Shown here: positions 1-64,000 of the stretch, in pieces
Layout: every line of letters begins with the position of its first letter
How positions within the stretch are numbered: the stretch's first letter is position 1
Source: Halobacterium noricense
GTDB taxonomy: Archaea > Halobacteriota > Halobacteria > Halobacteriales > Halobacteriaceae
DNA length: 64,000 nt
Reading direction: 5' to 3'
Assembly (NCBI RefSeq): GCF_021233435.1
Contig: NZ_CP089468.1
Location: 1,674,001 to 1,738,000, forward strand
The notes under the pieces: generated by a model
Database searches by the model: none
Seen by the model: the letters and a program-made list of their open reading frames with translations, nothing else
Told to the model about the DNA's origin: nothing
Program-made: the position numbers and the translations under genes

Positions 1-1855
1 GGGCTACGACGTCGTGCTCCGCGACGTCGAACGCGAGTACGTCGACGACGGCCTCGAACAGATCGAGTGGAGCCTCGGCAAACTCGAAGAGAAGGGCCGC
101 ATCGGCGAGACGGCCGACGACGTGCGCGCCCGCATCGAGGGCGCAGTCGACCTCGAAACCGCCACCGAATCGGCGGACCTCGTCGTCGAGGCGATTCCCG
201 AAGACCTCGACCTCAAGAAGGACACCTTCGCCGAAGTCGACGACTACGCCCCCGACCACGCGATTCTCGCGTCGAACACCTCCGGGCTCAGTATCACCGC
301 CATCGGCGCGGCGACCGACCGACCCGAACAGGTCGTCGGCGCGCACTTCTTCAACCCGCCCGTGAAGATGGACCTCGTGGAGGTCGTTCACGGCGAGGAG
401 ACCAGCGAGGCGACGCTCGAGGCCATCCACGCGTTCGTCGACGACCTCGACAAGCGCGCCATCGACGTCAAGCGCGACGTCCACGGCTTCATCGTGAACA
501 ACGTGATGCTGCCGTTCATCGAGGAGGCCGCGTGGATGCTCGGCGACGACGAGACGACGGTTCAGCAGGCCGACGCCGCGATGGTCTACCAGCGCGGCTA
601 CCCGATGGGCCCGTTCGAACTCGCTGACTACACGGGCATCGACATCGCCTCCCACTTCCGCGAGGGCACGGACCTCGACTCCCCGCCGGCAATCGCGGAG
701 AAGGTCGAGAACGAGAACCTCGGGAAGAAGACGGGGCAGGGCTTCTACGACTGGGAAGCCGAGGGGCCGAACTACGAGCCCGGCGACGGCGAAGACTTCG
801 ACTGGCTGCGCGTGGAGGCACGAATGGTCAACGAGGCCGCGAAGCTCGTCGGCGGCGACGTCGCCACACCCGACGACGTGGACCTCGGGAGCCGCCTCGG
901 CGCGCGCTTCCCCGAGGGCGTCTGCCGGCTCGGCGACCAAATCGGCCTCGACAAGGTGCTCGACAAACTCCAGACGCTCCACGAGGAAACGGGCTCGGAA
1001 CGCTTCGCGCCCGCGGACTACCTCGTCGAACTCGTGAACGCCGGCCACACGGGCGTGGACGCCGGTCGCGGGTTCCACGATTACGCCGGTGACGGTCCCT
1101 ACCAGTACATCAACAAGGAACTCACCGAACGCGGCGTCCTCGAAATCGAGTTCGACCGCCCGGAGCGCCTGAACGCGTTCTCCGAGACGATGTTCGGCGA
1201 GGTCGAGGAGGCGCTCGACAACGCCGACACCGACGAGGTGTCCTGCGTGGTCTTCTCCGGCGCGGGGCAGGCGTTCAGCTCCGGCGCGGACATCACGGCC
1301 TTCATGGCCGCCGAACCGACGGAACTGATGGACGTCGACGAGACGATTCAGGCCATCGACCAGTTCGAGCGTCCGACGCTCGCGCGCATCGACGGCTTCT
1401 GTCTGGGCGCGGGCTTCGAAATCGCGCTCGCGTGCGACCTCCGCATCGCCACCGAGGACTCCTCGCTGGGCGCGCCCGAAATCAACCTCGGGCTCATCCC
1501 GGGCGGCGGCGGCACGCAGCGGCTCACGCGCATCGTCGGCGAGGGCCGCGCGAAGGAGTTGGTCTTCCGCGGCGAGCAGATTTCCGCCGAGCGCGCCGCC
1601 GACTGGGGGCTGCTCAACCGCGCGGTGCCCGAAGACGAATTCGACGACGTCGTCGGCGAGTTCGTCGACGACCTCGCTGACGGGCCGAAGACGGCGCTGA
1701 AAGTCGCCAAGCGCGTCATCGACGACGGACAGGACGCCAGCCTGCAGGCCGGCCTCGACTCCGAGAGCCAGGCGTTCGGGCTGCTGACGACGACCGAGGA
1801 CATGGTCGAGGGCGTCACGGCGTTCCGTGACGACCGCGAACCGGAGTTCGAGTGA
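1..1855 (+). CDS. 3-hydroxyacyl-CoA dehydrogenase / enoyl-CoA hydratase fusion (5' truncated by window)
   Basis: Bifunctional beta-oxidation enzyme: hydrates enoyl-CoA and oxidises 3-hydroxyacyl-CoA. The frame is open to the left edge, so the N-terminal start and the GxGxxG part of the Rossmann fold lie outside the window; the GTG at 14 is not a real start. The HFFNPP motif of the dehydrogenase is visible, then the C-terminal 3HCDH domain, then a crotonase domain with GAGFEIA and APEINLGLIPGGGGTQR, which keeps both catalytic glutamates. This archaeal order (HAD first, ECH second) is the reverse of bacterial FadB. It is the first visible gene of an operon with thiolase, DUF35 and acyl-CoA ligase; its stop overlaps the next ATG by one base (TGATG). 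A paralogue ends the window at 62579. Confidence 0.93.
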   Translation, partial: GYDVVLRDVEREYVDDGLEQIEWSLGKLEEKGRIGETADDVRARIEGAVDLETATESADLVVEAIPEDLDLKKDTFAEVDDYAPDHAILASNTSGLSITAIGAATDRPEQVVGAHFFNPPVKMDLVEVVHGEETSEATLEAIHAFVDDLDKRAIDVKRDVHGFIVNNVMLPFIEEAAWMLGDDETTVQQADAAMVYQRGYPMGPFELADYTGIDIASHFREGTDLDSPPAIAEKVENENLGKKTGQGFYDWEAEGPNYEPGDGEDFDWLRVEARMVNEAAKLVGGDVATPDDVDLGSRLGARFPEGVCRLGDQIGLDKVLDKLQTLHEETGSERFAPADYLVELVNAGHTGVDAGRGFHDYAGDGPYQYINKELTERGVLEIEFDRPERLNAFSETMFGEVEEALDNADTDEVSCVVFSGAGQAFSSGADITAFMAAEPTELMDVDETIQAIDQFERPTLARIDGFCLGAGFEIALACDLRIATEDSSLGAPEINLGLIPGGGGTQRLTRIVGEGRAKELVFRGEQISAERAADWGLLNRAVPEDEFDDVVGEFVDDLADGPKTALKVAKRVIDDGQDASLQAGLDSESQAFGLLTTTEDMVEGVTAFRDDREPEFE

Positions 1856-3048
1856 TGCCCCGGAACGCTGCAATCGTCGGCGGCGGGCACGCGGACTGGG
1901 GCAAGCGCGAAGCGACGTGGAAAGACCTCGCCCAGGAGGCCGGGAAGGCTACCTTCGACGACGTGGACGGTCTCGGGCCCGACGACGTCGAGGGCCTGTT
2001 CGTGGGCGCGGTCCAGCCCGAACGGTTCGCGTTCCAGAGCCACGTCGCACCGCTGGCCGCGGAGCTGCTGGGCGTGAACGCCTCGAAGATGATCGCCCGG
2101 ACGGAGCTGGCGTGCGCGAGCGGGCAGGCCGCGCTACGGTACGCGTGGCTCGCCATCGCCGCGGGCCAACTCGACGTCGCACTCGTGCTGGGCGTCGAGA
2201 AGATGAACCTCGGCGACGAGTACATGGGGGAGATGCAAGCGAGCATGACGAACGTGCTCGACCGCGAGTTCGACGGCGTCAACGGCCTGAACGCGCCGTC
2301 GTTCTTCTCGATGTACGCCCAGCGGCACATGCACGAGTACGACACCACGCGCGAGCAGCTCGCGAAGGTGAGCGTGAAGAACAAGCGCCACGCCGCGAAC
2401 AACCCGTACGCGCAGTTCCAGCAGGACATCGACGTCGACGACGTGCTGGATTCGTACCCGGTCGCACCGCCGCTGTGCCTGCTGGACTGCAGCGGCATCA
2501 CGGACGGTGCCGCCGGCCTCCTGCTCGTCAGCGAGGAGAAGGCCCGCGAACTCACGGACACCGCGGCGTACGTCACGGGCAGCGGGCAGTCCTGCATGGC
2601 GAGCAACTCCATCAACAACCTCCCGTCGATGTCAGCGTGGCCGCAGGCCACGCAGGCGGCGGAGACGGCCTACGAGCAGGCGGGTATCGACGACCCCGTC
2701 GAGGAGTTGGACGTCGCGGAAGTCCACGACTGCTTCTCCGTCAGCGAAATCATCGAGTACGAGGACCTCGGCTGGGTACAGAAGGGCGAGGGCGGCCAGT
2801 TCATCGAGGACGGCCGCAGCGAGCTCGACGGCGACATCGCCGTGAATCCCAGGGGCGGCCTCCTGGGCTGTGGACACCCGCTCGGCGCGACCGGCGTCTC
2901 GCAGGCGCTGGAGGTGTACAAGCAGTTCACCGGCGAGGTGGAGTCCGCCCGCCAGGTGCCGGACAGCCCCGAGACCGGGCTCATCCACAACCTCAGCGGC
3001 AGCGGCTCCGTCCACAGCGTGATGACCCTCGCGAGGGACCCACAATGA
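1855..3048 (+). CDS. Thiolase family protein (acetyl-CoA acetyltransferase-like)
   Basis: 397-residue SCP2/archaeal-type thiolase, expected to condense or cleave acyl-CoAs. The nucleophilic cysteine is in ELACASG (about residue 85), the histidine in AEVHDCFSVSE, and the GGLLGCGHPLGATG loop is present. The C-terminal CGG-type motif is replaced by NLSGSGS, as is usual in archaeal thiolases that work with a DUF35 partner. The next gene is exactly such a partner, overlapping by four bases (ATGA). The frame also has a GTG three bases earlier, but the ATG at 1855 is the better start. In this operon it probably performs the thiolytic step after the HAD/ECH fusion. Confidence 0.92.
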   Translation: MPRNAAIVGGGHADWGKREATWKDLAQEAGKATFDDVDGLGPDDVEGLFVGAVQPERFAFQSHVAPLAAELLGVNASKMIARTELACASGQAALRYAWLAIAAGQLDVALVLGVEKMNLGDEYMGEMQASMTNVLDREFDGVNGLNAPSFFSMYAQRHMHEYDTTREQLAKVSVKNKRHAANNPYAQFQQDIDVDDVLDSYPVAPPLCLLDCSGITDGAAGLLLVSEEKARELTDTAAYVTGSGQSCMASNSINNLPSMSAWPQATQAAETAYEQAGIDDPVEELDVAEVHDCFSVSEIIEYEDLGWVQKGEGGQFIEDGRSELDGDIAVNPRGGLLGCGHPLGATGVSQALEVYKQFTGEVESARQVPDSPETGLIHNLSGSGSVHSVMTLARDPQ

Positions 3049-3539
3049 CAGACACCGACGACGAGGTGCCCCGGCGCACCGTCACGATTCCGAAACGCAT
3101 CGAACTGCCGCGCCTGCTGGACTTCTACGACCTGCAGGACGCCGAACACACGCGTATCCACGAGTTCTACGACCGACTCCGCGAGGGGTCGCTGTCCACG
3201 ACGCAGTGCGCCGACTGCGGGGAACTGCACTTTCCGCCCCGGGTGGTCTGCCCGGAGTGTACGAGCGACGACCTCGAATACGTCTCGCTGCCCCACGAGG
3301 GGACGCTGCACGCGTTCTCGACGGTCCGCGGGAGCCCAATCGGGATGGACACGCCGTTCGTCACGGGCGTCGTGGACCTCGACGGCGTGGACGTGCAGTT
3401 GTCCGCGCGCATCGACGGCGCGGAGTACGACGACCTCGCCATCGGCGACCCGGTGTCGCTGGTGGTCACGGAAATCGACGGTCCAACGGACCAGCAACGG
3501 GTATTTTACCGCTTCGAGCCACGGGGTGACACACGATGA
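3045..3539 (+). CDS. Zn-ribbon / OB-fold protein (DUF35), thiolase partner
   Basis: 164-residue DUF35 protein. A rubredoxin-like zinc ribbon with two Cys pairs (CADC about 45 residues in, CPEC 15 residues later) is followed by an OB fold. In archaea such proteins form complexes with thiolases and HMG-CoA synthase and channel CoA intermediates; that role is inferred from the family. The ATG overlaps the thiolase stop as ATGA, and its own stop overlaps the ligase start, so the four genes are probably translationally coupled. Confidence 0.9.
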   Translation: MTDTDDEVPRRTVTIPKRIELPRLLDFYDLQDAEHTRIHEFYDRLREGSLSTTQCADCGELHFPPRVVCPECTSDDLEYVSLPHEGTLHAFSTVRGSPIGMDTPFVTGVVDLDGVDVQLSARIDGAEYDDLAIGDPVSLVVTEIDGPTDQQRVFYRFEPRGDTR

Positions 3540-5176
3540 CGATGGACTACGACCTGACGATAACGACGTTCCTGGAGCGCGCCCGCGACCTCTTCGCCCA
3601 CAAGGAGATCGTGACCGCGCTCCCGGACGGCAGCACGCACCGCTACACGTACGGCGACGCCTACGAGCGTATCAGCCAGCTCGCGCACGCTCTGGACGAC
3701 TACGGGATGGCACCCGGGGAGCGCTCGGGCGTGATGGCGCTCAACCACTTCCGGCACTACGAACTGTACTTCGGGCCGTCCTGTAGCGAGCGCTCCATCC
3801 ACATGGTGAACCACCGGCTGCCCGAGCACCACCTCGTGAAGATAATCAACGAGGCCGGGGACCGGCTGCTCTTCCTCGACCCGCAGTTCGTCGACACCAT
3901 CGAACCCATCGCGGACGAACTCGACACCGTCGAGCAGTACGTCGTGCTCGGCGACGAGGACGACATCCCGGAGACGAGCCTCGAACCCGTGACGGACTAC
4001 GAGTCGTTCATCGCGGGCTACGAGACGGACTACGACTGGCCGGACGTCGACGAGGAGGCCGAGAGCGCGCTCTGTTACACGTCCGGGACGACGGGCCTCC
4101 CGAAGGGCGTTCAGTACACCCACCGCGGCCAGTTCCTCCACACGATGATGCACAGCCACGTGGACGTCTTCGGCGTCAGCGAGTCCGACGTGGTGATGCC
4201 GGTCGTGCCGATGTTCCACGTCAACGGCTGGGGGTTCCCGTACACGACGACGTTCACGGGCGCGAAAATTGTGCTGCCGAACCAGCACACCGACCCGGAC
4301 GAACTCCTTCCGATGATAGAAGACGAGGACGTCACGATTGCGGCCGCCGTCCCCACCGTCTGGATGGAGGCCGACCGCATCATCGAGGAGTCCGACGACC
4401 TCGGCCCCGACGTCTTGGAGGCGCTTCAGGACGTGCTCATCGGCGGGAGTTCGCCGCCGGAGTCGCTCATCCGGAAATTCGACGAGGTGTACGAAGCCCC
4501 CATCGGGCAGGGCTACGGGATGACCGAAGCCTCTCCACATCTCGCGAACACGCTGATGACGACCGAAGTCAAGCAGCTGCCGGAGGACGAACAGGACCGC
4601 CTCCGCATGAAGGCGGGGGTGCCTGCGCCGGGCGTGAAGATTCGGCTGCGCGACGAAGATGGTAACCAAGTGCCCCACGACGGCGAGACGCCGGGCGAGG
4701 TGCAGGCGCGCGCGCCGTGGCTCGCGGACGAGTACTACAAGCGCCCCGAGGCCTCGGAGGCGTCGTGGACCGAGGACGGCTACTTCCGGAGCGGCGACGT
4801 CGCCACCATCGACGAGTACGGCTACATCGACGTGGTCGACCGCCTCGACGACGTCATCAAGAGCGGCGGCGAGTGGATCTCCTCCATCGAGTTGGAGAAC
4901 GCGCTCATCGGCCACGAGGGCGTCGAGGAAGCGTCCGTCATCGGTGTGCCCCACGAGAAGTGGCAGGAACGCCCGGTCGCGTACGTCGTGACGAACGGGG
5001 ACGTGACTACCGACGACCTCCGCGAGCACCTGCTCGACCAGTTCCCGAAGTGGTGGCTGCCGGACCGCTTCGAGTTCGTCGAGGAAGTGCCGAAGACGTC
5101 CACCGGGAAGTTCGACAAGCTCGCACTCACCGAGGAGTTCGAGGAGCGGTACGGCTCGCTGCCGATCGAGGAGTAG
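3536..5176 (+). CDS. Acyl-CoA synthetase (AMP-forming fatty/aryl acid-CoA ligase)
   Basis: 546-residue ANL-superfamily ligase, ATP + acid + CoA to acyl-CoA + AMP + PPi. The P-loop signature is CYTSGTTGLPKG at about residue 182. The hinge/A8 region is SGDVATIDEYGYIDVVDRLDD, and the C-terminal catalytic lysine lies in KTSTGKFDK. It resembles the medium/long-chain branch; the substrate (fatty acid, cinnamate or phenylpropanoate type) cannot be read from sequence. It is the last gene of the operon and ends convergently with the wHTH gene, seven bases away. A second in-frame ATG lies at 3542. Confidence 0.92.
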   Translation: MTMDYDLTITTFLERARDLFAHKEIVTALPDGSTHRYTYGDAYERISQLAHALDDYGMAPGERSGVMALNHFRHYELYFGPSCSERSIHMVNHRLPEHHLVKIINEAGDRLLFLDPQFVDTIEPIADELDTVEQYVVLGDEDDIPETSLEPVTDYESFIAGYETDYDWPDVDEEAESALCYTSGTTGLPKGVQYTHRGQFLHTMMHSHVDVFGVSESDVVMPVVPMFHVNGWGFPYTTTFTGAKIVLPNQHTDPDELLPMIEDEDVTIAAAVPTVWMEADRIIEESDDLGPDVLEALQDVLIGGSSPPESLIRKFDEVYEAPIGQGYGMTEASPHLANTLMTTEVKQLPEDEQDRLRMKAGVPAPGVKIRLRDEDGNQVPHDGETPGEVQARAPWLADEYYKRPEASEASWTEDGYFRSGDVATIDEYGYIDVVDRLDDVIKSGGEWISSIELENALIGHEGVEEASVIGVPHEKWQERPVAYVVTNGDVTTDDLREHLLDQFPKWWLPDRFEFVEEVPKTSTGKFDKLALTEEFEERYGSLPIEE

Positions 5177-5182
5177 CCCTCG

Positions 5183-5710
5183 CTACAGCGTCGTTCCGTT
5201 CTCAGCGTCGAGGTTGTCGAAGAGGTCGGGGCTCGCGCCGAACTCCAAGACGTTCGTCATCACCGACGTGCGGACGTTCAGCACGGTCTTGCCGTGGTTC
5301 TTGTAGAACTCGTGGAGCCAGCGCTCGCCGACCTCTCGCGTGGGGAACAGCATGATGGACTTCCACTGGTACTCGCCGTCCGAGAGGAAGTACATCAGCG
5401 TGTGCTCGGAGTCGCGGATGTGTTCCATCGTCTCTCGCCACTCGTCGGCGAAGTACTCGGGGTTGAACTTGAACTCGAACAGCTCGAAGACGAAGTACTC
5501 CTCGTTGGGGACGATGGCTTCGCGGAACACGCCGGCTTCGCGCATGTTGCGGATGGACTCGTTGACGGTGACGTAGGAAACGTCGATGCCGTATTCGTCT
5601 TCGAGAATGTCCGCGAGGTCCCGCGAGGAGACCCCGGGGTCTTTGGCGAGCTCTCGGAGGATGACCACGTCGCGGTCCTTGAAGTCGTACGCCGGTGTGT
5701 CGTTGGCCAT
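5183..5710 (-). CDS. Winged helix-turn-helix transcriptional regulator
   Basis: 175-residue haloarchaeal regulator. The N-terminal wHTH resembles Lrp/MarR types (DRDVVILRELAKDPG, then SSRDLADILEDEYG, residues 11-40). A C-terminal domain rich in aromatic and charged residues is probably a dimerisation/effector domain not clearly like a known ligand domain. It stands convergent to the acyl-CoA ligase and is a candidate regulator of that operon or of the neighbouring aromatic genes. No operator was recognised. Confidence 0.8.
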   Translation of the reverse strand: MANDTPAYDFKDRDVVILRELAKDPGVSSRDLADILEDEYGIDVSYVTVNESIRNMREAGVFREAIVPNEEYFVFELFEFKFNPEYFADEWRETMEHIRDSEHTLMYFLSDGEYQWKSIMLFPTREVGERWLHEFYKNHGKTVLNVRTSVMTNVLEFGASPDLFDNLDAENGTTL

Positions 5711-5786
5711 ACCGGGTTGTCACTCCAAACGATGTTAAGATTCGTGTTTGCCGCGCGACGCGTGAACCCGGAAATGGGTTTGAGAG

Positions 5787-6251
5787 TTAGGCGTCGTGGC
5801 CCTGCCCCTTCTGTCCGGTCAGTTCTTCGGGGACGAGCCGGTAACGGGGCTGGTCGGTGATGGGCTCGCCGTGCGGGAACAGGCTCGCAAACTGCGCGTT
5901 CTCGAACATCGTCTCGGTGACGTCGTCGGTCTCGTCTGCCGAAACCGCCTCGATGGGGCCGCGCGCGACGACGCTGCGCCAGTGGTGCTCGTCCTCGAAG
6001 TTGTACGTCGAGAACGTCGCTCGCTCCGTGGTAGCGGCGTAGTCCAGTTTCTCGCTGCCCTCGCCGAACTGGAGCAGGATGAAGTAGAGGTGGTCGCCGT
6101 CCCACCCGAACGAAATCGGGAAGCCGTAGGCGACGTCCTCGCTAGCCAGCGAGAGCACGCCGATGCCGCGCTCCCGGAGGAATTCGTCGCGTTCGGTCTC
6201 GTCCATGGCGACGCCACGCAGGGGTCGGTCGCTCGTCTCTGGTGCTGCCAT
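5787..6251 (-). CDS. Pyridoxamine 5'-phosphate oxidase family (FMN-binding) protein
   Basis: 154-residue split-barrel flavin protein of the PNPOx-like superfamily common in haloarchaea. The fold is seen in the N-terminal half (MDETERDEFLRERGIGVLSL, then YGFPISFGWDGDHLYFILL). Family members bind FMN or F420 and reduce small substrates; the substrate here is unknown. It is transcribed away from the FAD hydroxylase at 6394, and the two share a 140-bp intergenic region. Confidence 0.85.
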   Translation of the reverse strand: MAAPETSDRPLRGVAMDETERDEFLRERGIGVLSLASEDVAYGFPISFGWDGDHLYFILLQFGEGSEKLDYAATTERATFSTYNFEDEHHWRSVVARGPIEAVSADETDDVTETMFENAQFASLFPHGEPITDQPRYRLVPEELTGQKGQGHDA

Positions 6252-6393
6252 ACGAACACGCTAGGGTACGGGGGCGAAGAAATTCGGTGCGAACATATTC
6301 GTGACCCGAAGCTAGTCGTGTACTGTTCACTATTGGTCCGTGTTATCGAGCAGGGAAACATCTATACCCCCGTTCCACGTTGGTTGTAATACG

Positions 6394-7632
6394 ATGAGCG
6401 GCTCAGAAGCTCAAGTAGACGTGCCCGTCGTCGTCGCCGGAGCGGGGCCGACCGGCATGACGACCGCGCTCGCGTTGCACGCAAGAGGCGTCGACGTCAC
6501 CATCCTCGAAGCCGACCCCAAGGACCGAGAGCGGCCCGGCAGCCGGGCCATCTACGTCCACAAGGACACGCTTCGCACGCTGGAGAACGCGTCGCCCGGC
6601 CTCGGCCACCGGCTGGTCGACAACGGCATGATTTGGTCGACGCGACGGACGCTGTTCCGCGGGACGGAAGTGTTCGAACGCACCTACCCCGACCCCGGCG
6701 GCGACGGCGACCTCCCGCACTTCACCAGCATCCCCCAGGTCTGGACGGAAAAGTACATGCTCGACGCCATCGAGGACGCGGGCATCGACGTTCACTGGGG
6801 CGACGGCGTCGAAACCGTCGACGCCGGCGAGGACGTCGTCCGCGTCGAAACCGAGAGCGGCGAGGAGTACCACGCCGAGTACGTCGTCGGCGCGGACGGC
6901 GCAGGCTCGACGGTCCGCAAGGAAATCGGCGGCCAGTTCGACGGCACCGAGTCCGAGAACTCCTTTATCATCGCGGACATCGACGAGTTCGACGACGAGG
7001 ACGAGCAGCTGTTCCAGGAACGCGTATTCCACTACGACCACCCGCGCGTGGACGGCCGCAACGTCCTGCTGGTGCCGTTCCAGGGCGGTTGGCGCGTCGA
7101 CATCCAGTGCAAGGAAGACGACAATCCCCAGCAGATGACCGAGGACGAGGAGATTAGCGAACTCGTCGCGAAGACGCTGGGCGAGCGCTACCGCGACCGC
7201 GTCGAGTGGGTCTCCCAGTACAAGTTCAAGCAGGTCATCGCCGACCGGATGGTCGACGACGAGAACCGCGTGCTGCTCGCCGGGGAGTCCGGCCACCTGT
7301 TCGCGCCGTTCGGCGCGCGCGGGATGAACTCCGGCGTCGCCGACGCCGAGGCCGCCGCCAGCGCCATCACGGTCGCGCTGAACGCGGACGTCGAGGAAGC
7401 GCGAGCCGCCGAAATCACGCAGTACGGCATCACGCGCCTGAAGGCCGCGAGGTACAACAAGAACGCCGCCGGGCAGGCCCTCGAATACCTGCAGGGCGAC
7501 AGCTCCGTCACGCGAGCGAAGAAGTGGCTCGCCGCGAAGGCCGCACCGTACTACGAGCCCGCCGGCGAGTGGCTCGACGACGCGCCGTACGGCCCGCACG
7601 GCGGGCCGCCGGTGACCGTCGGACAGTACTGA
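6394..7632 (+). CDS. FAD-dependent aromatic hydroxylase (PHBH/MhpA-like monooxygenase)
   Basis: 412-residue class A flavoprotein monooxygenase. The FAD-binding GAGPTGMTTALAL motif is near residue 14, a DG motif is in VGADGAGSTVRKEIG, and the C-terminal GD-type motif (LLAGESGHLFAPFGARGMNSG) is near residue 295. Proteins of this type hydroxylate phenols or hydroxyphenylpropionates to catechols, matching the extradiol dioxygenase downstream. An upstream in-frame start at 6340 is less likely: the ATG at 6394 begins the conserved part and sits about 30 bases after the TATA-like ctatac. The exact substrate is an inference. Confidence 0.87.
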   Translation: MSGSEAQVDVPVVVAGAGPTGMTTALALHARGVDVTILEADPKDRERPGSRAIYVHKDTLRTLENASPGLGHRLVDNGMIWSTRRTLFRGTEVFERTYPDPGGDGDLPHFTSIPQVWTEKYMLDAIEDAGIDVHWGDGVETVDAGEDVVRVETESGEEYHAEYVVGADGAGSTVRKEIGGQFDGTESENSFIIADIDEFDDEDEQLFQERVFHYDHPRVDGRNVLLVPFQGGWRVDIQCKEDDNPQQMTEDEEISELVAKTLGERYRDRVEWVSQYKFKQVIADRMVDDENRVLLAGESGHLFAPFGARGMNSGVADAEAAASAITVALNADVEEARAAEITQYGITRLKAARYNKNAAGQALEYLQGDSSVTRAKKWLAAKAAPYYEPAGEWLDDAPYGPHGGPPVTVGQY

Positions 7633-8481
7633 GCGGCCCACACGGGCCGAACGAGGCACAGCCGGTTCTGCGGCTCTTCGATTTTCCGTTTTGAGCGCGA
7701 ACAGCGTCACGCTCGCCCCGTGAACGCGGGTTTGAGTGCTTTTACGCTGGTATTCCCTCTAGCCGAACAGTTCTGATGGCTGGGGAAGAATGACTTCGGC
7801 TACGTCACGCGTCTACGTATACAGGCCGAGATGCGCGTATTCGTCCGTTTTGGCTCGAATGACGAGCAGCCGTGCGTGTTCAGTCCCGCGAGCGAACGGG
7901 ATCTATTTATTAGTGCTCGAAGATGCGTTCGGTGGCACAGAACGGAGTTCGACTACTCTGGTAGTGCGGAGTGTGAAGAGATTAACGGGCGTATATCGGC
8001 TGCTAAATCGATTTCGTGTCTGTGGCCGAAGCGTGGAAACGACCGCCCACGAGGAGCACTCGTCCGCGGTGGGGTCGGTCGTCCCCACTTCGACTCGTGT
8101 CCGGTTCGGTAACGACGCACGAGGCCAGCGGTTCCAGTTCCACTCGCGGATGAGACTCACAAAAGGATATCTATTCGATGTTTTTGTAAAGGGAATAAAA
8201 TTCAAGGGATGATTCGAGGTCGTTCGTTGTCAGGGAACGGGACTGGCTGTAATGTAGAATGTACACTCAATCTCACAGCCACTACTGAGATGCCGTGTTG
8301 AGCAAAGAGTGTAATCCGATTCGCGGCGGCAGCTCCCTGGGCGAGAGAATCACCCAAACGTATATCACGGTCGATGAGACAGTTGCTTGTGACCGCGGAT
8401 GAGCCACGCGACCCATGCGGACAGAGACACGAGTGTAGCCTGCAATCGACCAACAACCCCGCACGCGCTCGGAGGGCGTCG
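7633..8481. other. Intergenic region, no gene recognised
   Basis: About 850 bases of lower GC between the hydroxylase and the dioxygenase. Open frames of 100-140 codons exist on both strands (7790-8212 plus, 7903-8205 minus), but neither shows haloarchaeal codon bias, acidic composition or a known domain. The stretch may hold a decayed gene and the dioxygenase promoter; an AT-rich stretch (aaaaggatatctatt) lies at 8160-8180. I see no repeat or IS end. Confidence 0.5.
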
Positions 8482-9441
8482 ATGACCCGTACTGGCGCAC
8501 CCATCGCGAAGCTCGGGCACGTCGTCGCGCACACGCCGGACATCGAGGAGTCCATCTGGTTCTTCCGGGACGTGCTCGGCTTCAAGCTCACGGAGCGAAC
8601 CGACGACGGCGCGTACTTCCGGGGGCTGCGCGACTGGGAGCATCACACGCTAGCGGTCCTCGACACCGGGAAGACGGGCGTCGACCACATCGCGTTTCGG
8701 ACGTCCAGCCCCGAAGCGCTCGACGAGCTGGCCGAGCAGTTCGAGGCGGCCGGCGACGACGTAACGTACGTCGAAGCCGGCGAGGAGCCCGGGCAGGGCG
8801 AGGCGATTCGCGTCGAGAAGTTCGGCCACCCCTACGAGTTCTACTACGACGTCGAGAAGCCCAACGCGCCCAAAGAGGAGCGGTCCCGGCTGAAGAACCG
8901 CGTGTACAGTGAGGCCGCGCGGAGCCGCGTCGCGCCCCGGCGCATCGACCACACGCACGTCCAGGACTCCGTCTCGCCGGCGCACGCCGAGTGGCTGCAG
9001 GACGTGCTCGGCTTCCAAGTGAACGAACAGTACCGGACGAACGACGACGAACTCTGGGGGTGGTGGTTCTCCGTGACGCCGCTGCCCCACGACATCGCCA
9101 TCCACCGGCTGCCGGAGGGTGAGTCGCCGATGTTCGACCACGTCTCGTACCACCTCGACAGCCTCCAGGACCTCTGGGAGGCCGCGAGCGTGCTCGCCGA
9201 GCACGGCATCGAGCCCGACGGCGGCCCGGGCAAGCACGCGATTACGAGCGCGGACTTCCTCTACGTCTCGGACCCCGCCAGCGGGCTCTGCATCGAGTTC
9301 TTCGCGGGGCCGGGCTACCTCAACTTCGAGCCCGACTGGGAGCCCATCGAATGGACCGAGGACGAAATCGGCGGCGAGACCAGCCACCAGTGGATCGGAG
9401 AGGGTCCCGGCTGGGAAGGACTCGCGTACCCCGACGAATAA
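8482..9441 (+). CDS. Extradiol ring-cleavage dioxygenase (catechol 2,3-dioxygenase type, VOC superfamily)
   Basis: 319-residue two-domain type I extradiol dioxygenase that opens catechol between C2 and C3 to a semialdehyde. The C-terminal domain shows the Fe(II) triad: His157 in RIDHTHV, His220 in MFDHVSYH and Glu272 in LCIEFFAG. The N-terminal VOC repeat (KLGHVVAHTPDIEES) is structural. Start 8482 (ATG) was chosen because the family begins just before this repeat; the 36 upstream codons look non-coding. Length fits the family (about 300). It is the central step of the meta-cleavage cluster. Confidence 0.9.
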   Translation: MTRTGAPIAKLGHVVAHTPDIEESIWFFRDVLGFKLTERTDDGAYFRGLRDWEHHTLAVLDTGKTGVDHIAFRTSSPEALDELAEQFEAAGDDVTYVEAGEEPGQGEAIRVEKFGHPYEFYYDVEKPNAPKEERSRLKNRVYSEAARSRVAPRRIDHTHVQDSVSPAHAEWLQDVLGFQVNEQYRTNDDELWGWWFSVTPLPHDIAIHRLPEGESPMFDHVSYHLDSLQDLWEAASVLAEHGIEPDGGPGKHAITSADFLYVSDPASGLCIEFFAGPGYLNFEPDWEPIEWTEDEIGGETSHQWIGEGPGWEGLAYPDE

Positions 9442-9468
9442 GCGGCCGGCTTCGGATTTTCGCGGCAG

Positions 9469-10428
9469 CTACGACACGAGGTCGCGGAGGTTCCCGGCGA
9501 GCAGTTTCTCGCGCGCGTTCGCGCCGAGGTCCATCTCGTCGACCGCGAGGAGTTCGTTCTCGATGCCGGCGCGGCCGCGGCCCGGGCCGAACGGGTAGTC
9601 GGTCCCCCAGACGAGGTTGTCGCCGAAGAGGTCGTGGGCGCACTCGTAGGTCGGCACGGAGCCGCCGACAGCGGTGTCGGCGTGGAAGGACGCGAACTCC
9701 TCGCTGGGCGGCTGGTCGAAGTCGGGCAGTTCGGTGTCCGCGTAGTTCTCGGGGTACTGCTGGCGGGTCTCGTAGAAGCCGTCGATGCGGCCGCGGTAGT
9801 ACGGCACCATGCCGCCGCCGTGGTGGGAGACGAGGTCGAAGTCGTGGCGCTGGGTGGTGCCCGCGAACACGAGCCGGGAGAGCGCCAGTGTCGTGTCGAA
9901 GGGCCACCCGAACAGGCGGTGTTCCATGTACTCGCTGGCCCAGTCGTACCACTCGTGGAGCTGTGGGTGCATCCACAGCGGCGTGTCAGTCTGGTCGGCC
10001 TTCGCGAACAGCGGGTCGAAGCGCGGCCGGTCGAGGGGTTCGCCCTCGATGGTGGAGAAAATCTGGATGCCCGCCATGTCGAGGTCCTCGACGCAGCGGT
10101 CGAACTCCGCCATGAAGTCGTCGTCGACGAACGGAATCGTGCCGACGGGGATGAACTCGTCGGGGTGTTCGTCGGCGAGCCGGCGAATCTCGTCGTTGGC
10201 AAGTCTCGTGAGTTCGAGGGCATCCGCGCGGTCCATCTCCCGCCACAGCGGCGGCAACGCGATGGTGAGCACCTGCTTGTCGATGCCGTACTCGTCCATG
10301 TCGGTCAGGCGCTGTTCCACGTCCCAGAGGAACGACGGGTCGCCGGTCAGCCCGTTGAACGCGTAGTCGTCGAGCAGCGTCTCGTAGAACCGTTCGGTGA
10401 GTGCGTGCGTGTAGGCGTCGATTATCAT
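9469..10428 (-). CDS. Amidohydrolase family protein (ACMSD / hydroxybenzoate decarboxylase-like)
   Basis: 319-residue metal-dependent TIM-barrel hydrolase of the amidohydrolase_2 group, which includes aminocarboxymuconate-semialdehyde decarboxylase and resorcylate decarboxylases. It begins MIIDAYTHAL, where the usual HxH is reduced to a single His. The second metal histidine is in PLWMHPQLHEWYDW, the third in DFDLVSHHGGG, and the C-terminal Asp in LVWGTDYPFG. It is convergent with the dioxygenase, ending 27 bases from it, and probably decarboxylates or hydrolyses a ring-fission intermediate or an aromatic acid. The reaction is not proven. Confidence 0.82.
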   Translation of the reverse strand: MIIDAYTHALTERFYETLLDDYAFNGLTGDPSFLWDVEQRLTDMDEYGIDKQVLTIALPPLWREMDRADALELTRLANDEIRRLADEHPDEFIPVGTIPFVDDDFMAEFDRCVEDLDMAGIQIFSTIEGEPLDRPRFDPLFAKADQTDTPLWMHPQLHEWYDWASEYMEHRLFGWPFDTTLALSRLVFAGTTQRHDFDLVSHHGGGMVPYYRGRIDGFYETRQQYPENYADTELPDFDQPPSEEFASFHADTAVGGSVPTYECAHDLFGDNLVWGTDYPFGPGRGRAGIENELLAVDEMDLGANAREKLLAGNLRDLVS

Positions 10429-10532
10429 AGTGTCGCGCTACGACAACACGGGACAGGCGGGGCCATAAAACTACCCTCGCAGCGGGCTGCGCGAAACGGG
10501 GACTTTATGTCGAATCCGTGGGAGCACGAGAC

Positions 10533-10910
10533 ATGGACGTGATTCACAGCGCGCTGTGGGTGTCGGACCTCGACCGAACGCTGTCGTTCTACGTGGACGA
10601 GCTCGGCCTGGAGAAGACCAACGAGTTCGTCAGCGGGGACGGCGCGACGAACGTCTACGTCGCCGGCGACAACGGCGTCGAGATCCAGTTCAAACACCAC
10701 CCCGACCACGACGTCGACGTGGACCCGTCCGGGTTCGACCACGTCGCGCTCGGCGTCGAGGACACGGACGCGACGACCGAGCGCCTCGTGGAGGAGGTCG
10801 GCTGCACGCTGCGCCGCGGGCCGTTGACCTCGGAGGGCGCGAACGCGCGCGTCGCGTTCATCGAGGACCCGGACGGCTACGGCATCGAACTGGTCGAAGA
10901 GCTCGAGTAG
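10533..10910 (+). CDS. VOC family (glyoxalase/extradiol-dioxygenase fold) protein
   Basis: 125-residue single-domain VOC protein. It starts MDVIHSALWVSDLDRTLSFY and ends EDPDGYGIELVEELE, so metal ligands His5, His near residue 70 (GFDHVALGV) and the C-terminal Glu are present. Such proteins are lactoylglutathione-lyase-like isomerases or small dioxygenases. A GTG at 10518 is an alternative start, but the ATG at 10533 aligns with the family. A TATA-like ctttatg at 10505 fits a leaderless transcript. Its setting suggests a helper role in ring-cleavage metabolism. Confidence 0.82.
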   Translation: MDVIHSALWVSDLDRTLSFYVDELGLEKTNEFVSGDGATNVYVAGDNGVEIQFKHHPDHDVDVDPSGFDHVALGVEDTDATTERLVEEVGCTLRRGPLTSEGANARVAFIEDPDGYGIELVEELE

Positions 10911-11939
10911 TCAGTCGTCCGCTTCTGCCGCGCCTTCGCTGGCGAGCCGGTCGGCGACGTCCGTGATGAGGTCTTCCTGGCCGCCGACGACTTCCATCTC
11001 CCCGAGTTCCACGAGGATGTCGCGGGGGTCGACGCCATACTGTTCGCCGGCGCGCCGGGCGTGCCGGAGGAACGACGAGTAGACGCCCGCGTACCCCAAC
11101 AGTAGCGAGTCGTTGTCCAGCTCGGGCATCGTGTCGTCGTCGAGCATCGGCAACAGGACGTCCTCGGCGGCGTCCATCACGCCGTAGAGGTCCGGGCCGA
11201 CGTCGTAGCCCGCGCGGTCCAGCGCGCCAACGAGGACCTCCATCTGAGCGTTTCCGGAGCCCGCGCCGAGCCCGCGAAGGCAGCCGTCGACGGTGACCGC
11301 GCCCTCGTCGAGCGCTGCGAGCGTGTTCCCGATGGCGAGCCCGAGGTTGTTGTGCGCGTGGAACCCGACGTCGATGTCGAGTTCGTCGGTGAGCAGGCCG
11401 ACGCGGTCGCGGACGTCCTGCGGGAGGAGCGCACCCGCCGAATCCATCACGTAGACGGCTTCTGCGCCGTACTCCGCCATGAGTTGGGCCTGTTCGAGCA
11501 CTGTCTCGGGCGGTGCCATGTGCGAGAGCATCAGCAGGCCGTTGGCCTCCAGCCCGCGCTCGGTGACGTACTCGAAGTGCTCCTCGGAGATGTCGGCTTC
11601 CGTGACGTGCGTGGCGATGCGACAGATGTCGGCGCCGTGGTCGGCGGCGAGGTCGATGTGTTCGACTGTGCCGATGCCGGGCAGCAACAACACCGAGAGT
11701 TCGGTATCCGTGAGTTCGGGCGCGACGGCTTCGAGATACGCCTCGGTGTCCGCCGCGGAGACGCCGTAGTTGATGGACGACCCACCCATGCCGTCGCCGT
11801 GCGAGACTTCCACGACGTCCATCTCGGCGGCGTCGAGCGCGCTCGCGACGTCGGCCATCTGGGCGGGCGTGAACTGGTGGTCGACGGCGTGCATGCCGTC
11901 CCGCAGCGTCATGTCCACGAGCCGCGGCGAGTCAGTCAT
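10911..11939 (-). CDS. mhpE: 4-hydroxy-2-oxovalerate aldolase
   Basis: 342-residue DmpG/MhpE-type class II aldolase, cleaving 4-hydroxy-2-oxovalerate to pyruvate and acetaldehyde. DMTLRDGMHAVDHQF supplies the metal-binding Asp, the catalytic Arg and a His; the metal His pair is in VGFHAHNNLGLAIGN. It overlaps the acetaldehyde dehydrogenase stop by eight bases, and a GGAGGTG ribosome-binding site lies just before the ATG at 11939, which decides this start over the in-frame GTG at 11948. Aldolase and dehydrogenase normally form one channelling complex. Confidence 0.93.
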   Translation of the reverse strand: MTDSPRLVDMTLRDGMHAVDHQFTPAQMADVASALDAAEMDVVEVSHGDGMGGSSINYGVSAADTEAYLEAVAPELTDTELSVLLLPGIGTVEHIDLAADHGADICRIATHVTEADISEEHFEYVTERGLEANGLLMLSHMAPPETVLEQAQLMAEYGAEAVYVMDSAGALLPQDVRDRVGLLTDELDIDVGFHAHNNLGLAIGNTLAALDEGAVTVDGCLRGLGAGSGNAQMEVLVGALDRAGYDVGPDLYGVMDAAEDVLLPMLDDDTMPELDNDSLLLGYAGVYSSFLRHARRAGEQYGVDPRDILVELGEMEVVGGQEDLITDVADRLASEGAAEADD

Positions 11940-12873
11940 CCGTCTCACCTCCGACGGCGGCGACTTCAGTTGGTTGGGCGGCGATGCGTTCGGCGGTGCC
12001 GAGTGCGGCGCTGGTCATGATGTCGAGGTTACCCGCGTACGGCGGGAGGTGGTGGCCTTCGCCTTCGACTTCCAGTTGCGTCGTGAGGATGCGCGAGCCG
12101 TCGAGGTCGAAGCCGACGTCGTCGCTGTCCTTGACGGCGGGTTCGAGCGTGACCTCGTAGCCGGGGACGTAGGACCGAATCTCGTCGGCGATGCGCGCGA
12201 CCGAGTCGCGGACGGCGTCGACGTCGGCGGTGTCCGGGACCTTCGTGTGAACGGTGTTGCGCATCATAATCGGCGGCTCCGCGGGGTTGAGCGTGATGAT
12301 GGCTTTCCCCTCGTCCGCGCCACCGACGACTTCGAGCCCGGCAGCGGTCGTCTGCGTGAATTTGTCGATGTTCTGCCGGGTGCCGGGGCCGGCGCTCTTC
12401 GACGCGATGTGTGAGACCATCTCCGCGTACTCGACGTCCGCGACGCGGTCGACCGCGTGGACGATGGGGATGGTCGCTTGGCCGCCGCACGTGACCATGT
12501 TGACGTTGCGTGTCTCCCCAACCACGTCGTCGAGGTTCACCACCGGCACCGCGTACGGCCCGACCGCCGCGGGCGTGAGGTCGATGGCGAACAGCCCGAG
12601 GTCGTCGTAGACGGGGGCCTGTTGCTCGTGGACGTGCGCGCTCGTCGCGTCGAAGACGAGGTCGAACTCCTCGGCGTGGTCGCGGACGCTGTCGATACCC
12701 TCCGTGCCGACGTCGATGCCTTCCTCGACGGCGGCTTGGAGGCCGTCGGACTCCCCGACGGGGAAGATGCCGATCATCCGTTCGAGGTCGATGGAGTCGC
12801 TGCGGTCCAGTATCTTGTACATCAGATCGGTCCCGATGTTGCCGGGGCCGACGATGGCTGCGCTAACACCCAT
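11932..12873 (-). CDS. mhpF: Acetaldehyde dehydrogenase (acylating)
   Basis: 313-residue DmpF/MhpF-type enzyme that oxidises acetaldehyde to acetyl-CoA with NAD and CoA. The Rossmann motif VGPGNIG is at residue 8, and the catalytic Cys129 is in NMVTCGGQA. The ATG at 12873 is preferred because the protein family starts with the Rossmann strand; an in-frame start at 12888 would add five residues. It is first in the pair with the aldolase, and its overlap with the aldolase implies coupled translation. Confidence 0.93.
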   Translation of the reverse strand: MGVSAAIVGPGNIGTDLMYKILDRSDSIDLERMIGIFPVGESDGLQAAVEEGIDVGTEGIDSVRDHAEEFDLVFDATSAHVHEQQAPVYDDLGLFAIDLTPAAVGPYAVPVVNLDDVVGETRNVNMVTCGGQATIPIVHAVDRVADVEYAEMVSHIASKSAGPGTRQNIDKFTQTTAAGLEVVGGADEGKAIITLNPAEPPIMMRNTVHTKVPDTADVDAVRDSVARIADEIRSYVPGYEVTLEPAVKDSDDVGFDLDGSRILTTQLEVEGEGHHLPPYAGNLDIMTSAALGTAERIAAQPTEVAAVGGETDD

Positions 12874-12990
12874 GCCAGCAGTCAGCACGGACAGCCAGTT
12901 AAAGTTACGGGTAGTCAGACCGCCAAATTCCCGATACAGACGGCTCGGCGTGGCGGATTTCGGCTAGCGACTGTGGAGCGCGTGTTCCGG

Positions 12991-14484
12991 TCAGAACGGG
13001 TACTGCCGGGACTCGCGCTGCACCGACGTCCACTTCAGTTCGGTGAACTCCTGGAGAATCCAGTCGCCGTTGTAGCGACCCATCCCGGAGTCCTTCTTCC
13101 CGCCGAACGGCACGTGGGGTTCGACGTTGACCGTCTGGTCGTTGACGTGCATCATCCCGACCTCGATTTGGTCGGCGACGTCGCGGGCACGCCCGCGGTC
13201 CGCGGAGTGGACGGAGCCCGCGAGCCCGTATTCGGTGGCGTTCGCGAGTTCGATGGCCTCCTCGTCACTGCTGAACGGGATGATGGGTGCGACCGGGCCG
13301 AAGTGCTCGTTGCACGCCGCGGTCATGTCGTTGGTGACGCCGGTGAGGACGGTAGGTTCCACGAACAGGCCGTCGTAGTCGCCGCCGGTTTCGAGGGTTG
13401 CGCCCTCCTCGACGGTGCGCTCGACGTAGTCGACGATTTGGTCGCGCTGGGCCTCGTTGATGATGGGGCCGATGACCACGTCGTCGTCCAGCGGGTTGCC
13501 GACGGGGAGTTCGGCGGCGCGCTCGGCGAGGCGCTCGGCGTACTCGTCGTAGAGGGATTCGTGGACGAGGTGGCGGTTGATGGAGATGCAGACCTGCCCC
13601 TGGTTCCAGAACGAGCCGAAGACGCCGGCGTTCACCGCGTCGTCGAGGTCGGCATCCTCCAGCACGACGTGGGGGTTGTTGCCGCCGAGTTCCAGCGCCG
13701 GCAGCGCGAAGTGGTCGATGGCGTTCTGCCCGACGAGGCGACCGACCTCCGTCGAGCCCGTGAACGCGATGACGTCGCTGTCGGGGTGGGCTGCGGTGCG
13801 GTCGCCCGCAGTCGAACCCGGCCCGGTGACGACGTTCAACACGCCTTCAGGGAGCCCCGCCATCTCGAACAGCTTCGCGATGAGGAGGCCGCCCGTAATC
13901 GGCGTCTCGCCGGCGGGCTTGAGTACGACCGTGTTCCCGGTTGCGATGGCAGGCGCAACGGCGCGAATCGAGAGCTTCAGCGGGACGTTCCACGGCGAGA
14001 TGACGCCGACCGTCCCGACGGGGTCGCGCTGGACGATGTTCTCCTTGCCGGGAATTTTGGACTGGTTGTGGCGGCCGGACATCCGGAACGCGAACGACGC
14101 GGCGTCGTGGACGAACGTGACGGCACCGCCGTGCTCGATGGCCTGCCGGGACGGCGCGCCGCCGCTCTCGATAGCGAGGAGGTCGCAGATTTCGTCCTCG
14201 TAGTCGTCGAGCAGTTGCGCGACTGTGCGGACGACGCGGGCGCGCTCGTCCGGCGTCGTGTTCGCCCACTCCTCCTGTGCGGCGGTCGCAGCCGCGTAAG
14301 CGTCGTCGACGTCGGCTTCTGTCCCCTCGGGTACCTCCGCGACGACTTCCCGGGTCGCCGGGTTCTCGACCGGCGTCACGTCGCCGTGCTCGGCGTCGCG
14401 CCACTCGCCGTCGATGTACAGTGCGTCCCAGTCCGCGTCGATGGATAGGTGCGTCTCTCGTGACGAACTCGTGTGCTGGCTCAT
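12991..14484 (-). CDS. Aldehyde dehydrogenase (2-hydroxymuconic semialdehyde dehydrogenase type)
   Basis: 497-residue NAD(P)-dependent aldehyde dehydrogenase. The active site is visible as LELGGNNP (catalytic Glu near 266) and GQVCIS (catalytic Cys near 300), with the FTGSTEVG cofactor loop between. Beside the extradiol dioxygenase and aldolase genes, it most likely oxidises 2-hydroxymuconic semialdehyde to 2-hydroxymuconate; benzaldehyde-type substrates cannot be excluded. The ATG at 14484 is chosen over an in-frame start at 14520. It is divergent from the hydratase at 14590, sharing a palindrome-containing promoter region. Confidence 0.87.
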   Translation of the reverse strand: MSQHTSSSRETHLSIDADWDALYIDGEWRDAEHGDVTPVENPATREVVAEVPEGTEADVDDAYAAATAAQEEWANTTPDERARVVRTVAQLLDDYEDEICDLLAIESGGAPSRQAIEHGGAVTFVHDAASFAFRMSGRHNQSKIPGKENIVQRDPVGTVGVISPWNVPLKLSIRAVAPAIATGNTVVLKPAGETPITGGLLIAKLFEMAGLPEGVLNVVTGPGSTAGDRTAAHPDSDVIAFTGSTEVGRLVGQNAIDHFALPALELGGNNPHVVLEDADLDDAVNAGVFGSFWNQGQVCISINRHLVHESLYDEYAERLAERAAELPVGNPLDDDVVIGPIINEAQRDQIVDYVERTVEEGATLETGGDYDGLFVEPTVLTGVTNDMTAACNEHFGPVAPIIPFSSDEEAIELANATEYGLAGSVHSADRGRARDVADQIEVGMMHVNDQTVNVEPHVPFGGKKDSGMGRYNGDWILQEFTELKWTSVQRESRQYPF

Positions 14485-14548
14485 GACTGCTTCACTCAGT
14501 GGTTCCGGCCGCGCCCACAAATACGTAGGGGTGTGTCACTTGATTGAC

Positions 14549-14562
14549 TAACGATAGCGTTA
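14549..14562. promoter_or_regulatory. Palindrome TAACG-N4-CGTTA, candidate operator
   Basis: A perfect inverted repeat (TAACG ATAG CGTTA) lies centrally in the 105-bp gap between the divergently transcribed aldehyde dehydrogenase and the hydratase/decarboxylase. It is 28 bases before the hydratase ATG, so it could overlap that promoter. The nearby IclR-type gene at 15383 is the obvious candidate protein; that link is inference. Confidence 0.4.
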
Positions 14563-14589
14563 AGTGTCGTTTCTCGGAATACGGCGTGT

Positions 14590-15372
14590 ATGAGCTTAGA
14601 CGAGTCCGAGCTACAGTCGTTCGCGGAGCAACTGTACGACGCGTGGGCCACGAAGACGCCCGTCGAGCCGATAACCAACGACACAGAGTTCGACACCGCC
14701 GACGCCTACGAGATTCAGTCCCGCGTGGTCGACCGCATCCTCGACGACGGCGACGAGATTGCGGGCCACAAACTCGGGCTCGTGAGCGCGGCCAAACAGG
14801 AACAGCTCGGCATCGACGAACCCATCTTCGGCTACTTCACCGAGGGCGGGATTCTGGACGAACCGGTCGTCCAGACCGACGACCTCATCGCACCGCGGCT
14901 GGAGGCCGAAATCGGCCTCGTGCTCGACGAGGACGTCCCAGCACCCGTCTCCGTGACGGACGTGCTCTCCGCGACCAGCGCCGTCGTTCCAGTCGTCGAG
15001 ATTCTGGAGAGCCGGTTCGCGGGCTGGGAGATTCCGAGCGCACAGGACGTCATCGCTGACAATACGTCTGCGGGGAAGGTCATCGTCGGAGAAACCCACA
15101 GCGACGTGACCGACGTAGACCTCCGGATGGAGAGCGTCGTCGTCTCGAAGAACGGCGAGGTCGTCTCCTCGGGCACCGGTGCGGACATCATGGGCAACCC
15201 CGCGCGGGCCGTCGCGTGGCTCGGCGACCGCCTGGAAGACGTCGACGACGGCTTGGAAGCGGGTGAACTCGTGATGACGGGCGGCATCACCGCCGCCGAC
15301 GACATGGAACCCGGCGACGTCTACCACGTCGAATTCGGAAACATCGGGTCCATCGACGTGCGCGCAGAATAG
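14590..15372 (+). CDS. 2-oxopent-4-enoate hydratase / 4-oxalocrotonate decarboxylase family protein
   Basis: 260-residue MhpD/DmpE/DmpH family protein. Conserved pieces are AGHKLGLVSAAKQEQLG (residues 57-73), LEAEIGLVLDED with the metal-binding acidic residues, and the C-terminal ITAADDMEPGDVYHVEFGNIGS. The family includes both the metal-dependent hydratase and the decarboxylase that acts just before it. The paralogue at 16400 shares the whole architecture, so the two probably split these reactions; which does which is not visible. The next gene, the IclR regulator, is convergent. Confidence 0.88.
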   Translation: MSLDESELQSFAEQLYDAWATKTPVEPITNDTEFDTADAYEIQSRVVDRILDDGDEIAGHKLGLVSAAKQEQLGIDEPIFGYFTEGGILDEPVVQTDDLIAPRLEAEIGLVLDEDVPAPVSVTDVLSATSAVVPVVEILESRFAGWEIPSAQDVIADNTSAGKVIVGETHSDVTDVDLRMESVVVSKNGEVVSSGTGADIMGNPARAVAWLGDRLEDVDDGLEAGELVMTGGITAADDMEPGDVYHVEFGNIGSIDVRAE

Positions 15373-15382
15373 ACCGAGAATC

Positions 15383-16144
15383 CTACTTGTACTTGATGTC
15401 GAGCGCGAGCTCGTTAGCCGTGCTCTGTACCTCGCCGATGATGTCCTCGTCGAAGCCGTCGGTGCCGAGGCGGTGCGTCGGCGCGGAGATGCTGATTGCG
15501 CCGAGGAGCTCGCCGTCGACGCGGACCGGTGCGCCGATGCACGCGAGGCTCTCGGTGCGCTCGCCGTGTTCGGTCGCGTACCCCTGCTCGCGGACGGTTT
15601 CGAGTTCCGCGAACAGCTCGTCGCGGTCGGTGGTCGTCTTCTCGGTGGCTGCGGGCAGGCCCCAGCGGTCGATAATCTCGTCGACGCGCTCGTCGGGGAG
15701 GTAGGCGAGAATCGCCTTCCCGATGGCGATGTTGTGGAGGGGAATCCGGTAGCCGACGTGGGTGTCGAGGTTCACCGCGTAGTCGCCGCGGGCTTGGTAG
15801 AGGTAGACGCCGCGGCCGTCCTCCTCGGTCATGAGGTTCGCCAGCATGTCCGTGTCCGCGGCTAACTGGTCGGCCTTCTCGCGGCCGAACTCGTACAGCG
15901 GCGTGCGGCTGCGGACGCGCCCGCCGAGCGTGAGGAACTCGAAGCTCAGACGGTACTCGTTGCCGCTCTTGACCACGTAGCCGTGCTCGCGGAGGGTGCT
16001 GAGGTGGTTGTGTATCGCGCCCTTCGTCATGTCGAGTTCGGCTTCGAGGTCGCGGATGCGCGCCCCGTCGGTGGCGTCGAGGTGCTCGACGACTGCCAGC
16101 GACTTCTCGGTCGTCCGCACCGGGTGATTGGCTTCTCGTTCCAT
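15383..16144 (-). CDS. IclR family transcriptional regulator
   Basis: 253-residue IclR-type regulator. The N-terminal winged helix (VRTTEKSLAVVEHLDATDGARIRDLEAELDMT..., residues 9-60) is followed by the ligand-binding domain with IPLHNIAIGKAILAYLP and the effector-site ATEHGERTESLACIGAPV. IclR proteins commonly control aromatic and organic-acid catabolism. It sits between the two hydratase paralogues. The ATG at 16144 directly precedes the HTH; a longer frame to 16189 looks non-coding. A short palindrome CGACT-G-AGTCG at 16192-16202 lies upstream and might allow autoregulation. Confidence 0.9.
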   Translation of the reverse strand: MEREANHPVRTTEKSLAVVEHLDATDGARIRDLEAELDMTKGAIHNHLSTLREHGYVVKSGNEYRLSFEFLTLGGRVRSRTPLYEFGREKADQLAADTDMLANLMTEEDGRGVYLYQARGDYAVNLDTHVGYRIPLHNIAIGKAILAYLPDERVDEIIDRWGLPAATEKTTTDRDELFAELETVREQGYATEHGERTESLACIGAPVRVDGELLGAISISAPTHRLGTDGFDEDIIGEVQSTANELALDIKYK

Positions 16145-16399
16145 GGACTCGCATACCACGGCCCGCCGTATAATTGTTTTCAATCCCAAAACGACTGAGT
16201 CGAGTGCAGACGCTCATCGCAGCCACAGCAGTCGCTCATCACCAGAGAATCGCTGTATAGCGGCCTCTTTCGAGGGCTTTCCGTTCGCGCTCGACCACAG
16301 GCAGTCGAAACAGCCCGAATCCGTTCGTCATCCTGGCCGAATTCGCTCGACATCCAAACCACGGCGTTTAGCAAGAGAAAACGGGAAGTAATCGGCGGC

Positions 16400-17185
16400 C
16401 TACTGGTCGCCGACGCGAGCGTGCATCGAGCCCAGCGTCGTGAACTCCACGCCGAGCACGTCGCCGGGTTCGACGTCGACCGCAGGTGTGAGCGAGCCAC
16501 TCAACACGATGTGGCCGGGTTCGAGGGTCGCGTCGAGGTCAGCGAGCGTGTTCGCGAGCCACGCCACCGAGCGCGCCGGGTGGTCGAGGACCGCAGCGCC
16601 AACACCGGATGCCGCAAGTTCGCCGTTCCGGTGGAGCTTGACGCCCTCCAGCGAGAGGTCGCGGCCGTCGACGTCGTGGACGGCTTCGCCCGTGAGGTAC
16701 AGCGCCGAGGAGGCGTTGTCCGCGATGGTGTCCTCGATTTGGATGTTCCAGTCGCGCACGCGGCTGTCGATGATTTCGAGGACGGGAACGACGCTGCGCG
16801 TCGCCTCGAGCACGTCGAGATACGAGACCGGCGGGTCGAGGCGTTCGCCGACGAGGAACGCGATTTCGGGTTCGACGCGCGGCGCGACGAGTTCGTCGGT
16901 CGGAATCGTCGCCTCCTCCACGAACATGGTGTCGAGCAGCCGGCCGAAGTCCGGTTCGTCGACGCCGAGTTGCTCCTGGATGGCGTCGCTGGTCAGCCCG
17001 ACCTTGTGGCCGACCACTTCCGCGCCGTCGGCGAGTCGCCGGTCGACGAGCCGGGACTGGACGTCGTAGGCGTCCTCGATAGTGAGGTCGTACTCGTCGG
17101 TGAGCGGGTCGACGGGTGACTGCGATTCCAGCGCCTCGTACAGCGATTCAGCGAGTCGGTCGCGGGTCGCGTCGTCGAGTTGCAC
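16400..17185 (-). CDS. 2-keto-4-pentenoate hydratase / 4-oxalocrotonate decarboxylase family protein (paralogue)
   Basis: 261-residue paralogue of the protein at 14590. A GTG start at 17185 is chosen because MQLDDATRDRLAESLYEAL then aligns with MSLDESELQSFAEQLYDAW at the N-terminus of the paralogue; the longer frame to 17212 would begin at TTG. GHKVGLTSDAIQEQLG, EPEIAFLVGE and VEPGDVLGVEFTTLGS match the family. Together the two genes can supply both decarboxylation and hydration in meta-cleavage. The stretch 16203-16399 before the regulator shows no gene. Confidence 0.87.
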   Translation of the reverse strand: MQLDDATRDRLAESLYEALESQSPVDPLTDEYDLTIEDAYDVQSRLVDRRLADGAEVVGHKVGLTSDAIQEQLGVDEPDFGRLLDTMFVEEATIPTDELVAPRVEPEIAFLVGERLDPPVSYLDVLEATRSVVPVLEIIDSRVRDWNIQIEDTIADNASSALYLTGEAVHDVDGRDLSLEGVKLHRNGELAASGVGAAVLDHPARSVAWLANTLADLDATLEPGHIVLSGSLTPAVDVEPGDVLGVEFTTLGSMHARVGDQ

Positions 17186-17331
17186 AGCGAGAACAGCCAC
17201 CCGCACCGACAAATAGGTTCGGCCGCGCGCCGGGCCGTGCCGTGATCCGTACGTTTTCCTAATGAAAACGAAACGAGCTCGGAAATCAGCGCCATACCAC
17301 CTCGAATAACAACGTTACCTCTGTTATCCAT

Positions 17332-17952
17332 TTACGTCTCGTCACAGTCGCAGCCGCCCGCGGTGAGCAACTCGGAGACGCCGTACTGGGAGTCACACTC
17401 CGTGCAGAAGATGCGCACGTCGACCATCACACGGAACTCCCCGAGTTTCAGGTGGGACGTGTTCCGGAGCTGGTCGAGCTTCGTCTCGGTCACCGATACC
17501 AGCCGCCCGCGGAGCTTCTGGACGGCGTTCGAGACGGTGTCGAGGCGGTCGCCGGTGTCGCGTTCGTACTCCGCGCCGCGGTAGTCCTGGAGGTAGCTCC
17601 GCACAGCCTGATACGTCACCACGTCACCGGCCAGGTCGTCGATGTCGACGCCCTCTCGTTCGAGGCGGCGGCGAAGCTGGGTCTGCTCGGCGACACCCGT
17701 GCCGTCGCCGGTCAGCGAGCGAACGACGGTCTCGACCTCCGCCTCGGAGGGGTGCATTCCGGCCTCGTAGAGCCGTTCGCGAACGAGTTCGTGATTAAAC
17801 TGCGTCGCGAGGTCCCGCAAGCTCCAGTGGTCCTCTCCCGTCGCCGTCCAGCGCGCCTCCAACTCCGCGCCAACGCCGTCGAGGTCGTACTCGTCGACGA
17901 GCCGCGCGACCTTACTTCGGCGGCCACCAGTGTCGTGCTCTGCGTCGCCCAT
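17332..17952 (-). CDS. rdfA: Rod-determining factor RdfA family protein
   Basis: 206-residue haloarchaeal RdfA homologue. The N-terminal RSKVARLVDEYDLDGVGAELEARW and SLRDLATQFNHELVRERLYEAGM blocks are characteristic, followed by RRLEREGVDIDDL and a C-terminal CTEC...CDC tail with four cysteines that may bind zinc. RdfA was named for its part in rod-cell formation in Haloferax; many haloarchaea carry several paralogues, so the role here is open. The ATG at 17952 is chosen; 51 upstream codons are basic and non-conserved. The gene is monocistronic. Confidence 0.8.
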   Translation of the reverse strand: MGDAEHDTGGRRSKVARLVDEYDLDGVGAELEARWTATGEDHWSLRDLATQFNHELVRERLYEAGMHPSEAEVETVVRSLTGDGTGVAEQTQLRRRLEREGVDIDDLAGDVVTYQAVRSYLQDYRGAEYERDTGDRLDTVSNAVQKLRGRLVSVTETKLDQLRNTSHLKLGEFRVMVDVRIFCTECDSQYGVSELLTAGGCDCDET

Positions 17953-18585
17953 ACGTCCTGTACGCAATCGCGGACGGTTATACTTATTCCTGCGCGCCGA
18001 CCTCACGGCGGTTCGAGATGGGTCGTCGTCGTACTCCGGATACCGACCCGGGGTCCAACAGTCGACATTCTCGGATGGGGCGTGATGTGTGACCAAACAC
18101 TCCAACTATTCGATATCATAGATATACGTAATCATAGTCATCTAGTGATAAATTATTAGATATGGATTCGAATACCAAGATTGTGCAAAATATGCGGATA
18201 ATACAATCTTATTAGTGTCTTCGATGGTGTATAGCAATAGAATCACACTTATTTCCCATAGTATCTTCCTAAACACGTATCCCTTATCGAGAACTGTTAG
18301 CAGCGGAACAGTCATCGTGAATCTTCGGCCGATATTCCTCTCGTATGCTGTATTCTCCTATTTTCTTCACCCTGATCCGGGATGGGTCGTCGGTGTATTA
18401 ATATAGACCTATAAATTTCCAAACTACCATATATATCTGGTACGTTTCGGCGTCGGGGCTTCCCCGAGATGGCCGAATCGAGCCGGCGGTGTGCGCTCGT
18501 CGACGCACGCTCGCTATCTGTCGCCGAACTGTAGGGAGCACCACCTATAAACAGTCGCCGCCTGAACCCGTGTGACGAGCTACTA
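17953..18585. other. AT-rich intergenic region without recognised gene
   Basis: About 630 bases, the middle 350 (18100-18460) being far more AT-rich than any other part of the window, with runs such as gataaattattagatatgg. A 63-codon frame at 18215 has no haloarchaeal codon bias. The region could be a foreign remnant or a nucleoid-protein-bound regulatory zone upstream of the LhgO-like gene; no IS ends or direct repeats were seen. Confidence 0.5.
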
Positions 18586-19788
18586 ATGATGCGTCACGAC
18601 GTCGCCATCGTGGGCGGCGGCTGCGTCGGGCTGTCGGTCGCGAAACACCTCGCTGAGGAGACCGACCTCGACGTCGCCGTCCTAGAGAAAGAGCACCACC
18701 TTGCGGCCCACCAGAGCGGGCGGAACTCGGGCGTCCTCCACCCCGGATTCAACTACCCACCGGACTCGAAGAAGGCGCAGTTCGCTACGGAGGGGACCGC
18801 CCGAATGAAGGCGTACTGTGCCGAACACGACATCCCCTGTGAGGAACTGGGCGTGCTCGTGGTAGCACAGGACGACAGCGAGGAAGCGCGCCTCGAGGAG
18901 CTCGCCGAGCAGGCCGAAGCCAACGGCGTCGAGTACGAACTCCTCGACTCGCAGGCGGACATTCAGGCGCACGAGCCACACGCAGTCGGACAGGCGGCAC
19001 TCTACGCGCCCGAGGCTGCGTCCGTCGACTCCCAGCAGTACGTCTACGAGCTCGCAAAGGAAGTCCAGGAGGCCGGCGTGTCGCTGTACACTGGCTACGA
19101 GGTCACGGAAATCGACCACGCCGCGGACGGCTACTCTCTCGCGACGAGCAACGGCCGCTTCGAAGTGTCGTACCTGGTCAACGCCGCTGGCCTGCACGCA
19201 GACACGCTTGCGCACCAGGTTGGCGTCGGCGAACAGTACCAGGTTGTTCCCTTCCGCGGGGAGTACTACGAGGTCCGACCGGAACGCGCGGAGCTCTGCC
19301 AGACGATGATTTACCCGACGCCCGACCCCGAACTCCCGTTCCTGGGCGTCCACTACACGCGACGAGCGGACGGGAAAGTCATCGTCGGGCCGAACGCAGT
19401 GCTGGCGTTCGGCCGCGAGGCCTACGACAACACCGACGTGAACCCCCGTGACCTCTACGAGACGCTCACGTACGAGGGGTTCCGGAAGCTGTTGTCCTCG
19501 AAGATGATGGTGAAGGTCGCGTGGAACGAACTGAACAAGTCCTACCGCAAGGAGAAGTTCACGGCGGCCTCCCAGCGGCTCGTCCCCGAGGTACGCGCCG
19601 AAGACCTCCACAAGAGCTACGCCGGTATCCGCGCCCAGCTCGTCAGCGACGACGGCGAACTCGTCAAAGACCCGCTGTTCGTCGAGCGCGACGACGCCGT
19701 TCACATCCTCAACGCGGTCTCTCCGGGATTCACCTCCTCGCTGCCGTTCGGCGAACACATCGCCGAGGTGCTCGCCGAGAAGGTGTAG
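18586..19788 (+). CDS. lhgO: L-2-hydroxyglutarate oxidase-like FAD protein
   Basis: 400-residue DAO-superfamily flavoprotein. The dinucleotide motif is VGGGCVGLSVAKHLAE at residue 9. HQSGRNSGVLHPGFNYPPDSKKA near 43 is the signature of LhgO/L2HGDH enzymes, which oxidise L-2-hydroxyglutarate to 2-oxoglutarate, and the C-terminal LVSDDGELVKDPLF...PGFTSSLPFGEHIAE matches too. It has tandem ATGs (18586, 18589). The cupin gene follows 41 bases later. Other L-2-hydroxyacids are possible substrates. Confidence 0.82.
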   Translation: MMRHDVAIVGGGCVGLSVAKHLAEETDLDVAVLEKEHHLAAHQSGRNSGVLHPGFNYPPDSKKAQFATEGTARMKAYCAEHDIPCEELGVLVVAQDDSEEARLEELAEQAEANGVEYELLDSQADIQAHEPHAVGQAALYAPEAASVDSQQYVYELAKEVQEAGVSLYTGYEVTEIDHAADGYSLATSNGRFEVSYLVNAAGLHADTLAHQVGVGEQYQVVPFRGEYYEVRPERAELCQTMIYPTPDPELPFLGVHYTRRADGKVIVGPNAVLAFGREAYDNTDVNPRDLYETLTYEGFRKLLSSKMMVKVAWNELNKSYRKEKFTAASQRLVPEVRAEDLHKSYAGIRAQLVSDDGELVKDPLFVERDDAVHILNAVSPGFTSSLPFGEHIAEVLAEKV

Positions 19789-19829
19789 CCGACCCCGGGA
19801 GTTACGTCGTCACCCGACCAGAAGCCAGT

Positions 19830-20183
19830 ATGGAACCACCCGAGAACCTCACTGTCGGCTCGTGGGACGACCCGTTCCTCGTCGAGGAAGCCTACGACGG
19901 TATCGAGCGGCGCGTACTCTGCTTCGACGACGAGACGATGCAGGTCCACTACACCGTCGACGAAGGCGCAGTCTTCCCCGAGCACAGCCACGAGGAGACC
20001 AAGCAGACCGTCTACGTCGTCAGCGGCGCGGTCGAACTGTTCGGCGACCGTGAGACCGTGCTGGAGGCAGGGGACTCGTTCATCGTCGGGCCGGGTGTCC
20101 GCCACGGTGTCCGCGGCGTCGCCGAGGAGTCACAGCTCCTAGATACGTTCACGCCACGAATCGAGGCGTACGCACAGACGTAG
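19830..20183 (+). CDS. Cupin domain-containing protein
   Basis: 117-residue single-domain cupin. The two motifs are FPEHSHEETKQTVYVVSGAVELFGD (two His, a Glu) and GDSFIVGPGVRHGVRG (third His). Small cupins of this type bind a metal and act as sugar or keto-acid isomerases, or as stress or regulatory proteins. The ATG at 19830 follows the LhgO-like gene and the two are probably co-transcribed. The reaction is unknown. Confidence 0.8.
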   Translation: MEPPENLTVGSWDDPFLVEEAYDGIERRVLCFDDETMQVHYTVDEGAVFPEHSHEETKQTVYVVSGAVELFGDRETVLEAGDSFIVGPGVRHGVRGVAEESQLLDTFTPRIEAYAQT

Positions 20184-20427
20184 CCAGTCTCGCGGGCGAA
20201 TCGCTCGCCGTCCCGCTGTCCGCGACCCGACGCTTTATTACCGCAGCGGTAGAACCTCCGGCACGACGAGCGACGAGTAGCACGCGGGACGGACTGCACT
20301 CCGACACCGCGTGTCGCCACTCACAGACTATGCAAGGTCTCAGGAACCGCGGCCGGTGGGCGGCCGCCACAGACGGCTGTATCGCGTCGAACGACCGACC
20401 TCGGTGGCCGGACGAACGAGGAGGCCG

Positions 20428-21900
20428 ATGACGTCCAGCCCGGACGAGCAGCCGGTCGAAGGGCGACTCCACGGTGATGTACCGATAGTCGACGTGGAAG
20501 CCGCCGCCGCGTCCATCGACGCGGACGCGACGGTGCTCACGAGCGGCTTCGGGAGCGTCGGCTACCCGAAGGCGATTCCGCTAGCGCTGGCGGACTCCGA
20601 GCGCGACCTTTCGCTGACCGTCGTTCACAGCGGGAACGTCGGCGACGAAATCGACGTCGACCTCGTGGAAGCCGGGGCAATCGAGCGGCGGTTCTCCTAC
20701 CAGTCCTCCCGGGTCGCCCGCGAGGCGACGAATCGCCGAGAAATCGCGTTCAGCGACCGGAACGCCTCCTCCATCGGCGACGAAGTACAGCACGGCGGCC
20801 TCGTCGACCCGGACGTCGCGGTCGTCGAAGCCGTCGCGGTGGGCGAGGGATGGTTCGTTCCGTCGACGTCGCTCGGCCAAGTACCCGCGTTCGTGGAAGC
20901 CGCCGACCGGCTGTACGTGGAGTTGAACCGCCGGCAACCGCTCGAACTGCAGTCACTACACGACATCTATCGGCCGGACGCGCCGCCGAACCGGGAGCCG
21001 GTTCCGCTCACCGACCCCGGCGAGCGCATCGGCACCACGTACGTCAGCTTCGACCCAGCGAAGCTCGCGGGCGTCGTCGAAACGGACGTCGCGGACTCGA
21101 CGTACACGTTCCGCGACCCGACCGACGACGACCTCTCAATCGCCGAGAACCTCGGGAAGTTTCTCGACGCGGAGATGGAGCGCTCGCCGGTGTTCGAGGA
21201 CGCGATCCACCTCCAGTTCGGCGTCGGGTCGCTCGGGAACGCGCTGATGGGCGAACTGAAGGAGCTGGACTTCGGCGACCGCGACGTCGTCTACTTCGGC
21301 GAACTCATCCAGGACGGCTTGCTGGACATGCTCGACGACGGCCAGCTGGAGTGCGCCAGCGCCACGTCGATGGCGCTCACTGACGAGGGCCAACAGCGGC
21401 TCTTCGACGACGTCGAGCGGTACGCCGAGGACGTCGTGCTCCGGCCGGCGGACGTCTCGAACCACCCGGGCGTCATCGACCAGTTCGGCGTCGTCGGCGT
21501 CAACAGCGCCATCGAGGTCGACGTCTACGGCAACGTCAATTCGACGCACGTCGGCGGCAAGCGGATGATAAACGGCGTCGGCGGCTCCGCGGACTTCAAC
21601 CGGAACTCCCTGGTCACGGTCTGCGCGCTCCCGTCGACGCTGAACGGCGGCGACGTCTCCCGCATCGTCCCGATGGCGTTCCACGTCGACCACACCGAAC
21701 ACGACGTCGACGTGTTCGTCACCGAACAGGGCGTCGCGGACGTCCGCGGGCGCTCGCCGGTCGAGCGCGCGGAACTGATAATCGAGCACTGCGCACACCC
21801 GGAGTTCGCGCCGGAGCTGCGCTCGTACCTCGACGACGTGCGCGAGCAGGACAACCACATCCCACACGACGTCCAGCGCGCCGCGGAGTGGCACGAGTAG
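20428..21900 (+). CDS. Acetyl-CoA hydrolase / CoA-transferase family protein
   Basis: 490-residue protein of the ACH1/Cat1/AarC class, which moves CoA between acyl-CoA and a carboxylic acid. VLTSGFGSVGYPKAIPLAL near residue 35 fits the N-terminal half; IHLQFGVGSLGNALMGEL and the C-terminal GVNSAIEVDVYGNVNSTHVGG...GSADFNRNS block fit the family. The glutamate that carries CoA is probably in INSAIEVD-type context. The start at 20428 has a purine-rich site (gaggagg) just upstream. Nearby glutaryl-CoA dehydrogenase and acyl-CoA enzymes suggest activation of a dicarboxylate or short-chain acid. Confidence 0.82.
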   Translation: MTSSPDEQPVEGRLHGDVPIVDVEAAAASIDADATVLTSGFGSVGYPKAIPLALADSERDLSLTVVHSGNVGDEIDVDLVEAGAIERRFSYQSSRVAREATNRREIAFSDRNASSIGDEVQHGGLVDPDVAVVEAVAVGEGWFVPSTSLGQVPAFVEAADRLYVELNRRQPLELQSLHDIYRPDAPPNREPVPLTDPGERIGTTYVSFDPAKLAGVVETDVADSTYTFRDPTDDDLSIAENLGKFLDAEMERSPVFEDAIHLQFGVGSLGNALMGELKELDFGDRDVVYFGELIQDGLLDMLDDGQLECASATSMALTDEGQQRLFDDVERYAEDVVLRPADVSNHPGVIDQFGVVGVNSAIEVDVYGNVNSTHVGGKRMINGVGGSADFNRNSLVTVCALPSTLNGGDVSRIVPMAFHVDHTEHDVDVFVTEQGVADVRGRSPVERAELIIEHCAHPEFAPELRSYLDDVREQDNHIPHDVQRAAEWHE

Positions 21901-21983
21901 CGCTCGGTGGACGCCCCTTTCTGCGGTGGAAGCAGTAGCGAGAAGCGCCGCGGACGAGTGCCGGAAGAAGCAGTCGGGCGGGC

Positions 21984-22226
21984 CTACAGGCTGATGCCGC
22001 CGCCGTAGAAGTAGAGGTACACCCACCAGACGTAGCCGACGGCCAGCGCGATGGCCGTCAGAATCTCTAACGCCGTGACGTAGGTGTCGCCGTGTGTCTC
22101 CCGGAACGACTGAATCCGCTCTATCTGTCGCCAGACCGGCATCAGCGGCTCCGGAACGACTTCGTCGAGGCCGCCGACGTCGGACGTGTCGACCTGGTCT
22201 TCGGGGGCTTCCCTGCTCGGGCTCAT
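21984..22226 (-). CDS. Small single-span membrane protein downstream of TRAP permease
   Basis: 80 residues with a soluble acidic N-terminus and one predicted helix (ALEILTAIALAVGYVWWVYLYF, kept short here) near the C-terminus. Its ATG overlaps the TRAP permease stop as ATGA, so it is the third gene of the transporter operon. TAXI-type TRAP systems usually lack a separate small subunit because it is fused into the permease; this may be an added subunit. No family was recognised. Confidence 0.7.
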   Translation of the reverse strand: MSPSREAPEDQVDTSDVGGLDEVVPEPLMPVWRQIERIQSFRETHGDTYVTALEILTAIALAVGYVWWVYLYFYGGGISL

Positions 22227-24214
22227 TGTTTCACCTCCTTAGTGAACGGAAGGTCGAGACCACGGACCATCACCTTCTCGGCGACGAAGACGGCGACGAA
22301 GACGGCGATTCCGGCGAGCTTCGCGAGCGCCATCGGGTACGCCATGATGAGAACGCCGAGCACCGCGAGCGCGGTCCGGGTGAGCAGCAGGCGTCCGAGG
22401 GACAGTTCGAACGGGTAGTTCAGGCCGTAGATGATGGAGATAGCGCCCATCACCACCATGAAGCCGACCCAGAGCGTCCCGAGCCCCGGGGACATCGAAA
22501 TCATCGCGGGGTTGTAGACGAACGCGATGGGGAGCACGAACAGCGGCGCAGCGATTTTCAGCGCCGCCCCGCAGGTCCGCCAGAAGTTCGCTTCCGCGAT
22601 GCCAGCGGCGACGACGGCCGCTGTCGCCACCGGTGGCGTGATGCCCGCCAGGATGGCGGCGTAGAACATCGTGTAGTGAGCCGTGATCTGTGCGACACCG
22701 AACTCGGAGACGAACGTCGGCACGATGAGGATAGCCACGATGACGTATGCGGCCACCGTCGGCATCCCGACACCCATCACGATGGCGACGGCCATACCGA
22801 GCAGCACTGCGAACAGCAGAATGCCGCCGGAGAGGTTGATCATCAGCAGCGCAATCTTCGCGGGGACACCGGTCGTCGAGAACAGGTTCACGACGCCGCT
22901 GATGACCACGAGGATGATGGCGATGGGCGCGAGGATGATGGCGCCCCGGCGGAAGCCGTGAATCGTGTTCTTGACCTGCGTGACGAACTCCGAGACCGGT
23001 CCGGTGTCCGAGCCGTCTACGAGCCGCTGGAGCGGCGGCATCAGGACGCCCGTGAGAATCATCGCGAACACGGTGTACATCGCGGACGTCATCACCGTGA
23101 ACTGGGCGAAGCCGAGGTAGTAGATGAGGACGCCGAACGGGATGCCGAAGCGGAGTGCTTCCGCGATTTTCTCGTTGCGCGAGAGTGGTTCGTCGAAGAA
23201 CTCCGAGAACTCCATGTCCTGGTCGCTGGAGTCGCTAATCGCGGTGTAGTGGACCGCGATGGCGATGGACGCGACCAGAATCGCTGCGGGAACCAACCCC
23301 GCGACGACGATGTTGAGGTACGCGACGCCGAGGTACGACGCCATCACGAACGCGGAGGCACCCATGACCGGCGGGAGAACCTGTCCCGCAGTCGAGGCGA
23401 CGGCTTCGATGCCGGCCGCGCGGTGGCCGGACATCCCGCTCTCTTGCATCGTCGGAATCGTGAACGACCCCGTCATCGCGGCGTTCGCCGTGTACGAGCC
23501 GTTGATGGAGCCGATGACCGCCGAGGAGAACACGGCCGTCTGTGCGACGCCCGACCGGATGCGTCCGGCCGCGACGATGGCGAGCCGGAGAATCAAGTCG
23601 AACGCACCGTACGCGAACAGCAGCCCGGCGTACAGGAGGAACGGCGCAATCCAGGACGCGGTCAGCTGTGTGAGTGAGCCGTAGAACCCGTACAGGTCCG
23701 TGACCGTCGCCTGTAGGAGGGTCAACTGGGACATTCCCGCGTGCCCGAGGACACCGGGAACGGCGTCGCCGAACATCGCGTACAGCATCACGCCGATGAC
23801 GAGCCCCAGGAACAGGTTCCCGAACTCGCGCCACGTGAGGTACAGCAGCGAGATGATGATGAGCCGCGCGAGCATGTACTCGTGCTGGGCGGCGAAGCCC
23901 TGGCGCAGGAGGTAGACGGTCTCGAAGTTCAGGAAGAAGTAAAACGACGCCGTGATGAGCACGCCCGCCGCCGGGAGCAACACCAGGGCGTCTATCCAGC
24001 TCCCTTCCTCGAGTGATTCGCGCGTCTCGTTGAGGGCGTAGACCGTCATGATGCCGCCCACGAACAGGACAGCGTACTTGACTGTCGACCACGTCTGGGT
24101 GTAGGCCCACCAGAGGACGACGCCCCAGAACAGAACGGCGACGAGCGTGACGCTAAGGTCGAGGCCGCGTAGCCACCCAGTGGGACCAGTTTCTCGTTCG
24201 GATTGTGTATCCAT
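22223..24214 (-). CDS. TRAP transporter fused permease (TAXI type, DctQM-like)
   Basis: 663-residue membrane protein with roughly 17-20 hydrophobic helices. An N-terminal 4TM-like part (DctQ) is followed by the large DctM part, with signature stretches such as GSINGSYTANAAMTGSFTIP and VLPPVMGASAFVMASYLG. It imports an organic acid by sodium-driven secondary transport, taking ligand from the TAXI binding protein encoded upstream. It overlaps the small membrane gene by four bases. The substrate is not readable; context favours a dicarboxylate or sugar acid. Confidence 0.92.
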   Translation of the reverse strand: MDTQSERETGPTGWLRGLDLSVTLVAVLFWGVVLWWAYTQTWSTVKYAVLFVGGIMTVYALNETRESLEEGSWIDALVLLPAAGVLITASFYFFLNFETVYLLRQGFAAQHEYMLARLIIISLLYLTWREFGNLFLGLVIGVMLYAMFGDAVPGVLGHAGMSQLTLLQATVTDLYGFYGSLTQLTASWIAPFLLYAGLLFAYGAFDLILRLAIVAAGRIRSGVAQTAVFSSAVIGSINGSYTANAAMTGSFTIPTMQESGMSGHRAAGIEAVASTAGQVLPPVMGASAFVMASYLGVAYLNIVVAGLVPAAILVASIAIAVHYTAISDSSDQDMEFSEFFDEPLSRNEKIAEALRFGIPFGVLIYYLGFAQFTVMTSAMYTVFAMILTGVLMPPLQRLVDGSDTGPVSEFVTQVKNTIHGFRRGAIILAPIAIILVVISGVVNLFSTTGVPAKIALLMINLSGGILLFAVLLGMAVAIVMGVGMPTVAAYVIVAILIVPTFVSEFGVAQITAHYTMFYAAILAGITPPVATAAVVAAGIAEANFWRTCGAALKIAAPLFVLPIAFVYNPAMISMSPGLGTLWVGFMVVMGAISIIYGLNYPFELSLGRLLLTRTALAVLGVLIMAYPMALAKLAGIAVFVAVFVAEKVMVRGLDLPFTKEVKQ

Positions 24215-24292
24215 GTGTTGGTGTGGTTTGCTTGTAGTAAAATATTGGTTGGGGTCCGGTTCGCGAATGCGGACGTCGCTGTGTGACGGGGG

Positions 24293-25411
24293 TTACGCCG
24301 TGTCGCCCTCTTGGAGGCTGTCGTCCCAGGCGTCGTTGTCCTTGTAGTACTGCACCGCGCCGGGGTGGACCGGGATGCGTTCCTGCGCGTACGCGAGCAT
24401 CTCCTCGGCGGAGCTGTAGTCGTTGAACTGCTCTTCGCCGTTATTGACGACGTCGTTGTGCTCGTGGGCGACCCGGCAGAGTTCGTAGACGGCGTCGGGA
24501 TTTGCCTCGGGGTTGAACGTGTAGTTGACCTCGAGGTCCCAGGTGAACACTTCGTCGGTGCCGATGTCGGCGTTCGCGATTGGCCACTCGCTGTAAGGCG
24601 TCCGGGTGGTGCCGGCCCCGGAGTACGACTCCGCGGACTCGATGAGTGCGTCCGTCGGTTCGACGTAGTGGAGGTCGACGCGGGAGGCCATCTCCTGAAC
24701 GAAGCCGGTGTACCGGACGCCAGGCGCGCCGTACGCGATGGACGCGTCGATGGAGCCCTCCTCCATCGCGCCCGGTGCGTCACCGACGCCCATGTTCTGG
24801 ATGTTCATCTGGTCGTAGATGTCCGCGGTCGGGTCCTGCGACCAGACGTCGAGCGTCGTCGCACGCGTCGAGTAGCCCGGCTCGGCGGGGTAGACGTTCT
24901 TCCCAGCGAGGTCGGCGAACGTCTCGATGCCCGTACCGTCGCGGGCGACGACGTAGATGCTGTACGGGAACGCGCCGAACCCGTACTGGGGGATGCGGGA
25001 GACCGACTGCTCGGAGAACTGGCCGCGGTCGTCGAGGGCCTTGTTGAGGGAGTTGTTGTCGGTGATGCCGGCGTTGAACTGATTCTGGGCCATCCGGTAG
25101 ATGGTCCCGATGTAGCCCGGGCTCTCGATGGTCGAGTAGTCGAGAGTGTCGCTCTCCTGGCTGACGGCGCGCTCTACTGCGAGCCCGACGTCCTGGGTCC
25201 CACCGGCAGACGTGCCGACGCGCAGCGAGAGGCTCTCGCTGCCGCCACCGTTGCCGTCCTCGGTGGTACCGCTGCCACCGCCGTTTTCAGTGGTGCCGTC
25301 GCCGCCACTGTCGCCGTCGCCACCGGTACATCCCGCGAGTCCCGCGATGCCCGCTGCAGCTGTGCCGTACAAGAACTTGCGTCGCTTCATCCTGTCGTCG
25401 ACCATGTTCAT
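24293..25411 (-). CDS. TAXI family TRAP transporter solute-binding lipoprotein
   Basis: About 372 residues. The N-terminal Tat/lipobox signal has MKRRKF (twin Arg), a hydrophobic stretch and LAGC, followed by a Gly/Ser/Thr-rich linker typical of haloarchaeal lipoproteins. The binding domain starts LSLRVGTSAGGTQDVGLAVE, the TAXI signature. It captures the substrate outside the cell for the permease at 22223. ATGs at 25411, 25405 and 25390 are all possible; the last puts the twin Arg at residues 3-4. Co-transcribed with the permease, 78 bases upstream of it. Confidence 0.9.
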   Translation of the reverse strand: MNMVDDRMKRRKFLYGTAAAGIAGLAGCTGGDGDSGGDGTTENGGGSGTTEDGNGGGSESLSLRVGTSAGGTQDVGLAVERAVSQESDTLDYSTIESPGYIGTIYRMAQNQFNAGITDNNSLNKALDDRGQFSEQSVSRIPQYGFGAFPYSIYVVARDGTGIETFADLAGKNVYPAEPGYSTRATTLDVWSQDPTADIYDQMNIQNMGVGDAPGAMEEGSIDASIAYGAPGVRYTGFVQEMASRVDLHYVEPTDALIESAESYSGAGTTRTPYSEWPIANADIGTDEVFTWDLEVNYTFNPEANPDAVYELCRVAHEHNDVVNNGEEQFNDYSSAEEMLAYAQERIPVHPGAVQYYKDNDAWDDSLQEGDTA

Positions 25412-25512
25412 CCCTGTCAACCCGGTCTATCATTAACAATCTATCTGTTTGTTTCACCTATATAGGCATGCAAAAACGGAACGTGGTAGACTACGGTACG
25501 GCTCCGCGCAGC

Positions 25513-25941
25513 TCACTCGGTGAACGACACTGTGACCGGGCACTCCGCCGAGAGCATCACCGACTGCGTCGTGCTCCCGAACAACACCTTCCCGGTCGGA
25601 CTCCGCTTGCGGCCCCCCATCGAGATGTTGTCGGCGTCGATCTCGGCGGCGACTGCGAGTATCTTCTCGGCGACCCCGCCGTGCTCGCGTCGCTTCGACA
25701 CCGCCGCGACCCGCGATTCGAGGTACTGTTCGACCGCGGTGACGCTCTCGGGGAAGTTGCTCTCGTTCCAGACGTCCTCAGATTTGACTTTGCCGGCCTC
25801 GCCCGTGACGTCGAACTCCTCGAAGACGTTGAGGACGACGACCTCGACATCCTCGTCGGCGTTCGGGAAGTCACCGACGGCTTCTGCGGCGTTCATCGCG
25901 CGGTCCGCGTTGTCGCTGACGGGCAGTAGTACTCGGTACAC
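25513..25941 (-). CDS. Universal stress protein (UspA) family
   Basis: 142-residue Usp domain: [20 protein letters not shown] at the N-terminus and the ATP-loop-like [23 protein letters not shown] near the C-terminus (G-2x-G-9x-G-S/T). Usp genes often accompany transporter genes in haloarchaea and probably regulate them. A GTG at 25941 is chosen because the family starts with the first beta strand; an earlier GTG at 25956 is also in frame. It lies directly upstream of the TAXI gene. Confidence 0.85.
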
Positions 25942-25992
25942 GGTAGCGACACACACAGTCTCGCGTAATAAAAATTCCCGCTGGCAGGGCGC

Positions 25993-26814
25993 CTACCGCG
26001 TCACTGGCGCCTCAGCGACGCCGATGGACTCCACGACCGCGCGGACGTCGTCGCCCGGCTCGATGTGCGCCGCGCCGGGCGTCCCCGTGCTGAACAGGTC
26101 GCCGGGTTCGAGTGTCATCACGTCGGAGTGGAACGAGACAATTTCCTCGGGCGGGAACAACATGTTCCGAATCTCGTTCTCGGCCTCTATGGTGCCGTTG
26201 ACCTCCGTCTGCACCGACAGCGACGTGAGATCGAGGGGCTCCTCGGGCACCGCGAGCGCGGCGCCGGGCACGAGAAACGTGTCGTAGCTCTTCGCGCGAG
26301 TCAGGAACCGCGGGTTCCGCTGGAGGACGTCCTCGGCGGTCATGTCGATGACCGGGAGGAAGCCCGCGACGACGTCCTCGAAGTCGGCCTCGTCGACGTT
26401 CCGACAGGTTCGCCCCATCACGACGCCGAGTTCGGCTTCGGCGGTCACGCGCTCGCTCTGGGATTCCGGGGGGAGCCGAATCGGGCCGCCCGGCCCAGTC
26501 GGCACCGTCGAGGGCTTCATGAAGCTCGCGGGCTCCTCGGGGCGCTGCTCGTCGAGGTCGCCGGCGTGCTCCTCGTAGTTCAGGCCGATGCCCCAGAGCT
26601 TCCCGAATTCCTCGAGGGGCGCGCCGAACGTGATGTCCGCAGCCGGCACGGGGTCGGCTGGTGCGTCCGCTACGTCACCGAGCGTTCCGTCGGCCGCTCG
26701 CGGGAGCGCGTCGCGGACGCTGTCGAGGTCGGGCTCGACCGCGTCGAGCGGGACGTAGCCGTCCTCGTCGCCGAGCAGCGGGTCGCCGGTCGCGGTGCGT
26801 GCGAGGTACTTCAT
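25993..26814 (-). CDS. Fumarylacetoacetate hydrolase family protein
   Basis: 273-residue FAH-fold protein (2-hydroxyhepta-2,4-diene-1,7-dioate isomerase type). WGIGLNYEEHAGD, FMKPSTVPTGPGGPIRLP, TAEAELGVVMGRTCRNV (metal Glu pair) and FSTGTPGA are conserved. The family hydrolyses C-C bonds in 2,4-diketo acids, decarboxylates or isomerises. Its ATG overlaps the cupin stop (ATGA). With an SDR and enolase-family dehydratases next to it, a 2,4-diketo-3-deoxy-sugar-acid hydrolase role (as in diketo-hydrolase pathways) is attractive but inferred. Confidence 0.87.
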   Translation of the reverse strand: MKYLARTATGDPLLGDEDGYVPLDAVEPDLDSVRDALPRAADGTLGDVADAPADPVPAADITFGAPLEEFGKLWGIGLNYEEHAGDLDEQRPEEPASFMKPSTVPTGPGGPIRLPPESQSERVTAEAELGVVMGRTCRNVDEADFEDVVAGFLPVIDMTAEDVLQRNPRFLTRAKSYDTFLVPGAALAVPEEPLDLTSLSVQTEVNGTIEAENEIRNMLFPPEEIVSFHSDVMTLEPGDLFSTGTPGAAHIEPGDDVRAVVESIGVAEAPVTR

Positions 26815-27158
26815 TCTTCGCGGTCCGTCCAGAAGTCGAACGAGCGCCCGGGTGCGAACACGTCGAGGCCGACGGCGCGCTCGTCGCCGGTGTTCTCCAC
26901 GCGGTGGGCCTCGTTGGACTCCAGCAGCACCGAGTCGTTCGGCTGGAGCGTGACCTCGCGGTCCTCGGTGGCGACGGTGAGTTCGCCTTCGAGGCAGAGA
27001 CACACCTGCTCGTTCTCGTGGTCGTGCATCGGCGAGCTGTGGCCCGGCGGCTTCTCGAACCACTCGAAGGAGAACTGGTCGCTGCCTGCCATCGAGACGC
27101 GCCGCCAGCCCTCGTCGGGCTCGTAGCTCTCCGCCTCGTCGAACTTCACGGGCTTCAT
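26811..27158 (-). CDS. Cupin domain-containing protein
   Basis: 115-residue cupin: PGHSSPMHDHENEQVCLCLEGELTV carries two His and a Glu, and NDSVLLESNEAHRVENTG the third His. It is embedded between the SDR and FAH genes with four-base overlaps on both sides, so it belongs to the same pathway. It may act as a small isomerase or lactone/sugar mutarotase, or as a metal-dependent sensor. Function unproven. Confidence 0.82.
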   Translation of the reverse strand: MKPVKFDEAESYEPDEGWRRVSMAGSDQFSFEWFEKPPGHSSPMHDHENEQVCLCLEGELTVATEDREVTLQPNDSVLLESNEAHRVENTGDERAVGLDVFAPGRSFDFWTDREE

Positions 27159-27943
27159 AGGTTGGACTCCGTGGAACCGCCGTCAATCGGGAGCGCAGCG
27201 CCGTTGATGTAGCCGGACTTCGGCGAGCTCAGGAACGCGACCGTGTCGCCGAGCTCTATCGGGTCGCCGATGCGGCCGAGCGGGTTGCCCGCCCAGTCTT
27301 CGAGGCCCTCCTCGTAGTTCTCGTAGTCGCCGCGCTCGATGGCGCTGTCGATGAGGTTCTGGATGCGGGAGGTCTCGTGGGAGCCGGGGAGGACGGCGTT
27401 CGCGCGGACGTCGGGGGCGAACTCCTTCGAGAGCGTCTTCTCCAGGCCGATGACTGCCATGCGAACCGAGTTCGACAGCACGAGGTTCTCCTTGGCTTCC
27501 TTGACGGTACGGGAGGTGATGGTGACGATGGTGCCGCCGTCGCCTTCCTTCAGGTGGGGTGCGGCTTCGCGCGCCAGTCGCACGACACTCATCACGAGCA
27601 GGTCGTAGGCGTGCTCCCAGTCCTCGTCGGTCGTGTCGAGGAACTCGCCGGACGGCGGGCCGCCGGCGCTGGTCACGAGGTGGTCGATAGTCCCGAACTC
27701 CTCGGCTGTCGTCTCCACCAGCGCCGTGATGTCGTCGGCGTCGGTCAGGTCGCCCTGCTGAGCGACGACCTCTCCGGTCGCGACTTCCTCGACTTCCTCG
27801 CGTGCTTCCTCCAGGCGGTCCTCGTCGCGGCCGTTGATGACGACGTTGGCACCCTCGCGGGCGAGCGCCTTCGCAGAGGCCTTGCCGAGGCCGCTGGACG
27901 ACGCGGTTACGAGCGCTGCGTTGCCGTCGATTTCCAGGTCCAT
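27155..27943 (-). CDS. Short-chain dehydrogenase/reductase, atypical active site
   Basis: 262-residue SDR resembling the 'BKR-like' group. The cofactor motif TASSSGLGKA (residues 13-22) deviates slightly from TGxxxGxG. TITSRTV carries the usual Ser (about 144), but the YxxxK pair is absent: the position reads NSVRM (158-162), and SAGG replaces NNAG. This loss is characteristic of a known SDR subgroup whose chemistry is unclear. First gene of the minus-strand operon with cupin and FAH; start ATG 27943. Divergent from the MR/MLE gene at 28115. Confidence 0.85.
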   Translation of the reverse strand: MDLEIDGNAALVTASSSGLGKASAKALAREGANVVINGRDEDRLEEAREEVEEVATGEVVAQQGDLTDADDITALVETTAEEFGTIDHLVTSAGGPPSGEFLDTTDEDWEHAYDLLVMSVVRLAREAAPHLKEGDGGTIVTITSRTVKEAKENLVLSNSVRMAVIGLEKTLSKEFAPDVRANAVLPGSHETSRIQNLIDSAIERGDYENYEEGLEDWAGNPLGRIGDPIELGDTVAFLSSPKSGYINGAALPIDGGSTESNL

Positions 27944-28114
27944 GTCACAGTCAATCAGAGTAGAGGGTGAAAACGTTTCCGTAAAGGCAAGCGGCGAACG
28001 ACGACTCGACTGCCACCCCGGTCCGTTCGCGCGTCGCCGCCGGTCACGAGTACTGTTCGAGTAATTGTTGCCGATACAACGGGCTACTTGTGTGCGTGCT
28101 TCGCGGCTCCTTCC

Positions 28115-29224
28115 ATGGAAATCACGGACGTCGAGTCGTTCCCGATCAAGTTGCCCCTGGAGTCCCCGGTGTCGTTCTCCAATCGCACGCTCACGTACCG
28201 CGACCACGCGATAACGTACGTGCGGACGGACACCGGCCACGAAGGGGTCGGCTACTCGCTGGGCTACGAGGGCGCGGGCCTCATCGCCGACGCCGTCGAA
28301 TCACTGCTGGAGCCGATGCTCGTCGGCGAGGACCCACGGGACACCGAGCGGCTGTGGCACGAGATGTACAACGGGACGGTCCAGATCGGCCGAACCGGCC
28401 TGCTGCTGCGCGCCATCTCCACGGTCGACATCGCGCTCTGGGACGTGAAAGGGAAAGCTGCGGGCGAACCGCTGCACAAGCTCCTGGGCGGACACGCCGA
28501 GCGGGTCCCGTCGTACGCCAGCGGCGGCTACTATCGCGACGACAAGGGCCACGAGGGCCTGCGCGGCGAGATGCGGCGCTACCTCGACGAGGGCCACGAC
28601 GTCGTGAAGATGAAAGTCGGGCGACGGTCGGCCGACGAGGAAGCGGACCGCGTCGCCGCCGTGCGCGACGAAATCGGCGACGAGCGCACGCTCCTGCTGG
28701 ACGCCAACGGCGTCTGGGAGTCGACGACTGAAGCGCTGCGCAACTGCCGGGAGTTCGCGCCCTACGACCCGTACTTCATCGAGGAGCCGGTGATGATTGA
28801 CCGCGTGGATACGATGGCGGAGGTCAACGACGCCCTCGACTACCCGGTCGCCACCGGCGAACTAGAGGGGACGCGGCACAACTTCGCGCGCCTCGCCGAC
28901 TCGGGCGCCGCGACCATCCTCCAGCCGGACGTCACCGTCTGTGGTGGCATCACGGAGTGGCTGAAAATCGCCCACCACGCCGCCGCCTACGACATCCCCA
29001 TCGCGCCCCACTACAACTGGAACATCCACGCGTCGCTTCTGGGCGCCATCGAGAACGGGCTCTGGGTGGAGTACTTCTACCGCGACATGGACGTGAAGGC
29101 GTTCGACGACGTCGTCGCCGACCCCGTGGAGCCCGACGACGACGGCATGATCGACCTCCCCGACCGGCCCGGCCACGGCGTTCCCCTCGACAAGGACGCC
29201 CTCCAGAAGTTCAGAGACGAATGA
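28115..29224 (+). CDS. Mandelate racemase/muconate lactonizing enzyme family protein (enolase superfamily)
   Basis: 369-residue enolase-superfamily enzyme of the mandelate-racemase subgroup. The KxK motif is K165-M-K167; metal ligands are Asp196 (DANGVW), Glu223/224 (FIEEP) and Glu249; the acid/base dyad is Asp272 with His299 (IAPHYN). These are the residues of sugar-acid dehydratases and racemases. ATG 28115 is preferred to the upstream in-frame GTG at 28088. Its stop overlaps the ATG of the second enolase-family gene. Confidence 0.88.
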   Translation: MEITDVESFPIKLPLESPVSFSNRTLTYRDHAITYVRTDTGHEGVGYSLGYEGAGLIADAVESLLEPMLVGEDPRDTERLWHEMYNGTVQIGRTGLLLRAISTVDIALWDVKGKAAGEPLHKLLGGHAERVPSYASGGYYRDDKGHEGLRGEMRRYLDEGHDVVKMKVGRRSADEEADRVAAVRDEIGDERTLLLDANGVWESTTEALRNCREFAPYDPYFIEEPVMIDRVDTMAEVNDALDYPVATGELEGTRHNFARLADSGAATILQPDVTVCGGITEWLKIAHHAAAYDIPIAPHYNWNIHASLLGAIENGLWVEYFYRDMDVKAFDDVVADPVEPDDDGMIDLPDRPGHGVPLDKDALQKFRDE

Positions 29225-30438
29225 GAGATTTCTCAGACCAAATCGAAACCCGCGACCCGGACCGAGACGTCGAAATCACGAGCATCGACGCGTGCGTCGT
29301 CGAAGGCAACTTCGAGTGGAACCTCATCAAGGTGGAGACCGACGCCGGCGTCACCGGCATCGGCGAAGCGTACCGCGGCGGCGGCGTCCCCGAGCTCGTG
29401 GAGTACACCAACCGCTTCCTCGTCGGCGAGAACCCCCTCGACGTCGAACGCCTCGTGCGGTACATCTTCCAGGAGATGTCCGGGCACGGCGGCACCACCG
29501 GGAAGGTCGTGACTGCTGCTTCGGGCATCGAGGTGGCGCTGCTGGACGCCGCCGGGAAGATTCTCGGCCTCCCCGTCTACCAACTGCTCGGGTCGAAGTA
29601 CCGCGACGAGGTGCGCCTGTACTGTGACTGCCACGCGGGCGAAGCGTACGCCGTCGAGGACGGCGCGACCGACTACGCCGAGGCCGAGGCGTACACGCCC
29701 GAGGCGTACGCTGCCGAGGCCGCGCGCGTCACCGACATGGGCTTCGACGCGCTGAAGTTCGACCTCGACCTCCCCGCGGACAACGCGAACGACCCGTACA
29801 ACGGCCGCCTCACGAACGCCGCCATCCGAGAGAAGCGCGACATCGTCGAGGCCGTCCGCGAGGAAATCGGCTACGACGTGGACCTGGCGTTCGACTGCCA
29901 CTGGGACTACTCCGTCGAGAGCGCCAAGCGGCTCGCACACGAGCTCGAGGAGTTCGACCTGATGTGGCTCGAAGACCTCGTGCCCCCCGAAAACATGGAC
30001 GCCCAGAAGGAAGTGACGCAGGCCACGCGGACGCCCGTCGCGACGGGCGAAAACCGCTTCCGCGTGTTCGAACTCTCGGAGCTCGTCTACGAGCACGGCG
30101 TCGACGTCGTCACCCCGGACCCGACCACCGTGGGCGGGCTGACGGAGACGATGCGGGTCGCCGACCGCGCGGAGGAGAACTACATCCCGATGTCCCCGCA
30201 CAACGTCTGCAGTCCCGTGGGGACGACGGCGTGCGTCCACCTCGGCGCGGCGACGCCGAACTTCGACCTCCTGGAGTATCACGCCCTGGAGGTCGACTGG
30301 TGGGACGACCTGCTCGCGCGCGACGAGCCGCTCATCGAAGACGGCCACATCGACGTGCCCGAGGCGCCCGGGCTCGGCATCGAACTCGACGAGGACGTCG
30401 TGGAGGAGCACCGCCTCGAAGGGACGTCCGGGTTCTGA
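29221..30438 (+). CDS. Enolase-superfamily sugar-acid dehydratase-like protein
   Basis: 405-residue second member of the mandelate racemase family, only distantly like its neighbour. LKFDLDL around 179 takes the place of KxK; Asp225 and His227 (FDCHWDY), Glu251 (WLEDLVPPEN), Glu277 (TGENRF) and His327 (SPHNVCS) fit D-gluconate/mannonate/galactonate dehydratase-type proteins. It is translationally coupled to the upstream gene (ATGA overlap). Product would be a 2-keto-3-deoxy acid. Substrate unassigned. Confidence 0.86.
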   Translation: MRDFSDQIETRDPDRDVEITSIDACVVEGNFEWNLIKVETDAGVTGIGEAYRGGGVPELVEYTNRFLVGENPLDVERLVRYIFQEMSGHGGTTGKVVTAASGIEVALLDAAGKILGLPVYQLLGSKYRDEVRLYCDCHAGEAYAVEDGATDYAEAEAYTPEAYAAEAARVTDMGFDALKFDLDLPADNANDPYNGRLTNAAIREKRDIVEAVREEIGYDVDLAFDCHWDYSVESAKRLAHELEEFDLMWLEDLVPPENMDAQKEVTQATRTPVATGENRFRVFELSELVYEHGVDVVTPDPTTVGGLTETMRVADRAEENYIPMSPHNVCSPVGTTACVHLGAATPNFDLLEYHALEVDWWDDLLARDEPLIEDGHIDVPEAPGLGIELDEDVVEEHRLEGTSGF

Positions 30439-30485
30439 GCGGCGCGTCGTGGGGGTATTTATTGGTGGAGACGGTACGACGAGAT

Positions 30486-31658
30486 ATGCTCGATTACTTC
30501 GGCATCGAGGGAGACCTCGACCAGGAGGAGCGACTGCTGGTGGAATCCGCCCGCGAGTTCGTCGACGGCGAAGTCGAGGATATCGGCCAACACTGGATAG
30601 ACGGCACCTTCCCTGAAGAGCTCATCCCGAAGATGGGCGAGATGGGGTTCTACGCGCCGAACCTGGAAGGGTACGGGCTGCCGAACGTCAGCGAGAAGTC
30701 ATACGGGCTGTTGATGCAGGAGCTAGAGGCGTGTGACTCGGGGCTGCGCTCGATGGCGAGCGTGCAGGGCGCGCTCGTGATGTACCCGATTCACGCGTTC
30801 GGCAGCGACGAGCAAAAAGAGGAGTGGCTGCCGAAGCTCGGCGCCGGCGAGGCCGTCGGCTGCTTCGGCCTCACCGAACCCGAGCACGGGTCGAACCCCT
30901 CCGCGATGGAGACGCGCGCCGAACGTGCCAGCGGGAACGCGGGCGACGAGTACGTCCTGAACGGCTCGAAGACGTGGATTACGAACTCCCCGATTGCGGA
31001 CGTCGCGGTCGTCTGGGCGAAAGACCACAGCGAGGACGACAACCCCGTCCGGGGGTTCCTCGTGGAGACAGACCGCGACGGCGTCACGACGAACAAAATC
31101 GACGACAAGCTCAGCCTCCGTGCGTCCGTCACGGGCGAAATCAGCCTCCAGAACGTTCGCATTCCGGCGGAAAACCGGCTGCCGGGCGTCGAGGGGATGA
31201 AGGGGCCGCTGTCGTGTCTCACGCAGGCGCGCTACGGCATCGCGTGGGGCGCAATTGGTGCGGCCAGGGATTGCTTCGAGACCGCTCGCGAGTACGCTAC
31301 GGACCGCGAGCAGTTCGGGAAACCCATCGGCGGCTTCCAGATGCAACAGCAGAAGCTCGCGGAGATGGCGACCCAGATTACGCTCGCGCAGTTGCTCGCG
31401 CACCGCCTCGCGAACCTCAAGGAGCGCGGCGACATGCGCCCCCAACACGTCTCGATGGCGAAGCGCAACAACGTCCGAATGGCCCGCGACCAGTCCCGCA
31501 TCGCCCGCGAGATGCTCGGCGGTAACGGCATCACCACGGACTACTCGCCGATGCGCCACATGACGAACATGGAGACCGTCTACACGTACGAGGGCACCCA
31601 CGACATCCACACGCTGATTCTCGGCGAGGACCTCACTGGCATCCAGGCGTACCAGTAG
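30486..31658 (+). CDS. gcdH: Acyl-CoA dehydrogenase, glutaryl-CoA dehydrogenase-like
   Basis: 390-residue FAD-dependent acyl-CoA dehydrogenase. The catalytic base is Glu369 in TYEGTHDIHTLILG, nearly identical to glutaryl-CoA dehydrogenases, and the C-terminus TGIQAYQ also fits. The FAD-binding CFGLTEPEHGSNPSAM and WITNSPIADVAVVWA stretches are present. It oxidises and decarboxylates glutaryl-CoA to crotonyl-CoA, which the HAD/ECH fusions can process. The gene has its own spacing of 47 bases after the dehydratase. Its own promoter may be the tatttattggtgg at 30456. Confidence 0.87.
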   Translation: MLDYFGIEGDLDQEERLLVESAREFVDGEVEDIGQHWIDGTFPEELIPKMGEMGFYAPNLEGYGLPNVSEKSYGLLMQELEACDSGLRSMASVQGALVMYPIHAFGSDEQKEEWLPKLGAGEAVGCFGLTEPEHGSNPSAMETRAERASGNAGDEYVLNGSKTWITNSPIADVAVVWAKDHSEDDNPVRGFLVETDRDGVTTNKIDDKLSLRASVTGEISLQNVRIPAENRLPGVEGMKGPLSCLTQARYGIAWGAIGAARDCFETAREYATDREQFGKPIGGFQMQQQKLAEMATQITLAQLLAHRLANLKERGDMRPQHVSMAKRNNVRMARDQSRIAREMLGGNGITTDYSPMRHMTNMETVYTYEGTHDIHTLILGEDLTGIQAYQ

Positions 31659-32618
31659 TCAGGCGACCTGATTCCGGAGGCCGGCGTACTCGCCCGTCTC
31701 CGCGGCGCGGGCGAGGTTCTCCACGAGGATATCGGCGCGGCGCTCCCAGTACTTCGGCGTGTGCCCGGCGACGTGGGGCGTGAGGAAGACGTTCTGGAAC
31801 CCCCAGAGGTCGTGGTCCCGCGGCAGCGGCTCCGGGTCGGTGACGTCGAGGCCGGCACCGTGGATGGTGTTCGATTCGAGTGCGGAGACGAGCGCGTCCG
31901 TGTCGACGACACCGCCGCGCGCGACGTTCACGAGAATCGCGTCGGTCGGCAGCGCCTCCAACTCTGTCTCGCCGATTAGCCCCTCGGTCGTCTCCGTCAG
32001 CGGGCACGCGAGTACGAGCACGTCGGTCGCCGGGAGGACGTCCGGCAGGTCGTCGAAGCCGACCACCTCGTCCGTGGGGCCGCCCTTCTCGACGGAGTGG
32101 CGGACGCCGACCGTGGACACGTCGAAACCCTCGAAGCGCTGGACGACCGTCTCGCCGATGGCACCGAGGCCGACGACGGTGACAGTACTCTCAGTGAGTT
32201 CGGCGAACGACTGGAAGCGGCGCCACTCGCGGCGCTGCTGGCGGCGCCGACCTTCGTCGAGCCGGCGAGTGAACGTGAGAACCCACCCGAGCACGTGCTC
32301 GGCGATGTTCGGACCGTGGACGCCGGAGGCGTTCGTCACCGCGACGCCGCGTTCGGCGAGCGCTTCGAGCGGGAGGTGGTCGACGCCCGCGGCGTTACAC
32401 GCGAACAGTCGGAGATTCTGGGCGGCGTCGAGGTCGTCGACGGTGAAGAACTTCCCCGCGACGACTCCGGCTTCGCGGAGGCACTGCTGGCGTTCGTCGG
32501 GCGTCGCAGCGAGGCGGACAGTGTAGTCGGGGAGGCGTCGCTGGAGGATGTCGGCGTAGTCGGCGGCCGGGATGCCGTGCGCGTCGTGGTCGAGCACCGC
32601 GACGTCCGTGGTGGTCAT
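31659..32618 (-). CDS. D-2-hydroxyacid dehydrogenase (NAD-dependent)
   Basis: 319-residue member of the D-isomer-specific 2-hydroxyacid dehydrogenase family. The Rossmann motif is VVGLGAIGETVV near residue 140; the catalytic Arg is in VNVARGGVVDTDAL, the Glu in the TDPEPLP loop and the His in FLTPHVAGHTP. It reduces 2-keto acids or oxidises D-2-hydroxyacids. Convergent with the glutaryl-CoA dehydrogenase (no gap). ATG 32618 follows the family start. Confidence 0.9.
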   Translation of the reverse strand: MTTTDVAVLDHDAHGIPAADYADILQRRLPDYTVRLAATPDERQQCLREAGVVAGKFFTVDDLDAAQNLRLFACNAAGVDHLPLEALAERGVAVTNASGVHGPNIAEHVLGWVLTFTRRLDEGRRRQQRREWRRFQSFAELTESTVTVVGLGAIGETVVQRFEGFDVSTVGVRHSVEKGGPTDEVVGFDDLPDVLPATDVLVLACPLTETTEGLIGETELEALPTDAILVNVARGGVVDTDALVSALESNTIHGAGLDVTDPEPLPRDHDLWGFQNVFLTPHVAGHTPKYWERRADILVENLARAAETGEYAGLRNQVA

Positions 32619-32666
32619 GCTCCCAGAAATACGGTGCCACGACAAAACTCCCGGGGTCGGGCCCGG

Positions 32667-33917
32667 TCAGTCGGCCATTCGAATCGGCGGCGCTGCGCTC
32701 ATCGCGAGCAGGCAGACGATGCCGGTGCCAGCGCCGAGGAGCCCGGTTCCGATGCCGACCGCGCGTACGGCCGCGACGAAGCCGAACTGCGTCGTCGCGA
32801 CTGCGATGGCACCGCCCATCAGAATCGGTGTCATCGTCGCGGCCGCACGGCCGCTGCCCTCGCTGAGACTCACGAGGCCGCCGCGGAGGTCCGGCGGCGC
32901 TAGCGTGGTGATGACGCTCCGGTATATCGAGAGCACGAGCCCGAAGCCGACGCCCATCAGCACGACGCCGACGGCCGCGACGGGCAGCGACGGCGCGAGG
33001 AAGACGAGCGCGAGGCCGCCGCCCATCGAGACGTTCAGGGCGAGGAGCGGATAGAGACGGTCGTCGAACAGGTCGGCGATGCGCCCGGCCTGCGTCGCCG
33101 CGACCGCGTACGTCAGACTGGCTAGCGCCGCGAGCAGTCCCGCGTACGTCGGGGTGCTACCGAGCACGTCGACGACGAGAATGGAGTTGTAGGTGAGAAA
33201 GCCGAACCACGCGAGGTTCGCGCTGCCGCGGGCGACAATCATCGTCCACGCGCGCCGGTGTGCGACGAGCGTCCGGAGGTCCGCGAGCTGCGCACCCAGT
33301 CCGGCCTCGGACTCGTCGCTGGCGGTCGTCTCGACGGGCTCCTCGAACCAGACGTAGACGACAGCCGCGATTGGGAACGCGATGGCGTACAGCAAGAACG
33401 GGTACTGCCACGCCATCCCGACGAGGACGCCCGCCGCGAGCGGGAAGACTGTCTGCGAGAGTCCCGACCCGGTGAACCGGAGGCCTTGCGCGGTCGCCTC
33501 TTTCGTCCCAGTGTAGAGGTCGCCGAGACTGGTGATGATTATCGGGGTGAGTGCGGCGAAGCCGATGCCCTGGAGGAGGCGGAGCGCGAGTGCGGCTTCG
33601 AACGTCGAGACGAGCGCGATTGCCGTGCCGGTCAGCCCGAACCACAGCAGCCCGAAGATGAGGACCGGCCGCCGCCCGTACCGGTCGGAGACGACCCCCG
33701 CGACGGGAATGACGAAGATGGCGGGAGCGGTGAACGCGGACATCAACAGCCCGATGTTCGCCGTCGATGCGCCGAGGGGTTCGACGAGCGAACCGAGCAC
33801 GGGCGACAGGAGCGCGGTGCCCAGTGGTGGAAGCACGTTGATGAGCAACAGCAGCTGGAACGGGCGCTCCCCCACAATTTCCGTGTCTTCTCCGGCGATG
33901 GACGACGGCGATACCAC
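32667..33917 (-). CDS. Major facilitator superfamily transporter
   Basis: 416 residues with 12 hydrophobic helices. The loop motif DRYGRRPVLIFGL (between helices 2 and 3) is the MFS signature, and a GRIADLFDDR copy marks the second half. GTG start at 33917. It is likely a sugar-acid or organic-acid/effluxed-metabolite carrier; specificity unknown. It diverges from the IclR gene at 34073, and a TTCGA-N5-TCGAA site lies between them. Confidence 0.88.
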   Translation of the reverse strand: MVSPSSIAGEDTEIVGERPFQLLLLINVLPPLGTALLSPVLGSLVEPLGASTANIGLLMSAFTAPAIFVIPVAGVVSDRYGRRPVLIFGLLWFGLTGTAIALVSTFEAALALRLLQGIGFAALTPIIITSLGDLYTGTKEATAQGLRFTGSGLSQTVFPLAAGVLVGMAWQYPFLLYAIAFPIAAVVYVWFEEPVETTASDESEAGLGAQLADLRTLVAHRRAWTMIVARGSANLAWFGFLTYNSILVVDVLGSTPTYAGLLAALASLTYAVAATQAGRIADLFDDRLYPLLALNVSMGGGLALVFLAPSLPVAAVGVVLMGVGFGLVLSIYRSVITTLAPPDLRGGLVSLSEGSGRAAATMTPILMGGAIAVATTQFGFVAAVRAVGIGTGLLGAGTGIVCLLAMSAAPPIRMAD

Positions 33918-34021
33918 ACGTGAGGGTCACGGGTGGTCGAATTAAAGCTACCTATCGGGACATCGAGGTGCGGCGCGGGTCAGCGCGCGGCCGACGAAGC
34001 GGTCGCCGTGTCGAACGTCGG

Positions 34022-34040
34022 TATTCGATGGAGTCGAACG
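34022..34040. promoter_or_regulatory. Candidate IclR operator, site 1 (TTCGA-N5-TCGAA)
   Basis: Palindrome tattcgatggagtcgaacg in the 155-bp gap between the MFS and IclR genes, 33 bases before the IclR ATG. Two further copies flank the same regulator gene downstream. Repetition at both ends of the iclR gene suggests the regulator binds here. Confidence 0.6.
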
Positions 34041-34072
34041 ATTTTTGGTAGTGCGGTCCAACTCTGTGACAC

Positions 34073-34849
34073 ATGAGCACACCCCCCGACGACGGCCTCG
34101 CCGATTCGGTACAAACAGCGCGGACGCTATTCGATATTGTCCAACGCATCTCCGACGAAGAGGGAGCGCCGCTGTCGGCGTTGGCTGGCGAACTCGACTA
34201 CGCGAAGAGCACAGTCCACCGACACCTTCGGACGCTAGAAGACCTCGGTTACGTGGTCAAGCGCGACGGCAACTACCACGTCGGCCTCCGATTCCTCGAG
34301 CTCGGGGTGACCGCTCGGAACAGCTACCGCGGCTACAATCTCGTCCGGGAGAAAGTCGAGGAGATTGCCGAAGAGACCGGCGAACGCGCGCAGTTCTTCG
34401 TCGAAGAGCACGGGAAGGTGGTGTACCTCGCTCGGTCGGTCGGCGAGCACGCGGTCCGAACGGACCCCGGAATCGGGAGCCGCATCCCCCTGTACGCGGC
34501 GTCCGCAGGGAAGGCGATTCTGTCGGAGCTCCCCCCGCAGGAGCTGTCCGATATGTTCGAACAGATGTCGTTCGAGCCCGTGACCGAGCACACGATTACC
34601 GACCCGGACGAGCTGCGGTCGGAGCTCGAAGCGGTCCGCGAGCGCGGGTTCGCGTTCAACCGCGAGGAATCGCTGCGCGGTACGCACGCCGTCGGCGTCC
34701 CCATTTGCGCACCGGACGGCGACGTCATCGGCGGACTCAGCGTCACCGGTCCGAGCCACCGACTGAAGGGGGAGCGCTTCGAAGCGGAGCTCCCGGACCT
34801 GCTGCTCGGCGCCGCGAACGAGCTCGAGCTCAACATCGCGCACTCGTAA
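34073..34849 (+). CDS. IclR family transcriptional regulator
   Basis: 258-residue IclR protein. The winged helix spans residues 15-70 (TLFDIVQRISDEEGAPLSALAGELDYAKST, then HRHLRTLEDLGYVVK); the effector domain has RIPLYAASAGKAILSELP and FNREESLRGTHAVGVPI. It differs clearly from the IclR at 15383. The gene is flanked by three TTCGA-N5-TCGAA palindromes, so it probably controls itself, the MFS gene and the mannonate-dehydratase-like gene. The ligand is unknown. Confidence 0.9.
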   Translation: MSTPPDDGLADSVQTARTLFDIVQRISDEEGAPLSALAGELDYAKSTVHRHLRTLEDLGYVVKRDGNYHVGLRFLELGVTARNSYRGYNLVREKVEEIAEETGERAQFFVEEHGKVVYLARSVGEHAVRTDPGIGSRIPLYAASAGKAILSELPPQELSDMFEQMSFEPVTEHTITDPDELRSELEAVRERGFAFNREESLRGTHAVGVPICAPDGDVIGGLSVTGPSHRLKGERFEAELPDLLLGAANELELNIAHS

Positions 34850-34898
34850 CCGCGCACTCGTCGCCCGGACGACGCCGAACTGGTCCGGATTCGAGAAC

Positions 34899-34915
34899 AT
34901 TCGACGAAGTCGAAC
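34899..34915. promoter_or_regulatory. Candidate IclR operator, site 2 (TTCGA-N5-TCGAA)
   Basis: attcgacgaagtcgaac, 50 bases after the IclR stop. It is nested in a longer inverted repeat (AACATT on the left, AATGTT on the right), and site 3 starts ten bases further on, so the two may bind dimers side by side. Confidence 0.6.
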
Positions 34916-34924
34916 GAAATGTTG

Positions 34925-34943
34925 TATTCGATTGAGTCGAACA
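34925..34943. promoter_or_regulatory. Candidate IclR operator, site 3 (TTCGA-N5-TCGAA)
   Basis: tattcgattgagtcgaaca, within the 286-bp region upstream of the mannonate-dehydratase-like gene. The pattern is a full match to sites 1 and 2 in the two half-sites. Confidence 0.6.
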
Positions 34944-35135
34944 CTGGAGGCGTCGCGTCCATCCGCTGGTCGGTCGAGGTTCGCCACAAGCGATACGAAT
35001 ATAACGCAAGTACTTCTGTTACGCTCGCTGTCGCTGGCTGCCACGTCCCACGACCAACCGTTCGACGTTTTCGAGCGAGTACACGGACTGACGGCAACTA
35101 AACATTTAACTAGGCCACCACCATTTTGCGAGCTA

Positions 35136-36179
35136 ATGGCACGCACAACCGACAGCGAGCAGCGCCCCGAAGCGGTCCAGGCAGACCCCGAGACGATGCG
35201 CGTCGGTATCGGCACGTACAAGCCCGCAACCGAGGATTTCCTCCGGTTCGCCGCCCAGTTGGGCGTCGACGACGTGTTGCTCACACCACATCGACACGAA
35301 GGATTCGACTCCGCGCTCCCGCTCGGCGAGGCGTGGTCCGCCCAGGAGCTCGTCGACCTCCGAGCGCGAGCGAACGACGCCGGGCTCCGCCTGTACGGCG
35401 TCGAGAAGATGCCGATTCCCCTCTACGAGATTCTGTTGAACGACGGCGACCGCCAAGCGCAACTCGACGTCATTACGGAGACCATCCGAAACATGGGCGA
35501 AGCGGGCATCCACGTACTCGGGTACAGCGGCCACCCGCCGGACGGCGCGGTTCGCACCACGCGCGAGCATTCGATTCGCGGCGACGCGAAGGCCTCGGCG
35601 TTCGACATCGCCGACATCGACACTGTGTCCCGTAGTGAGCCCCAGCGCGACGTCACGGAAGCGGAGATGTGGGAGCGCTACGAGGAGTTCCTCCACGAGG
35701 TCGTGCCCGTCGCCGAGGACGCCGGCGTGAAACTCGGCGTCCACCCCAGCGACCCGCCCGTCGAATCGCTGTTCGGGATTCCGCTGCTGTTCCGGAACCG
35801 CGAGAACTTCGAGCGCGCGCTCGACGTCCACCCCAGCGACAACCACGGGCTGAAGCTCGGCATGGGCTGCTGGTCGGAGATGGGCGAGGACCTCCCCAAC
35901 GTGATTCGGCACTTCGGTGAGGACGACATCGTCTACGCTCACTTCCGGGACGTCGTCGGCACCGTCCCCGAGTTCTACGAGACGTTCGTCGACGACGAGG
36001 ACGGCAACTTCGACGAGTACGAGGTCGTGAAGGCGCTCGACGAGGTCGGCTTCTCGGGCGTGATGACGCCCGACCACGTCCCGCTGATGGAAGGAGAGAC
36101 CGACTGGGAGTTCGGGAGCACGCTCGGGCGCTCGTACACCATCGGCTACCTCAAGGGCATGCTGAAGTCCCTCGAATAG
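35136..36179 (+). CDS. Mannonate dehydratase (UxuA)-like TIM-barrel protein
   Basis: 347 residues with the UxuA-like fold: VLGYSGHPPDG, VKLGVHPSDPPVESLFGIPLLFRN, LKLGMGCWSEMG, VYAHFRDVVGTVPEFYETFVDDEDGNFDEYEVVKAL (kept short) and FSGVMTPDHVP. Its metal-binding His/Asp/Cys positions match the UxuA family, which dehydrates D-mannonate to 2-keto-3-deoxygluconate. It stands behind the IclR gene and two operator-like sites. The ATG at 35136 is chosen because the preceding 68 codons of the frame span operators. Confidence 0.85.
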   Translation: MARTTDSEQRPEAVQADPETMRVGIGTYKPATEDFLRFAAQLGVDDVLLTPHRHEGFDSALPLGEAWSAQELVDLRARANDAGLRLYGVEKMPIPLYEILLNDGDRQAQLDVITETIRNMGEAGIHVLGYSGHPPDGAVRTTREHSIRGDAKASAFDIADIDTVSRSEPQRDVTEAEMWERYEEFLHEVVPVAEDAGVKLGVHPSDPPVESLFGIPLLFRNRENFERALDVHPSDNHGLKLGMGCWSEMGEDLPNVIRHFGEDDIVYAHFRDVVGTVPEFYETFVDDEDGNFDEYEVVKALDEVGFSGVMTPDHVPLMEGETDWEFGSTLGRSYTIGYLKGMLKSLE

Positions 36180-36938
36180 CGCACGAACCCCGCTGCCTTA
36201 ATCCTAACTTATTTGGAAGTTCTCACGGAATACCTATTTGGTTATGTTTCCCCGCAGGAGTTCGAGTAGTGTGCGTGAACGGAGGAACTGGCGGGCGTCG
36301 ACCGCGGTCGCCAGCGAAACGACGCCGACGACCATGGACTGACGTAACAGCATCCGAGGAACATTTATAATAGGTGTCTTAGGTACCTATTGTAACTGGA
36401 TTCGAATGCTCGACAGTCCACGCATCAATCCGGCCGTAACCTGCCTCAGCTCTCCTCAAATCGCGCACTCTTAGCTCGCACTCCCGTTCTTCGTCGTTCC
36501 CGGTATTGAGTGTCCACGAATCAATCCGCAACCGTCGTGCATTCACTGACTGTCGGTGGCCCGCCGTTCACGTTGAAGCGGCGATTGTGGGAACCGATTC
36601 ATGGCATTCGTGATGCTCGACGAGCGCATGGTAACGCTGGCTACGACACGACGAACGCACCAATATAATACATATTAAATATATCTGGTGATTCTGTTCC
36701 TGCCGTCGTCCGATGAGCAGCGCGGTACGGCTCGCGACCCGTTCCGGGAGGTCCGGCCGAACAGTTCGACCGGAGCGAGCAGACGAATTCGATGGATGCC
36801 CTATTGCGGCGTTCGGTGCCGGCCGCGTCCTCGGACTGGACCAGTACATCGAGCAGTACGACGTCGGCGGCGAGGCGCTGGTGGAGCGCTATCCGTGGCT
36901 GCGCTACCTGCTCGGCTAGAAGGAGCGGTCCGGGACCG
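36180..36938. other. Intergenic region with a gene fragment and an inverted repeat
   Basis: About 760 bases. The left half is AT-rich and contains AATAGGT-N9-ACCTATT around 36370-36395. The right half carries a coding-looking remnant (listed separately). No complete gene was recognised. Confidence 0.5.
36713..36919 (+). pseudogene. C-terminal gene remnant
   Basis: The frame ending at 36919 reads GRVLGLDQYIEQYDVGG and then EALVERYPWLRYLLG with nearly all codons ending in C or G, typical of expressed haloarchaeal genes. The first half of the same frame is basic and lacks this bias. The last 35 codons therefore look like the tail of a deleted gene, cut on its 5' side. The family was not recognised; an intact short gene starting at 36713 is the alternative. 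Confidence 0.35.
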
Positions 36939-37154
36939 CTACTGCGATTCTTTCGCGTGCTGTAGCGAGAAGACGAACCCGTAGTAGGCGACGACGCCGC
37001 TCGCGAGCGCGCCGTAGTACACCAGCTGTGGCGCACCGAACGTCTCGAACAGCAGGGTGACGACGATGACCCACGCGAACGCGAACGCGAGGTCGAACAG
37101 CATGCCGTCGTGGTGTTCGACGACGTGGTCGCGGACAGCGTCGAGCAGGCTCAC
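36939..37154 (-). CDS. Small two-helix membrane protein of acetate operon
   Basis: 71 residues with two hydrophobic segments (LFDLAFAFAWVIVVTLLF and YYGALASGVVAYYGFVF). The ATG at 37154 overlaps the stop of the universal stress protein by four bases, making it the last gene of the DUF4212-symporter-Usp operon. Function unknown; an accessory to the symporter is plausible. Confidence 0.7.
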   Translation of the reverse strand: MSLLDAVRDHVVEHHDGMLFDLAFAFAWVIVVTLLFETFGAPQLVYYGALASGVVAYYGFVFSLQHAKESQ

Positions 37155-37618
37155 GATTCGTCTTCCCCGTGGACGTCGACGACGAGCACCGGCAGCCGGG
37201 TGCGCCGGAGTACTTTCTCGGCGACGCTGCCGAGAACGACCCGGGAAAGCCCGGAGCGGCCGTGGCTCCCCATCACGACGAGGTCGATGTCGTTGTCCTC
37301 GACGAACTTTCGGATGGCACGCGCGGGTCCGCCAGCGGTGACGTGCTCCTCGACGGAGACGCCGTGCTCGGCGGCGACGTCAGCGACGTAACCGGTCGCG
37401 TCGTCGGCCTCGGCTTTCACTTCGGGCATCTCGTCGAGTTTCCCCCGGCGGATGCGTTCGACCTGTTCGGTGCCGAGCGCGAGGGTCGTCGCGTCGACGT
37501 CGAAGACGAACAACGCGTGCACCGTCGCGTCGTACTTCGCTGCGAGGTCGACCGCCTGGTCGACCGCACTGCGGGCGGTTTCGCTGCCGTCGGTCGGAAC
37601 GAGGATGTTGTCGTACAT
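37151..37618 (-). CDS. Universal stress protein (UspA) family
   Basis: 155-residue Usp, MYDNILVPTDGSETARSAVD at the start and VMGSHGRSGLSRVVLGSVAEKVL at the end, the complete G-2x-G-9x-G-S nucleotide loop. Lies immediately after the symporter (stop and start adjacent) and before a small membrane gene. Probably modulates acetate transport or the stress response. Confidence 0.88.
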   Translation of the reverse strand: MYDNILVPTDGSETARSAVDQAVDLAAKYDATVHALFVFDVDATTLALGTEQVERIRRGKLDEMPEVKAEADDATGYVADVAAEHGVSVEEHVTAGGPARAIRKFVEDNDIDLVVMGSHGRSGLSRVVLGSVAEKVLRRTRLPVLVVDVHGEDES

Positions 37619-39313
37619 TTAGTCGTCAGAGCTCACGACGTCTTCGGCGCTCTGCTGTTGGCTCATCGGTTCGGGGCTGTGGCACTGCCGCACGAGCTTC
37701 TTCGTTTCGAGGTCGGGTTCGGCGGTCACCATCGAAACGGCGATGGTCACCGCGAACACGACCGGCACGGCGACGAGTGCGGAGCCGATGGCGGGCAGCC
37801 ACTGCGCGAGCGTCGCGGAGATGATGCCGTCCGAGCCCGCGGCACCGCTGAGCAGCCCGTAGTTGGGCACGACTTCGTTAATCATCGGAATCGTCCAGAT
37901 GACGAGCCCGGTGGTCATGCCGGCGAGTGCGCCCTGGCGGTTCGTGTTCTCCCACCAGAGGCCGAGGAAGAACATCGGGAACAGCACGGCGCCGGCCAGC
38001 GAGAACGCGTACGACACGAGCGCCGCGATGGGTGCTGCCGGGTCGAGCGCGGCGAGCGTCGTGATGACGCCGAGCGCGATGATGCTCATGCGGCCGACGA
38101 ACACCTGCTGGCGCTGGGTCGCGTCGGGGTTGATGAGGTTCTTGTAGATGTCGTGGGAGATGGCCGACGACCCGGTGATGAACAGGCCGGCGGTCGTCGC
38201 GATGGCGGCCGCGATACCGCCAGCGGCGACGAGCCCGACGAACCACGTCGGGAGGTTCGAGAGCTGCGCCGCGAGCACGACGATGACGTCACCGGCGGCC
38301 GCGGTCATGCCGGGGTCGCCGTAGACGGGACCGATGTTGTTCGCGTAGAGGTCGGTGCCGAACGCCGCGAATGCGGGCGAACCGAGGTACAGCAGGAGGA
38401 TGAATCCGAGCCCCCAGACCGTCGACCAGCGCGCGGTGCGCTCGCTCTCGACGGTGTAGAACCGCACGAGCACGTGCGGTAAGCCACACGTGCCGACTAC
38501 CAGCGAGAACGCGGTGGCGATCCAGAGGTAGTAGCCGCCGTTGACGAACGGTTCGCTGAACTCGCTGCCGAGTTCGGCGAACAGCGCGCCGTACTCGATC
38601 TGCGGGAGAATCGTCGAGTAGCCGTTAGCGAACCCGACGACGTACAGGCCCGCGAGGAACGCCACGATGAGGATGACGTACTGGACGGCCATGTTCTTCG
38701 TCGCGCCGAGCATCCCGGACAGCGTGAGGTAGCCGACCGTGATGGTCATCATGAGCACGACCATCGACTGGTAGCCGGTGAGTCCGAGGATGCCGAGGTC
38801 GCCGAAGATGTAGAGGCCGACCAGGCCCATGCCGCGGGCTTGCCCGATGGCGTACACGAACGCGATGAGGAACGTCGTGAGCGCGGCGATGGCGCGGGCG
38901 GTGTCGGAGTTGAACCGGTCGCCGACGAAGTCGGGTGCGGTGTACTTGCCGAACCGCCGCATCTGGGCGGCCATGAAGATTAGCAGCACGAAGTAGCCGG
39001 TCGACCAGCCGACGATGAACGCCAGCCCGTAGAAGCCGGAGGTGGCGATGAGCGCGGCCATGCCGAGGTACGACGCGGCGGACATCCAGTTCGCACCGAT
39101 TGCCATGCCGTTTTCGACGTTCCCGATGGACCGGCCGGCGACCCACATGCCCTCGGTGTCGGCGACCTTGAAGACGAAGCCGATGACGAGGAACAGCAAC
39201 AGCATCGCCGTCACCAGGATGGCTGGCAGCGCCTTGAACGAGACGTTCAGTCCCTCCGGGAGGAGACTCGACTGCGCGACCGCGCCGGCCGCGTACGGGA
39301 GGACGGCGCTCAT
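37619..39313 (-). CDS. Sodium:solute symporter (ActP-like, acetate/monocarboxylate)
   Basis: 564-residue SSS-family permease with about 13 helices. GWSTGYFVLLIFMAAQMRRFGKYTAPDFVGDRF fits the ActP group, as does the ISHDIYKNL segment. Together with DUF4212 it forms the VC_2705-type symporter. Acetyl-CoA synthetases upstream make acetate, or another small monocarboxylate, the likely cargo. It overlaps the DUF4212 stop by four bases. Confidence 0.9.
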   Translation of the reverse strand: MSAVLPYAAGAVAQSSLLPEGLNVSFKALPAILVTAMLLLFLVIGFVFKVADTEGMWVAGRSIGNVENGMAIGANWMSAASYLGMAALIATSGFYGLAFIVGWSTGYFVLLIFMAAQMRRFGKYTAPDFVGDRFNSDTARAIAALTTFLIAFVYAIGQARGMGLVGLYIFGDLGILGLTGYQSMVVLMMTITVGYLTLSGMLGATKNMAVQYVILIVAFLAGLYVVGFANGYSTILPQIEYGALFAELGSEFSEPFVNGGYYLWIATAFSLVVGTCGLPHVLVRFYTVESERTARWSTVWGLGFILLLYLGSPAFAAFGTDLYANNIGPVYGDPGMTAAAGDVIVVLAAQLSNLPTWFVGLVAAGGIAAAIATTAGLFITGSSAISHDIYKNLINPDATQRQQVFVGRMSIIALGVITTLAALDPAAPIAALVSYAFSLAGAVLFPMFFLGLWWENTNRQGALAGMTTGLVIWTIPMINEVVPNYGLLSGAAGSDGIISATLAQWLPAIGSALVAVPVVFAVTIAVSMVTAEPDLETKKLVRQCHSPEPMSQQQSAEDVVSSDD

Positions 39314-39717
39314 TCCGAGACCCCTCCGTCAGTCGCGTGGTCGATGCCGTACTTGTCGTCGAGGGCGTCGCGCTTTCGCGCGTACCAGAACGCCAGAATC
39401 AGCGCGCCGCCGGGCGCACCGATGGAGACGAGGAAGTAGTGCAGCGGGAAGCCGAGAACGGGCATCGTCGACGTCATCACGTCCGGTGCGATTGCGGTCA
39501 GCGTCACCGGGCCGAAAACGACGACTGCCCAGATGGCGAATCCCGTCCAGATGATGCGGAGGTGGTCCCGCATGAACGGCGTGCTCGGCCGTAGCAGGTT
39601 CACCTCCGACGTGAGGTAGTCGGTGCTGTCCTCGGACTGCGCGACGCCGGCGACAGCGCCGCCGTCCGGTTCGGCGGGCGGTTCGTCCGTCGAGTCGTGG
39701 TTGTCGTTGTCTGTCAT
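39310..39717 (-). CDS. DUF4212 domain protein, small symporter subunit
   Basis: 135 residues. An acidic N-terminal tail is followed by two helices (IIWTGFAIWAVVVFGPVTL and FPLHYFLVSIGAPGGALILAFWYARKRDAL). DUF4212 proteins act as the small partner of sodium/substrate symporters and this one overlaps the symporter by ATGA. The gene starts 54 bases after the stop of acs1, so all may be one transcript. Confidence 0.87.
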   Translation of the reverse strand: MTDNDNHDSTDEPPAEPDGGAVAGVAQSEDSTDYLTSEVNLLRPSTPFMRDHLRIIWTGFAIWAVVVFGPVTLTAIAPDVMTSTMPVLGFPLHYFLVSIGAPGGALILAFWYARKRDALDDKYGIDHATDGGVSE

Positions 39718-39771
39718 AGTTAGTAACCTGTTAGTTCGTTCCGTGTGGTGGTTGTGAAAAGTTGGGGTGCG

Positions 39772-41775
<2,004 letters not shown>

Positions 41776-43381
41776 CACAATCGTTCACGACATCCGTGTT
41801 AAGTACCGGCGCTAATTATGCCAACACCCGCGGTGTGAGAAAGCGACGCGGAAACCCCGCCGGAGAGCGCCAACGCGCAGTATTGGCCGTCCCTCCGCGA
41901 GATTCTGCCGGCCACAAAGCACTCGACGGCTGTCGTTGTCGAAATCACTCACTAAATAGTTAGCAACGTGACGACGCGAGTCAGTCGTCGGGCCACTCGA
42001 CGCCGCCGCGACCGACGTCGTCCTCCGCGAAGAACGCGGTGAGGAGCTTCTGTTGGGCGCGCCGCAGGTGATTGTGGAGTGTCGGCGACGTGATGCCGAT
42101 GGCGTCCGCGAGTTCCTCTGCGGTGCTGCCACGCGGCCACTCGAAGTAGCCCGCGTGGTAGGCCGCGCGCAGCACCGACGCCTGCTTGTCCGTCAGCGAC
42201 TCGTGCAGCGACGCGCGGAACGCCGCGGAGGTCTCGTCGGGCCGGTCGCGCTCGCGCTTCGAGACGAGTTCCGCGTCCGGGAACGCGTCGGTGACGGCCG
42301 CGACCAGCGACCGAACGTCCGTGTCCGTCGTGACGTCGACAACGACGCGCTGTTCAGCGGGCGTCGCCGTCACCTTGCGGACCGAGGCACCGCGGTCGGC
42401 CAACACCTTCGCCACGTCCGCACCCGCGACCCCGAGTTCGAGTAGCGACTCGTCGCCGTAGTCTCGGACGAGGCGCCCGTCCACGACCGCGGGCTGGTCG
42501 GCCGCCCACGACAGTACTGTCTCCGCGGACGCGCCCGACAGCCGTACGAAGTAGAGGAGCGCGCCCTCCTCGCCGGGCACGACGCCGTCCAACTCGAACG
42601 TGCAGCCGTGTTCGGCGGCCACCGCGGCGAAAAACGACTCGTCGCCGGTCGTCTCGAACGCCAATTCGAGGACCGTGTCTGCCAGCAGGAGTTGGCGCTG
42701 CTGAACGACCGTGACGGTGCGACCGACCCGCTGGCCGAGGTCCGCGAGCAGGTCGCGTTCGCGGTCGCTGATGGTGCCGTCGACACCGACGCCGAGCACG
42801 CCGTAGGTCGTCTCGCCGTCGTCGACGGGCACCGTAGCGGCCGCACTGAACTCGGCCTCGTCGGCGGGTGCGCGCCAGTCGGCGAACGCCGCGTCACCGT
42901 GGACGTCGTTCGTGGCCCGTACCTCCCCGGAAGCGAGGGCTTGCGCGACGGCACCGTCGTCGGCGGCCACGTCGACCGTCGCGTCGGCCGCGCCCGCGTG
43001 CGTCTCAGCGTGTAGTGTGCCGCCGCTGTGCCGCGCAATCCACGCGAACTCGTAGGCGTCACCCTCGACGAGCGCCGCGCAGGTTCGTTGCTCGACGCCG
43101 TCCCGCGTGGACGTCTCGGCGAGGGTGTCCCCGACGGCGCGCACGCGGTCGAACGCGGCGTCGAAGCGCGGGTCCGGCTCCGCGGCGGCTTCAGCGGGCT
43201 GGTGCGCGGGCGCGAGGTCGGTGCCGGCGAACGCTGCGGCGACGTCGCCGCGGTCGGCGTCCTCGACGAACGGGTCGAGACTCAGTACCTCACAAAGCAT
43301 CGCCAGTTAGCCTGACCTGAGCCATCTGTTCTGTTGTGATGAGTCGTCAGTAACGGTCGAGCAACGCTGATCGAAGAGGGA

Positions 43382-43421
43382 GCTGTCGCTGTCGGCGGCA
43401 GTCAGCCGCCGACGCGACAGC
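43382..43421 (-). terminator. Stem-loop downstream of the IS transposase
   Basis: GCTGTCGCTGTCGGCGGC / GCCGCCGACGCGACAGC with a 5-base loop, 37 bases beyond the transposase stop. The arms differ by one inserted base. It may end the transposase transcript, or be another member of the hairpin group seen in this IS. Confidence 0.4.
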
Positions 43422-43457
43422 GTTGCCACTCCTGAAGGGAGCTTGCTCGGTCGGTGA

Positions 43458-44624
43458 CTACCGGTGGAACCGGTCGTCAGGTGGCCGATTCGCGGGGACG
43501 GCCCGACGCACCGCGAGGGCCGTCCACGCAGCCCGCCGAACCATATTCACGAACTCCTTGTACGGCCACCACCAGAGGCGACGCCCGCCTCGGCGCGGCG
43601 TCGCCACGTATTCGTAGTGCAGATACCGCCACGCATTCTGCAAGAGCAGACTCACCACAACGTACAGAAGTCTCACCGTCGCGTTTCGCGTCGTTGTCGT
43701 CGCTATCGCTTGCTCGGACAAGCGATAGCTTGACTCGATACCGAAGCGTTTCGAGTAATGGTATCGAGCCTGGCGTGGTGTCTCGATAAACGGCGCGTCA
43801 GCGGCGTAGCCGTGACGCGCCACACCGTGGTCGTCGTACCGTCCGTTCAGGTACGTACAGTCGATGTAGACGGGAAACTCGACGGTCCAGCTGTGACCGT
43901 CGAGTTTCCCCGTCAGATCGTGTTGAATGACGCGACTCCACCCTTCCGCAAGTTCCTGCTGAATCGTCTTCCCCCACTGAATGATCGGGACCACGTAGGC
44001 GTAGTTGTGCGCCTGCAACAGCGTGAGACACTTGCTGTCGTAGAATCCGCGATCAAGGTAGACGGCCTTGACATCGGCGTCAAGGCCGTCGAGTACACCA
44101 AGAAACTCAGCGAGGACACTGCTGGCGGTGTCGCCGTCTTCGAGACGGCGCACCGCCAGCGTATATCGTTTGTTCTTCACACGCGCGTAGAGTGTGGCGT
44201 AGGCGTGGAATGCGGTGGTTCCACGCTTGGCTTCCGAGTGATAGAGGTTCTCCGTGTCGTCTTCATCACCGTAGTAGGGCCGCAGGTGGAGGTCTGCGCA
44301 GACCTCCACCTGCTCAGGAAGCAGTTCGACGATATCTCGTCGAAGAAGCGTGTTAGCGACTCGTTCGAGCCGTTTGGGCTCGAACTTCGTCCGGAGATGG
44401 TAGAGGATCGTGTTGGCAGCGGGGCCGTTCTGACTCGACGCACAGAGCGTAGAGACAGAGGTCCCGTCGGCGCAAGCGCCGACGAGGACCTCATAGATGC
44501 CCTCAGTAGTGATTTCAGCGTTATTGGCTAAGGAAAGCGGAACTTCCTCCTCAAGGGTGTTGACGAGAAAGTTAAGAAGCTGGTCCTCGTGAATCTCACT
44601 GTCTGCTTGCTGGGTCGTAGACAC
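43458..44624 (-). CDS. ISH3 family transposase
   Basis: 388-residue DDE transposase. EVCADLHLRPYYGDEDD carries the first catalytic Asp, AVYLDRGFYDS the second, and the Glu is in the RFGIESSYR segment near 300, the usual spacing of ISH3/IS4-like enzymes. GTG start at 44624, 47 bases inside the right end. The gene contains at least seven perfect inverted repeats, described in the findings. Confidence 0.93.
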   Translation of the reverse strand: MSTTQQADSEIHEDQLLNFLVNTLEEEVPLSLANNAEITTEGIYEVLVGACADGTSVSTLCASSQNGPAANTILYHLRTKFEPKRLERVANTLLRRDIVELLPEQVEVCADLHLRPYYGDEDDTENLYHSEAKRGTTAFHAYATLYARVKNKRYTLAVRRLEDGDTASSVLAEFLGVLDGLDADVKAVYLDRGFYDSKCLTLLQAHNYAYVVPIIQWGKTIQQELAEGWSRVIQHDLTGKLDGHSWTVEFPVYIDCTYLNGRYDDHGVARHGYAADAPFIETPRQARYHYSKRFGIESSYRLSEQAIATTTTRNATVRLLYVVVSLLLQNAWRYLHYEYVATPRRGGRRLWWWPYKEFVNMVRRAAWTALAVRRAVPANRPPDDRFHR

Positions 44625-45303
44625 ACCTTCAGCAAGCAGACGTTCTAACTAAGCGGCTTTGTGATGTACTGAGACTGGCGAGGCGCTCCCAGCCGCCGAC
44701 GGCCGCCACCGCACGTGGGTCGACGCCCTCGTCGAGGAGCTGTCGGGTGAAGAACCGGCGGAGCGTCCGCGTGGAGACGTCCCGGAGCGCGTCGTCGCCG
44801 GTGCGGTCGGCTGCGCGGTCGCCGACGTCGGCGACGAGCATCTGGACGCGCCGCGGCGACACCGCTACCACGCGTTCCTCGGCGTCGACACCGACCGTGC
44901 GGGCGTACTGGCGGAGGTCGTGTTCGACGTCCGCGGGCAGGTAGGCGTCGCGAACGACCTCGCCGTCCTCGTCGCGGACGCTGAGGAAGTTGTGGGCGAT
45001 ATCCGCGTGGTCGTGCGTCGTGACGTCTGCGGGCCGGACGCGCGCGATTTCCGCGGGCCGGAGCCCGGCTTCCCCGGCGAGCCGGACGACGAGTTCCTCG
45101 CGGTAGGTCTCCGTGGCTCGGCGGAGCCGCTCGTAGGACGCCTCGGACAGCGCCGCCGGGTCACCCTCGCTCATGTTTCGTGAACCATCACGAACGCGAA
45201 CCAAGAATCTTTCGAGAAATGGGGACACTGATAGCGATAGGTAGCTATCGTGGAGATTCTGCGGAATATTGTTTCGCTTTCATTCAAGGAAGCGAAATCC
45301 TCG

Positions 45304-47322
45304 TCAGTCGCGCTCGCCGAGCGCCGATTCGAGTTCGCCCACGACCTCGGGGTTGCGGAGCGCGCTGGTGTCCCCGAGGTCGTCGTCGTTGGCGATGTCT
45401 TCGAGGAGGCGGCGCATCACCTTCCCGGAGCGCGTCTTCGGGAGTTCGGGCGTGAACACGACCACGTCCGGGACCGCGATAGGGCCGATTGCGGCGTCGA
45501 CGGCGTCGGCGATGCGCTCGCGGAGCGCGTCCCAGTCGGTTTCCTCGGCGGCGCTGACGTACGCGTAGACGGCTTGCCCTTTGAGGTCGTGGGGGCCGCT
45601 GACGACGGCGGCTTCGGCGACGCCCTCGACGTCAGCGATGGCGGACTCGATCTCCATGGTCCCGAAACGGTGGCCGGAGACGTTGATGACGTCGTCCACC
45701 CGCCCGAGTAGCGTGACGTAGCCGTCCTCGTCGACGGTCGCGCCGTCCTCCGTGAAGTACGCCCAGTCGTAGTCGGAGAGGTCCGGGAAGACGGACGTGT
45801 GGTCGGTGAACCAGCCGTCGTTCTCGACCATCGACAGCGGCATCCCCGGCCACGGGCTCGTGACGACGAGGTAGCCGGTCTCACCCGGCTCGACGGAGTC
45901 ACCGTCGCCGTCGACGACCTTCGCGTCGATGCCCGGGAGCGGGAGGCCCGTCGAACCCGGCTTCATCTCGTCGACTCCCGGGAGCGTGGAGACCATCATG
46001 CCGCCGGTCTCGGTCTGCCACCACGTGTCTACCACCGGGCACTCCCCGTTCCCGATGTGTTCGTGATACCACTGCCACGCGCGCGGGTTGATGGGTTCGC
46101 CGACCGTCCCCAGCAGGCGGAGACTGGAGAGGTCGTGGCTGTCCGGGTGTTGTTCGCCCCACTTCATGAACGCGCGGATGGCGGTCGGCGCGGTGTAGAA
46201 GACGTCGACCGCGTTGCGCTCGATGAGCTCCCAGACGCGGTCCTTCTCGGGGTGGTCGGGCGTCCCCTCGTAGAGCATCGTCGTCGACCCGAGCGCCAGT
46301 GGCCCGTAGACGGTGTAGGAGTGGCCGGTAATCCAGCCAATATCCGCCGAACACCAGTGCGTGTCCTCGGGGCGGATGTCCAGCACGGCGTGGCTCGTCC
46401 ACGCCGCGTGCGCGAGGTAGCCTCCCGTCGTGTGGCGGACGCCGGTGGGTTCGCCCGTCGTTCCGGACGTGTAGATGAGGAACAACTGGTCAGTCGCGTC
46501 GCGGGGCACGGGGTCGACGGTCTCGCCGCGGTGCTCGGTGACGAGGTCGCCGTAGTCGTACTCGTCGGCGGCCAGCGGCGTGTCGTCATCCCGAGAGACG
46601 CCCTGCGTCTCTCTGTCGACTGCGGAAGACGACGGAGTCGTCTTCCGAACGCCGAGGCGGTCGACGACGACGGTCGCCTCGATGCCGTCGTCGAGCGCGA
46701 TGGCGGCGTTATCGGCCTTGTTCTTCTGGTGGACGGGCGCGCCGCGGCGGTAGTAGCCGTCGCAGGTCACCAGATACTCCGAGTCGGCGTCGTCCATGCG
46801 CATCGCGAGGGCGTCCGCGGAGAAGCCAGCGAAGACGACGGAGTGGGGTGCGCCGATGCGCGCGCACGCCAGCATCGCAATCGGGAGTTCGGGGACGACC
46901 GGCATGTACAGCGTGACCACGTCCTCCTCCTCGACGCCCAGCTCGCGGAGCGCGGCCGCGAATTCGTTAACCTCCCGGTAGAGGTCCAGATACGAGTACG
47001 ACCGTGACTCGCCGAGCCGGCCCTCCCACGTCAACGCGACCTGGTTCTTGCGGTCGTCGAGGTGGCGGTCGATGCAGTTGTAACTGGCGTTCAGCGTCCC
47101 GCCGTCGAACCACCGGAACGGCGGGCCGTCGCCGCCGATGACGGCGTCGTAATCGTCGCTCCAGTCGAGAAGGTCGGCGGCGCGTTCCCAGCACGCCGGC
47201 CACTCGCGTTCGAACTGCTCGCGGACGTCGGGGTCGGTGACGTTCGCTTGGTCGACAAACGACGCCGGTGGCTCCACGGACTCACCGGCGACCCCACTGT
47301 GCCAGGACTCGTCGCTCGGCAT
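45304..47322 (-). CDS. acs: Acetyl-CoA synthetase (AMP-forming), copy 2, with in-frame hairpin insertion
   Basis: 672-residue ACS, closely related to copy 1: IYTSGTTGEPTGVRHTTGGYL, WWQTETGGMM and RSGKVMRRLLEDIAND are present, although PTGV replaces the PKGV of the P-loop. Between VVVDRL and YDYGDLV it carries 18 extra residues relative to copy 1 (starting GVRKTTPSSSAVDRE), encoded by two perfect hairpins at 46593-46613 and 46623-46647. The start 47322 is an ATG 14 residues before the conserved SVEPPASFVDQANVTD. It probably still folds, since the insert is in a surface region before the AMP-binding motif; not proven. Confidence 0.9.
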   Translation of the reverse strand: MPSDESWHSGVAGESVEPPASFVDQANVTDPDVREQFEREWPACWERAADLLDWSDDYDAVIGGDGPPFRWFDGGTLNASYNCIDRHLDDRKNQVALTWEGRLGESRSYSYLDLYREVNEFAAALRELGVEEEDVVTLYMPVVPELPIAMLACARIGAPHSVVFAGFSADALAMRMDDADSEYLVTCDGYYRRGAPVHQKNKADNAAIALDDGIEATVVVDRLGVRKTTPSSSAVDRETQGVSRDDDTPLAADEYDYGDLVTEHRGETVDPVPRDATDQLFLIYTSGTTGEPTGVRHTTGGYLAHAAWTSHAVLDIRPEDTHWCSADIGWITGHSYTVYGPLALGSTTMLYEGTPDHPEKDRVWELIERNAVDVFYTAPTAIRAFMKWGEQHPDSHDLSSLRLLGTVGEPINPRAWQWYHEHIGNGECPVVDTWWQTETGGMMVSTLPGVDEMKPGSTGLPLPGIDAKVVDGDGDSVEPGETGYLVVTSPWPGMPLSMVENDGWFTDHTSVFPDLSDYDWAYFTEDGATVDEDGYVTLLGRVDDVINVSGHRFGTMEIESAIADVEGVAEAAVVSGPHDLKGQAVYAYVSAAEETDWDALRERIADAVDAAIGPIAVPDVVVFTPELPKTRSGKVMRRLLEDIANDDDLGDTSALRNPEVVGELESALGERD
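46593..46647. repeat. Two perfect hairpins inserted in acs copy 2
   Basis: GAGAGACGC-CCT-GCGTCTCTC and CGGAAGACGAC-GGA-GTCGTCTTCCG, nine bases apart. The arms are the same as, or near-identical to, two hairpins in the long MITE copies (47875-47897 and 49692-49714), and the base context aacgccg after the second is shared. Confidence 0.85.
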
Positions 47323-47371
47323 CGGTTGAAACCTACGGCCTAGCGCGAATAAACGTTCGCCCTCCAGCAAG

Positions 47372-47598
47372 GGTGGTGTTCAGATAAGCAGTTTCCAGCA
47401 GCAGAGTTGTGGGGGACAGCTGAAAGCCCTCGGCTGTCTCGGCTCCCGCGGCTCGCTGCGCGCGTTCGCTCCCGCTGGTCGCTCACGTGCTTGTGTCGCC
47501 GGGATTCGCCGAGACGCCTCGCCCTTTCAATCCACCAGGATTACCGGCTGTATCGGCGAGCACATCAAGCCAGTTTCAGTCCTTATCTGAACACTGCC
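47372..47598 (+). mobile_element. MITE-like element, copy A (227 bp)
   Basis: Non-coding element with inverted ends GGTGGTGTTCAGATAAGC / revcomp GGCAGTGTTCAGATAAGG. A perfect 8-bp direct repeat CCAGCAAG flanks it (47364-47371, 47599-47606). The interior shares gaaagccctcgg, tcgctcacgtgctt and cctttcaatcca with the three other copies in the same orientation. 8-bp duplications and GG-starting ends fit IS6 or IS1595 families; no parent transposase is in the window. Confidence 0.85.
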
Positions 47599-47606
47599 CC
47601 AGCAAG

Positions 47607-48149
47607 GGCAGTGTTCAGATAAGCAGACGAAAGTAGGGGAGACCCGTTGCGTTTTGAAAGCCCTCGGTGGTCTCGACTGTCGGGAGACTCGCAGTGCTCG
47701 TCTCCCGTAGTCTCGTTCGTTGCACTCACGACACTCCCGCGGCTCGCTGTCGCCGGCGGGCATAGCCCGCCGGCTGCCTGAGGGAGCTTGCTCCCTCTCT
47801 GTCGCCGAAAGAGCGCACAGCGCTCTTTCGAGAGCAGGCGAACGCAAAGCGTTCGCCGCCCTCGCGAATTGCGACGAGAGACGCTCCGCGTCTCTCGGAC
47901 CACACGCGTTCGCTCCCGGTGGTCGCTCACGTGCTTACTTCACTGGGGTTCGTCGAGTGGGCGGTCGGCTGCACCGACCGCCGCAAAACGTGGCGGCTTC
48001 GCCGCCACGCGCGCCTCACCCTTTCAATCCGCCGGAAATCTCCGATTTCCGAGGCCTCGGGAGAGCGTTGCTCTCCCGGCGACCACCAGGGAACCGGGTG
48101 ATTCGCCGGTTGAAGCTGCATTCAAACGACCCTTATCTGAACACCACCG
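47607..48149 (+). mobile_element. MITE-like element, copy B, long form (543 bp)
   Basis: Same ends and interior as copies A and D, plus about 300 bases holding nine consecutive perfect hairpins: 47752-47774, 47780-47797, 47806-47830, 47837-47857, 47875-47897, 47960-47982, 47989-48009, 48033-48051 and 48058-48078. Arms are 8-11 bases, loops 2-5. It abuts the right duplication of copy A. The right flank (gtaaacat) does not repeat the left, so no simple duplication exists. Confidence 0.85.
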
Positions 48150-48196
48150 TAAACATACACACTAGTTTTATTACGTCTAGCGATTAGGACGGTTGT

Positions 48197-49177
48197 ATGG
48201 ACCGTCGTGACACGTTAAAAACCATTACAACCGCTGCTCTTACTGTCGGCCTTGCTGGCTGTGCATCAACGATCACATCGGACAACCAGAACACCTGTTC
48301 ACCGCCATCTGGGACACCAGCAGATGTCGTCGAGGTTACTGACGATTCACTAACACAGGAGAACATCGATACTAACCCGGGTGACTTCGACGACATCAAA
48401 GACAGCGCACTTGCGAGGTACTCCAATAGTAGCGGAGATACACTTGGAATCGGCGCATATCAGTTTGAGTCGACGACGGCTGCCGAACAGATTTTTGAAC
48501 GGGATTTCACGGTAGAGAATGACTCTGTCGGGAAACTCCATCTTGAACACTGGCTAATCCTCGCTCAGGCACCGACGGAGACAGGCTTGCGTTCGTTGGT
48601 TGCTGCATCCGGGGTTGAGAGTGGCTGTGAAGACCAGCTTGTCATTAACGGCGAAGCGCAAACAGATACCAGCGAAGACGGCGCAAATAACCTTGGAAGT
48701 GAAGGATCCCCTTGGACGGGTGTGGAGATCGAACTCAGGGGAGGGTCACCCACAGAGATCCGCCAAGTGTTCGATACTCCGGCTCCTGTAATATTGACTG
48801 GCGACGACACACAGCTGGTTTTCTTCGAAACGAAGGATTATCAAGCAGTCCAAGACACCGCCGAGGAAGCGGGATTTAACGTGGTAAGTATAACGAAGAC
48901 ACAGCTCTCAGGAGAACCAATCTGTGAGATTCGAAGTAAAATCCAAATCTCCGCCACTCCATCTCAGCAAGCAATTCAAGACGCATTCCCCGACGCAGTT
49001 AAATCCGGACAAATCGCAACTACTTCTGGTGGCAGGTACTGGCTAATTTACTCTCGTGCGGACACCCAAGACCAAATCTCATCGCGTCTAGAGAACCTCT
49101 CTGTCGACACTTCCTCTGCGATGGTGACAACCTACAATAGTTGTAACCACAGAGACACGGACGATCCCGAGTCCTGA
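48197..49177 (+). CDS. Haloarchaeal Tat lipoprotein of unknown function
   Basis: 326 residues. MDRRDTLKTITTAALTVG and the lipobox LAGC form a Tat/lipoprotein signal; the mature protein is acidic and Ser/Thr-rich with no recognised domain. Two similar stretches (FESTTAAEQIFERDF... and SATPSQQAIQDAFPDA...) hint at a repeated fold. Base composition is about 50% GC, far below neighbours, and the gene lies exactly between two long MITE copies, so it was probably acquired. Confidence 0.75.
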   Translation: MDRRDTLKTITTAALTVGLAGCASTITSDNQNTCSPPSGTPADVVEVTDDSLTQENIDTNPGDFDDIKDSALARYSNSSGDTLGIGAYQFESTTAAEQIFERDFTVENDSVGKLHLEHWLILAQAPTETGLRSLVAASGVESGCEDQLVINGEAQTDTSEDGANNLGSEGSPWTGVEIELRGGSPTEIRQVFDTPAPVILTGDDTQLVFFETKDYQAVQDTAEEAGFNVVSITKTQLSGEPICEIRSKIQISATPSQQAIQDAFPDAVKSGQIATTSGGRYWLIYSRADTQDQISSRLENLSVDTSSAMVTTYNSCNHRDTDDPES

Positions 49178-49324
49178 TAGTGTGGATCGCCGTACCAGCT
49201 ATCTGGATGGCACAGTATTCGATACACTCATTTGACCACAAGAGTGGGGAGCTCACTCCAAGAGAAAAGGTCAGCTCGTAACAAGCAGAAATCTACCTTC
49301 AAGGCGAAGAGACGCTCCATTCAC

Positions 49325-49924
49325 GGCAGTGTTCAGATAAGCAGACGAACGTAGCGGAGACGACGTTGCGTTTTGAAAGCCCTCGGCGGTCTCGACCGAT
49401 GGGAGACTCGCAGTGCTCGTCTCCCGTGGTCTCGTTCGCTGCACTCACGACACTCCCGCGGCTCGCTGTCGCCGACGGGCTATGCCCGCCGGCTGCCTGA
49501 GGGAGCTTGCTCCCTCTCTGTCGCCGAAAGAGCGCACAGCGCTCTTTCGAGAGCAGGCGAACGCGAAGCGTTCGCCGCCCTCGCGAATTGCGACGAGAGA
49601 CGCTCCGCGTCTCTCGGACCACGCGCGTTCGCTCCCGGTGGTCGCTCACGTGCTTACTTCGTCCTCAGAACCCGTCGGGTTCTGATGGGCGCGGAAGACG
49701 CGCCGCGTCTTCCGAACGCCGGGGTTCGTCGAGTGGGCGGTCGGCTGCGCCGACCGCCGCAAAACGTGGCGGCGAAGCCGCCACGCGCGCCTCGCCCTTT
49801 CAATCCGCCGGAAATCTCCGATTTCCGAGGCCTCGGAAGAGCGTTGCTCTCCCGGCGACCACCAGGGAACCGGGTGATTCGCCGGTTGAAGCTGCATTCA
49901 AACGACCCTTATCTGAACACCACC
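49325..49924 (+). mobile_element. MITE-like element, copy C, long form (600 bp)
   Basis: Same ends and hairpin train as copy B with two more hairpins: TCAGAACCC-GTC-GGGTTCTGA (49665-49685) and CGGAAGACGC-GCC-GCGTCTTCCG (49692-49714), inserted between tgcttacttc and the ggggttcgtcgag block. Differences to B are mostly single substitutions; in C the first and last hairpins each have one mismatch. No 8-bp duplication is seen (ccattcac left, ctttcctc right). Confidence 0.85.
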
Positions 49925-49961
49925 CTTTCCTCCGGAGCGAGCGAGAAGGCAGCGGCAGGCG

Positions 49962-51074
49962 CTAGAGGCCGGCGACATCCTCGATGGCGTCAGTCAGCGC
50001 CTGGATGCTCTCGACGGTGTGCTCGCCCATGTGCCCGATGCGGAACGTCTTCCCGCCGAGCGTCGACCCGTAGCCGTTCGAGAACGCCATGTCGTACTCC
50101 TCGGAGACCTCCTCGATGACCGCCGCGATGTCGAGGTCCTGCGTGTTCTCGATGCAGCTCACGGTCTGGGATTCGTAGCCCTCCTCGGGGAAGACGTCGA
50201 AGTGCTCGTGCGCCCACTCGCGGGTGTACTCGGCCATCGCCTGGTGGCGCCGGCCGCGCGCGAGATGGCCCTCCTGGAGCATGTGCTTCATCTGCTTGCG
50301 GTACGCGAGCATGATGGGAATCGCGGGCGTCGAGTGGGTCTGTCCCTTCCGATCGTAGTAGTCCAGCGAGCGCTGGAAGCCGCCGTACCACGACGCCGAG
50401 TCGTTCTCCAGTTCGCGGTCGTAGGCGTCGTCGCTGACGACACAGACCGCCAGCCCCGGCGGCATGGCGAACGCCTTCTGCGTGGACGCGAAGATGACGT
50501 CGATGCCGTGCTCGTCGATGTCGACGTAGTCGCCGCCGAGCGCGGAGACGGCGTCGACGACGAAGAACGTGTCCGGGTAGTCGGCGACGACGTCGCCGAT
50601 TTCCTCGATGGGGTTGCGGACGCCCGTGGAACTCTCGTTCATCACGGTGGCGACGACGTCGTAGTGTTTGTCGCTGGATTCGAGCGCGTCCCGGATGTCG
50701 CCGGGCTTGATGGCCTCCCCCCAGTCGTATTCGAGGCGGTCGACGTCCTTCCCGAGTCGCTCGGCGACGTTCGCGTGGCGCTCGCTGAAACTCCCACAGG
50801 TCGGCACGAGAATGTTCTCGTCGACGAGGTTCAGCGTCGAGGCCTCCCAGAATTCCGTCCCCGACGCGGTGAGGATGATGACCTCGTTGTCGGTGTCGAG
50901 GAACGTCTTCGTGTCCTCGACGATGGTCGTGTAGAGGTCCGTCATCTGGTCCATGCGGTGGCCGAACATCGGCTCGCACATGGCGTCCAGCACCTCGTCA
51001 CGGACTTCCGTCGGCCCCGGGATGTACAGCGTCTTGTCGTCGTAGTCGCCGGTGTACTCGCGTTTTTCGGTCAT
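49962..51074 (-). CDS. Class V aminotransferase (serine/alanine-glyoxylate type)
   Basis: 370-residue PLP enzyme. YIPGPTEVRDEVLDAM at the N-terminus, the ASGTEFWEA phosphate loop, the VVDAVSALGGDYV Asp and the PLP lysine in ASTQKAFAMPPG. Serine-pyruvate or alanine-glyoxylate transamination is likely; haloarchaea often annotate this as alanine-glyoxylate aminotransferase. It stands alone between MITE copy C and the GNAT gene. Confidence 0.87.
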   Translation of the reverse strand: MTEKREYTGDYDDKTLYIPGPTEVRDEVLDAMCEPMFGHRMDQMTDLYTTIVEDTKTFLDTDNEVIILTASGTEFWEASTLNLVDENILVPTCGSFSERHANVAERLGKDVDRLEYDWGEAIKPGDIRDALESSDKHYDVVATVMNESSTGVRNPIEEIGDVVADYPDTFFVVDAVSALGGDYVDIDEHGIDVIFASTQKAFAMPPGLAVCVVSDDAYDRELENDSASWYGGFQRSLDYYDRKGQTHSTPAIPIMLAYRKQMKHMLQEGHLARGRRHQAMAEYTREWAHEHFDVFPEEGYESQTVSCIENTQDLDIAAVIEEVSEEYDMAFSNGYGSTLGGKTFRIGHMGEHTVESIQALTDAIEDVAGL

Positions 51075-51285
51075 GGGAGCGGCTGAATAGCGACTCCTTC
51101 ACAGCAACACGGGATGTGTGTTTTGATAGAGTCCACACTGGCCGGCTGTGTCGCCCCCGATGGCCCCGCAGTCTGGCGTTTCCCAGAAATTTGGAACCGT
51201 ACCCCGCTTTTCCGAGGGTAGCCGGCGTACTCGAAGGTGACGGAGACGTACAGCGCCGCCCACGACCACCCGCGAACACTCCACC

Positions 51286-51846
51286 ATGCCACCGAACACG
51301 ACGCGGACGGCCGACGCCCCCGCCGGACGCATCGGCACCGAGCAACCCCCGCGGTCCGACGACCGATTCCCCGTCCCGCCCGTCGCGTTCCGCGACGACG
51401 AGGGCCGACGCATCTCCATTCGTACGGCCGACGCCGACGACTTCGACGCGCTGGCGGCGATGTACGACGACTTCCACGCCGAGAGCCGCGCCCAGCAGAT
51501 TCCACCGGTCGACGAACGCCGCCGCCGCGACTGGCTCGAGACGCTGCTCGCGGACGGCTGGGACGTCGCCGCGTACCACGAGGACGCGCCGGTCGGCCAC
51601 GCGTCGCTCGTCCCCATCGACGAGTCGACGGCGGAACTGGCTATCTTCGTCGCGCCCGGCTACCAGCTCGCCGGCATCGGCTCCCGGCTCCTCCGGACGC
51701 TGCTGGGCTACGGGAGCGCCCACGGCGTCGAGGGGGTCTGGCTGACCGTCGATCGGACGAACCGCGTCGCGCTGAACCTCTACCGGTCGATCGGGTTCAC
51801 GGCGGTCGGTGGGGGTGCCGAACACGAGATGGAACTGGACCTCTAA
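51286..51846 (+). CDS. GNAT family N-acetyltransferase
   Basis: 186-residue acetyltransferase. The acetyl-CoA loop is in VAPGYQLAGIGSRLLRTLLG (Q/R-x-x-G-x-G/A type), followed by VWLTVDRTNRVALNLYRSIGF. Its N-terminus is long and disordered-looking (about 40 residues). Target unknown. It converges with the small membrane gene, overlapping by four bases. Confidence 0.85.
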   Translation: MPPNTTRTADAPAGRIGTEQPPRSDDRFPVPPVAFRDDEGRRISIRTADADDFDALAAMYDDFHAESRAQQIPPVDERRRRDWLETLLADGWDVAAYHEDAPVGHASLVPIDESTAELAIFVAPGYQLAGIGSRLLRTLLGYGSAHGVEGVWLTVDRTNRVALNLYRSIGFTAVGGGAEHEMELDL

Positions 51847-52109
51847 CCGGAGAGTTCGCGGACGACCAGCGATATGCCGAGCCCGGCCGCGAGCAGGACG
51901 ACGAGGTTGAACGCGGCGCGGAACAGCGAGCGGAAGTCGGGGCCGATCCACTGGCCGATGGCGGCGTTCGCGCTCGTGTAGAACTGGAAGAGCGCGACGA
52001 CCGCGAGTACGCCCAACACGAGCAGTGTCCCGCGGAGCAGGAGGTCGCGGACGTCGCGTCCATCGTCGGCCGGTTCGTCGGTCGGTGCGGAGTCAGGTTC
52101 GTCGGTCAT
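51843..52109 (-). CDS. Small two-helix haloarchaeal membrane protein
   Basis: 88 residues: an acidic N-terminus, then two hydrophobic segments (LLLRGTLLVLGVLAVVALF and AFNLVVLLAAGLGISLVV). The ATG at 52109 overlaps the stop of the PGF-CTERM gene (ATGA), giving a two-gene operon. No function is recognised. Confidence 0.72.
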   Translation of the reverse strand: MTDEPDSAPTDEPADDGRDVRDLLLRGTLLVLGVLAVVALFQFYTSANAAIGQWIGPDFRSLFRAAFNLVVLLAAGLGISLVVRELSG

Positions 52110-53122
52110 GAGCGTGTCCTCCAAGTGATGGCTGCGCCGATTGCGAGCGCGACGACCGCAAGCACGGGCCCGAACCCGGGGACGCCACCACCGGTACTCC
52201 CCTCACTGTCAGGCGTCGGCTGTGGCTGGTCTTGGCCGTCCGTTTGCTCGAAGTCCTCGACTTGGAGGCCGACGTCGCGGACGGTCGTGTTGGCCTCGAT
52301 GCGTTCCTGCGGGTCGAGGTTCGCCGCGCTACGCGCCGCGTCCACGATAACGCCGTTCTTGCGGAGGACCGCGTCGAGGTAGTAGTTGTAGCCGGCGGGC
52401 ACGGTGACCGTCGTGCTCGGGGCGACGGTTTCACCGGGCGCGACCTCCGAGACGGGGATGGTCGTGCGCGCCGCGACGATGTTCGACTCGGCCTGCCGCA
52501 CGATTAGCTCGACCGTGACGGGGCCGGACGAGGCCGCACCACTGTTCGTGAGGTACGTCGAGACGTCCAGTGCCGTCCGATTGGGGCCAGCGTCGGTGAC
52601 GGAGTACTGAATCGACGGGAGCCCGGCGGCGAAGTCGTGGAACGCCGCGCGGCCGCCCGCTTGCACGGTGCTGACGCCGCGAACGGTCTTCGAAATCGTG
52701 CCGACTCGCTGGTCGTCGCTGTACAGCACGGTCTCGATGCGGTAGCCGCCCTCGCGGGCGACCGAGACGTTGACCTCGACGGGGACCTCCCTGTCGCCGG
52801 AGATCGTATCGACGTCGACCCTCCGAGTCGTCTCGACGAGACCGGAGTCGAGGTCGACGGCGCGCACGAGAACGCTGACGTTCTCGGACGTGCCGCCGTA
52901 GTGTTGGAGGTACGACGTCACTCCCAGCGTGACCGTTCCCCCGGAGACGCCGTTGGTGGCTAACGTCACTTCCTGAATGTTGGCGCGGCCGGGACGGACG
53001 TCCTCGGGTTCGCGGTCGGCGAACACGCCGGGGACGGCGACCATCGTCACTGCGGAGGCGACGAGCAGCACCGCGATTCCCGCGGCCAAGACACGTTCCC
53101 GGCGCATAGCTGACAGCTTCAC
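52106..53122 (-). CDS. Secreted PGF-CTERM surface protein (DUF7490-like)
   Basis: 338 residues. N-terminal signal helix (VLAAGIAVLLVASAVTMVAV), then two or more Ig-like beta domains containing YLTNSGAASSGPVTVELIVRQAE and SYLQHYGGTSENVSVLVRAVD. A Gln/Pro/Ser-rich linker leads to PGFGP, a helix and RTRS, the PGF-CTERM archaeosortase signal, so it is probably lipid-anchored outside the cell. Function unknown. Confidence 0.82.
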   Translation of the reverse strand: MKLSAMRRERVLAAGIAVLLVASAVTMVAVPGVFADREPEDVRPGRANIQEVTLATNGVSGGTVTLGVTSYLQHYGGTSENVSVLVRAVDLDSGLVETTRRVDVDTISGDREVPVEVNVSVAREGGYRIETVLYSDDQRVGTISKTVRGVSTVQAGGRAAFHDFAAGLPSIQYSVTDAGPNRTALDVSTYLTNSGAASSGPVTVELIVRQAESNIVAARTTIPVSEVAPGETVAPSTTVTVPAGYNYYLDAVLRKNGVIVDAARSAANLDPQERIEANTTVRDVGLQVEDFEQTDGQDQPQPTPDSEGSTGGGVPGFGPVLAVVALAIGAAITWRTRS

Positions 53123-53224
53123 GCAACACCGGCAAGGGTCTTGTGGTGAGCTCGACCACGGAACGACGGCGACAGCAGTCTACGTGAAGCGGCGCGCGCT
53201 CGACGACGAATGCGAAACGTTGGC

Positions 53225-53602
53225 CTAGGGCGTCGGGGTGAGCTGTTCGACTTCCCGCACGAGGTCGTCGTAGAGGTCCTCGGCTTGCTCGTCGTCGTAG
53301 TCCGTGTGGTACTCCTTGGGGACGCCGCGCTCGGCGAGGTTGACGTGGCGGTCCGGGGTGACGTCGTGCTGTTCGAGGCTCTTGCGCGCACACTCCAGCG
53401 GGCAGCCGTCGACGACGAGCATCGGCCGGCCGGACGTCGCGGTGGTCACGAGCGGCGGGACGTCGCTGCCGACGCCCGCGATACAGGACATCTCCGCGAC
53501 GCGCTCGCGGTCGAGTCTCACCGCGAGGTCGTTGGCCATCTGGGCGGCGCTCGAACAGCCCGAACACGAGTACACCAGCGGCAGATCGTCGTAGTCGGTC
53601 AT
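53225..53602 (-). CDS. Putative zinc-binding protein (DGC domain)
   Basis: 125 residues with YSCSGCSSAAQMANDLAV near the start, SCIAGVG and VVDGCPLECARKSL: the conserved cysteines of the DGC family, named after the DGC-type motif. Such proteins often sit with metal or sulfur-relay genes; no partner is next to it here. Start 53602 (ATG). Confidence 0.8.
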   Translation of the reverse strand: MTDYDDLPLVYSCSGCSSAAQMANDLAVRLDRERVAEMSCIAGVGSDVPPLVTTATSGRPMLVVDGCPLECARKSLEQHDVTPDRHVNLAERGVPKEYHTDYDDEQAEDLYDDLVREVEQLTPTP

Positions 53603-54056
53603 CACGACACCGTTCGCAGGTCTATGACGAAAGGTATCCCCCGAAATTGTTCGCCTGCGAGCCGGGCGACAGTTTGGTGCGAGGACACACACCTCGACAA
53701 AACTTATTGTACAGGGGCAAAATTGACGAATCGACAGCGGCTCGGAGCGACCGAGCCCACACCGGGTGACACACCGATGACCACCACACTCCACGCACCG
53801 GACGCCCGCTCGATTAGCGGGTCGTCTGGGTTCTCCGTGGGGTTCGTGGTCGCCGGCTATCGCCCGAACGCGCAGTCCGCGTCCACCCTCGCCGCGTGAA
53901 GCGGCACCGAACCCCCGGGGAGGACGCGGCTGCCGTCCGCAACTACGGCACGACTGTGTCTTCTCCGTGGGTCGAGTGGTGAGCGCGGGCTGTCGCTCCC
54001 GACAGCCCGTGGACGCCGGCCTCGCCGGCACCGAGTTCGACTCTCGGCGGGAGCCT
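53603..54056. other. Intergenic region with promoter-like and hairpin sequences
   Basis: A TATA-like aaaacttattgtac at 53698-53711 and a 40-codon ATG frame at 53777-53899 of unclear status lie on the plus strand. Two inverted repeats precede the next gene: CGGGCTGTCG-CTCC-CGACAGCCCG (53986-54009) and GCCGGC-CTC-GCCGGC (54015-54029), again small-loop hairpins. Confidence 0.5.
53777..53899 (+). CDS. Short ORF, doubtful
   Basis: 40 codons from an ATG about 70 bases after a TATA-like element. It reads MTTTLHAPDARSISG and has no recognised features. Could be a small leader peptide or chance; codon use is only partly haloarchaeal. Confidence 0.2.
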   Translation: MTTTLHAPDARSISGSSGFSVGFVVAGYRPNAQSASTLAA

Positions 54057-54398
54057 ATGGCAACTGCCAGTCAGCAGGTCCGCCTCGTCGCGGACCTCAC
54101 CATGCACGTACCGCGCGACACCGCCGGCGACCTGGAGTGCGGCGCAGCGAGCGTCGTCGAGGGTGTCGACGTCGTCACCAGCGTCGAAGGAGTCGACGTC
54201 ACCGACCTCCGGCCGCGACTGAACGACCTCCAAATCGACGCGACCGTCACCGTCGCCGTGGAGACGCCCGCGGACGAGGACAGCGAAGCCGCGGGCCGAG
54301 GCGCGTTAGCCGACGGCTTCGGCGTCGACGCGGTCGAACACGTCCGCGTCGACCACGCACAGGGTGGCGCGGAGACGCCCGTCTTGGAGCACGGCTAA
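54057..54398 (+). CDS. Hypothetical acidic protein
   Basis: 113 residues, acidic, predicted alpha/beta, beginning MATASQQVRLVADLTMHVP and ending VDHAQGGAETPVLEHG. Codon use is that of normal haloarchaeal genes. It ends seven bases from the convergent TPR-like gene. No family recognised. Confidence 0.55.
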   Translation: MATASQQVRLVADLTMHVPRDTAGDLECGAASVVEGVDVVTSVEGVDVTDLRPRLNDLQIDATVTVAVETPADEDSEAAGRGALADGFGVDAVEHVRVDHAQGGAETPVLEHG

Positions 54399-54405
54399 GC
54401 CAGAA

Positions 54406-56121
54406 TCAGCGGTAGTGGGGCTCGCTGTCCCGGCCCGGCACGCCGGGGTCGTCTGGAAGTGCATCGCCGCGTTCGTCCGGGAGGACGCCGGGGTCCGCGC
54501 TCCCGACGGCACCCGGATCCGTCTCTGTGAGCGAGTCGTGGAGGTTCGGGATGTCTTCGAGGCTAGGCCCGGCCTCGGGGTCCGGCCGGAGCACGGGCTG
54601 TGGGCGAACGCTCTCCTCGCGACTTTCGCCGCCAGTTTCGTCGTCGGCAGCCTCGGCGTCGTCGAGTTTGGCTTCGATGCGGGCGACTGAGCGCTCGAAC
54701 TCGACTGAGTCGTAGTGGTCGAGTGCGGCTTCGAGGTGCGCGAGGCGGTCGCTGTCGTCGTCGGCGGCGATGGCGCGGCGCTCGTGGCGCTGGCCGGCGA
54801 GGTGGTCGTGCATCTCCGCAAACCGGTCGTCGGGTACGCCCTGCTCGCGGAGGTCCGCGAGCGCGTCGTCGAGAACGGCGACAGCGCGCTCGTGGTCGCC
54901 GGTCGTCGATAGCATGTTCGACCGCACGACTGCGTGGCTGTACGTCGGCTCCCACGGGTCCAGGAACGAGTGCGATTCGGCGACCTCGCGGGCGGTCTCG
55001 AAGTGCGCGAGCGCGAGCGCGTGGTTGCGCTTGCTGCGGTGGCGGTGGGCTGCCGCGCGGGCGCGCTCGTAATCCGCGTGACCCGCGACCCACTCCAAGT
55101 CGATAGTTCGGGCGGCCGCAGCAGCGCCCTCGTGGAGGAGTTCGTCCGCGCGCGAGTCCGAGCGACCGACCTCGCCCGTCCAGTAGAGCGCGTTCGCCAG
55201 CACGTACGCGAACGTCGGGAACGACTCGCTGGCTGCCGGGAGGACCGCGTCGCGCCACGCCGCGCCGCGGTCCCAGTAGTCAGCGCGCTCGGCAGCGGCC
55301 TTTGCGTCATCGAAGTCGGCGTGGTCGGTGTTGGCGGCACGGCGCGCGGCGGCCTGTTTCGCGTCCCGGACGCCGACGGTGCGCGCGACCTGCGCGAGGT
55401 AGTGCGCGAGAAATCTGCCGTCGTCGCGCTCGGCGAGCAGCGGTAACTCGTAGCCGAGGTCCGAGAGGAAGCGCCGCATCTCGCCGGCGGTGTCGTGGGC
55501 GACCGCGGTCGCGTCCGCGAGCGCGTCCAATACGGTCACGTCGCCGATGGCGTCGACTGCGTCCAGTCGTTCGACCAGCGCCTCGAACTCGTCGGCAGTA
55601 GCGACCGGCGGGCCCGCGGCGGTCGTCGCGGCAATTCTCACGAGGTCGTAACGGGTCGCGTGGAGGTCGTCGGACGCACCCTCGCTCGCGGTGGCGAGTG
55701 CGTCCACGAGCGCGGTGAACCCTTCGACGTCGAGGAACGGTCCAGAGGCGAGCACGAGCGCGACCGGGGAGTGCGCAGCCGCGAGCAGGTCGTGTGCGGA
55801 CGCTTCGTCGCCGTCGATGGCGGCCGTGAGTCGGTCGTCGAACGTCGGGCCGGGAAGGCGGAAGGCGACCTGAGCCCCACTAGTTCGGAGTCGGGCGCGC
55901 GCGAGGCCGGCACCGTCGTGGACGGTTACCCACAGGGTTTCGTCTTCCCACGTGGTTTCGCAGCCCGTCGCCGTGGAGACAGTAGCATCGGCTGCTGCCG
56001 GGACGGAGAGCGTGTAGCGACGCTGGGGGTCGCCGTCGGCGAGCTCGTGGTCGCCGGCGACCCGCGTGACAGTGACGGAGCCGCCCGGAGTCGGGCGGGT
56101 CCAGCGGAAGCGCCGCGTCAT
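54406..56121 (-). CDS. Hypothetical protein with alpha-helical (TPR-like) repeats
   Basis: 571 residues. A beta-rich N-terminus (about 110 residues) precedes an alpha-helical array rich in Ala/Asp/His, with TPR-like helical pairs at about 290-470 (LALAHFETAREVAESHSF, DHERAVAVLDDALADL). The C-terminal 70 residues are disordered and Pro/Asp/Gly-rich. A scaffold role is plausible. It may be cotranscribed with the ligase-like gene upstream (about 65 bases away). Confidence 0.65.
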   Translation of the reverse strand: MTRRFRWTRPTPGGSVTVTRVAGDHELADGDPQRRYTLSVPAAADATVSTATGCETTWEDETLWVTVHDGAGLARARLRTSGAQVAFRLPGPTFDDRLTAAIDGDEASAHDLLAAAHSPVALVLASGPFLDVEGFTALVDALATASEGASDDLHATRYDLVRIAATTAAGPPVATADEFEALVERLDAVDAIGDVTVLDALADATAVAHDTAGEMRRFLSDLGYELPLLAERDDGRFLAHYLAQVARTVGVRDAKQAAARRAANTDHADFDDAKAAAERADYWDRGAAWRDAVLPAASESFPTFAYVLANALYWTGEVGRSDSRADELLHEGAAAAARTIDLEWVAGHADYERARAAAHRHRSKRNHALALAHFETAREVAESHSFLDPWEPTYSHAVVRSNMLSTTGDHERAVAVLDDALADLREQGVPDDRFAEMHDHLAGQRHERRAIAADDDSDRLAHLEAALDHYDSVEFERSVARIEAKLDDAEAADDETGGESREESVRPQPVLRPDPEAGPSLEDIPNLHDSLTETDPGAVGSADPGVLPDERGDALPDDPGVPGRDSEPHYR

Positions 56122-56187
56122 TACACCGGCGTAGGGGCCGGCGTGGCTTCAGGGCACGGATTCCACACCACACGTCCGCAATCCGAG

Positions 56188-57015
56188 TTACGCGGCGTCC
56201 AGCAGCCGACGGGCGCGGTCCGCCGCGGCTGACTCGAACGCCTCGACGTCGATGGGCGCGTCGTCGCCGTAGAGGCGAGCGTGCTCCTCGCGTGCGAGCA
56301 GTTCCAGCACGCGGTCCACGACCTCGTCGATGCCAGCCGCGGGGTCGCCGGCAGCGGCCTCGCGGGCACGCTCGACGCGAGCGTCGGTGACGAACCGCTC
56401 GGCGAGGTCCGTGGGGTCGGCGTCGAACGCAACTGGCTCCGGCGGCTCCAGCGAGTCCGCGTGGCGGACGGCGCGGTCGCCGGTCTTGTTCCGGACGAGC
56501 ACGCCCGCTGCGGAGCCATCGCGCCACGACGACTCGGGAAGGGGGTAGTCGGCCGGGTCGAAGTCCGTACCCCGAACCTCCTTCGCAACGGCCGGCAGTG
56601 GCGTCAGACCGAGGCGGTCGTAGAGTGTCTCTGTGGCGTCCGGGGGGAGGAATCGGTCGTCGCCGGCGTGGTAGGCGTCGAAGCCGAGGAACCCGGGGAG
56701 CGTCGCCCACTCGTAGTCGAGGGGCTGCTGGCGGGTGGCGGTGCCGTAGAAGACCGCCGATTCGACGTCGTCGAGCGCGGCGCGGAGCGCGTCCCGGTCG
56801 AAGCGCTCGCGGACGTGCCGGACGGCGTGGCGGTAGCCCGGCGGCACGTCGTCGGGGTCGAAGACGCGGTCGGCGTCGCCGAAGCGGAGGAGGCCGGATT
56901 TACGGAGTTGCACGCGGAGCGGGCCGCCACACACCCACTCCTGAATCCAGAGGTGGCCGTCGAACAGCGACGGCGGAGCGTCCGCGACGGTCGGGAGCGG
57001 CGGGAACGCGTGCAT
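56188..57015 (-). CDS. RNA ligase-like nucleotidyltransferase domain protein, catalytic Lys missing
   Basis: 275 residues. The order HLWIQEWVCGGPLRVQ (motif I position), VFYGTATR (motif III) and AAGVLVRNKTGDRAVR (motif IV-like) resembles the RNA/DNA ligase and capping fold. In motif I, the nucleotidyl lysine and the Asp of KxDG read Trp27 and Cys29. Function may be lost or switched to a nucleic-acid-binding role. Start 57015 (ATG); the extended frame to 57117 is probably not coding. Confidence 0.6.
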   Translation of the reverse strand: MHAFPPLPTVADAPPSLFDGHLWIQEWVCGGPLRVQLRKSGLLRFGDADRVFDPDDVPPGYRHAVRHVRERFDRDALRAALDDVESAVFYGTATRQQPLDYEWATLPGFLGFDAYHAGDDRFLPPDATETLYDRLGLTPLPAVAKEVRGTDFDPADYPLPESSWRDGSAAGVLVRNKTGDRAVRHADSLEPPEPVAFDADPTDLAERFVTDARVERAREAAAGDPAAGIDEVVDRVLELLAREEHARLYGDDAPIDVEAFESAAADRARRLLDAA

Positions 57016-57172
57016 TCCCTGACGGTAGCGACTCCGCCGGGGTAAGCGTTCGGTCGAGGTTGACGCGGTTCGAATGTAGTACGTGTGCATGACACACGTC
57101 GGTAGCCGCCTAATCACTTAGGCATACATCCAAAGGGAGTACAGTAGTATTGTTTAGGTGAGGTCTGGTCCG

Positions 57173-57373
57173 ATGGCGAGCAAGAACATCCAATCCGACG
57201 GCATCGTCGAACAGTGCTCGGAGTGCGGGCGAGAGCGACCCCACGAGGTGTCTATCGACATCCTCACGGAGAGCAACGACGAGCAGAACGCGGAGTTCTC
57301 GCGCGAGCCCTACCGGGTCTCGGAGTGTAAGGCCTGCGGCACCACCACCAAAACCCGGATGAACAACGCGTAG
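57173..57373 (+). CDS. Small zinc-ribbon protein
   Basis: 66 residues with two CxxC pairs (CSECGRERPHEV and CKACGTTTKTR), a beta-ribbon type seen as a haloarchaeal DUF7835-like family. A start at 57158 is also in frame but the ATG at 57173 follows the alignment. Function unknown; small zinc-finger proteins are numerous in these archaea. Confidence 0.75.
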   Translation: MASKNIQSDGIVEQCSECGRERPHEVSIDILTESNDEQNAEFSREPYRVSECKACGTTTKTRMNNA

Positions 57374-57450
57374 CGGTGGAGTACGAGCTGCGAACCGCGG
57401 GGTCGTCCACCCCGCCGCGACCGACCGCTTCTACCGGCCGGCTGTGACCA

Positions 57451-58077
57451 CTACTGGCCGTAGGACTGGAACTTCTCCTCGACAGCCGCTAGCTGCTCGT
57501 CGCTGAGTTCCTCGGGCGTCCCGTGTTGGCGCGCCTGCAAGTACACCCGACAGAGGTTCTCCACGACGAACGTGTTCTCGACCGCCGACGCGAGGTCGTC
57601 GCCGGTAACGACGAGCCCGTGGTGGGCCAAGATGCAGGCCTGTGACTCGGCAGCCTCCATCTCCTCGACGACCAACTCCGCCAGGTCGTCGGTGCCGTAC
57701 GGCGCGTAGTCCGCGACCGGCACTTTCCGCCCGACCGCCGTAATCATGTAGTGAATCGGCGGGAGTTCCTCGCCGAGCACCGCGAGCGTCGTCGCCCACG
57801 TCGAGTGCGTGTGGACGATTGCGCCCGCGTCAAGCCGCTGATAGATGCCGGTGTGCATCGGCACCTCGCTAGTCGGCTTCATCTCCCCGGCGACGACCTC
57901 GCCGTCCAGGGACACCACCGGGACGTCCGCAGGGTCGAACTCGTCGTAGGGGACGCCAGTCGGCGTCGCGGCGAACCGGTCGCCGCGGCGCACGCTCAGG
58001 TTCCCCGTGCGCCCGGGAGTCAGTTCCGCCAGCGTCGGTGCGTGGTCGACGACCGCGACGCGTTCACGAGCGAGCAT
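57451..58077 (-). CDS. Class II aldolase/adducin family protein (L-fuculose-phosphate aldolase-like)
   Basis: 208 residues. Zinc-binding His89 and His91 are in [10 protein letters not shown] and the third His in [11 protein letters not shown]; the catalytic Glu is in SEVPMH. It cleaves or forms C-C bonds in fuculose phosphate, rhamnulose phosphate or related ketoses; H. volcanii-type haloarchaea have FucA homologues of this size. It overlaps the HAD gene stop (TAATG). Confidence 0.85.
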
Positions 58078-58775
58078 TACAGTACCACAGCTAAGACCTC
58101 GCTGAACGCATCAATCTGGTGGTCGGGCTGGCGATAGCCGGTCTCGCCGTCTGCCTCGCCGTTGAACAACACCGTCGTCAGCCCCACCGCGTTCCCGCCC
58201 TCGATGTCCGATTCGACGTCGTTGCCGACCATCACGGCCTCGCTCGGTCGCCGGTCGAGCTGCGCGAGCGGCAGCGTGAACATGTCGCTGGCGGGCTTCT
58301 CGCGGCCGGTTTCCTCGGAGGTCAACACGAGGTCGACGTGCTCCTCGATGCCGAGCGCGTCGATTTTCTCCATCTGGATGCGCGTCGTGAGGTTGCTCAC
58401 GATGGCGACGTCCACGCCACCCGTCTGCAGTTCCGCGAGCGTCTCCCGCACGCCGTCGAACAGCTCCATCTCCTCGACGTACGTCCCCCAGTACGCCTCC
58501 CCGAGCGCGAGCGCGTCCCGCGAGTGGTGGGTGCCCGTGTGGATTTCCAGCGCGCGCTTGAAGTAGAGGAACCGCTCGTGGGCCGAAGCCATCCCCGCGA
58601 GTTCGCGTTTCACCTCGCGACGGCTCTCCATGTAGAGGTTGTCGAACGCCTCCCGCGAGACGTCGTAGCCCAACTCGCGGGCCTTCCGAAACGCCGCCGC
58701 CTTCCCCGCCTCGTTGCACTCCGGATACGAGTAGAGGGTGTCGTCGAGGTCGAAGAACACCGCCTCGTAGCTCAT
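58077..58775 (-). CDS. HAD superfamily phosphatase
   Basis: 232 residues. Motif [10 protein letters not shown] (nucleophile Asp9, acid Asp11), motif II VSNLTT, lysine in EKPASDMF and motif [17 protein letters not shown] give a complete HAD hydrolase. It could dephosphorylate a sugar phosphate made or used by the fuculose-aldolase-like enzyme coded just downstream, with overlapping stop and start. ATG 58775. Confidence 0.88.
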
Positions 58776-58855
58776 ACCACCGGGTTCGCCCGAGCGCGTG
58801 TTAGCAGTCACGGTCGTGCAGCCGTTCGTCTACTCGCGGAAACGGTACCGTTCGG

Positions 58856-58895
58856 TTGACGTCCTCCTCCGCGTAAAGGCGGAGGGAGATGTCAA
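58856..58895. other. 17-bp imperfect inverted repeat, possible IS200/605-type end
   Basis: TTGACGTCCTCCTCCGC, a 6-base loop and GCGGAGGGAGATGTCAA, 14 of 17 pairs matching. It lies between divergent genes, so it is not a terminator for either. Similar right-end hairpins occur on haloarchaeal IS200/IS605 elements, but no transposase is nearby. Confidence 0.35.
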
Positions 58896-59055
58896 TTATG
58901 CAGGTGGATGCCTGAAACTGGAAGGGCTGAATCGGTAAGCAGGGGTGCAATTAGAATGGTCGGGGGCAATATTCACGATTCGTCGCAGCTAGTGTAGTGG
59001 AATTATATCCAACCCAGTCCAAAGGTATACGATACTGGGGACGTTACAGGAATCT

Positions 59056-59601
59056 ATGACTGACGAACAGCGCGACGTCTGGAGTGATGACCTAGACAGT
59101 GAGGATCGTGTTCGAAGGGTTGCAGACACGCTGACGCAGCCGCGGAGCGCGTCCTGGGTTGCCGACCAAGCAGCGGTCAACTACAAGACCGCACGCAAAT
59201 ACCTCGAAAAACTCGCCGGCGATGCTCGCCTCCAAACGACCGAACGCGACCAGACGACACTGTACTACCCCAATCCTCGGACGGAGTTCTTCGACGAACT
59301 TGATGAGCTAGTCAGCCAGCATACCAAAGACGAACTCACTGCGGAACTAGCCGCGATGAGCGACCGGATCGAAGACTGGCAAACGACCTACGACGTTGCG
59401 GATCCCGACGAGCTCCGGACGACCATCGACGAGTCGCTGAGCGTCGCCGAGCGCCGCGAACGCGAGCACGTCGTCGATGACTGGGAGTACACCCAACAGA
59501 TGCGGATGTTGGTGCGGCACGCCATCCGACTTTACGACGACCTCCAGCAGTTCACCGCGACGAACTCCCCGCAGCGAGCGGAAGCCGCTGGGGACGAGTA
59601 G
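59056..59601 (+). CDS. Haloarchaeal wHTH protein (DUF7342-like)
   Basis: 181 residues. The winged helix is RSASWVADQAAVNYKTARKYLEKLA, then LYYPN; the C-terminus is a helical domain. The family is common beside a second small gene in haloarchaeal accessory DNA. It is two bases upstream of the next gene, so they form an operon; a regulator-plus-effector pair such as a toxin-antitoxin system is possible but not shown. Confidence 0.78.
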   Translation: MTDEQRDVWSDDLDSEDRVRRVADTLTQPRSASWVADQAAVNYKTARKYLEKLAGDARLQTTERDQTTLYYPNPRTEFFDELDELVSQHTKDELTAELAAMSDRIEDWQTTYDVADPDELRTTIDESLSVAERREREHVVDDWEYTQQMRMLVRHAIRLYDDLQQFTATNSPQRAEAAGDE

Positions 59602-59603
59602 CG

Positions 59604-60143
59604 ATGCCTGGCGACGAGTGGCCGGTCTCCTTCGATGGCGGGAATCCACGAACCCGGAAAGGCATTCTCCGCCAGCTGAACGAACGCCTGAAACGTGAAC
59701 CCGGCATCGAGTACACGCGCTTCGAACCCGGGACAATTGCCCCAACCGAACTCCGTGCCGCCGTGAAGCCGCCGCAACTCCTCGGGGTGGAATACCTCAC
59801 ACCAGTTGCCACACTTTCGATTCGGTGGTCGCCGCGACCATCCGGGAACGACCACTTTGCTATCCAGTGGTTTGAGCAGCCCGAGCAGGAGCGGACACCG
59901 TCTTCCGATGATGGCCGTAATTCGACGCTTCCGGAGGGGTATACGTTGAGTTGTGGCTGGCATCAAGACGATCACTGCAACGAACTTGACGAGGCACACT
60001 TCCAGGAAGAATATCCGAGCGGGCGAACCGAACGGTATGGGGTATCGTTTGGTGATCAACATCCAGTGTGGGTTCTCAGTACGTGCCTGGCTGCACTTCC
60101 GGACCGACTCACCAGCTTTCGAAACCGTCTCAACACCCAGTAG
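59604..60143 (+). CDS. Hypothetical protein paired with DUF7342-like regulator
   Basis: 179 residues beginning MPGDEWPVSFDGGNPRTRK and containing SIRWSPRPSGNDHFAIQWFEQPE, mostly beta-sheet. No known domain. ATG follows the partner stop by two bases. A toxin or RNA-binding role is speculation based on pairing. Confidence 0.7.
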   Translation: MPGDEWPVSFDGGNPRTRKGILRQLNERLKREPGIEYTRFEPGTIAPTELRAAVKPPQLLGVEYLTPVATLSIRWSPRPSGNDHFAIQWFEQPEQERTPSSDDGRNSTLPEGYTLSCGWHQDDHCNELDEAHFQEEYPSGRTERYGVSFGDQHPVWVLSTCLAALPDRLTSFRNRLNTQ

Positions 60144-60316
60144 CGGCCGTCTGTCGATGCGACGAATCAGGCGTTCATCTGACCGGCAGTTCACGAATAC
60201 GGTCTACGTTGGCCGTCTCACGCCCTAAAGGGCGATTCGTTCAGTAGTCGAGCGAACGCCCTTCGCGCCTGTGTTGATGGCGGTATTTTCGTGGGATTGC
60301 GTCGGGGTGATGCGGT

Positions 60317-60550
60317 TCAGTTATCGCGTCGTTCTTCCTCGATTTCTTCTGCTTGCTTGCTTATTTTGGTGAGTTCACGGACTCGCTGGCTGTCCGATCC
60401 ACCGTGGCCGATTCGGACGGACAAGTCCAACGGGGACGGAACAAAGCGACCCTCGGCTTCCTCCTCGCCGGATTCTTCACCTGATTCCTCGTCGGATTCC
60501 TCACCTCCTCTGAATAAGGAGAGGAACACCTCCCAAACACTGAGGGCCAT
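60317..60550 (-). CDS. Small acidic coiled-coil protein, doubtful
   Basis: 77 residues from MALSVWEVFLSLFRG (a short hydrophobic start), then an acidic SDEESGEESGEEE run and a helical SQRVRELTKISKQAEEIEE tail. Alternative starts at 60595 and 60610 exist. Acidic composition fits a haloarchaeal gene but there is no homologue I can name. Confidence 0.4.
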   Translation of the reverse strand: MALSVWEVFLSLFRGGEESDEESGEESGEEEAEGRFVPSPLDLSVRIGHGGSDSQRVRELTKISKQAEEIEEERRDN

Positions 60551-60679
60551 ATACGACACCCATGAGTTGTTGGAGGATAAGTGTTCATGTGCTTTCATTA
60601 GTGGGGCCAATTAATCGGTGGCTCACCTGTATTGAGCCGCGGACGGCATTTTTGTGTCCACGGGCAGAATCGGTTCGTG

Positions 60680-61327
60680 ATGAGTACGACTCGCGCGCCC
60701 GTCGACCGCCTCCGGTCGTTCGTCGGCGTGCTCGGCGACCGACGAACCTACCGCCGGATTCTCTACTTGCTCGCGGCGATTCCGCTCGGCTTCCTCTACT
60801 ACGTCGTCCTCGCGTTCGGGTTCGTGTTCGGCGTCGCGCTCGCCGTGTTCGTCGTCGGCATCCCCATCCTACTGGCGACGCTGCTGGTCGCACGCCTGCT
60901 CACGGAGGGAGAACGCCGGCTCGCGAACGCGCTCCTCGATACCGATATCGCCCCCCGCGACGGCTTGCCGTCGCTCCCCGAGGACGGCGTGCTCGAGGTT
61001 GTCAGCGCGCTCGTCCGCTCGGACACGACGTGGCGCAGCGTCGCCTTCCTCGTCGTGAAGTCGCTGGTCGGCTTCCTCACGTGGCTGTTCGTCCTCCTCG
61101 CCGGCGTCGGCGCGCTCGTGCTCCTCCTCGCCCCGCTCGGCGGCACCGCCACCATCCTCGACGTCTGGACCATCGACACCCTCGCGGAGCGACTGCTCGC
61201 GTTCCCACTCGGCGTCCTGCTCGCGCTCACCGCCGTGCACGTGCTCGTCGCCGCAGCCGACCAGACCGGGGACATCGCGGTCGCGCTCCTCGGGAATGGC
61301 AGTGTTCAGATAAGCAGACGAAAGTAG
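60680..61327 (+). CDS. Membrane sensor-domain protein, 3' end altered by MITE insertion
   Basis: 215 residues. Four helices in two pairs (IPLGFLYYVVLAFGFVFGVALAVF with its partner, and LVGFLTWLFVLLAGVGALVLLL with its partner) fit the haloarchaeal 'putative sensor' domain. The last six codons (GSVQISRRK region) come from MITE copy D, which starts after LLGN. The sequence after the MITE would give GSEE and stop if the element were removed, so only the extreme C-terminus changed. Confidence 0.8.
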   Translation: MSTTRAPVDRLRSFVGVLGDRRTYRRILYLLAAIPLGFLYYVVLAFGFVFGVALAVFVVGIPILLATLLVARLLTEGERRLANALLDTDIAPRDGLPSLPEDGVLEVVSALVRSDTTWRSVAFLVVKSLVGFLTWLFVLLAGVGALVLLLAPLGGTATILDVWTIDTLAERLLAFPLGVLLALTAVHVLVAAADQTGDIAVALLGNGSVQISRRK

Positions 61328-61525
61328 CGGAGACGACGTTGCGTTTTGAAAGCCCTCGGTGGTCTCGACTCCCGCGGCTCGCTGCGCGCGTTCGCTCCCG
61401 TTGGTCGCTCACGTGCTTACGTCGCCGGGGTTCGTCGAGACCGCCTCGCCCTTTCAATCCACCAGGAAATCGGCTGGTTCGCCGGCTGAAGCTGTGTTCA
61501 GATGAATCCTTATCTGAACACCGCC
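61298..61525 (+). mobile_element. MITE-like element, copy D (228 bp)
   Basis: Short form like copy A, same orientation, ends GGCAGTGTTCAGATAAGC and revcomp GGCGGTGTTCAGATAAGG. Flanked by 8-bp TCGGGAAT (61290-61297) and TCGCGAGT (61526-61533), six of eight identical; TCGGGAGT is the likely ancestral target. Lies in the 3' end of the sensor-domain gene. Confidence 0.8.
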
Positions 61526-61624
61526 TCGCGAGTGAAGAATAGGTTCGAAACCTGCCTTCGACGTACACGACAGAACCACACGAGCAGCGACACGCGCGTC
61601 GCTGCTCGGTGTGAGCAGTAGAGT

Positions 61625-61648
61625 AGTGCTCGGTCAGGGATTTGAACC
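61625..61648. repeat. Partial duplication of the tRNA-Glu 3' end (possible att site)
   Basis: 24 bases (agtgctcggtcagggattt and five more) identical to 61739-61762, i.e. the acceptor and T arm of the tRNA gene. Such repeats mark integration sites of archaeal integrative elements. The spacing of 114 bases is too short for an intact element. Confidence 0.6.
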
Positions 61649-61740
61649 GATACCAGACGTGCTCGCTCACTACGTTCGCTGCGCGCGACTGGTAGGCTTC
61701 GAACCCTTCGCTGCGCGCTTTCCTCACTTCGTTCGAAAAG

Positions 61741-61815
61741 TGCTCGGTCAGGGATTTGAACCCTGGTCGTGGGCTCGAAAGGCCCGCATGATTGGCCGGA
61801 CTACACCAACCGAGC
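61741..61815 (-). tRNA. tRNA-Glu(UUC): tRNA-Glu (UUC)
   Basis: Complementary strand starts GCTCGGTTGGTGTAG; anticodon loop CTTTCGA gives UUC; T arm GGTTCAAATCC; acceptor GCTCGGT pairs with ACCGAGC and A73 follows. CCA is not encoded. One anticodon-stem pair (27-43) reads C-A. No intron. Confidence 0.9.
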
Positions 61816-61840
61816 GTTCGCATTCGCATCGAACGCCCGC

Positions 61841-62539
61841 TTACTTATAAATCTCTCCAATTTCGTCGGGGATGGCGTCGTGTGGCACGGGGGACTCGAC
61901 GGAGCCGTGTTCGGCTTTACCGTGACACGGCTTGCAAAGGACTACGAGATTTTCGAGGACGTGCGCGTCAGCGATCTCAACACTATCTATAGCACGAAAG
62001 ATTCGAACTGGAACGATATGGTGCACTTCGAGACGGTGCTCGGACCCATCGTGACCACACTGCTGGCAGACTTCGTCGCGCTCCCGAGCAGCGTCCCGCG
62101 CCACTGCCCATCTTTACCATAGCGCCGACTGTAGCCACCCCGCCAGTTTGGATTCGCTTTGCCAGCCGTAGCTTCACTCATACGTCGTCGTGTCCGTTCA
62201 CTTCGGCTCGTTCCACGAATCGCCGCTGCAATCTTCGCACGTGTTTCCTCGTCAACGCTGTTCCCTTCGTGAGCGACCGACATTCTTACGCGTTCTCGCA
62301 TCGAACGTCCGGCCTCGGAGCGATGTTGCAATCTGTCGCTTGGTCTCTTCGTCGCGTTCTTGCCCGTAGAGGCCGTGGTTTTCTCCTTTCACGTCTCGCG
62401 TCTCGATATCGTATTCCTGCATCCACTTGCGGATGCAGCTCGGGGTAACATCGCATTCATCGGCGATTTCGGCTTGTGTGCAGCCGTCGTCGTGGTAGCG
62501 GCTGCGTAGCCAGGATTCGTCGCGATACTGGCGGGCCAT
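61841..62539 (-). pseudogene. HNH homing-endonuclease-like gene with two frameshifts
   Basis: Three frames give one protein order. First 62539-62252: HTH (TQAEIADECDVTPSCIRKWM) and NUMOD3-like GENHGLYGQERDEETKRQIA. Then a +1/-1 change to 62331-61987: a second NUMOD3 (KIAAAIRGTSRSERTRRRMSEAT... GGYSRRYGKDGQW). Then back to frame 2: HNH (CQQCGHDG, VHHIVPVRIF, LCKPCHG). The two shifts are near 62285 and 62100. All parts fit a homing-type endonuclease, so the gene is probably inactive. It lies between tRNA-Glu and the HAD/ECH gene. Confidence 0.7.
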
Positions 62540-62578
62540 ACGCTGGATTTGGTTGTGCTTGTTGAACGCGCTCTTGGA

Positions 62579-64000
62579 TTATTCGCCTTTGAAGTCGGGG
62601 TCGCGGTCGCTCGTGAACGCCGCGATGCCCTCCATGAGGTCCTGGGTGTTCATCAGTTGGCCGAACGCCTGCGCCTCGGATTCGAGGCCGGCGTCCGTGG
62701 AGTCGCGGCCCGCGAGCATCGCGCGCTTCGTGTACTTCTGGGCGATTGGCGGGCCGGCGGCGAGGTCGCGGGCGAGCTCCCACGCACGGTCGTCGAGTTC
62801 GTCGTTGACGACGACTTCGTTCACGAAGCCGTACGCCTCCAGTTCCGCGGCGTCGTAGCGCTCGGCGGTGAAGATGATTTCTTTCGCGCGGCCCTCGCCG
62901 ACGATGTGCTTGAGGCGCTGGGTGCCGCCCCAGCCCGGCATCAGGCCGAAGTTGTGCTCGGGCTGGCCGAGTTCGCTGCGCTCGCTGGCGACGCGGAGGT
63001 CCGCACAGGTCGCCAGCTCCATCCCGCCGCCGAGACAGTAGCCGTCGATGCCGGCGACAACGGGCGTGTCCGCGGCTTCGAGCTTCCCGAACGTCTGCTG
63101 GCCCTTCCGAGAGAGTTCGACCACGTCGATTGGGTCGGCGCTGCCCGCCATCGACGTGACGTCCGCGCCCGCGGAGAACGCCTTCTTGCCGGCACCCGTG
63201 AGGAGGATAGCGCGCACCTCGTCGTCCGCGTCGAGTTTGTCGACGGCGTCCGCGAGTTCGCCGAGGAGGTCCTCGCTGATGGTGTTCATGCGGTGCGGGC
63301 GGTCGAGTTCGACGTGCCCGACGTTGTCCTCGACGGTCACAGCGAGGGTCTCGTAGGACGCGGCCTCCTCCTCGGCTTCCGCGCCGTAGAACCCCTCGCC
63401 GGATTCCGCGAGGCGTTCGAGTTCGTCGGCGGGCTCGTAGCGCGCCGCGCTGGTCTCCTCGTGGCGGTCGGCGAGCGTCTCGCAGAGGTGTTCGATGCCA
63501 GCTTCATCGGCCATCTTCGCGGGGCCCTCGGGGTAGCCCGCGCCGAGCTGGACGGCTTCGTCGATTTCTGCGGGGTCGGCGACGTCGTTGCCGACGAGCT
63601 TCGCGACCTCGTTGGCCATCACGGCGACGAGGCGGTCCGCGACGTCCTCGCGGATTTCGTCGGTCGGAACGTCCGCGCCGCCGTCCTCGTAGTCGTAGAA
63701 CCCCTGCCCGGTCTTCTTTCCGAGGTCCTCGGCTTGGACCTTCTCGACGAGCAGCGGGCACGGTTCGTAGGCCTCGCCGAGCACGCCCTGCATGTAGTCG
63801 AGGACGTCGTAGGAGACGTCGATGCCGACCTGGTCGGCGAGCTCGAACGCGCCCATCGGCAGCCCGAGGTCGTACTTCGTCGTGGAGTCGACTTCCTCGA
63901 TGGTGGCGACGTCGTCGTGGACGAGCCACGCGGCCTCGTTCAGCAGCGGGACGAGCACGCGGTTGACGATGAAGCCGGGCGAATCCTTGCGGACGCGCAC
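62579..64000 (-). CDS. 3-hydroxyacyl-CoA dehydrogenase / enoyl-CoA hydratase fusion (5' truncated by window)
   Basis: 473 residues visible; the Rossmann domain lies beyond the right edge. The visible part starts within the HAD domain (MRVRKDSPGFIVNRVLVPLLNEAAWL), then the C-terminal 3HCDH copies, and ends with a crotonase domain (GGGMELATCADLR, GQPEHNFGLMPGWGGTQR, both Glu present). Same order as the fusion at the left edge but on the other strand. It probably acts in beta-oxidation or the crotonyl-CoA branch after glutaryl-CoA dehydrogenase. Confidence 0.93.
   Translation of the reverse strand: MRVRKDSPGFIVNRVLVPLLNEAAWLVHDDVATIEEVDSTTKYDLGLPMGAFELADQVGIDVSYDVLDYMQGVLGEAYEPCPLLVEKVQAEDLGKKTGQGFYDYEDGGADVPTDEIREDVADRLVAVMANEVAKLVGNDVADPAEIDEAVQLGAGYPEGPAKMADEAGIEHLCETLADRHEETSAARYEPADELERLAESGEGFYGAEAEEEAASYETLAVTVEDNVGHVELDRPHRMNTISEDLLGELADAVDKLDADDEVRAILLTGAGKKAFSAGADVTSMAGSADPIDVVELSRKGQQTFGKLEAADTPVVAGIDGYCLGGGMELATCADLRVASERSELGQPEHNFGLMPGWGGTQRLKHIVGEGRAKEIIFTAERYDAAELEAYGFVNEVVVNDELDDRAWELARDLAAGPPIAQKYTKRAMLAGRDSTDAGLESEAQAFGQLMNTQDLMEGIAAFTSDRDPDFKGE

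Follow-up and report, generated by a model that had tools for sequence, protein, structure and literature searches.

Which pathway does the five-gene block at 25993-30438 of a 64,000-nucleotide stretch of the Halobacterium noricense genome (the whole stretch is called the window below) encode, and which substrate does it consume? We annotated the block and its surroundings as follows, with model scores given in brackets.

18586-19788, plus strand: FAD-dependent L-2-hydroxyglutarate-oxidase-type enzyme (NF008726, 436.7 bits, above the cut-off of 299)
19830-20183, plus strand: second small cupin (PF07883, 51.2 bits)
20428-21900, plus strand: CoA-transferase of the succinyl-CoA:acetate type (NF053853, 504.3 bits, only just clearing the cut-off of 500; TIGR03458, 511.5 bits, below 658.7)
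22223-24214, minus strand: fused TRAP transporter permease (PF06808, 185 bits)
24293-25411, minus strand: TAXI-type solute receptor of the TRAP transporter (PF16868, 75.2 bits)
25513-25956, minus strand: universal-stress-type protein (named from synteny with locus L107)
25993-26814, minus strand: FAH-superfamily hydrolase, ATG start (PF01557, FAA_hydrolase, 157.8 bits)
26811-27158, minus strand: small metal-type cupin, ATG start (PF07883, Cupin_2, 65.6 bits)
27155-27943, minus strand: SDR-fold oxidoreductase, ATG start (PF13561, adh_short_C2, 163.9 bits)
27969-27980, no strand: palindrome GAAAACGTTTCC, proposed operator overlapping the SDR-cupin-FAH core promoter (upstream conservation)
27997-28044, no strand: scar of 48 bases where relatives carry larA, unalignable to sister genome G094
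28115-29224, plus strand: MR1, enolase-superfamily dehydratase of the KxK, His/Asp type, ATG start (PF13378, MR_MLE_C, 208.5 bits)
29221-30438, plus strand: MR2, enolase-superfamily dehydratase of the Asp-x-His type, ATG start (PF13378, MR_MLE_C, 219.4 bits)
30486-31658, plus strand: accessory acyl-CoA dehydrogenase, glutaryl-CoA-dehydrogenase-like (NF045552, 228.9 bits against 470)
31659-32618, minus strand: D-2-hydroxyacid dehydrogenase (PF02826, 178 bits; NF041369, 240.8 bits against 400)
32667-33917, minus strand: MFS transporter (named from synteny with L107)
34073-34849, plus strand: IclR-family regulator (TIGR02431, 155.1 bits against 284.75)
35136-36179, plus strand: UxuA-like protein of the mannonate-dehydratase family (PF03786, 182.8 bits; NF003027, 146.3 bits against a cut-off of 191)

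All five core genes scored far above the Pfam gathering cut-offs. Their layout agreed with the original prediction: on the minus strand (25993-27943), FAH shares 4 bases with the cupin gene and the cupin gene 4 bases with SDR, and the two dehydratase genes, which also overlap each other by 4 bases, diverge from them on the plus strand (28115-30438). We found 76 named loci with MR2, 57 of which retain both 10-kb flanks, and defined as core loci the 29 of these 57 that also carry SDR and MR1. FAH was present in 25 and the cupin in 26 of the 29 core loci, and the cupin/SDR spacing of the window was repeated in 26 of the 30 loci measured. Since SDR, MR1, FAH and cupin recur together in the MR2 loci of relatives, the gene set is not a chance assemblage. 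By gene content, the five core genes are the middle of an island that is widely shared and patchily distributed in haloarchaea, comprising the L-2-hydroxyglutarate-oxidase-type enzyme (whose gene lies near the island in relatives too), CoA-transferase, TAXI-TRAP transporter, FAH, cupin, SDR, MR1 and MR2, and often acyl-CoA dehydrogenase, D-2-hydroxyacid dehydrogenase, MFS and IclR genes. Among open-licence papers, we found none on this island or on nickel-pincer enzymes in haloarchaea.

We then considered what each enzyme may catalyse. Aligned to 1gtt, 1wzo and 3rr6, the FAH protein has His83, Asp86, Glu126, Glu128, Asp157 and Lys175, which we take to provide the metal site and the His-acid dyad; both are intact, with Asp86 as the acid versus Glu in 1gtt and 1wzo. 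It is proposed to be a 2,4-diketo-3-deoxy-acid hydrolase, and its score with the NCBIfam model for 2,4-didehydro-3-deoxy-L-rhamnonate hydrolase (NF053535) was 116.9 bits against a curated 500. The cupin, in which His45, His47 and His85 are conserved over 50 sequences, is proposed as a ring-opening or tautomerising helper. The metal ligands and catalytic bases of enolase-superfamily acid-sugar dehydratases were found in both MR1 and MR2, in two different catalytic residue sets. MR1 resembles talarate/galactarate dehydratase and, aligned to 2pp0 of that activity, has Lys165, Lys167, Asp196, Glu223-Glu224, Glu249, Asp272 and His299. MR2 falls among the Asp-x-His aldonate dehydratases and is close to 2qq6 (290 bits over 357 residues; Asp225, His227, Glu251, Glu277, Asp300 and His327 in the alignment), a protein from Rubrobacter xylanophilus that is itself named only as an enolase-superfamily protein. 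With NCBIfam models, MR1 scored 131.3 bits as L-rhamnonate dehydratase (cut-off 393) and MR2 201-208 bits as gluconate or galactonate dehydratase (cut-offs 750 and 311). The UxuA-like protein contains HPSDPP, GCWSE, HFRDV and PDH segments, which we assume to hold its metal ligands. MR1, MR2, FAH, acyl-CoA dehydrogenase and UxuA all scored under the cut-offs of their NCBIfam equivalog models.

The set had been likened to the oxidative diketo-hydrolase pathways, which serve L-rhamnose in bacteria and Haloferax, as well as L-fucose; the Haloferax L-rhamnose pathway was reportedly described by Reinhardt in 2019. The likeness held for the MR-type dehydratase, SDR and FAH classes, for the catalytic residues of MR1, MR2 and FAH and for the expected products, pyruvate and a hydroxy acid. 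It did not extend to the Ser-Tyr-Lys set in the SDR, nor to an aldose dehydrogenase or lactonase, neither of which was recognised with NCBIfam or Pfam among the genes scanned at 18586-36179 (all listed genes except the universal-stress-type and MFS genes). The island also differs in having two dehydratases of different catalytic types, a cupin, TAXI-TRAP uptake and, in relatives, a LarA isomerase. Given that neither enzyme was recognised among the scanned genes and that the TRAP transporter is of the TAXI type, the starting compound is probably an acid and not L-rhamnose or L-fucose. An ordinary variant of the L-rhamnose or L-fucose route acting on its usual substrate would account for the identical enzyme classes and for the matches of MR1 and FAH to the rhamnonate models, but those scores lie far below the cut-offs, neither a sugar dehydrogenase nor a lactonase was recognised in the scanned set, and Haloarcula litorea carries a separate set with rhcC and an L-rhamnose mutarotase about 10 kb from its island. 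We consider this variant very unlikely and rejected the two sugars as the likely substrate.

In the scheme we favour, an aldonate-like acid would be imported by the TAXI-TRAP system, and the nickel-pincer LarA homologue of relatives would invert C2, so that both C2 epimers could be used. MR1, MR2 and probably the UxuA-like enzyme would dehydrate the C2 epimers to one 2-keto-3-deoxy acid, the SDR would oxidise C4, the cupin perhaps opening a cyclic form, and FAH would split the resulting 2,4-diketo acid into pyruvate and a 2-hydroxy acid that may be glycerate. The hydroxy acid may then be handled by the hydroxyglutarate-oxidase-type enzyme (L form) and the D-2-hydroxyacid dehydrogenase (D form). 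In the window, which has no LarA, epimer-specific dehydratases would remain. A glycerate kinase stands beside the island in two cases only, namely a glycerate 2-kinase homologue that adjoins it together with a GntP-type permease in Haloarcula litorea and a 56% glycerate-kinase homologue in genome G167; an MOFRL glycerate kinase is encoded elsewhere in the window's own genome. The aldonate scheme leaves the CoA-transferase and acyl-CoA dehydrogenase without a role; together with the hydroxyglutarate oxidase, these two enzymes point to a branch for C5 dicarboxylates.

The island might instead degrade a C5 dicarboxylic or 2-hydroxy-dicarboxylic acid, imported by TAXI-TRAP and processed by the hydroxyglutarate oxidase, CoA-transferase and glutaryl-CoA-dehydrogenase-like enzyme, with a related aldarate or hydroxy acid entering through FAH, SDR and the MR proteins. 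This agrees with the oxidase exceeding its NF008726 cut-off, with the resemblance of MR1 to talarate/galactarate dehydratase and with the CoA-transferase gene adjoining that of the acyl-CoA dehydrogenase in genomes G010 and G221, both also lying near the oxidase gene in G245. We nevertheless hold it to be clearly unlikely, given that MR2 groups with the aldonate dehydratases and that an acyl-CoA dehydrogenase gene lies within 10 kb in just 8 of the 29 core loci. The added glutaryl-CoA dehydrogenase of the original prediction corresponds to the acyl-CoA dehydrogenase gene just past the core block, which is accessory and scores below the cut-off of the glutaryl-CoA dehydrogenase model.

For the aldonate scheme, the SDR is proposed to be a 4-dehydrogenase. 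Its reported lack of YxxxK was borne out by alignment to 3ai3, in which Ser157 and Arg161 occupy the classical Tyr and Lys positions and Ser144 is kept; all 33 aligned sequences share both replacements. As the classical catalytic Tyr and Lys are lacking, the C4-oxidation step may be wrong. The replacement is not unique to this protein, since the solved relatives 2z1n, 5vps, 5idx and 1o5i carry the identical one and share the GGP segment of the window SDR. An AlphaFold2 model (mean pLDDT 70.5) matched 5vps and 2z1n in the PDB and supports the fold only, with residues 145-156, adjoining the catalytic site, at pLDDT below 50. A non-redox or regulatory SDR-fold protein, the FAH substrate arising otherwise, would fit the invariant Ser157 and Arg161, but by their entry titles relatives are complexed with NADPH (5vps) or NADP (5va8 and 5idy), the replacement having been read for 5vps and 5idx, and we regard such a role as improbable. 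To our knowledge, this SDR subgroup is known from solved structures only; the entry names listed give no substrate, whereas the window SDR is tied to a sugar-acid operon.

The gene that would invert C2 is present in 25 of the 29 core loci, mostly between SDR and MR1, as a nickel-pincer isomerase (LarA homologue) of NCBIfam group 22, scoring 485.7 bits in L107 and 493.5 bits in L112 against the NF052515 (NPN_iso_grp_22) cut-off of 400. In a wider set of 112 loci, a LarA homologue was found in 55, and of the 57 loci without one, 28 are short 4.2-kb loci. In the passages of PMC7583248 and PMC11770544 on the LarA superfamily, its members are nickel-pincer racemases and epimerases, and the usual extra gene of the island belongs to group 22, for which we found no tested substrate in these passages. 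Group-22 LarA keeps both catalytic histidine segments, GSHGG and KAHTNF, with roles taken from the same passages and assigned by eye, and a search for solved structures gave no relative of it at an E value of 1e-5.

The window itself carries no larA. In its same-genus sister G094 (Halobacterium sp. CBA1126), the island is retained and includes an intact larA between SDR and MR1, and blastn against this genome aligned 27702-27996 and 28045-28299 of the window with no significant match between. The window's own genome has no group-22 LarA, LarB or LarC and only weak LarE matches (best 48.1 bits against a cut-off of 150), and larA is probably gone because the host lacks these cofactor genes. LarB, LarC and LarE are likewise missing from G094 despite its larA, and cofactor genes are absent from most of the genus. 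The sister's larA was considered as a decaying gene; at the columns otherwise invariant across an alignment of 42 sequences, none of its residues differs, so no decay was shown. As an absent gene, the lost larA is the largest feature at the locus and was not visible from the window alone.

In the class, 128 of 292 genomes carry group-22 LarA and 241 carry LarC; LarC is present in 126 of the 128, with only 2 lacking it. Among the 66 genomes with an MR2 orthologue, LarA was absent in 10 of 59 with LarC versus 6 of 7 without, counts uncorrected for relatedness. A neutral, lineage-specific loss with no cofactor link, or an assembly error, would explain why LarA is also missing from island loci in LarC-bearing genomes (L058, L069, L073, L098 and L051), which weakens the cofactor argument. 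However, the LarA-LarC association over the 292 genomes speaks against it, as do the related, LarC-less G010 and G221, in which the island has no larA and oxidase and UxuA genes lie between SDR and the MR pair; we find this explanation somewhat unlikely. UxuA was rejected as a strict substitute for LarA, since UxuA of at least 60% identity occurs in 2 of the 76 named loci and G094 carries both genes. That the block is the core of a haloarchaeal aldonate-like sugar-acid island from which larA was lost, probably for lack of LarB, LarC and LarE, is a reading from sequence that we consider evenly poised between right and wrong.

The palindrome GAAAACGTTTCC at 27969-27980 is a putative operator. 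AAACGTTT occurs once in the window; in 24 of 58 loci it lies in the 220 bases upstream of the SDR gene, at 34-40 bases from the start, against a chance expectation of 0.0044 per 220 bases. A second palindrome, GTTGCCGATACAAC at 28067, was discarded as it precedes MR1 in 0 of 61 loci. The suggested relation of the fuculose-aldolase-like and HAD pair at 57.4-58.8 kb to the block was also dropped: of 148 loci, only the same-genus L147 has the pair, in its flank, and no other island-bearing locus carries it.

Taken together, and tentatively, at a little short of even probability, group-22 LarA may serve a widespread haloarchaeal sugar-acid pathway as its C2-epimerase and be a main client of the larBCE genes of haloarchaea. 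The island would have been transferred into a genus unable to make the cofactor, leaving the epimerase an orphan in G094 and deleted in the window lineage, where operator, operons and dehydratases were kept and MR1, MR2 and the UxuA-like protein, as epimer-specific dehydratases, would stand in for it. The SDR would act as a catabolic dehydrogenase without Tyr-Lys. Haloferax volcanii may have a nickel-pincer-cofactor enzyme, with cofactor made via larBCE, which is listed as an open annotation issue (PMC8305020); the passages of that paper on larBCE do not name the enzyme. An operon pairing group-22 LarA with two dehydratases offers a candidate client for haloarchaeal larBCE together with a short substrate list, and the window would represent a natural larA deletion mutant whose host also lacks the cofactor genes. 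Should the SDR prove to act on 2-keto-3-deoxy acids, the SDR subgroup of the solved structures would gain a physiological role.

The island core lies in the window as follows, together with a palindrome upstream of the SDR gene and a more distant gene pair.

25993-26814, minus strand, FAH-superfamily hydrolase (FAH)
26811-27158, minus strand, cupin
27155-27943, minus strand, SDR-fold protein without YxxxK (SDR)
27969-27980, palindrome GAAAACGTTTCC, upstream of SDR, enclosing the window's sole AAACGTTT
28115-29224, plus strand, enolase-superfamily dehydratase MR1
29221-30438, plus strand, enolase-superfamily dehydratase MR2
57451-58811, class II aldolase and HAD hydrolase, overlapping by one base

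The five core genes each matched Pfam far above the gathering score, and their positions agree with the original prediction of overlapping FAH, cupin and SDR genes with a divergent dehydratase pair: the overlaps on the minus strand are 4 bases each, and MR1 and MR2 also overlap by 4 bases on the plus strand. The gene order of this haloarchaeal genome is common to Halobacterium sp. CBA1126, where MR2 is 95% identical, which points to the genus Halobacterium. The aldolase/HAD pair had been proposed to be related to the island, which was not borne out, as the pair recurs, among 148 loci, only in the same-genus sister G094 (locus L147) and beside no other island.

MR1 retains the residues of talarate/galactarate dehydratase (2pp0), namely KxK, Asp196, Glu223-Glu224, Glu249, Asp272 and His299, and MR2 retains the Asp-x-His arrangement of 2qq6, its nearest solved relative. 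These residues presumably play their customary roles in MR1 and MR2, and the difference between the two sets would be compatible with two C2 epimers as substrates. The FAH metal site is intact. The SDR does lack YxxxK, as had been noted earlier: Ser144 is retained and Ser157 and Arg161 replace Tyr and Lys, a substitution shared with the structures 2z1n, 5vps, 5idx and 1o5i.

Scanning the named genomes with MR2 yielded 76 loci, 57 of them with both 10-kb flanks intact, and SDR, MR1 and MR2 occurred together in 29 of the 57 (core loci). These 29 included FAH in 25, cupin in 26, the TAXI receptor with its permease in 24, D-2-hydroxyacid dehydrogenase in 11, acyl-CoA dehydrogenase and an MFS gene in 8 each, and CoA-transferase in 10, the last being an undercount because the gene sits at the flank edge. 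The identical island order was also found on annotated plasmids, for example in Haloarcula litorea. An oxidase (18586-19788) scored as L-2-hydroxyglutarate oxidase, and an enzyme closely homologous to it is encoded some 10-12 kb away from MR2, on one contig with it, in six genomes (G094, G065, G227, G279, G072 and G245) and within the island in G010 and G221. In Haladaptatus sp. YSMS36 (L110, 47-29136), eight enolase-superfamily genes and an arabinofuranosidase surround the island within 31 kb.

Two further regions of the window were observed. A block at 6340-17212 resembles a gene set for degrading aromatics by meta-cleavage (FAD hydroxylase, ring-cleaving dioxygenase, hydratases, hydroxy-oxovalerate aldolase and acetaldehyde dehydrogenase) and adjoins the island in sister G094 too (L135), and at 43458-47370 a transposase-like gene, identified by reading only, adjoins an acetyl-CoA-synthetase-like gene.

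A homologue of the nickel-pincer isomerase LarA was found in 25 of the 29 core loci, in most within the SDR-MR1 gap and in some elsewhere in the locus (e.g. L100), and was assigned to NCBIfam group 22 (485.7 bits against a cut-off of 400). Bacterial genes resembling it at 37-43% identity adjoin uxaC, with larEBC, in Paenibacillus, altronate dehydratase and a LarC-type gene in Pseudosulfitobacter, and a four-carbon acid sugar kinase and pdxA in Rubrobacter; because of these neighbors, the comparison supports the view that the substrates belong to the sugar acids. Glycerate-kinase homologues adjoin the island in Haloarcula litorea (glycerate 2-kinase, with a GntP-type permease) and G167, and one lies outside the island in the window's genome, which suggests glycerate as a product of the pathway. 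The CoA-transferase, acyl-CoA dehydrogenase and hydroxyglutarate oxidase point instead to C5 dicarboxylates, against glycerate, although we consider this substrate class unlikely. In Haladaptatus salinisoli (L112, 12161-14843 and 22730-26713), MR2 has three group-22-like LarA genes in its vicinity, one of which adjoins a cupin, pdxA and a four-carbon acid sugar kinase.

The window has 171 bases between the starts of SDR and MR1, and LarA was not found anywhere in a whole-genome search. In sister G094 this island carries larA in the gap, and the G094 DNA is alignable to 27702-27996 and 28045-28299, the 48 bases between having no counterpart. We infer that larA is lost from the window's island by a deletion sparing the octamer AAACGTTT upstream of SDR. 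This octamer stands 34-40 bases upstream of the SDR start in 24 of 58 loci (expected 0.0044 per 220 bases) and upstream of MR1 in 4 of 61, and was absent upstream of LarA (0/53), FAH (0/50), TAXI (0/42) and MR2 (0/90); the element could represent an operator for IclR or else a conserved core promoter. Sequence comparison revealed no sign of decay in the G094 larA.

Among 292 genomes of the class, group-22 LarA occurs in 128 and the cofactor gene LarC in 241, and LarA without LarC only in G094 and G235. LarB, LarC and LarE were checked in 17 genomes, 11 of them from the window's genus, where LarC was found in none and LarB and above-cutoff LarE in G235 alone. The G235 LarA is distant (43%), its 5.8-kb contig (L132, 1-5808) also bears LarB and LarE, and no LarC was found in this draft genome. 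Nor was LarC found in Halobacterium sp. CBA1126, whose contig opens with the initial codons of a larA, as judged by eye.

Neutral lineage-specific loss with no link to cofactor genes, or an assembly error, is a possible but doubtful account of the missing larA. Partial islands without LarA in the locus do occur in genomes with LarC (L058, L069, L073, L098 and L051), L073 being apparently the same assembly as G220 (LarC coordinates agree), where four group-22 LarA genes lie at other sites. Against neutral loss, the related G010 and G221 have no LarC and their island likewise lacks larA, its oxidase and UxuA-like genes occupying the interval from SDR to the MR pair. Island carrier G167 also lacks both genes. 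Of 66 genomes that carry an MR2 orthologue, 49 of the 59 with LarC had LarA vs 1 of the 7 without (Fisher p 0.0005, relatedness ignored and LarA counted anywhere in the genome); the 10 LarC-bearing genomes without LarA weaken the cofactor link, as does the undecayed G094 larA. Two of the seven LarC-less genomes (G191 and G193) have no island SDR or FAH in 20 kb around MR2.

The pathway logic resembles that of diketo-hydrolase routes and the enzyme classes are already known but, unlike those routes, the island in relatives adds a nickel-pincer isomerase; neither this combination nor the isomerase's disappearance from a host that lacks the cofactor genes was found in the open-licence papers searched. 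Given that LarB, LarC and LarE are missing in G094 and LarC in CBA1126, the LarA-bearing island sits in hosts apparently incapable of synthesizing the cofactor, and in the window larA is missing.

Follow-up and report, generated by a model that had tools for sequence, protein, structure and literature searches.

For the trains of perfect hairpins carried by a MITE family of Halobacterium noricense, the most probable explanation is that double-hairpin elements with a mobility of their own are nested in a MITE that serves as their landing pad and that is itself moved by an IS6-family transposase. The DNA analysed was a stretch of 64,000 nucleotides (hereafter the window), to which all plain coordinates refer. 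Hairpins with identical linkers were found both in the window and at other loci where the MITE ends are absent (all loci being numbered with the prefix L), and, as judged from sequence, they are separate from the MITE and constitute miniature elements of their own. The preliminary description had treated the hairpins as an architecture proper to the MITE; this has to be given up, because the same pairs are present in genes, intergenic DNA and other IS of many haloarchaea. In this group, the hairpins thus seem to represent a widespread kind of miniature mobile DNA that has received little study.

The four named copies (A to D, Table 1) belong to one MITE family that includes the long forms, as had been proposed, and the perfect 8-bp duplication claimed for copy A is present (CCAGCAAG on both sides, 47364-47371 and 47599-47606). 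The flanks of copies B and C do not match, with no 8-bp target duplication at either. In a BLAST search with copy C combined with a pattern search of the 3.3-Mb genome, the inverted repeat GTGTTCAGATAAG was found 68 times, compared with 0 for the reversed control. About 24 complete copies were read, with lengths of 113, 208, 227-228, 281-285, 391, 431 and 502-609 bp, and perfect 8-bp target duplications were observed for at least 13 MITE copies and for IS copies L057 and L059. No transposase gene is present in the MITE, its complete copies (113-609 bp) being without a long conserved ORF. The 697-bp elements L057-L062 have TIRs identical to those of the MITE and encode an IS6-family transposase (NF033587, E 4e-59; PF13610). 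Since these ends are identical, the carrier is taken to be a non-autonomous relative (MITE) of the IS6-family element, and the common ends and the 8-bp duplications show that it is moved in trans by an IS6-family transposase.

Table 1. Features of the MITE copies, their hairpins and the neighbouring insertion-bearing gene; positions are those of the window
Feature	Position	Strand	Details
Acetate-CoA ligase gene holding insertion, adjoins MITEs	45304-47370	-	TIGR02188, E 2e-231
Hairpin-pair insertion in acetyl-CoA synthetase gene	46588-46650	-	63 bp, in frame, residues 241-261; hairpins 46593-46613 and 46623-46647
MITE copy A	47372-47598	+	227 bp; hairpin block absent; TIRs GGTGGTGTTCAGATAAG/CTTATCTGAACACTGCC
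MITE copy B	47607-48148	+	542 bp; 9 perfect hairpins
B hairpins, site 2	47752-47897		47752-47774, 47780-47797, 47806-47830, 47837-47857, 47875-47897
B hairpin pair, site 4	47960-48009		47960-47982 and 47989-48009; loop TTC (copy C: GAA)
B hairpin pair, site 5	48033-48078		48033-48051 and 48058-48078
MITE copy C	49325-49924	+	600 bp; 9 perfect hairpins
C double-hairpin unit, site 3, absent in B	49661-49717		immediately before GCC
MITE copy D	61298-61525	+	228 bp; hairpin block absent
Filled/empty pairs			GpgS GAC; fibrillarin GAC; DUF2070 GAC; MITE site 3 GGC; L218 GGC

Several other features were noted around the MITE copies. A composite transposon consisting of copy B, the intervening gene and copy C was rejected, as the outer flanks (CCAGCAAG and CTTTCCTC) differ. 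The ORF between B and C (48197-49177) encodes 326 aa with a lipoprotein-like start and had no Pfam or NCBIfam match. Halobacterium sp. KA-4 (L178) and CBA1126 (L179) have about 1.05 kb of different sequence in place of the region 47370-49960. The gene at 43458-44624 encodes an ISH3-family transposase and was rejected as the partner of the MITE because it belongs to another family; identical hairpins lie in series near genome position 304770-305844 (L102), which suggests that this ISH3-family IS has a second copy there. In genome G000, two 1.6-kb elements (C1:1582275-1583907 and 2008088-2009667) have MITE ends with apparently other DNA inside, and one of them shows a perfect 8-bp duplication (GTATGAGG). 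Carriage on known plasmids or phages was rejected for lack of any match.

Perfect hairpins (arms of 8 or more, loops of 2-5 nt) are absent from copies A and D; for copies B and C, the numbers (Table 1) compare with a mean of 0.07 and a maximum of 1 (B) and a mean of 0.12 and a maximum of 2 (C) in 500 dinucleotide-preserving shuffles. The window as a whole holds 48 hairpins, of which 18 are in B and C, compared with 10 in first-order Markov sequence; the census covered the window together with a 400-kb sample partly picked for matches and is biased upward outside the window. The arms reach 12 bp (8-11 had been stated before). At one place copy C exceeds copy B by two hairpins (49665-49685 and 49692-49714), in agreement with the preliminary description, and it carries two additional imperfect hairpins near 49471-49493 and 49834-49854. 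The extra unit at site 3 reads GTCC[TCAGAACCC gtc GGGTTCTGA]TGGGCG[CGGAAGACGC gcc GCGTCTTCCG]AAC (hairpins in square brackets), a unit type that is also found in genes.

Hairpin blocks occupy about five fixed positions, each filled in some of the roughly 24 complete MITE copies and empty in others. The 228-bp copies, for instance, read CAATCC-ACCAGG where others have [CGGAAATC tcc GATTTCCG]aggcct[CGGGAGAGC gtt GCTCTCCCG] in between, and this pair is the sole block in some MITE copies of 281-283 bp. The proposal that hairpins are gained or lost as units holds across these copies, with the correction that the units are mostly pairs or blocks rather than single hairpins. Secondary deletions between similar arms were seen in some copies (L021, L023, L065, L066). 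The idea that the MITE is a landing site is likewise supported.

In the MITE and outside it, the units are mostly pairs of perfect hairpins (about 18-27 nt each, loops 2-5 nt) joined by a short conserved linker, with a total length of about 56-63 bp, or 87 bp for a triple. Next to the MITE copies, the acetyl-CoA synthetase gene contains such a pair (Table 1), which is absent from the Halobacterium orthologues L120, L122-L126, L178 and L179; alignments to genomes G006 and G010 split at residues 240/262, indicating that the insertion is absent there too. Further in-frame insertions were found in the genes for glucosyl-3-phosphoglycerate synthase (GpgS; 60-bp pair), fibrillarin (60-bp pair) and a DUF2070 protein (87-bp triple), and all three are absent from other Halobacterium genomes at the sites read. 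The inserts of GpgS, fibrillarin and a 233-aa protein (two inserts) use one reading frame, giving the peptides RKTTxSSSAxHQ and then xxxxxSxD. IS genes are also affected: in another haloarchaeal genome a 56-bp pair interrupts an IS6 transposase gene (L218, compared with the intact paralogue L057), and units occur at the start of IS6-type transposase genes in L258 and L259. Clean insertions against empty orthologous sites, and the same units in different contexts, demonstrate in alignment that the units insert as wholes.

In addition, a number of related sequences were observed. The 233-aa protein (L117, 10012-10713) contains two in-frame hairpin pairs, each inside a repeated ADELGxRKTTESSSAAHQNTECxEDVD, which would fit the duplication of a single insertion along with its surroundings. 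The acetyl-CoA synthetase gene of genome G002 (L121) has another in-frame insertion, VRDGGESSDA, at the place of the 63-bp insertion; it contains no perfect hairpin and is perhaps a decayed unit. Loci L099, L103, L105, L113 and L116 as well as MITE copies share a core GAAAGCCC...CCCTTTCARTCC, whose halves form a stem and whose arms vary by copy; this core recurs in intergenic DNA without MITE ends, with two inverted copies adjoining in L052 and L151. A 21-nt imperfect palindrome, GCAGTAGGGNGGGGATACAGC, directly adjoins hairpin units in L202, L209 and L074, being flanked by units of opposite orientation in L202 and lying upstream of an IS605 tnpA gene in L209. At L190, in another haloarchaeal genome, about six hairpins follow one another in a train, and their arms belong to other families (TCAGAAATC, CGAGAAC and CGTGAATC).

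On one strand the insert reads GRC|N[CT]T-[CGGAAGAC..GTCTTCCG]-CAGCCCA-[TCAGAAC..GTTCTGA]-GGAC|, and the five cleanest filled/empty pairs (Table 1) fit insertion 3' of GRC with GGAC as the element end. These five pairs require no target duplication, and a 3-bp duplication of GAC fits GpgS and fibrillarin equally well. The acetyl-CoA synthetase junction lies a few bases off the GRC rule, which is not clearly followed at MITE sites 4 and 5 either. Hairpins stand within about 4 nt of both unit ends, that is, they are subterminal.

The TCAGAAC..GTTCTGA type, the sole hairpin type searched widely, was found in a class-wide search in 189 of the 294 haloarchaeal genomes, representing 62 of the 78 genera, with up to 25 copies, and the control for this search gave single matches in a few genomes. 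Similarity to copy C was found in 58 of 98 relatives, mainly across the hairpin pairs. A search of open-access papers, without their supplements, turned up no account of hairpin units of this kind from haloarchaea.

Within a hairpin type, the outer arms and linkers are constant and the inner pairs and loops differ. The inner pairs are nevertheless Watson-Crick in 111 of 124 cells at the 76 listed haloarchaeal sites matching TCAGAACN{2,12}GTTCTGA, a pattern that leaves the inner pairs free while its anchors select palindromic outer arms and in which related copies are non-independent; in the Halobacterium noricense genome the figure is 30 of 30. Loops that are reverse complements of each other occur among the MITE copies (TTC/GAA in hairpin H, ATA/TAT in K, TCC/GGA in I and TGC/GCA in G). 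Mini-hairpins of the d(GCGAAGC) type are unusually stable as DNA. A mini-hairpin of this type was employed in PMC4686876. Counted once per genome and type, GNA or TNC loops make up 20 of 52, compared with an 11% background in the window.

Perfect arms, variable but matched centres and loop flips are also what would be left if the hairpins were made in situ by a mutational process such as fold-back synthesis or template switching, the recurring families being old products spread with the MITE and by duplication. Such a process may explain the variation of the centres. As an account of the hairpins themselves it is unlikely, since it would not repeat one sequence, whereas the two-hairpin unit with its linkers recurs at unrelated gene sites of one genome and in many genera, at positions empty in relatives.

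Stems that remain paired despite sequence change could instead reflect selection, in the long MITE copies, on a structured RNA or on several RNA hairpins, and by sequence inspection the linkers of one strand can lengthen the first stem through a T.G pair. This folded non-coding RNA, which the preliminary description had suggested, is not supported and is considered quite improbable: an Rfam scan gave two chance-level matches only, far below gathering scores; at least four genes carry units as translated, in-frame sequence; and stem mismatches on the strand read are A-C/C-A in 19 cells and G-T/T-G in 5 (MITE copies, few independent events), so that G-U is not in excess of A-C. Because of the loop reversals, the GNA/TNC loops, which fit DNA hairpins, and this lack of a G-U excess, the data point to folding at the DNA level rather than the RNA level. 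An ancestral long MITE, with the short copies and scattered hairpins as deletion products or decayed fragments, would suit the copies that resemble recombination or deletion products (the 113-bp L065, L021 and L023 with the site-5 pair cut to CGGAAATCGGCTG, and L066 with fused arms from two hairpins) and several outside loci that retain a MITE-like backbone without TIRs, but it is just as improbable and is contradicted for the units in genes, where the insertions consist of hairpin units only with no MITE backbone, the empty state is common to other species, and the unit boundaries are those of MITE site 3.

Read as mobile units, the hairpins insert into protein and IS genes as well as into intergenic DNA and the MITE, and they would be moved in trans, in single-stranded form, by a hairpin-reading enzyme. 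Trains would accumulate in the MITE since it takes up insertions without harm, and would then be multiplied along with it, and the loop flips and matched arm changes could arise by processing of hairpins or cruciforms, through template switching or junction resolution. Whether this extends to the group as a whole, that is, to a mobile double-hairpin class across most haloarchaeal genera, with outer stems and linkers as recognition signals, centres that are rewritten yet palindromic, entry into genes in frame, IS and MITEs, and a hairpin-reading enzyme as mover, is judged to be evenly balanced.

In IS200/IS605 elements the target is retained on the left side, the right end has a cleavage site similar to it, and hairpins are located near both ends. 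The boundary layout of the units corresponds to this end layout, of which haloarchaeal examples have been described (PMC3119063). The position 3' of GRC, the GGAC end, the dispensable target duplication and the subterminal hairpins suggest a Y1 (HUH) enzyme of the IS200/IS605 type as the likeliest mover, at somewhat less than an even chance. The Halobacterium noricense genome has four intact Y1 transposase genes. Its own IS605 ends were rejected as the source of the hairpins, since the hairpins flanking its own tnpA genes (CCACGACT.. and CCCACGGCT..) are unlike the units. Y1 genes are present in 141 of 189 unit-bearing and 62 of 105 unit-free genomes, a weak association (P 0.008 without phylogenetic correction) that makes Y1 presence a weak predictor of units; 48 unit-bearing genomes are without a Y1 match.

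These units bear on a long-open question, namely how palindromic elements such as Rickettsia palindromic elements (RPEs) and mitochondrial double-hairpin elements move. The haloarchaea include cultivable and genetically tractable members, and the mechanism becomes directly testable in them, given the many copies, the recent insertions with their exact empty sites and the short candidate target (GRC). Insertions that lengthen core proteins (fibrillarin, acetyl-CoA synthetase) by about 20 residues represent a source of new protein sequence in archaea. In the stem centres, the matched changes provide a natural record of DNA hairpin processing by cells.

Among known systems, the carrier resembles IS6-family MITEs in its TIR shared with an IS6 element, its 8-bp duplication and its lack of a transposase, and differs in that its long forms hold foreign hairpin units. 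MITEHsal2 of Halobacterium salinarum (PMC10264941), likened here by description only, belongs to the same genus, is of similar size (411-413 bp) and has a 6-8 bp duplication, and the two may be one family; hairpin content is not mentioned in the main text of that paper.

The closest haloarchaeal parallels to the units are the PATEs and IS605-type transposons of Haloquadratum walsbyi (PMC3119063), which are likewise non-autonomous, with subterminal palindromes and a tendency to lie within other mobile elements; they have a 52-bp terminal-only form, and their short targeting sequence and lack of a target duplication would fit the unit boundaries. The units described here, set apart by description, are perfect triloop hairpins of about 60 bp with variable centres that enter core genes in frame, and the IS605 elements of Halobacterium noricense itself bear other hairpins. 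As their ends are unmatched by the IS605 elements in the genome, the units are not classed as IS605-derived. REPs and REPINs with RAYT Y1 transposases (PMC3116915, PMC3733652) are also short paired palindromes with proposed single-stranded transposition, but their conserved GTAG/CGTC tag is not established for the units, and no RAYT gene with units on both sides was found.

RPEs (PMC10969869) are likewise palindromic units that occur both in intergenic DNA and, in frame, within unrelated genes for proteins; separated by description, they are bacterial and about 100-150 bp long, whereas the present units are archaeal, paired, 56-87 bp long and also fill a MITE. The double-hairpin or repetitive hairpin-forming elements in mitochondria of Allomyces and sponges (PMC2800124) consist of two tandem hairpins with conserved stems and variable loops, build multi-hairpin structures by tandem insertion and also lie within genes. 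Those elements are organellar, and in the haloarchaeal units the stem centres covary too and the insertion sites have a short consensus. The units can be regarded as a variant on known palindromic elements, with a real chance of forming a separate class.
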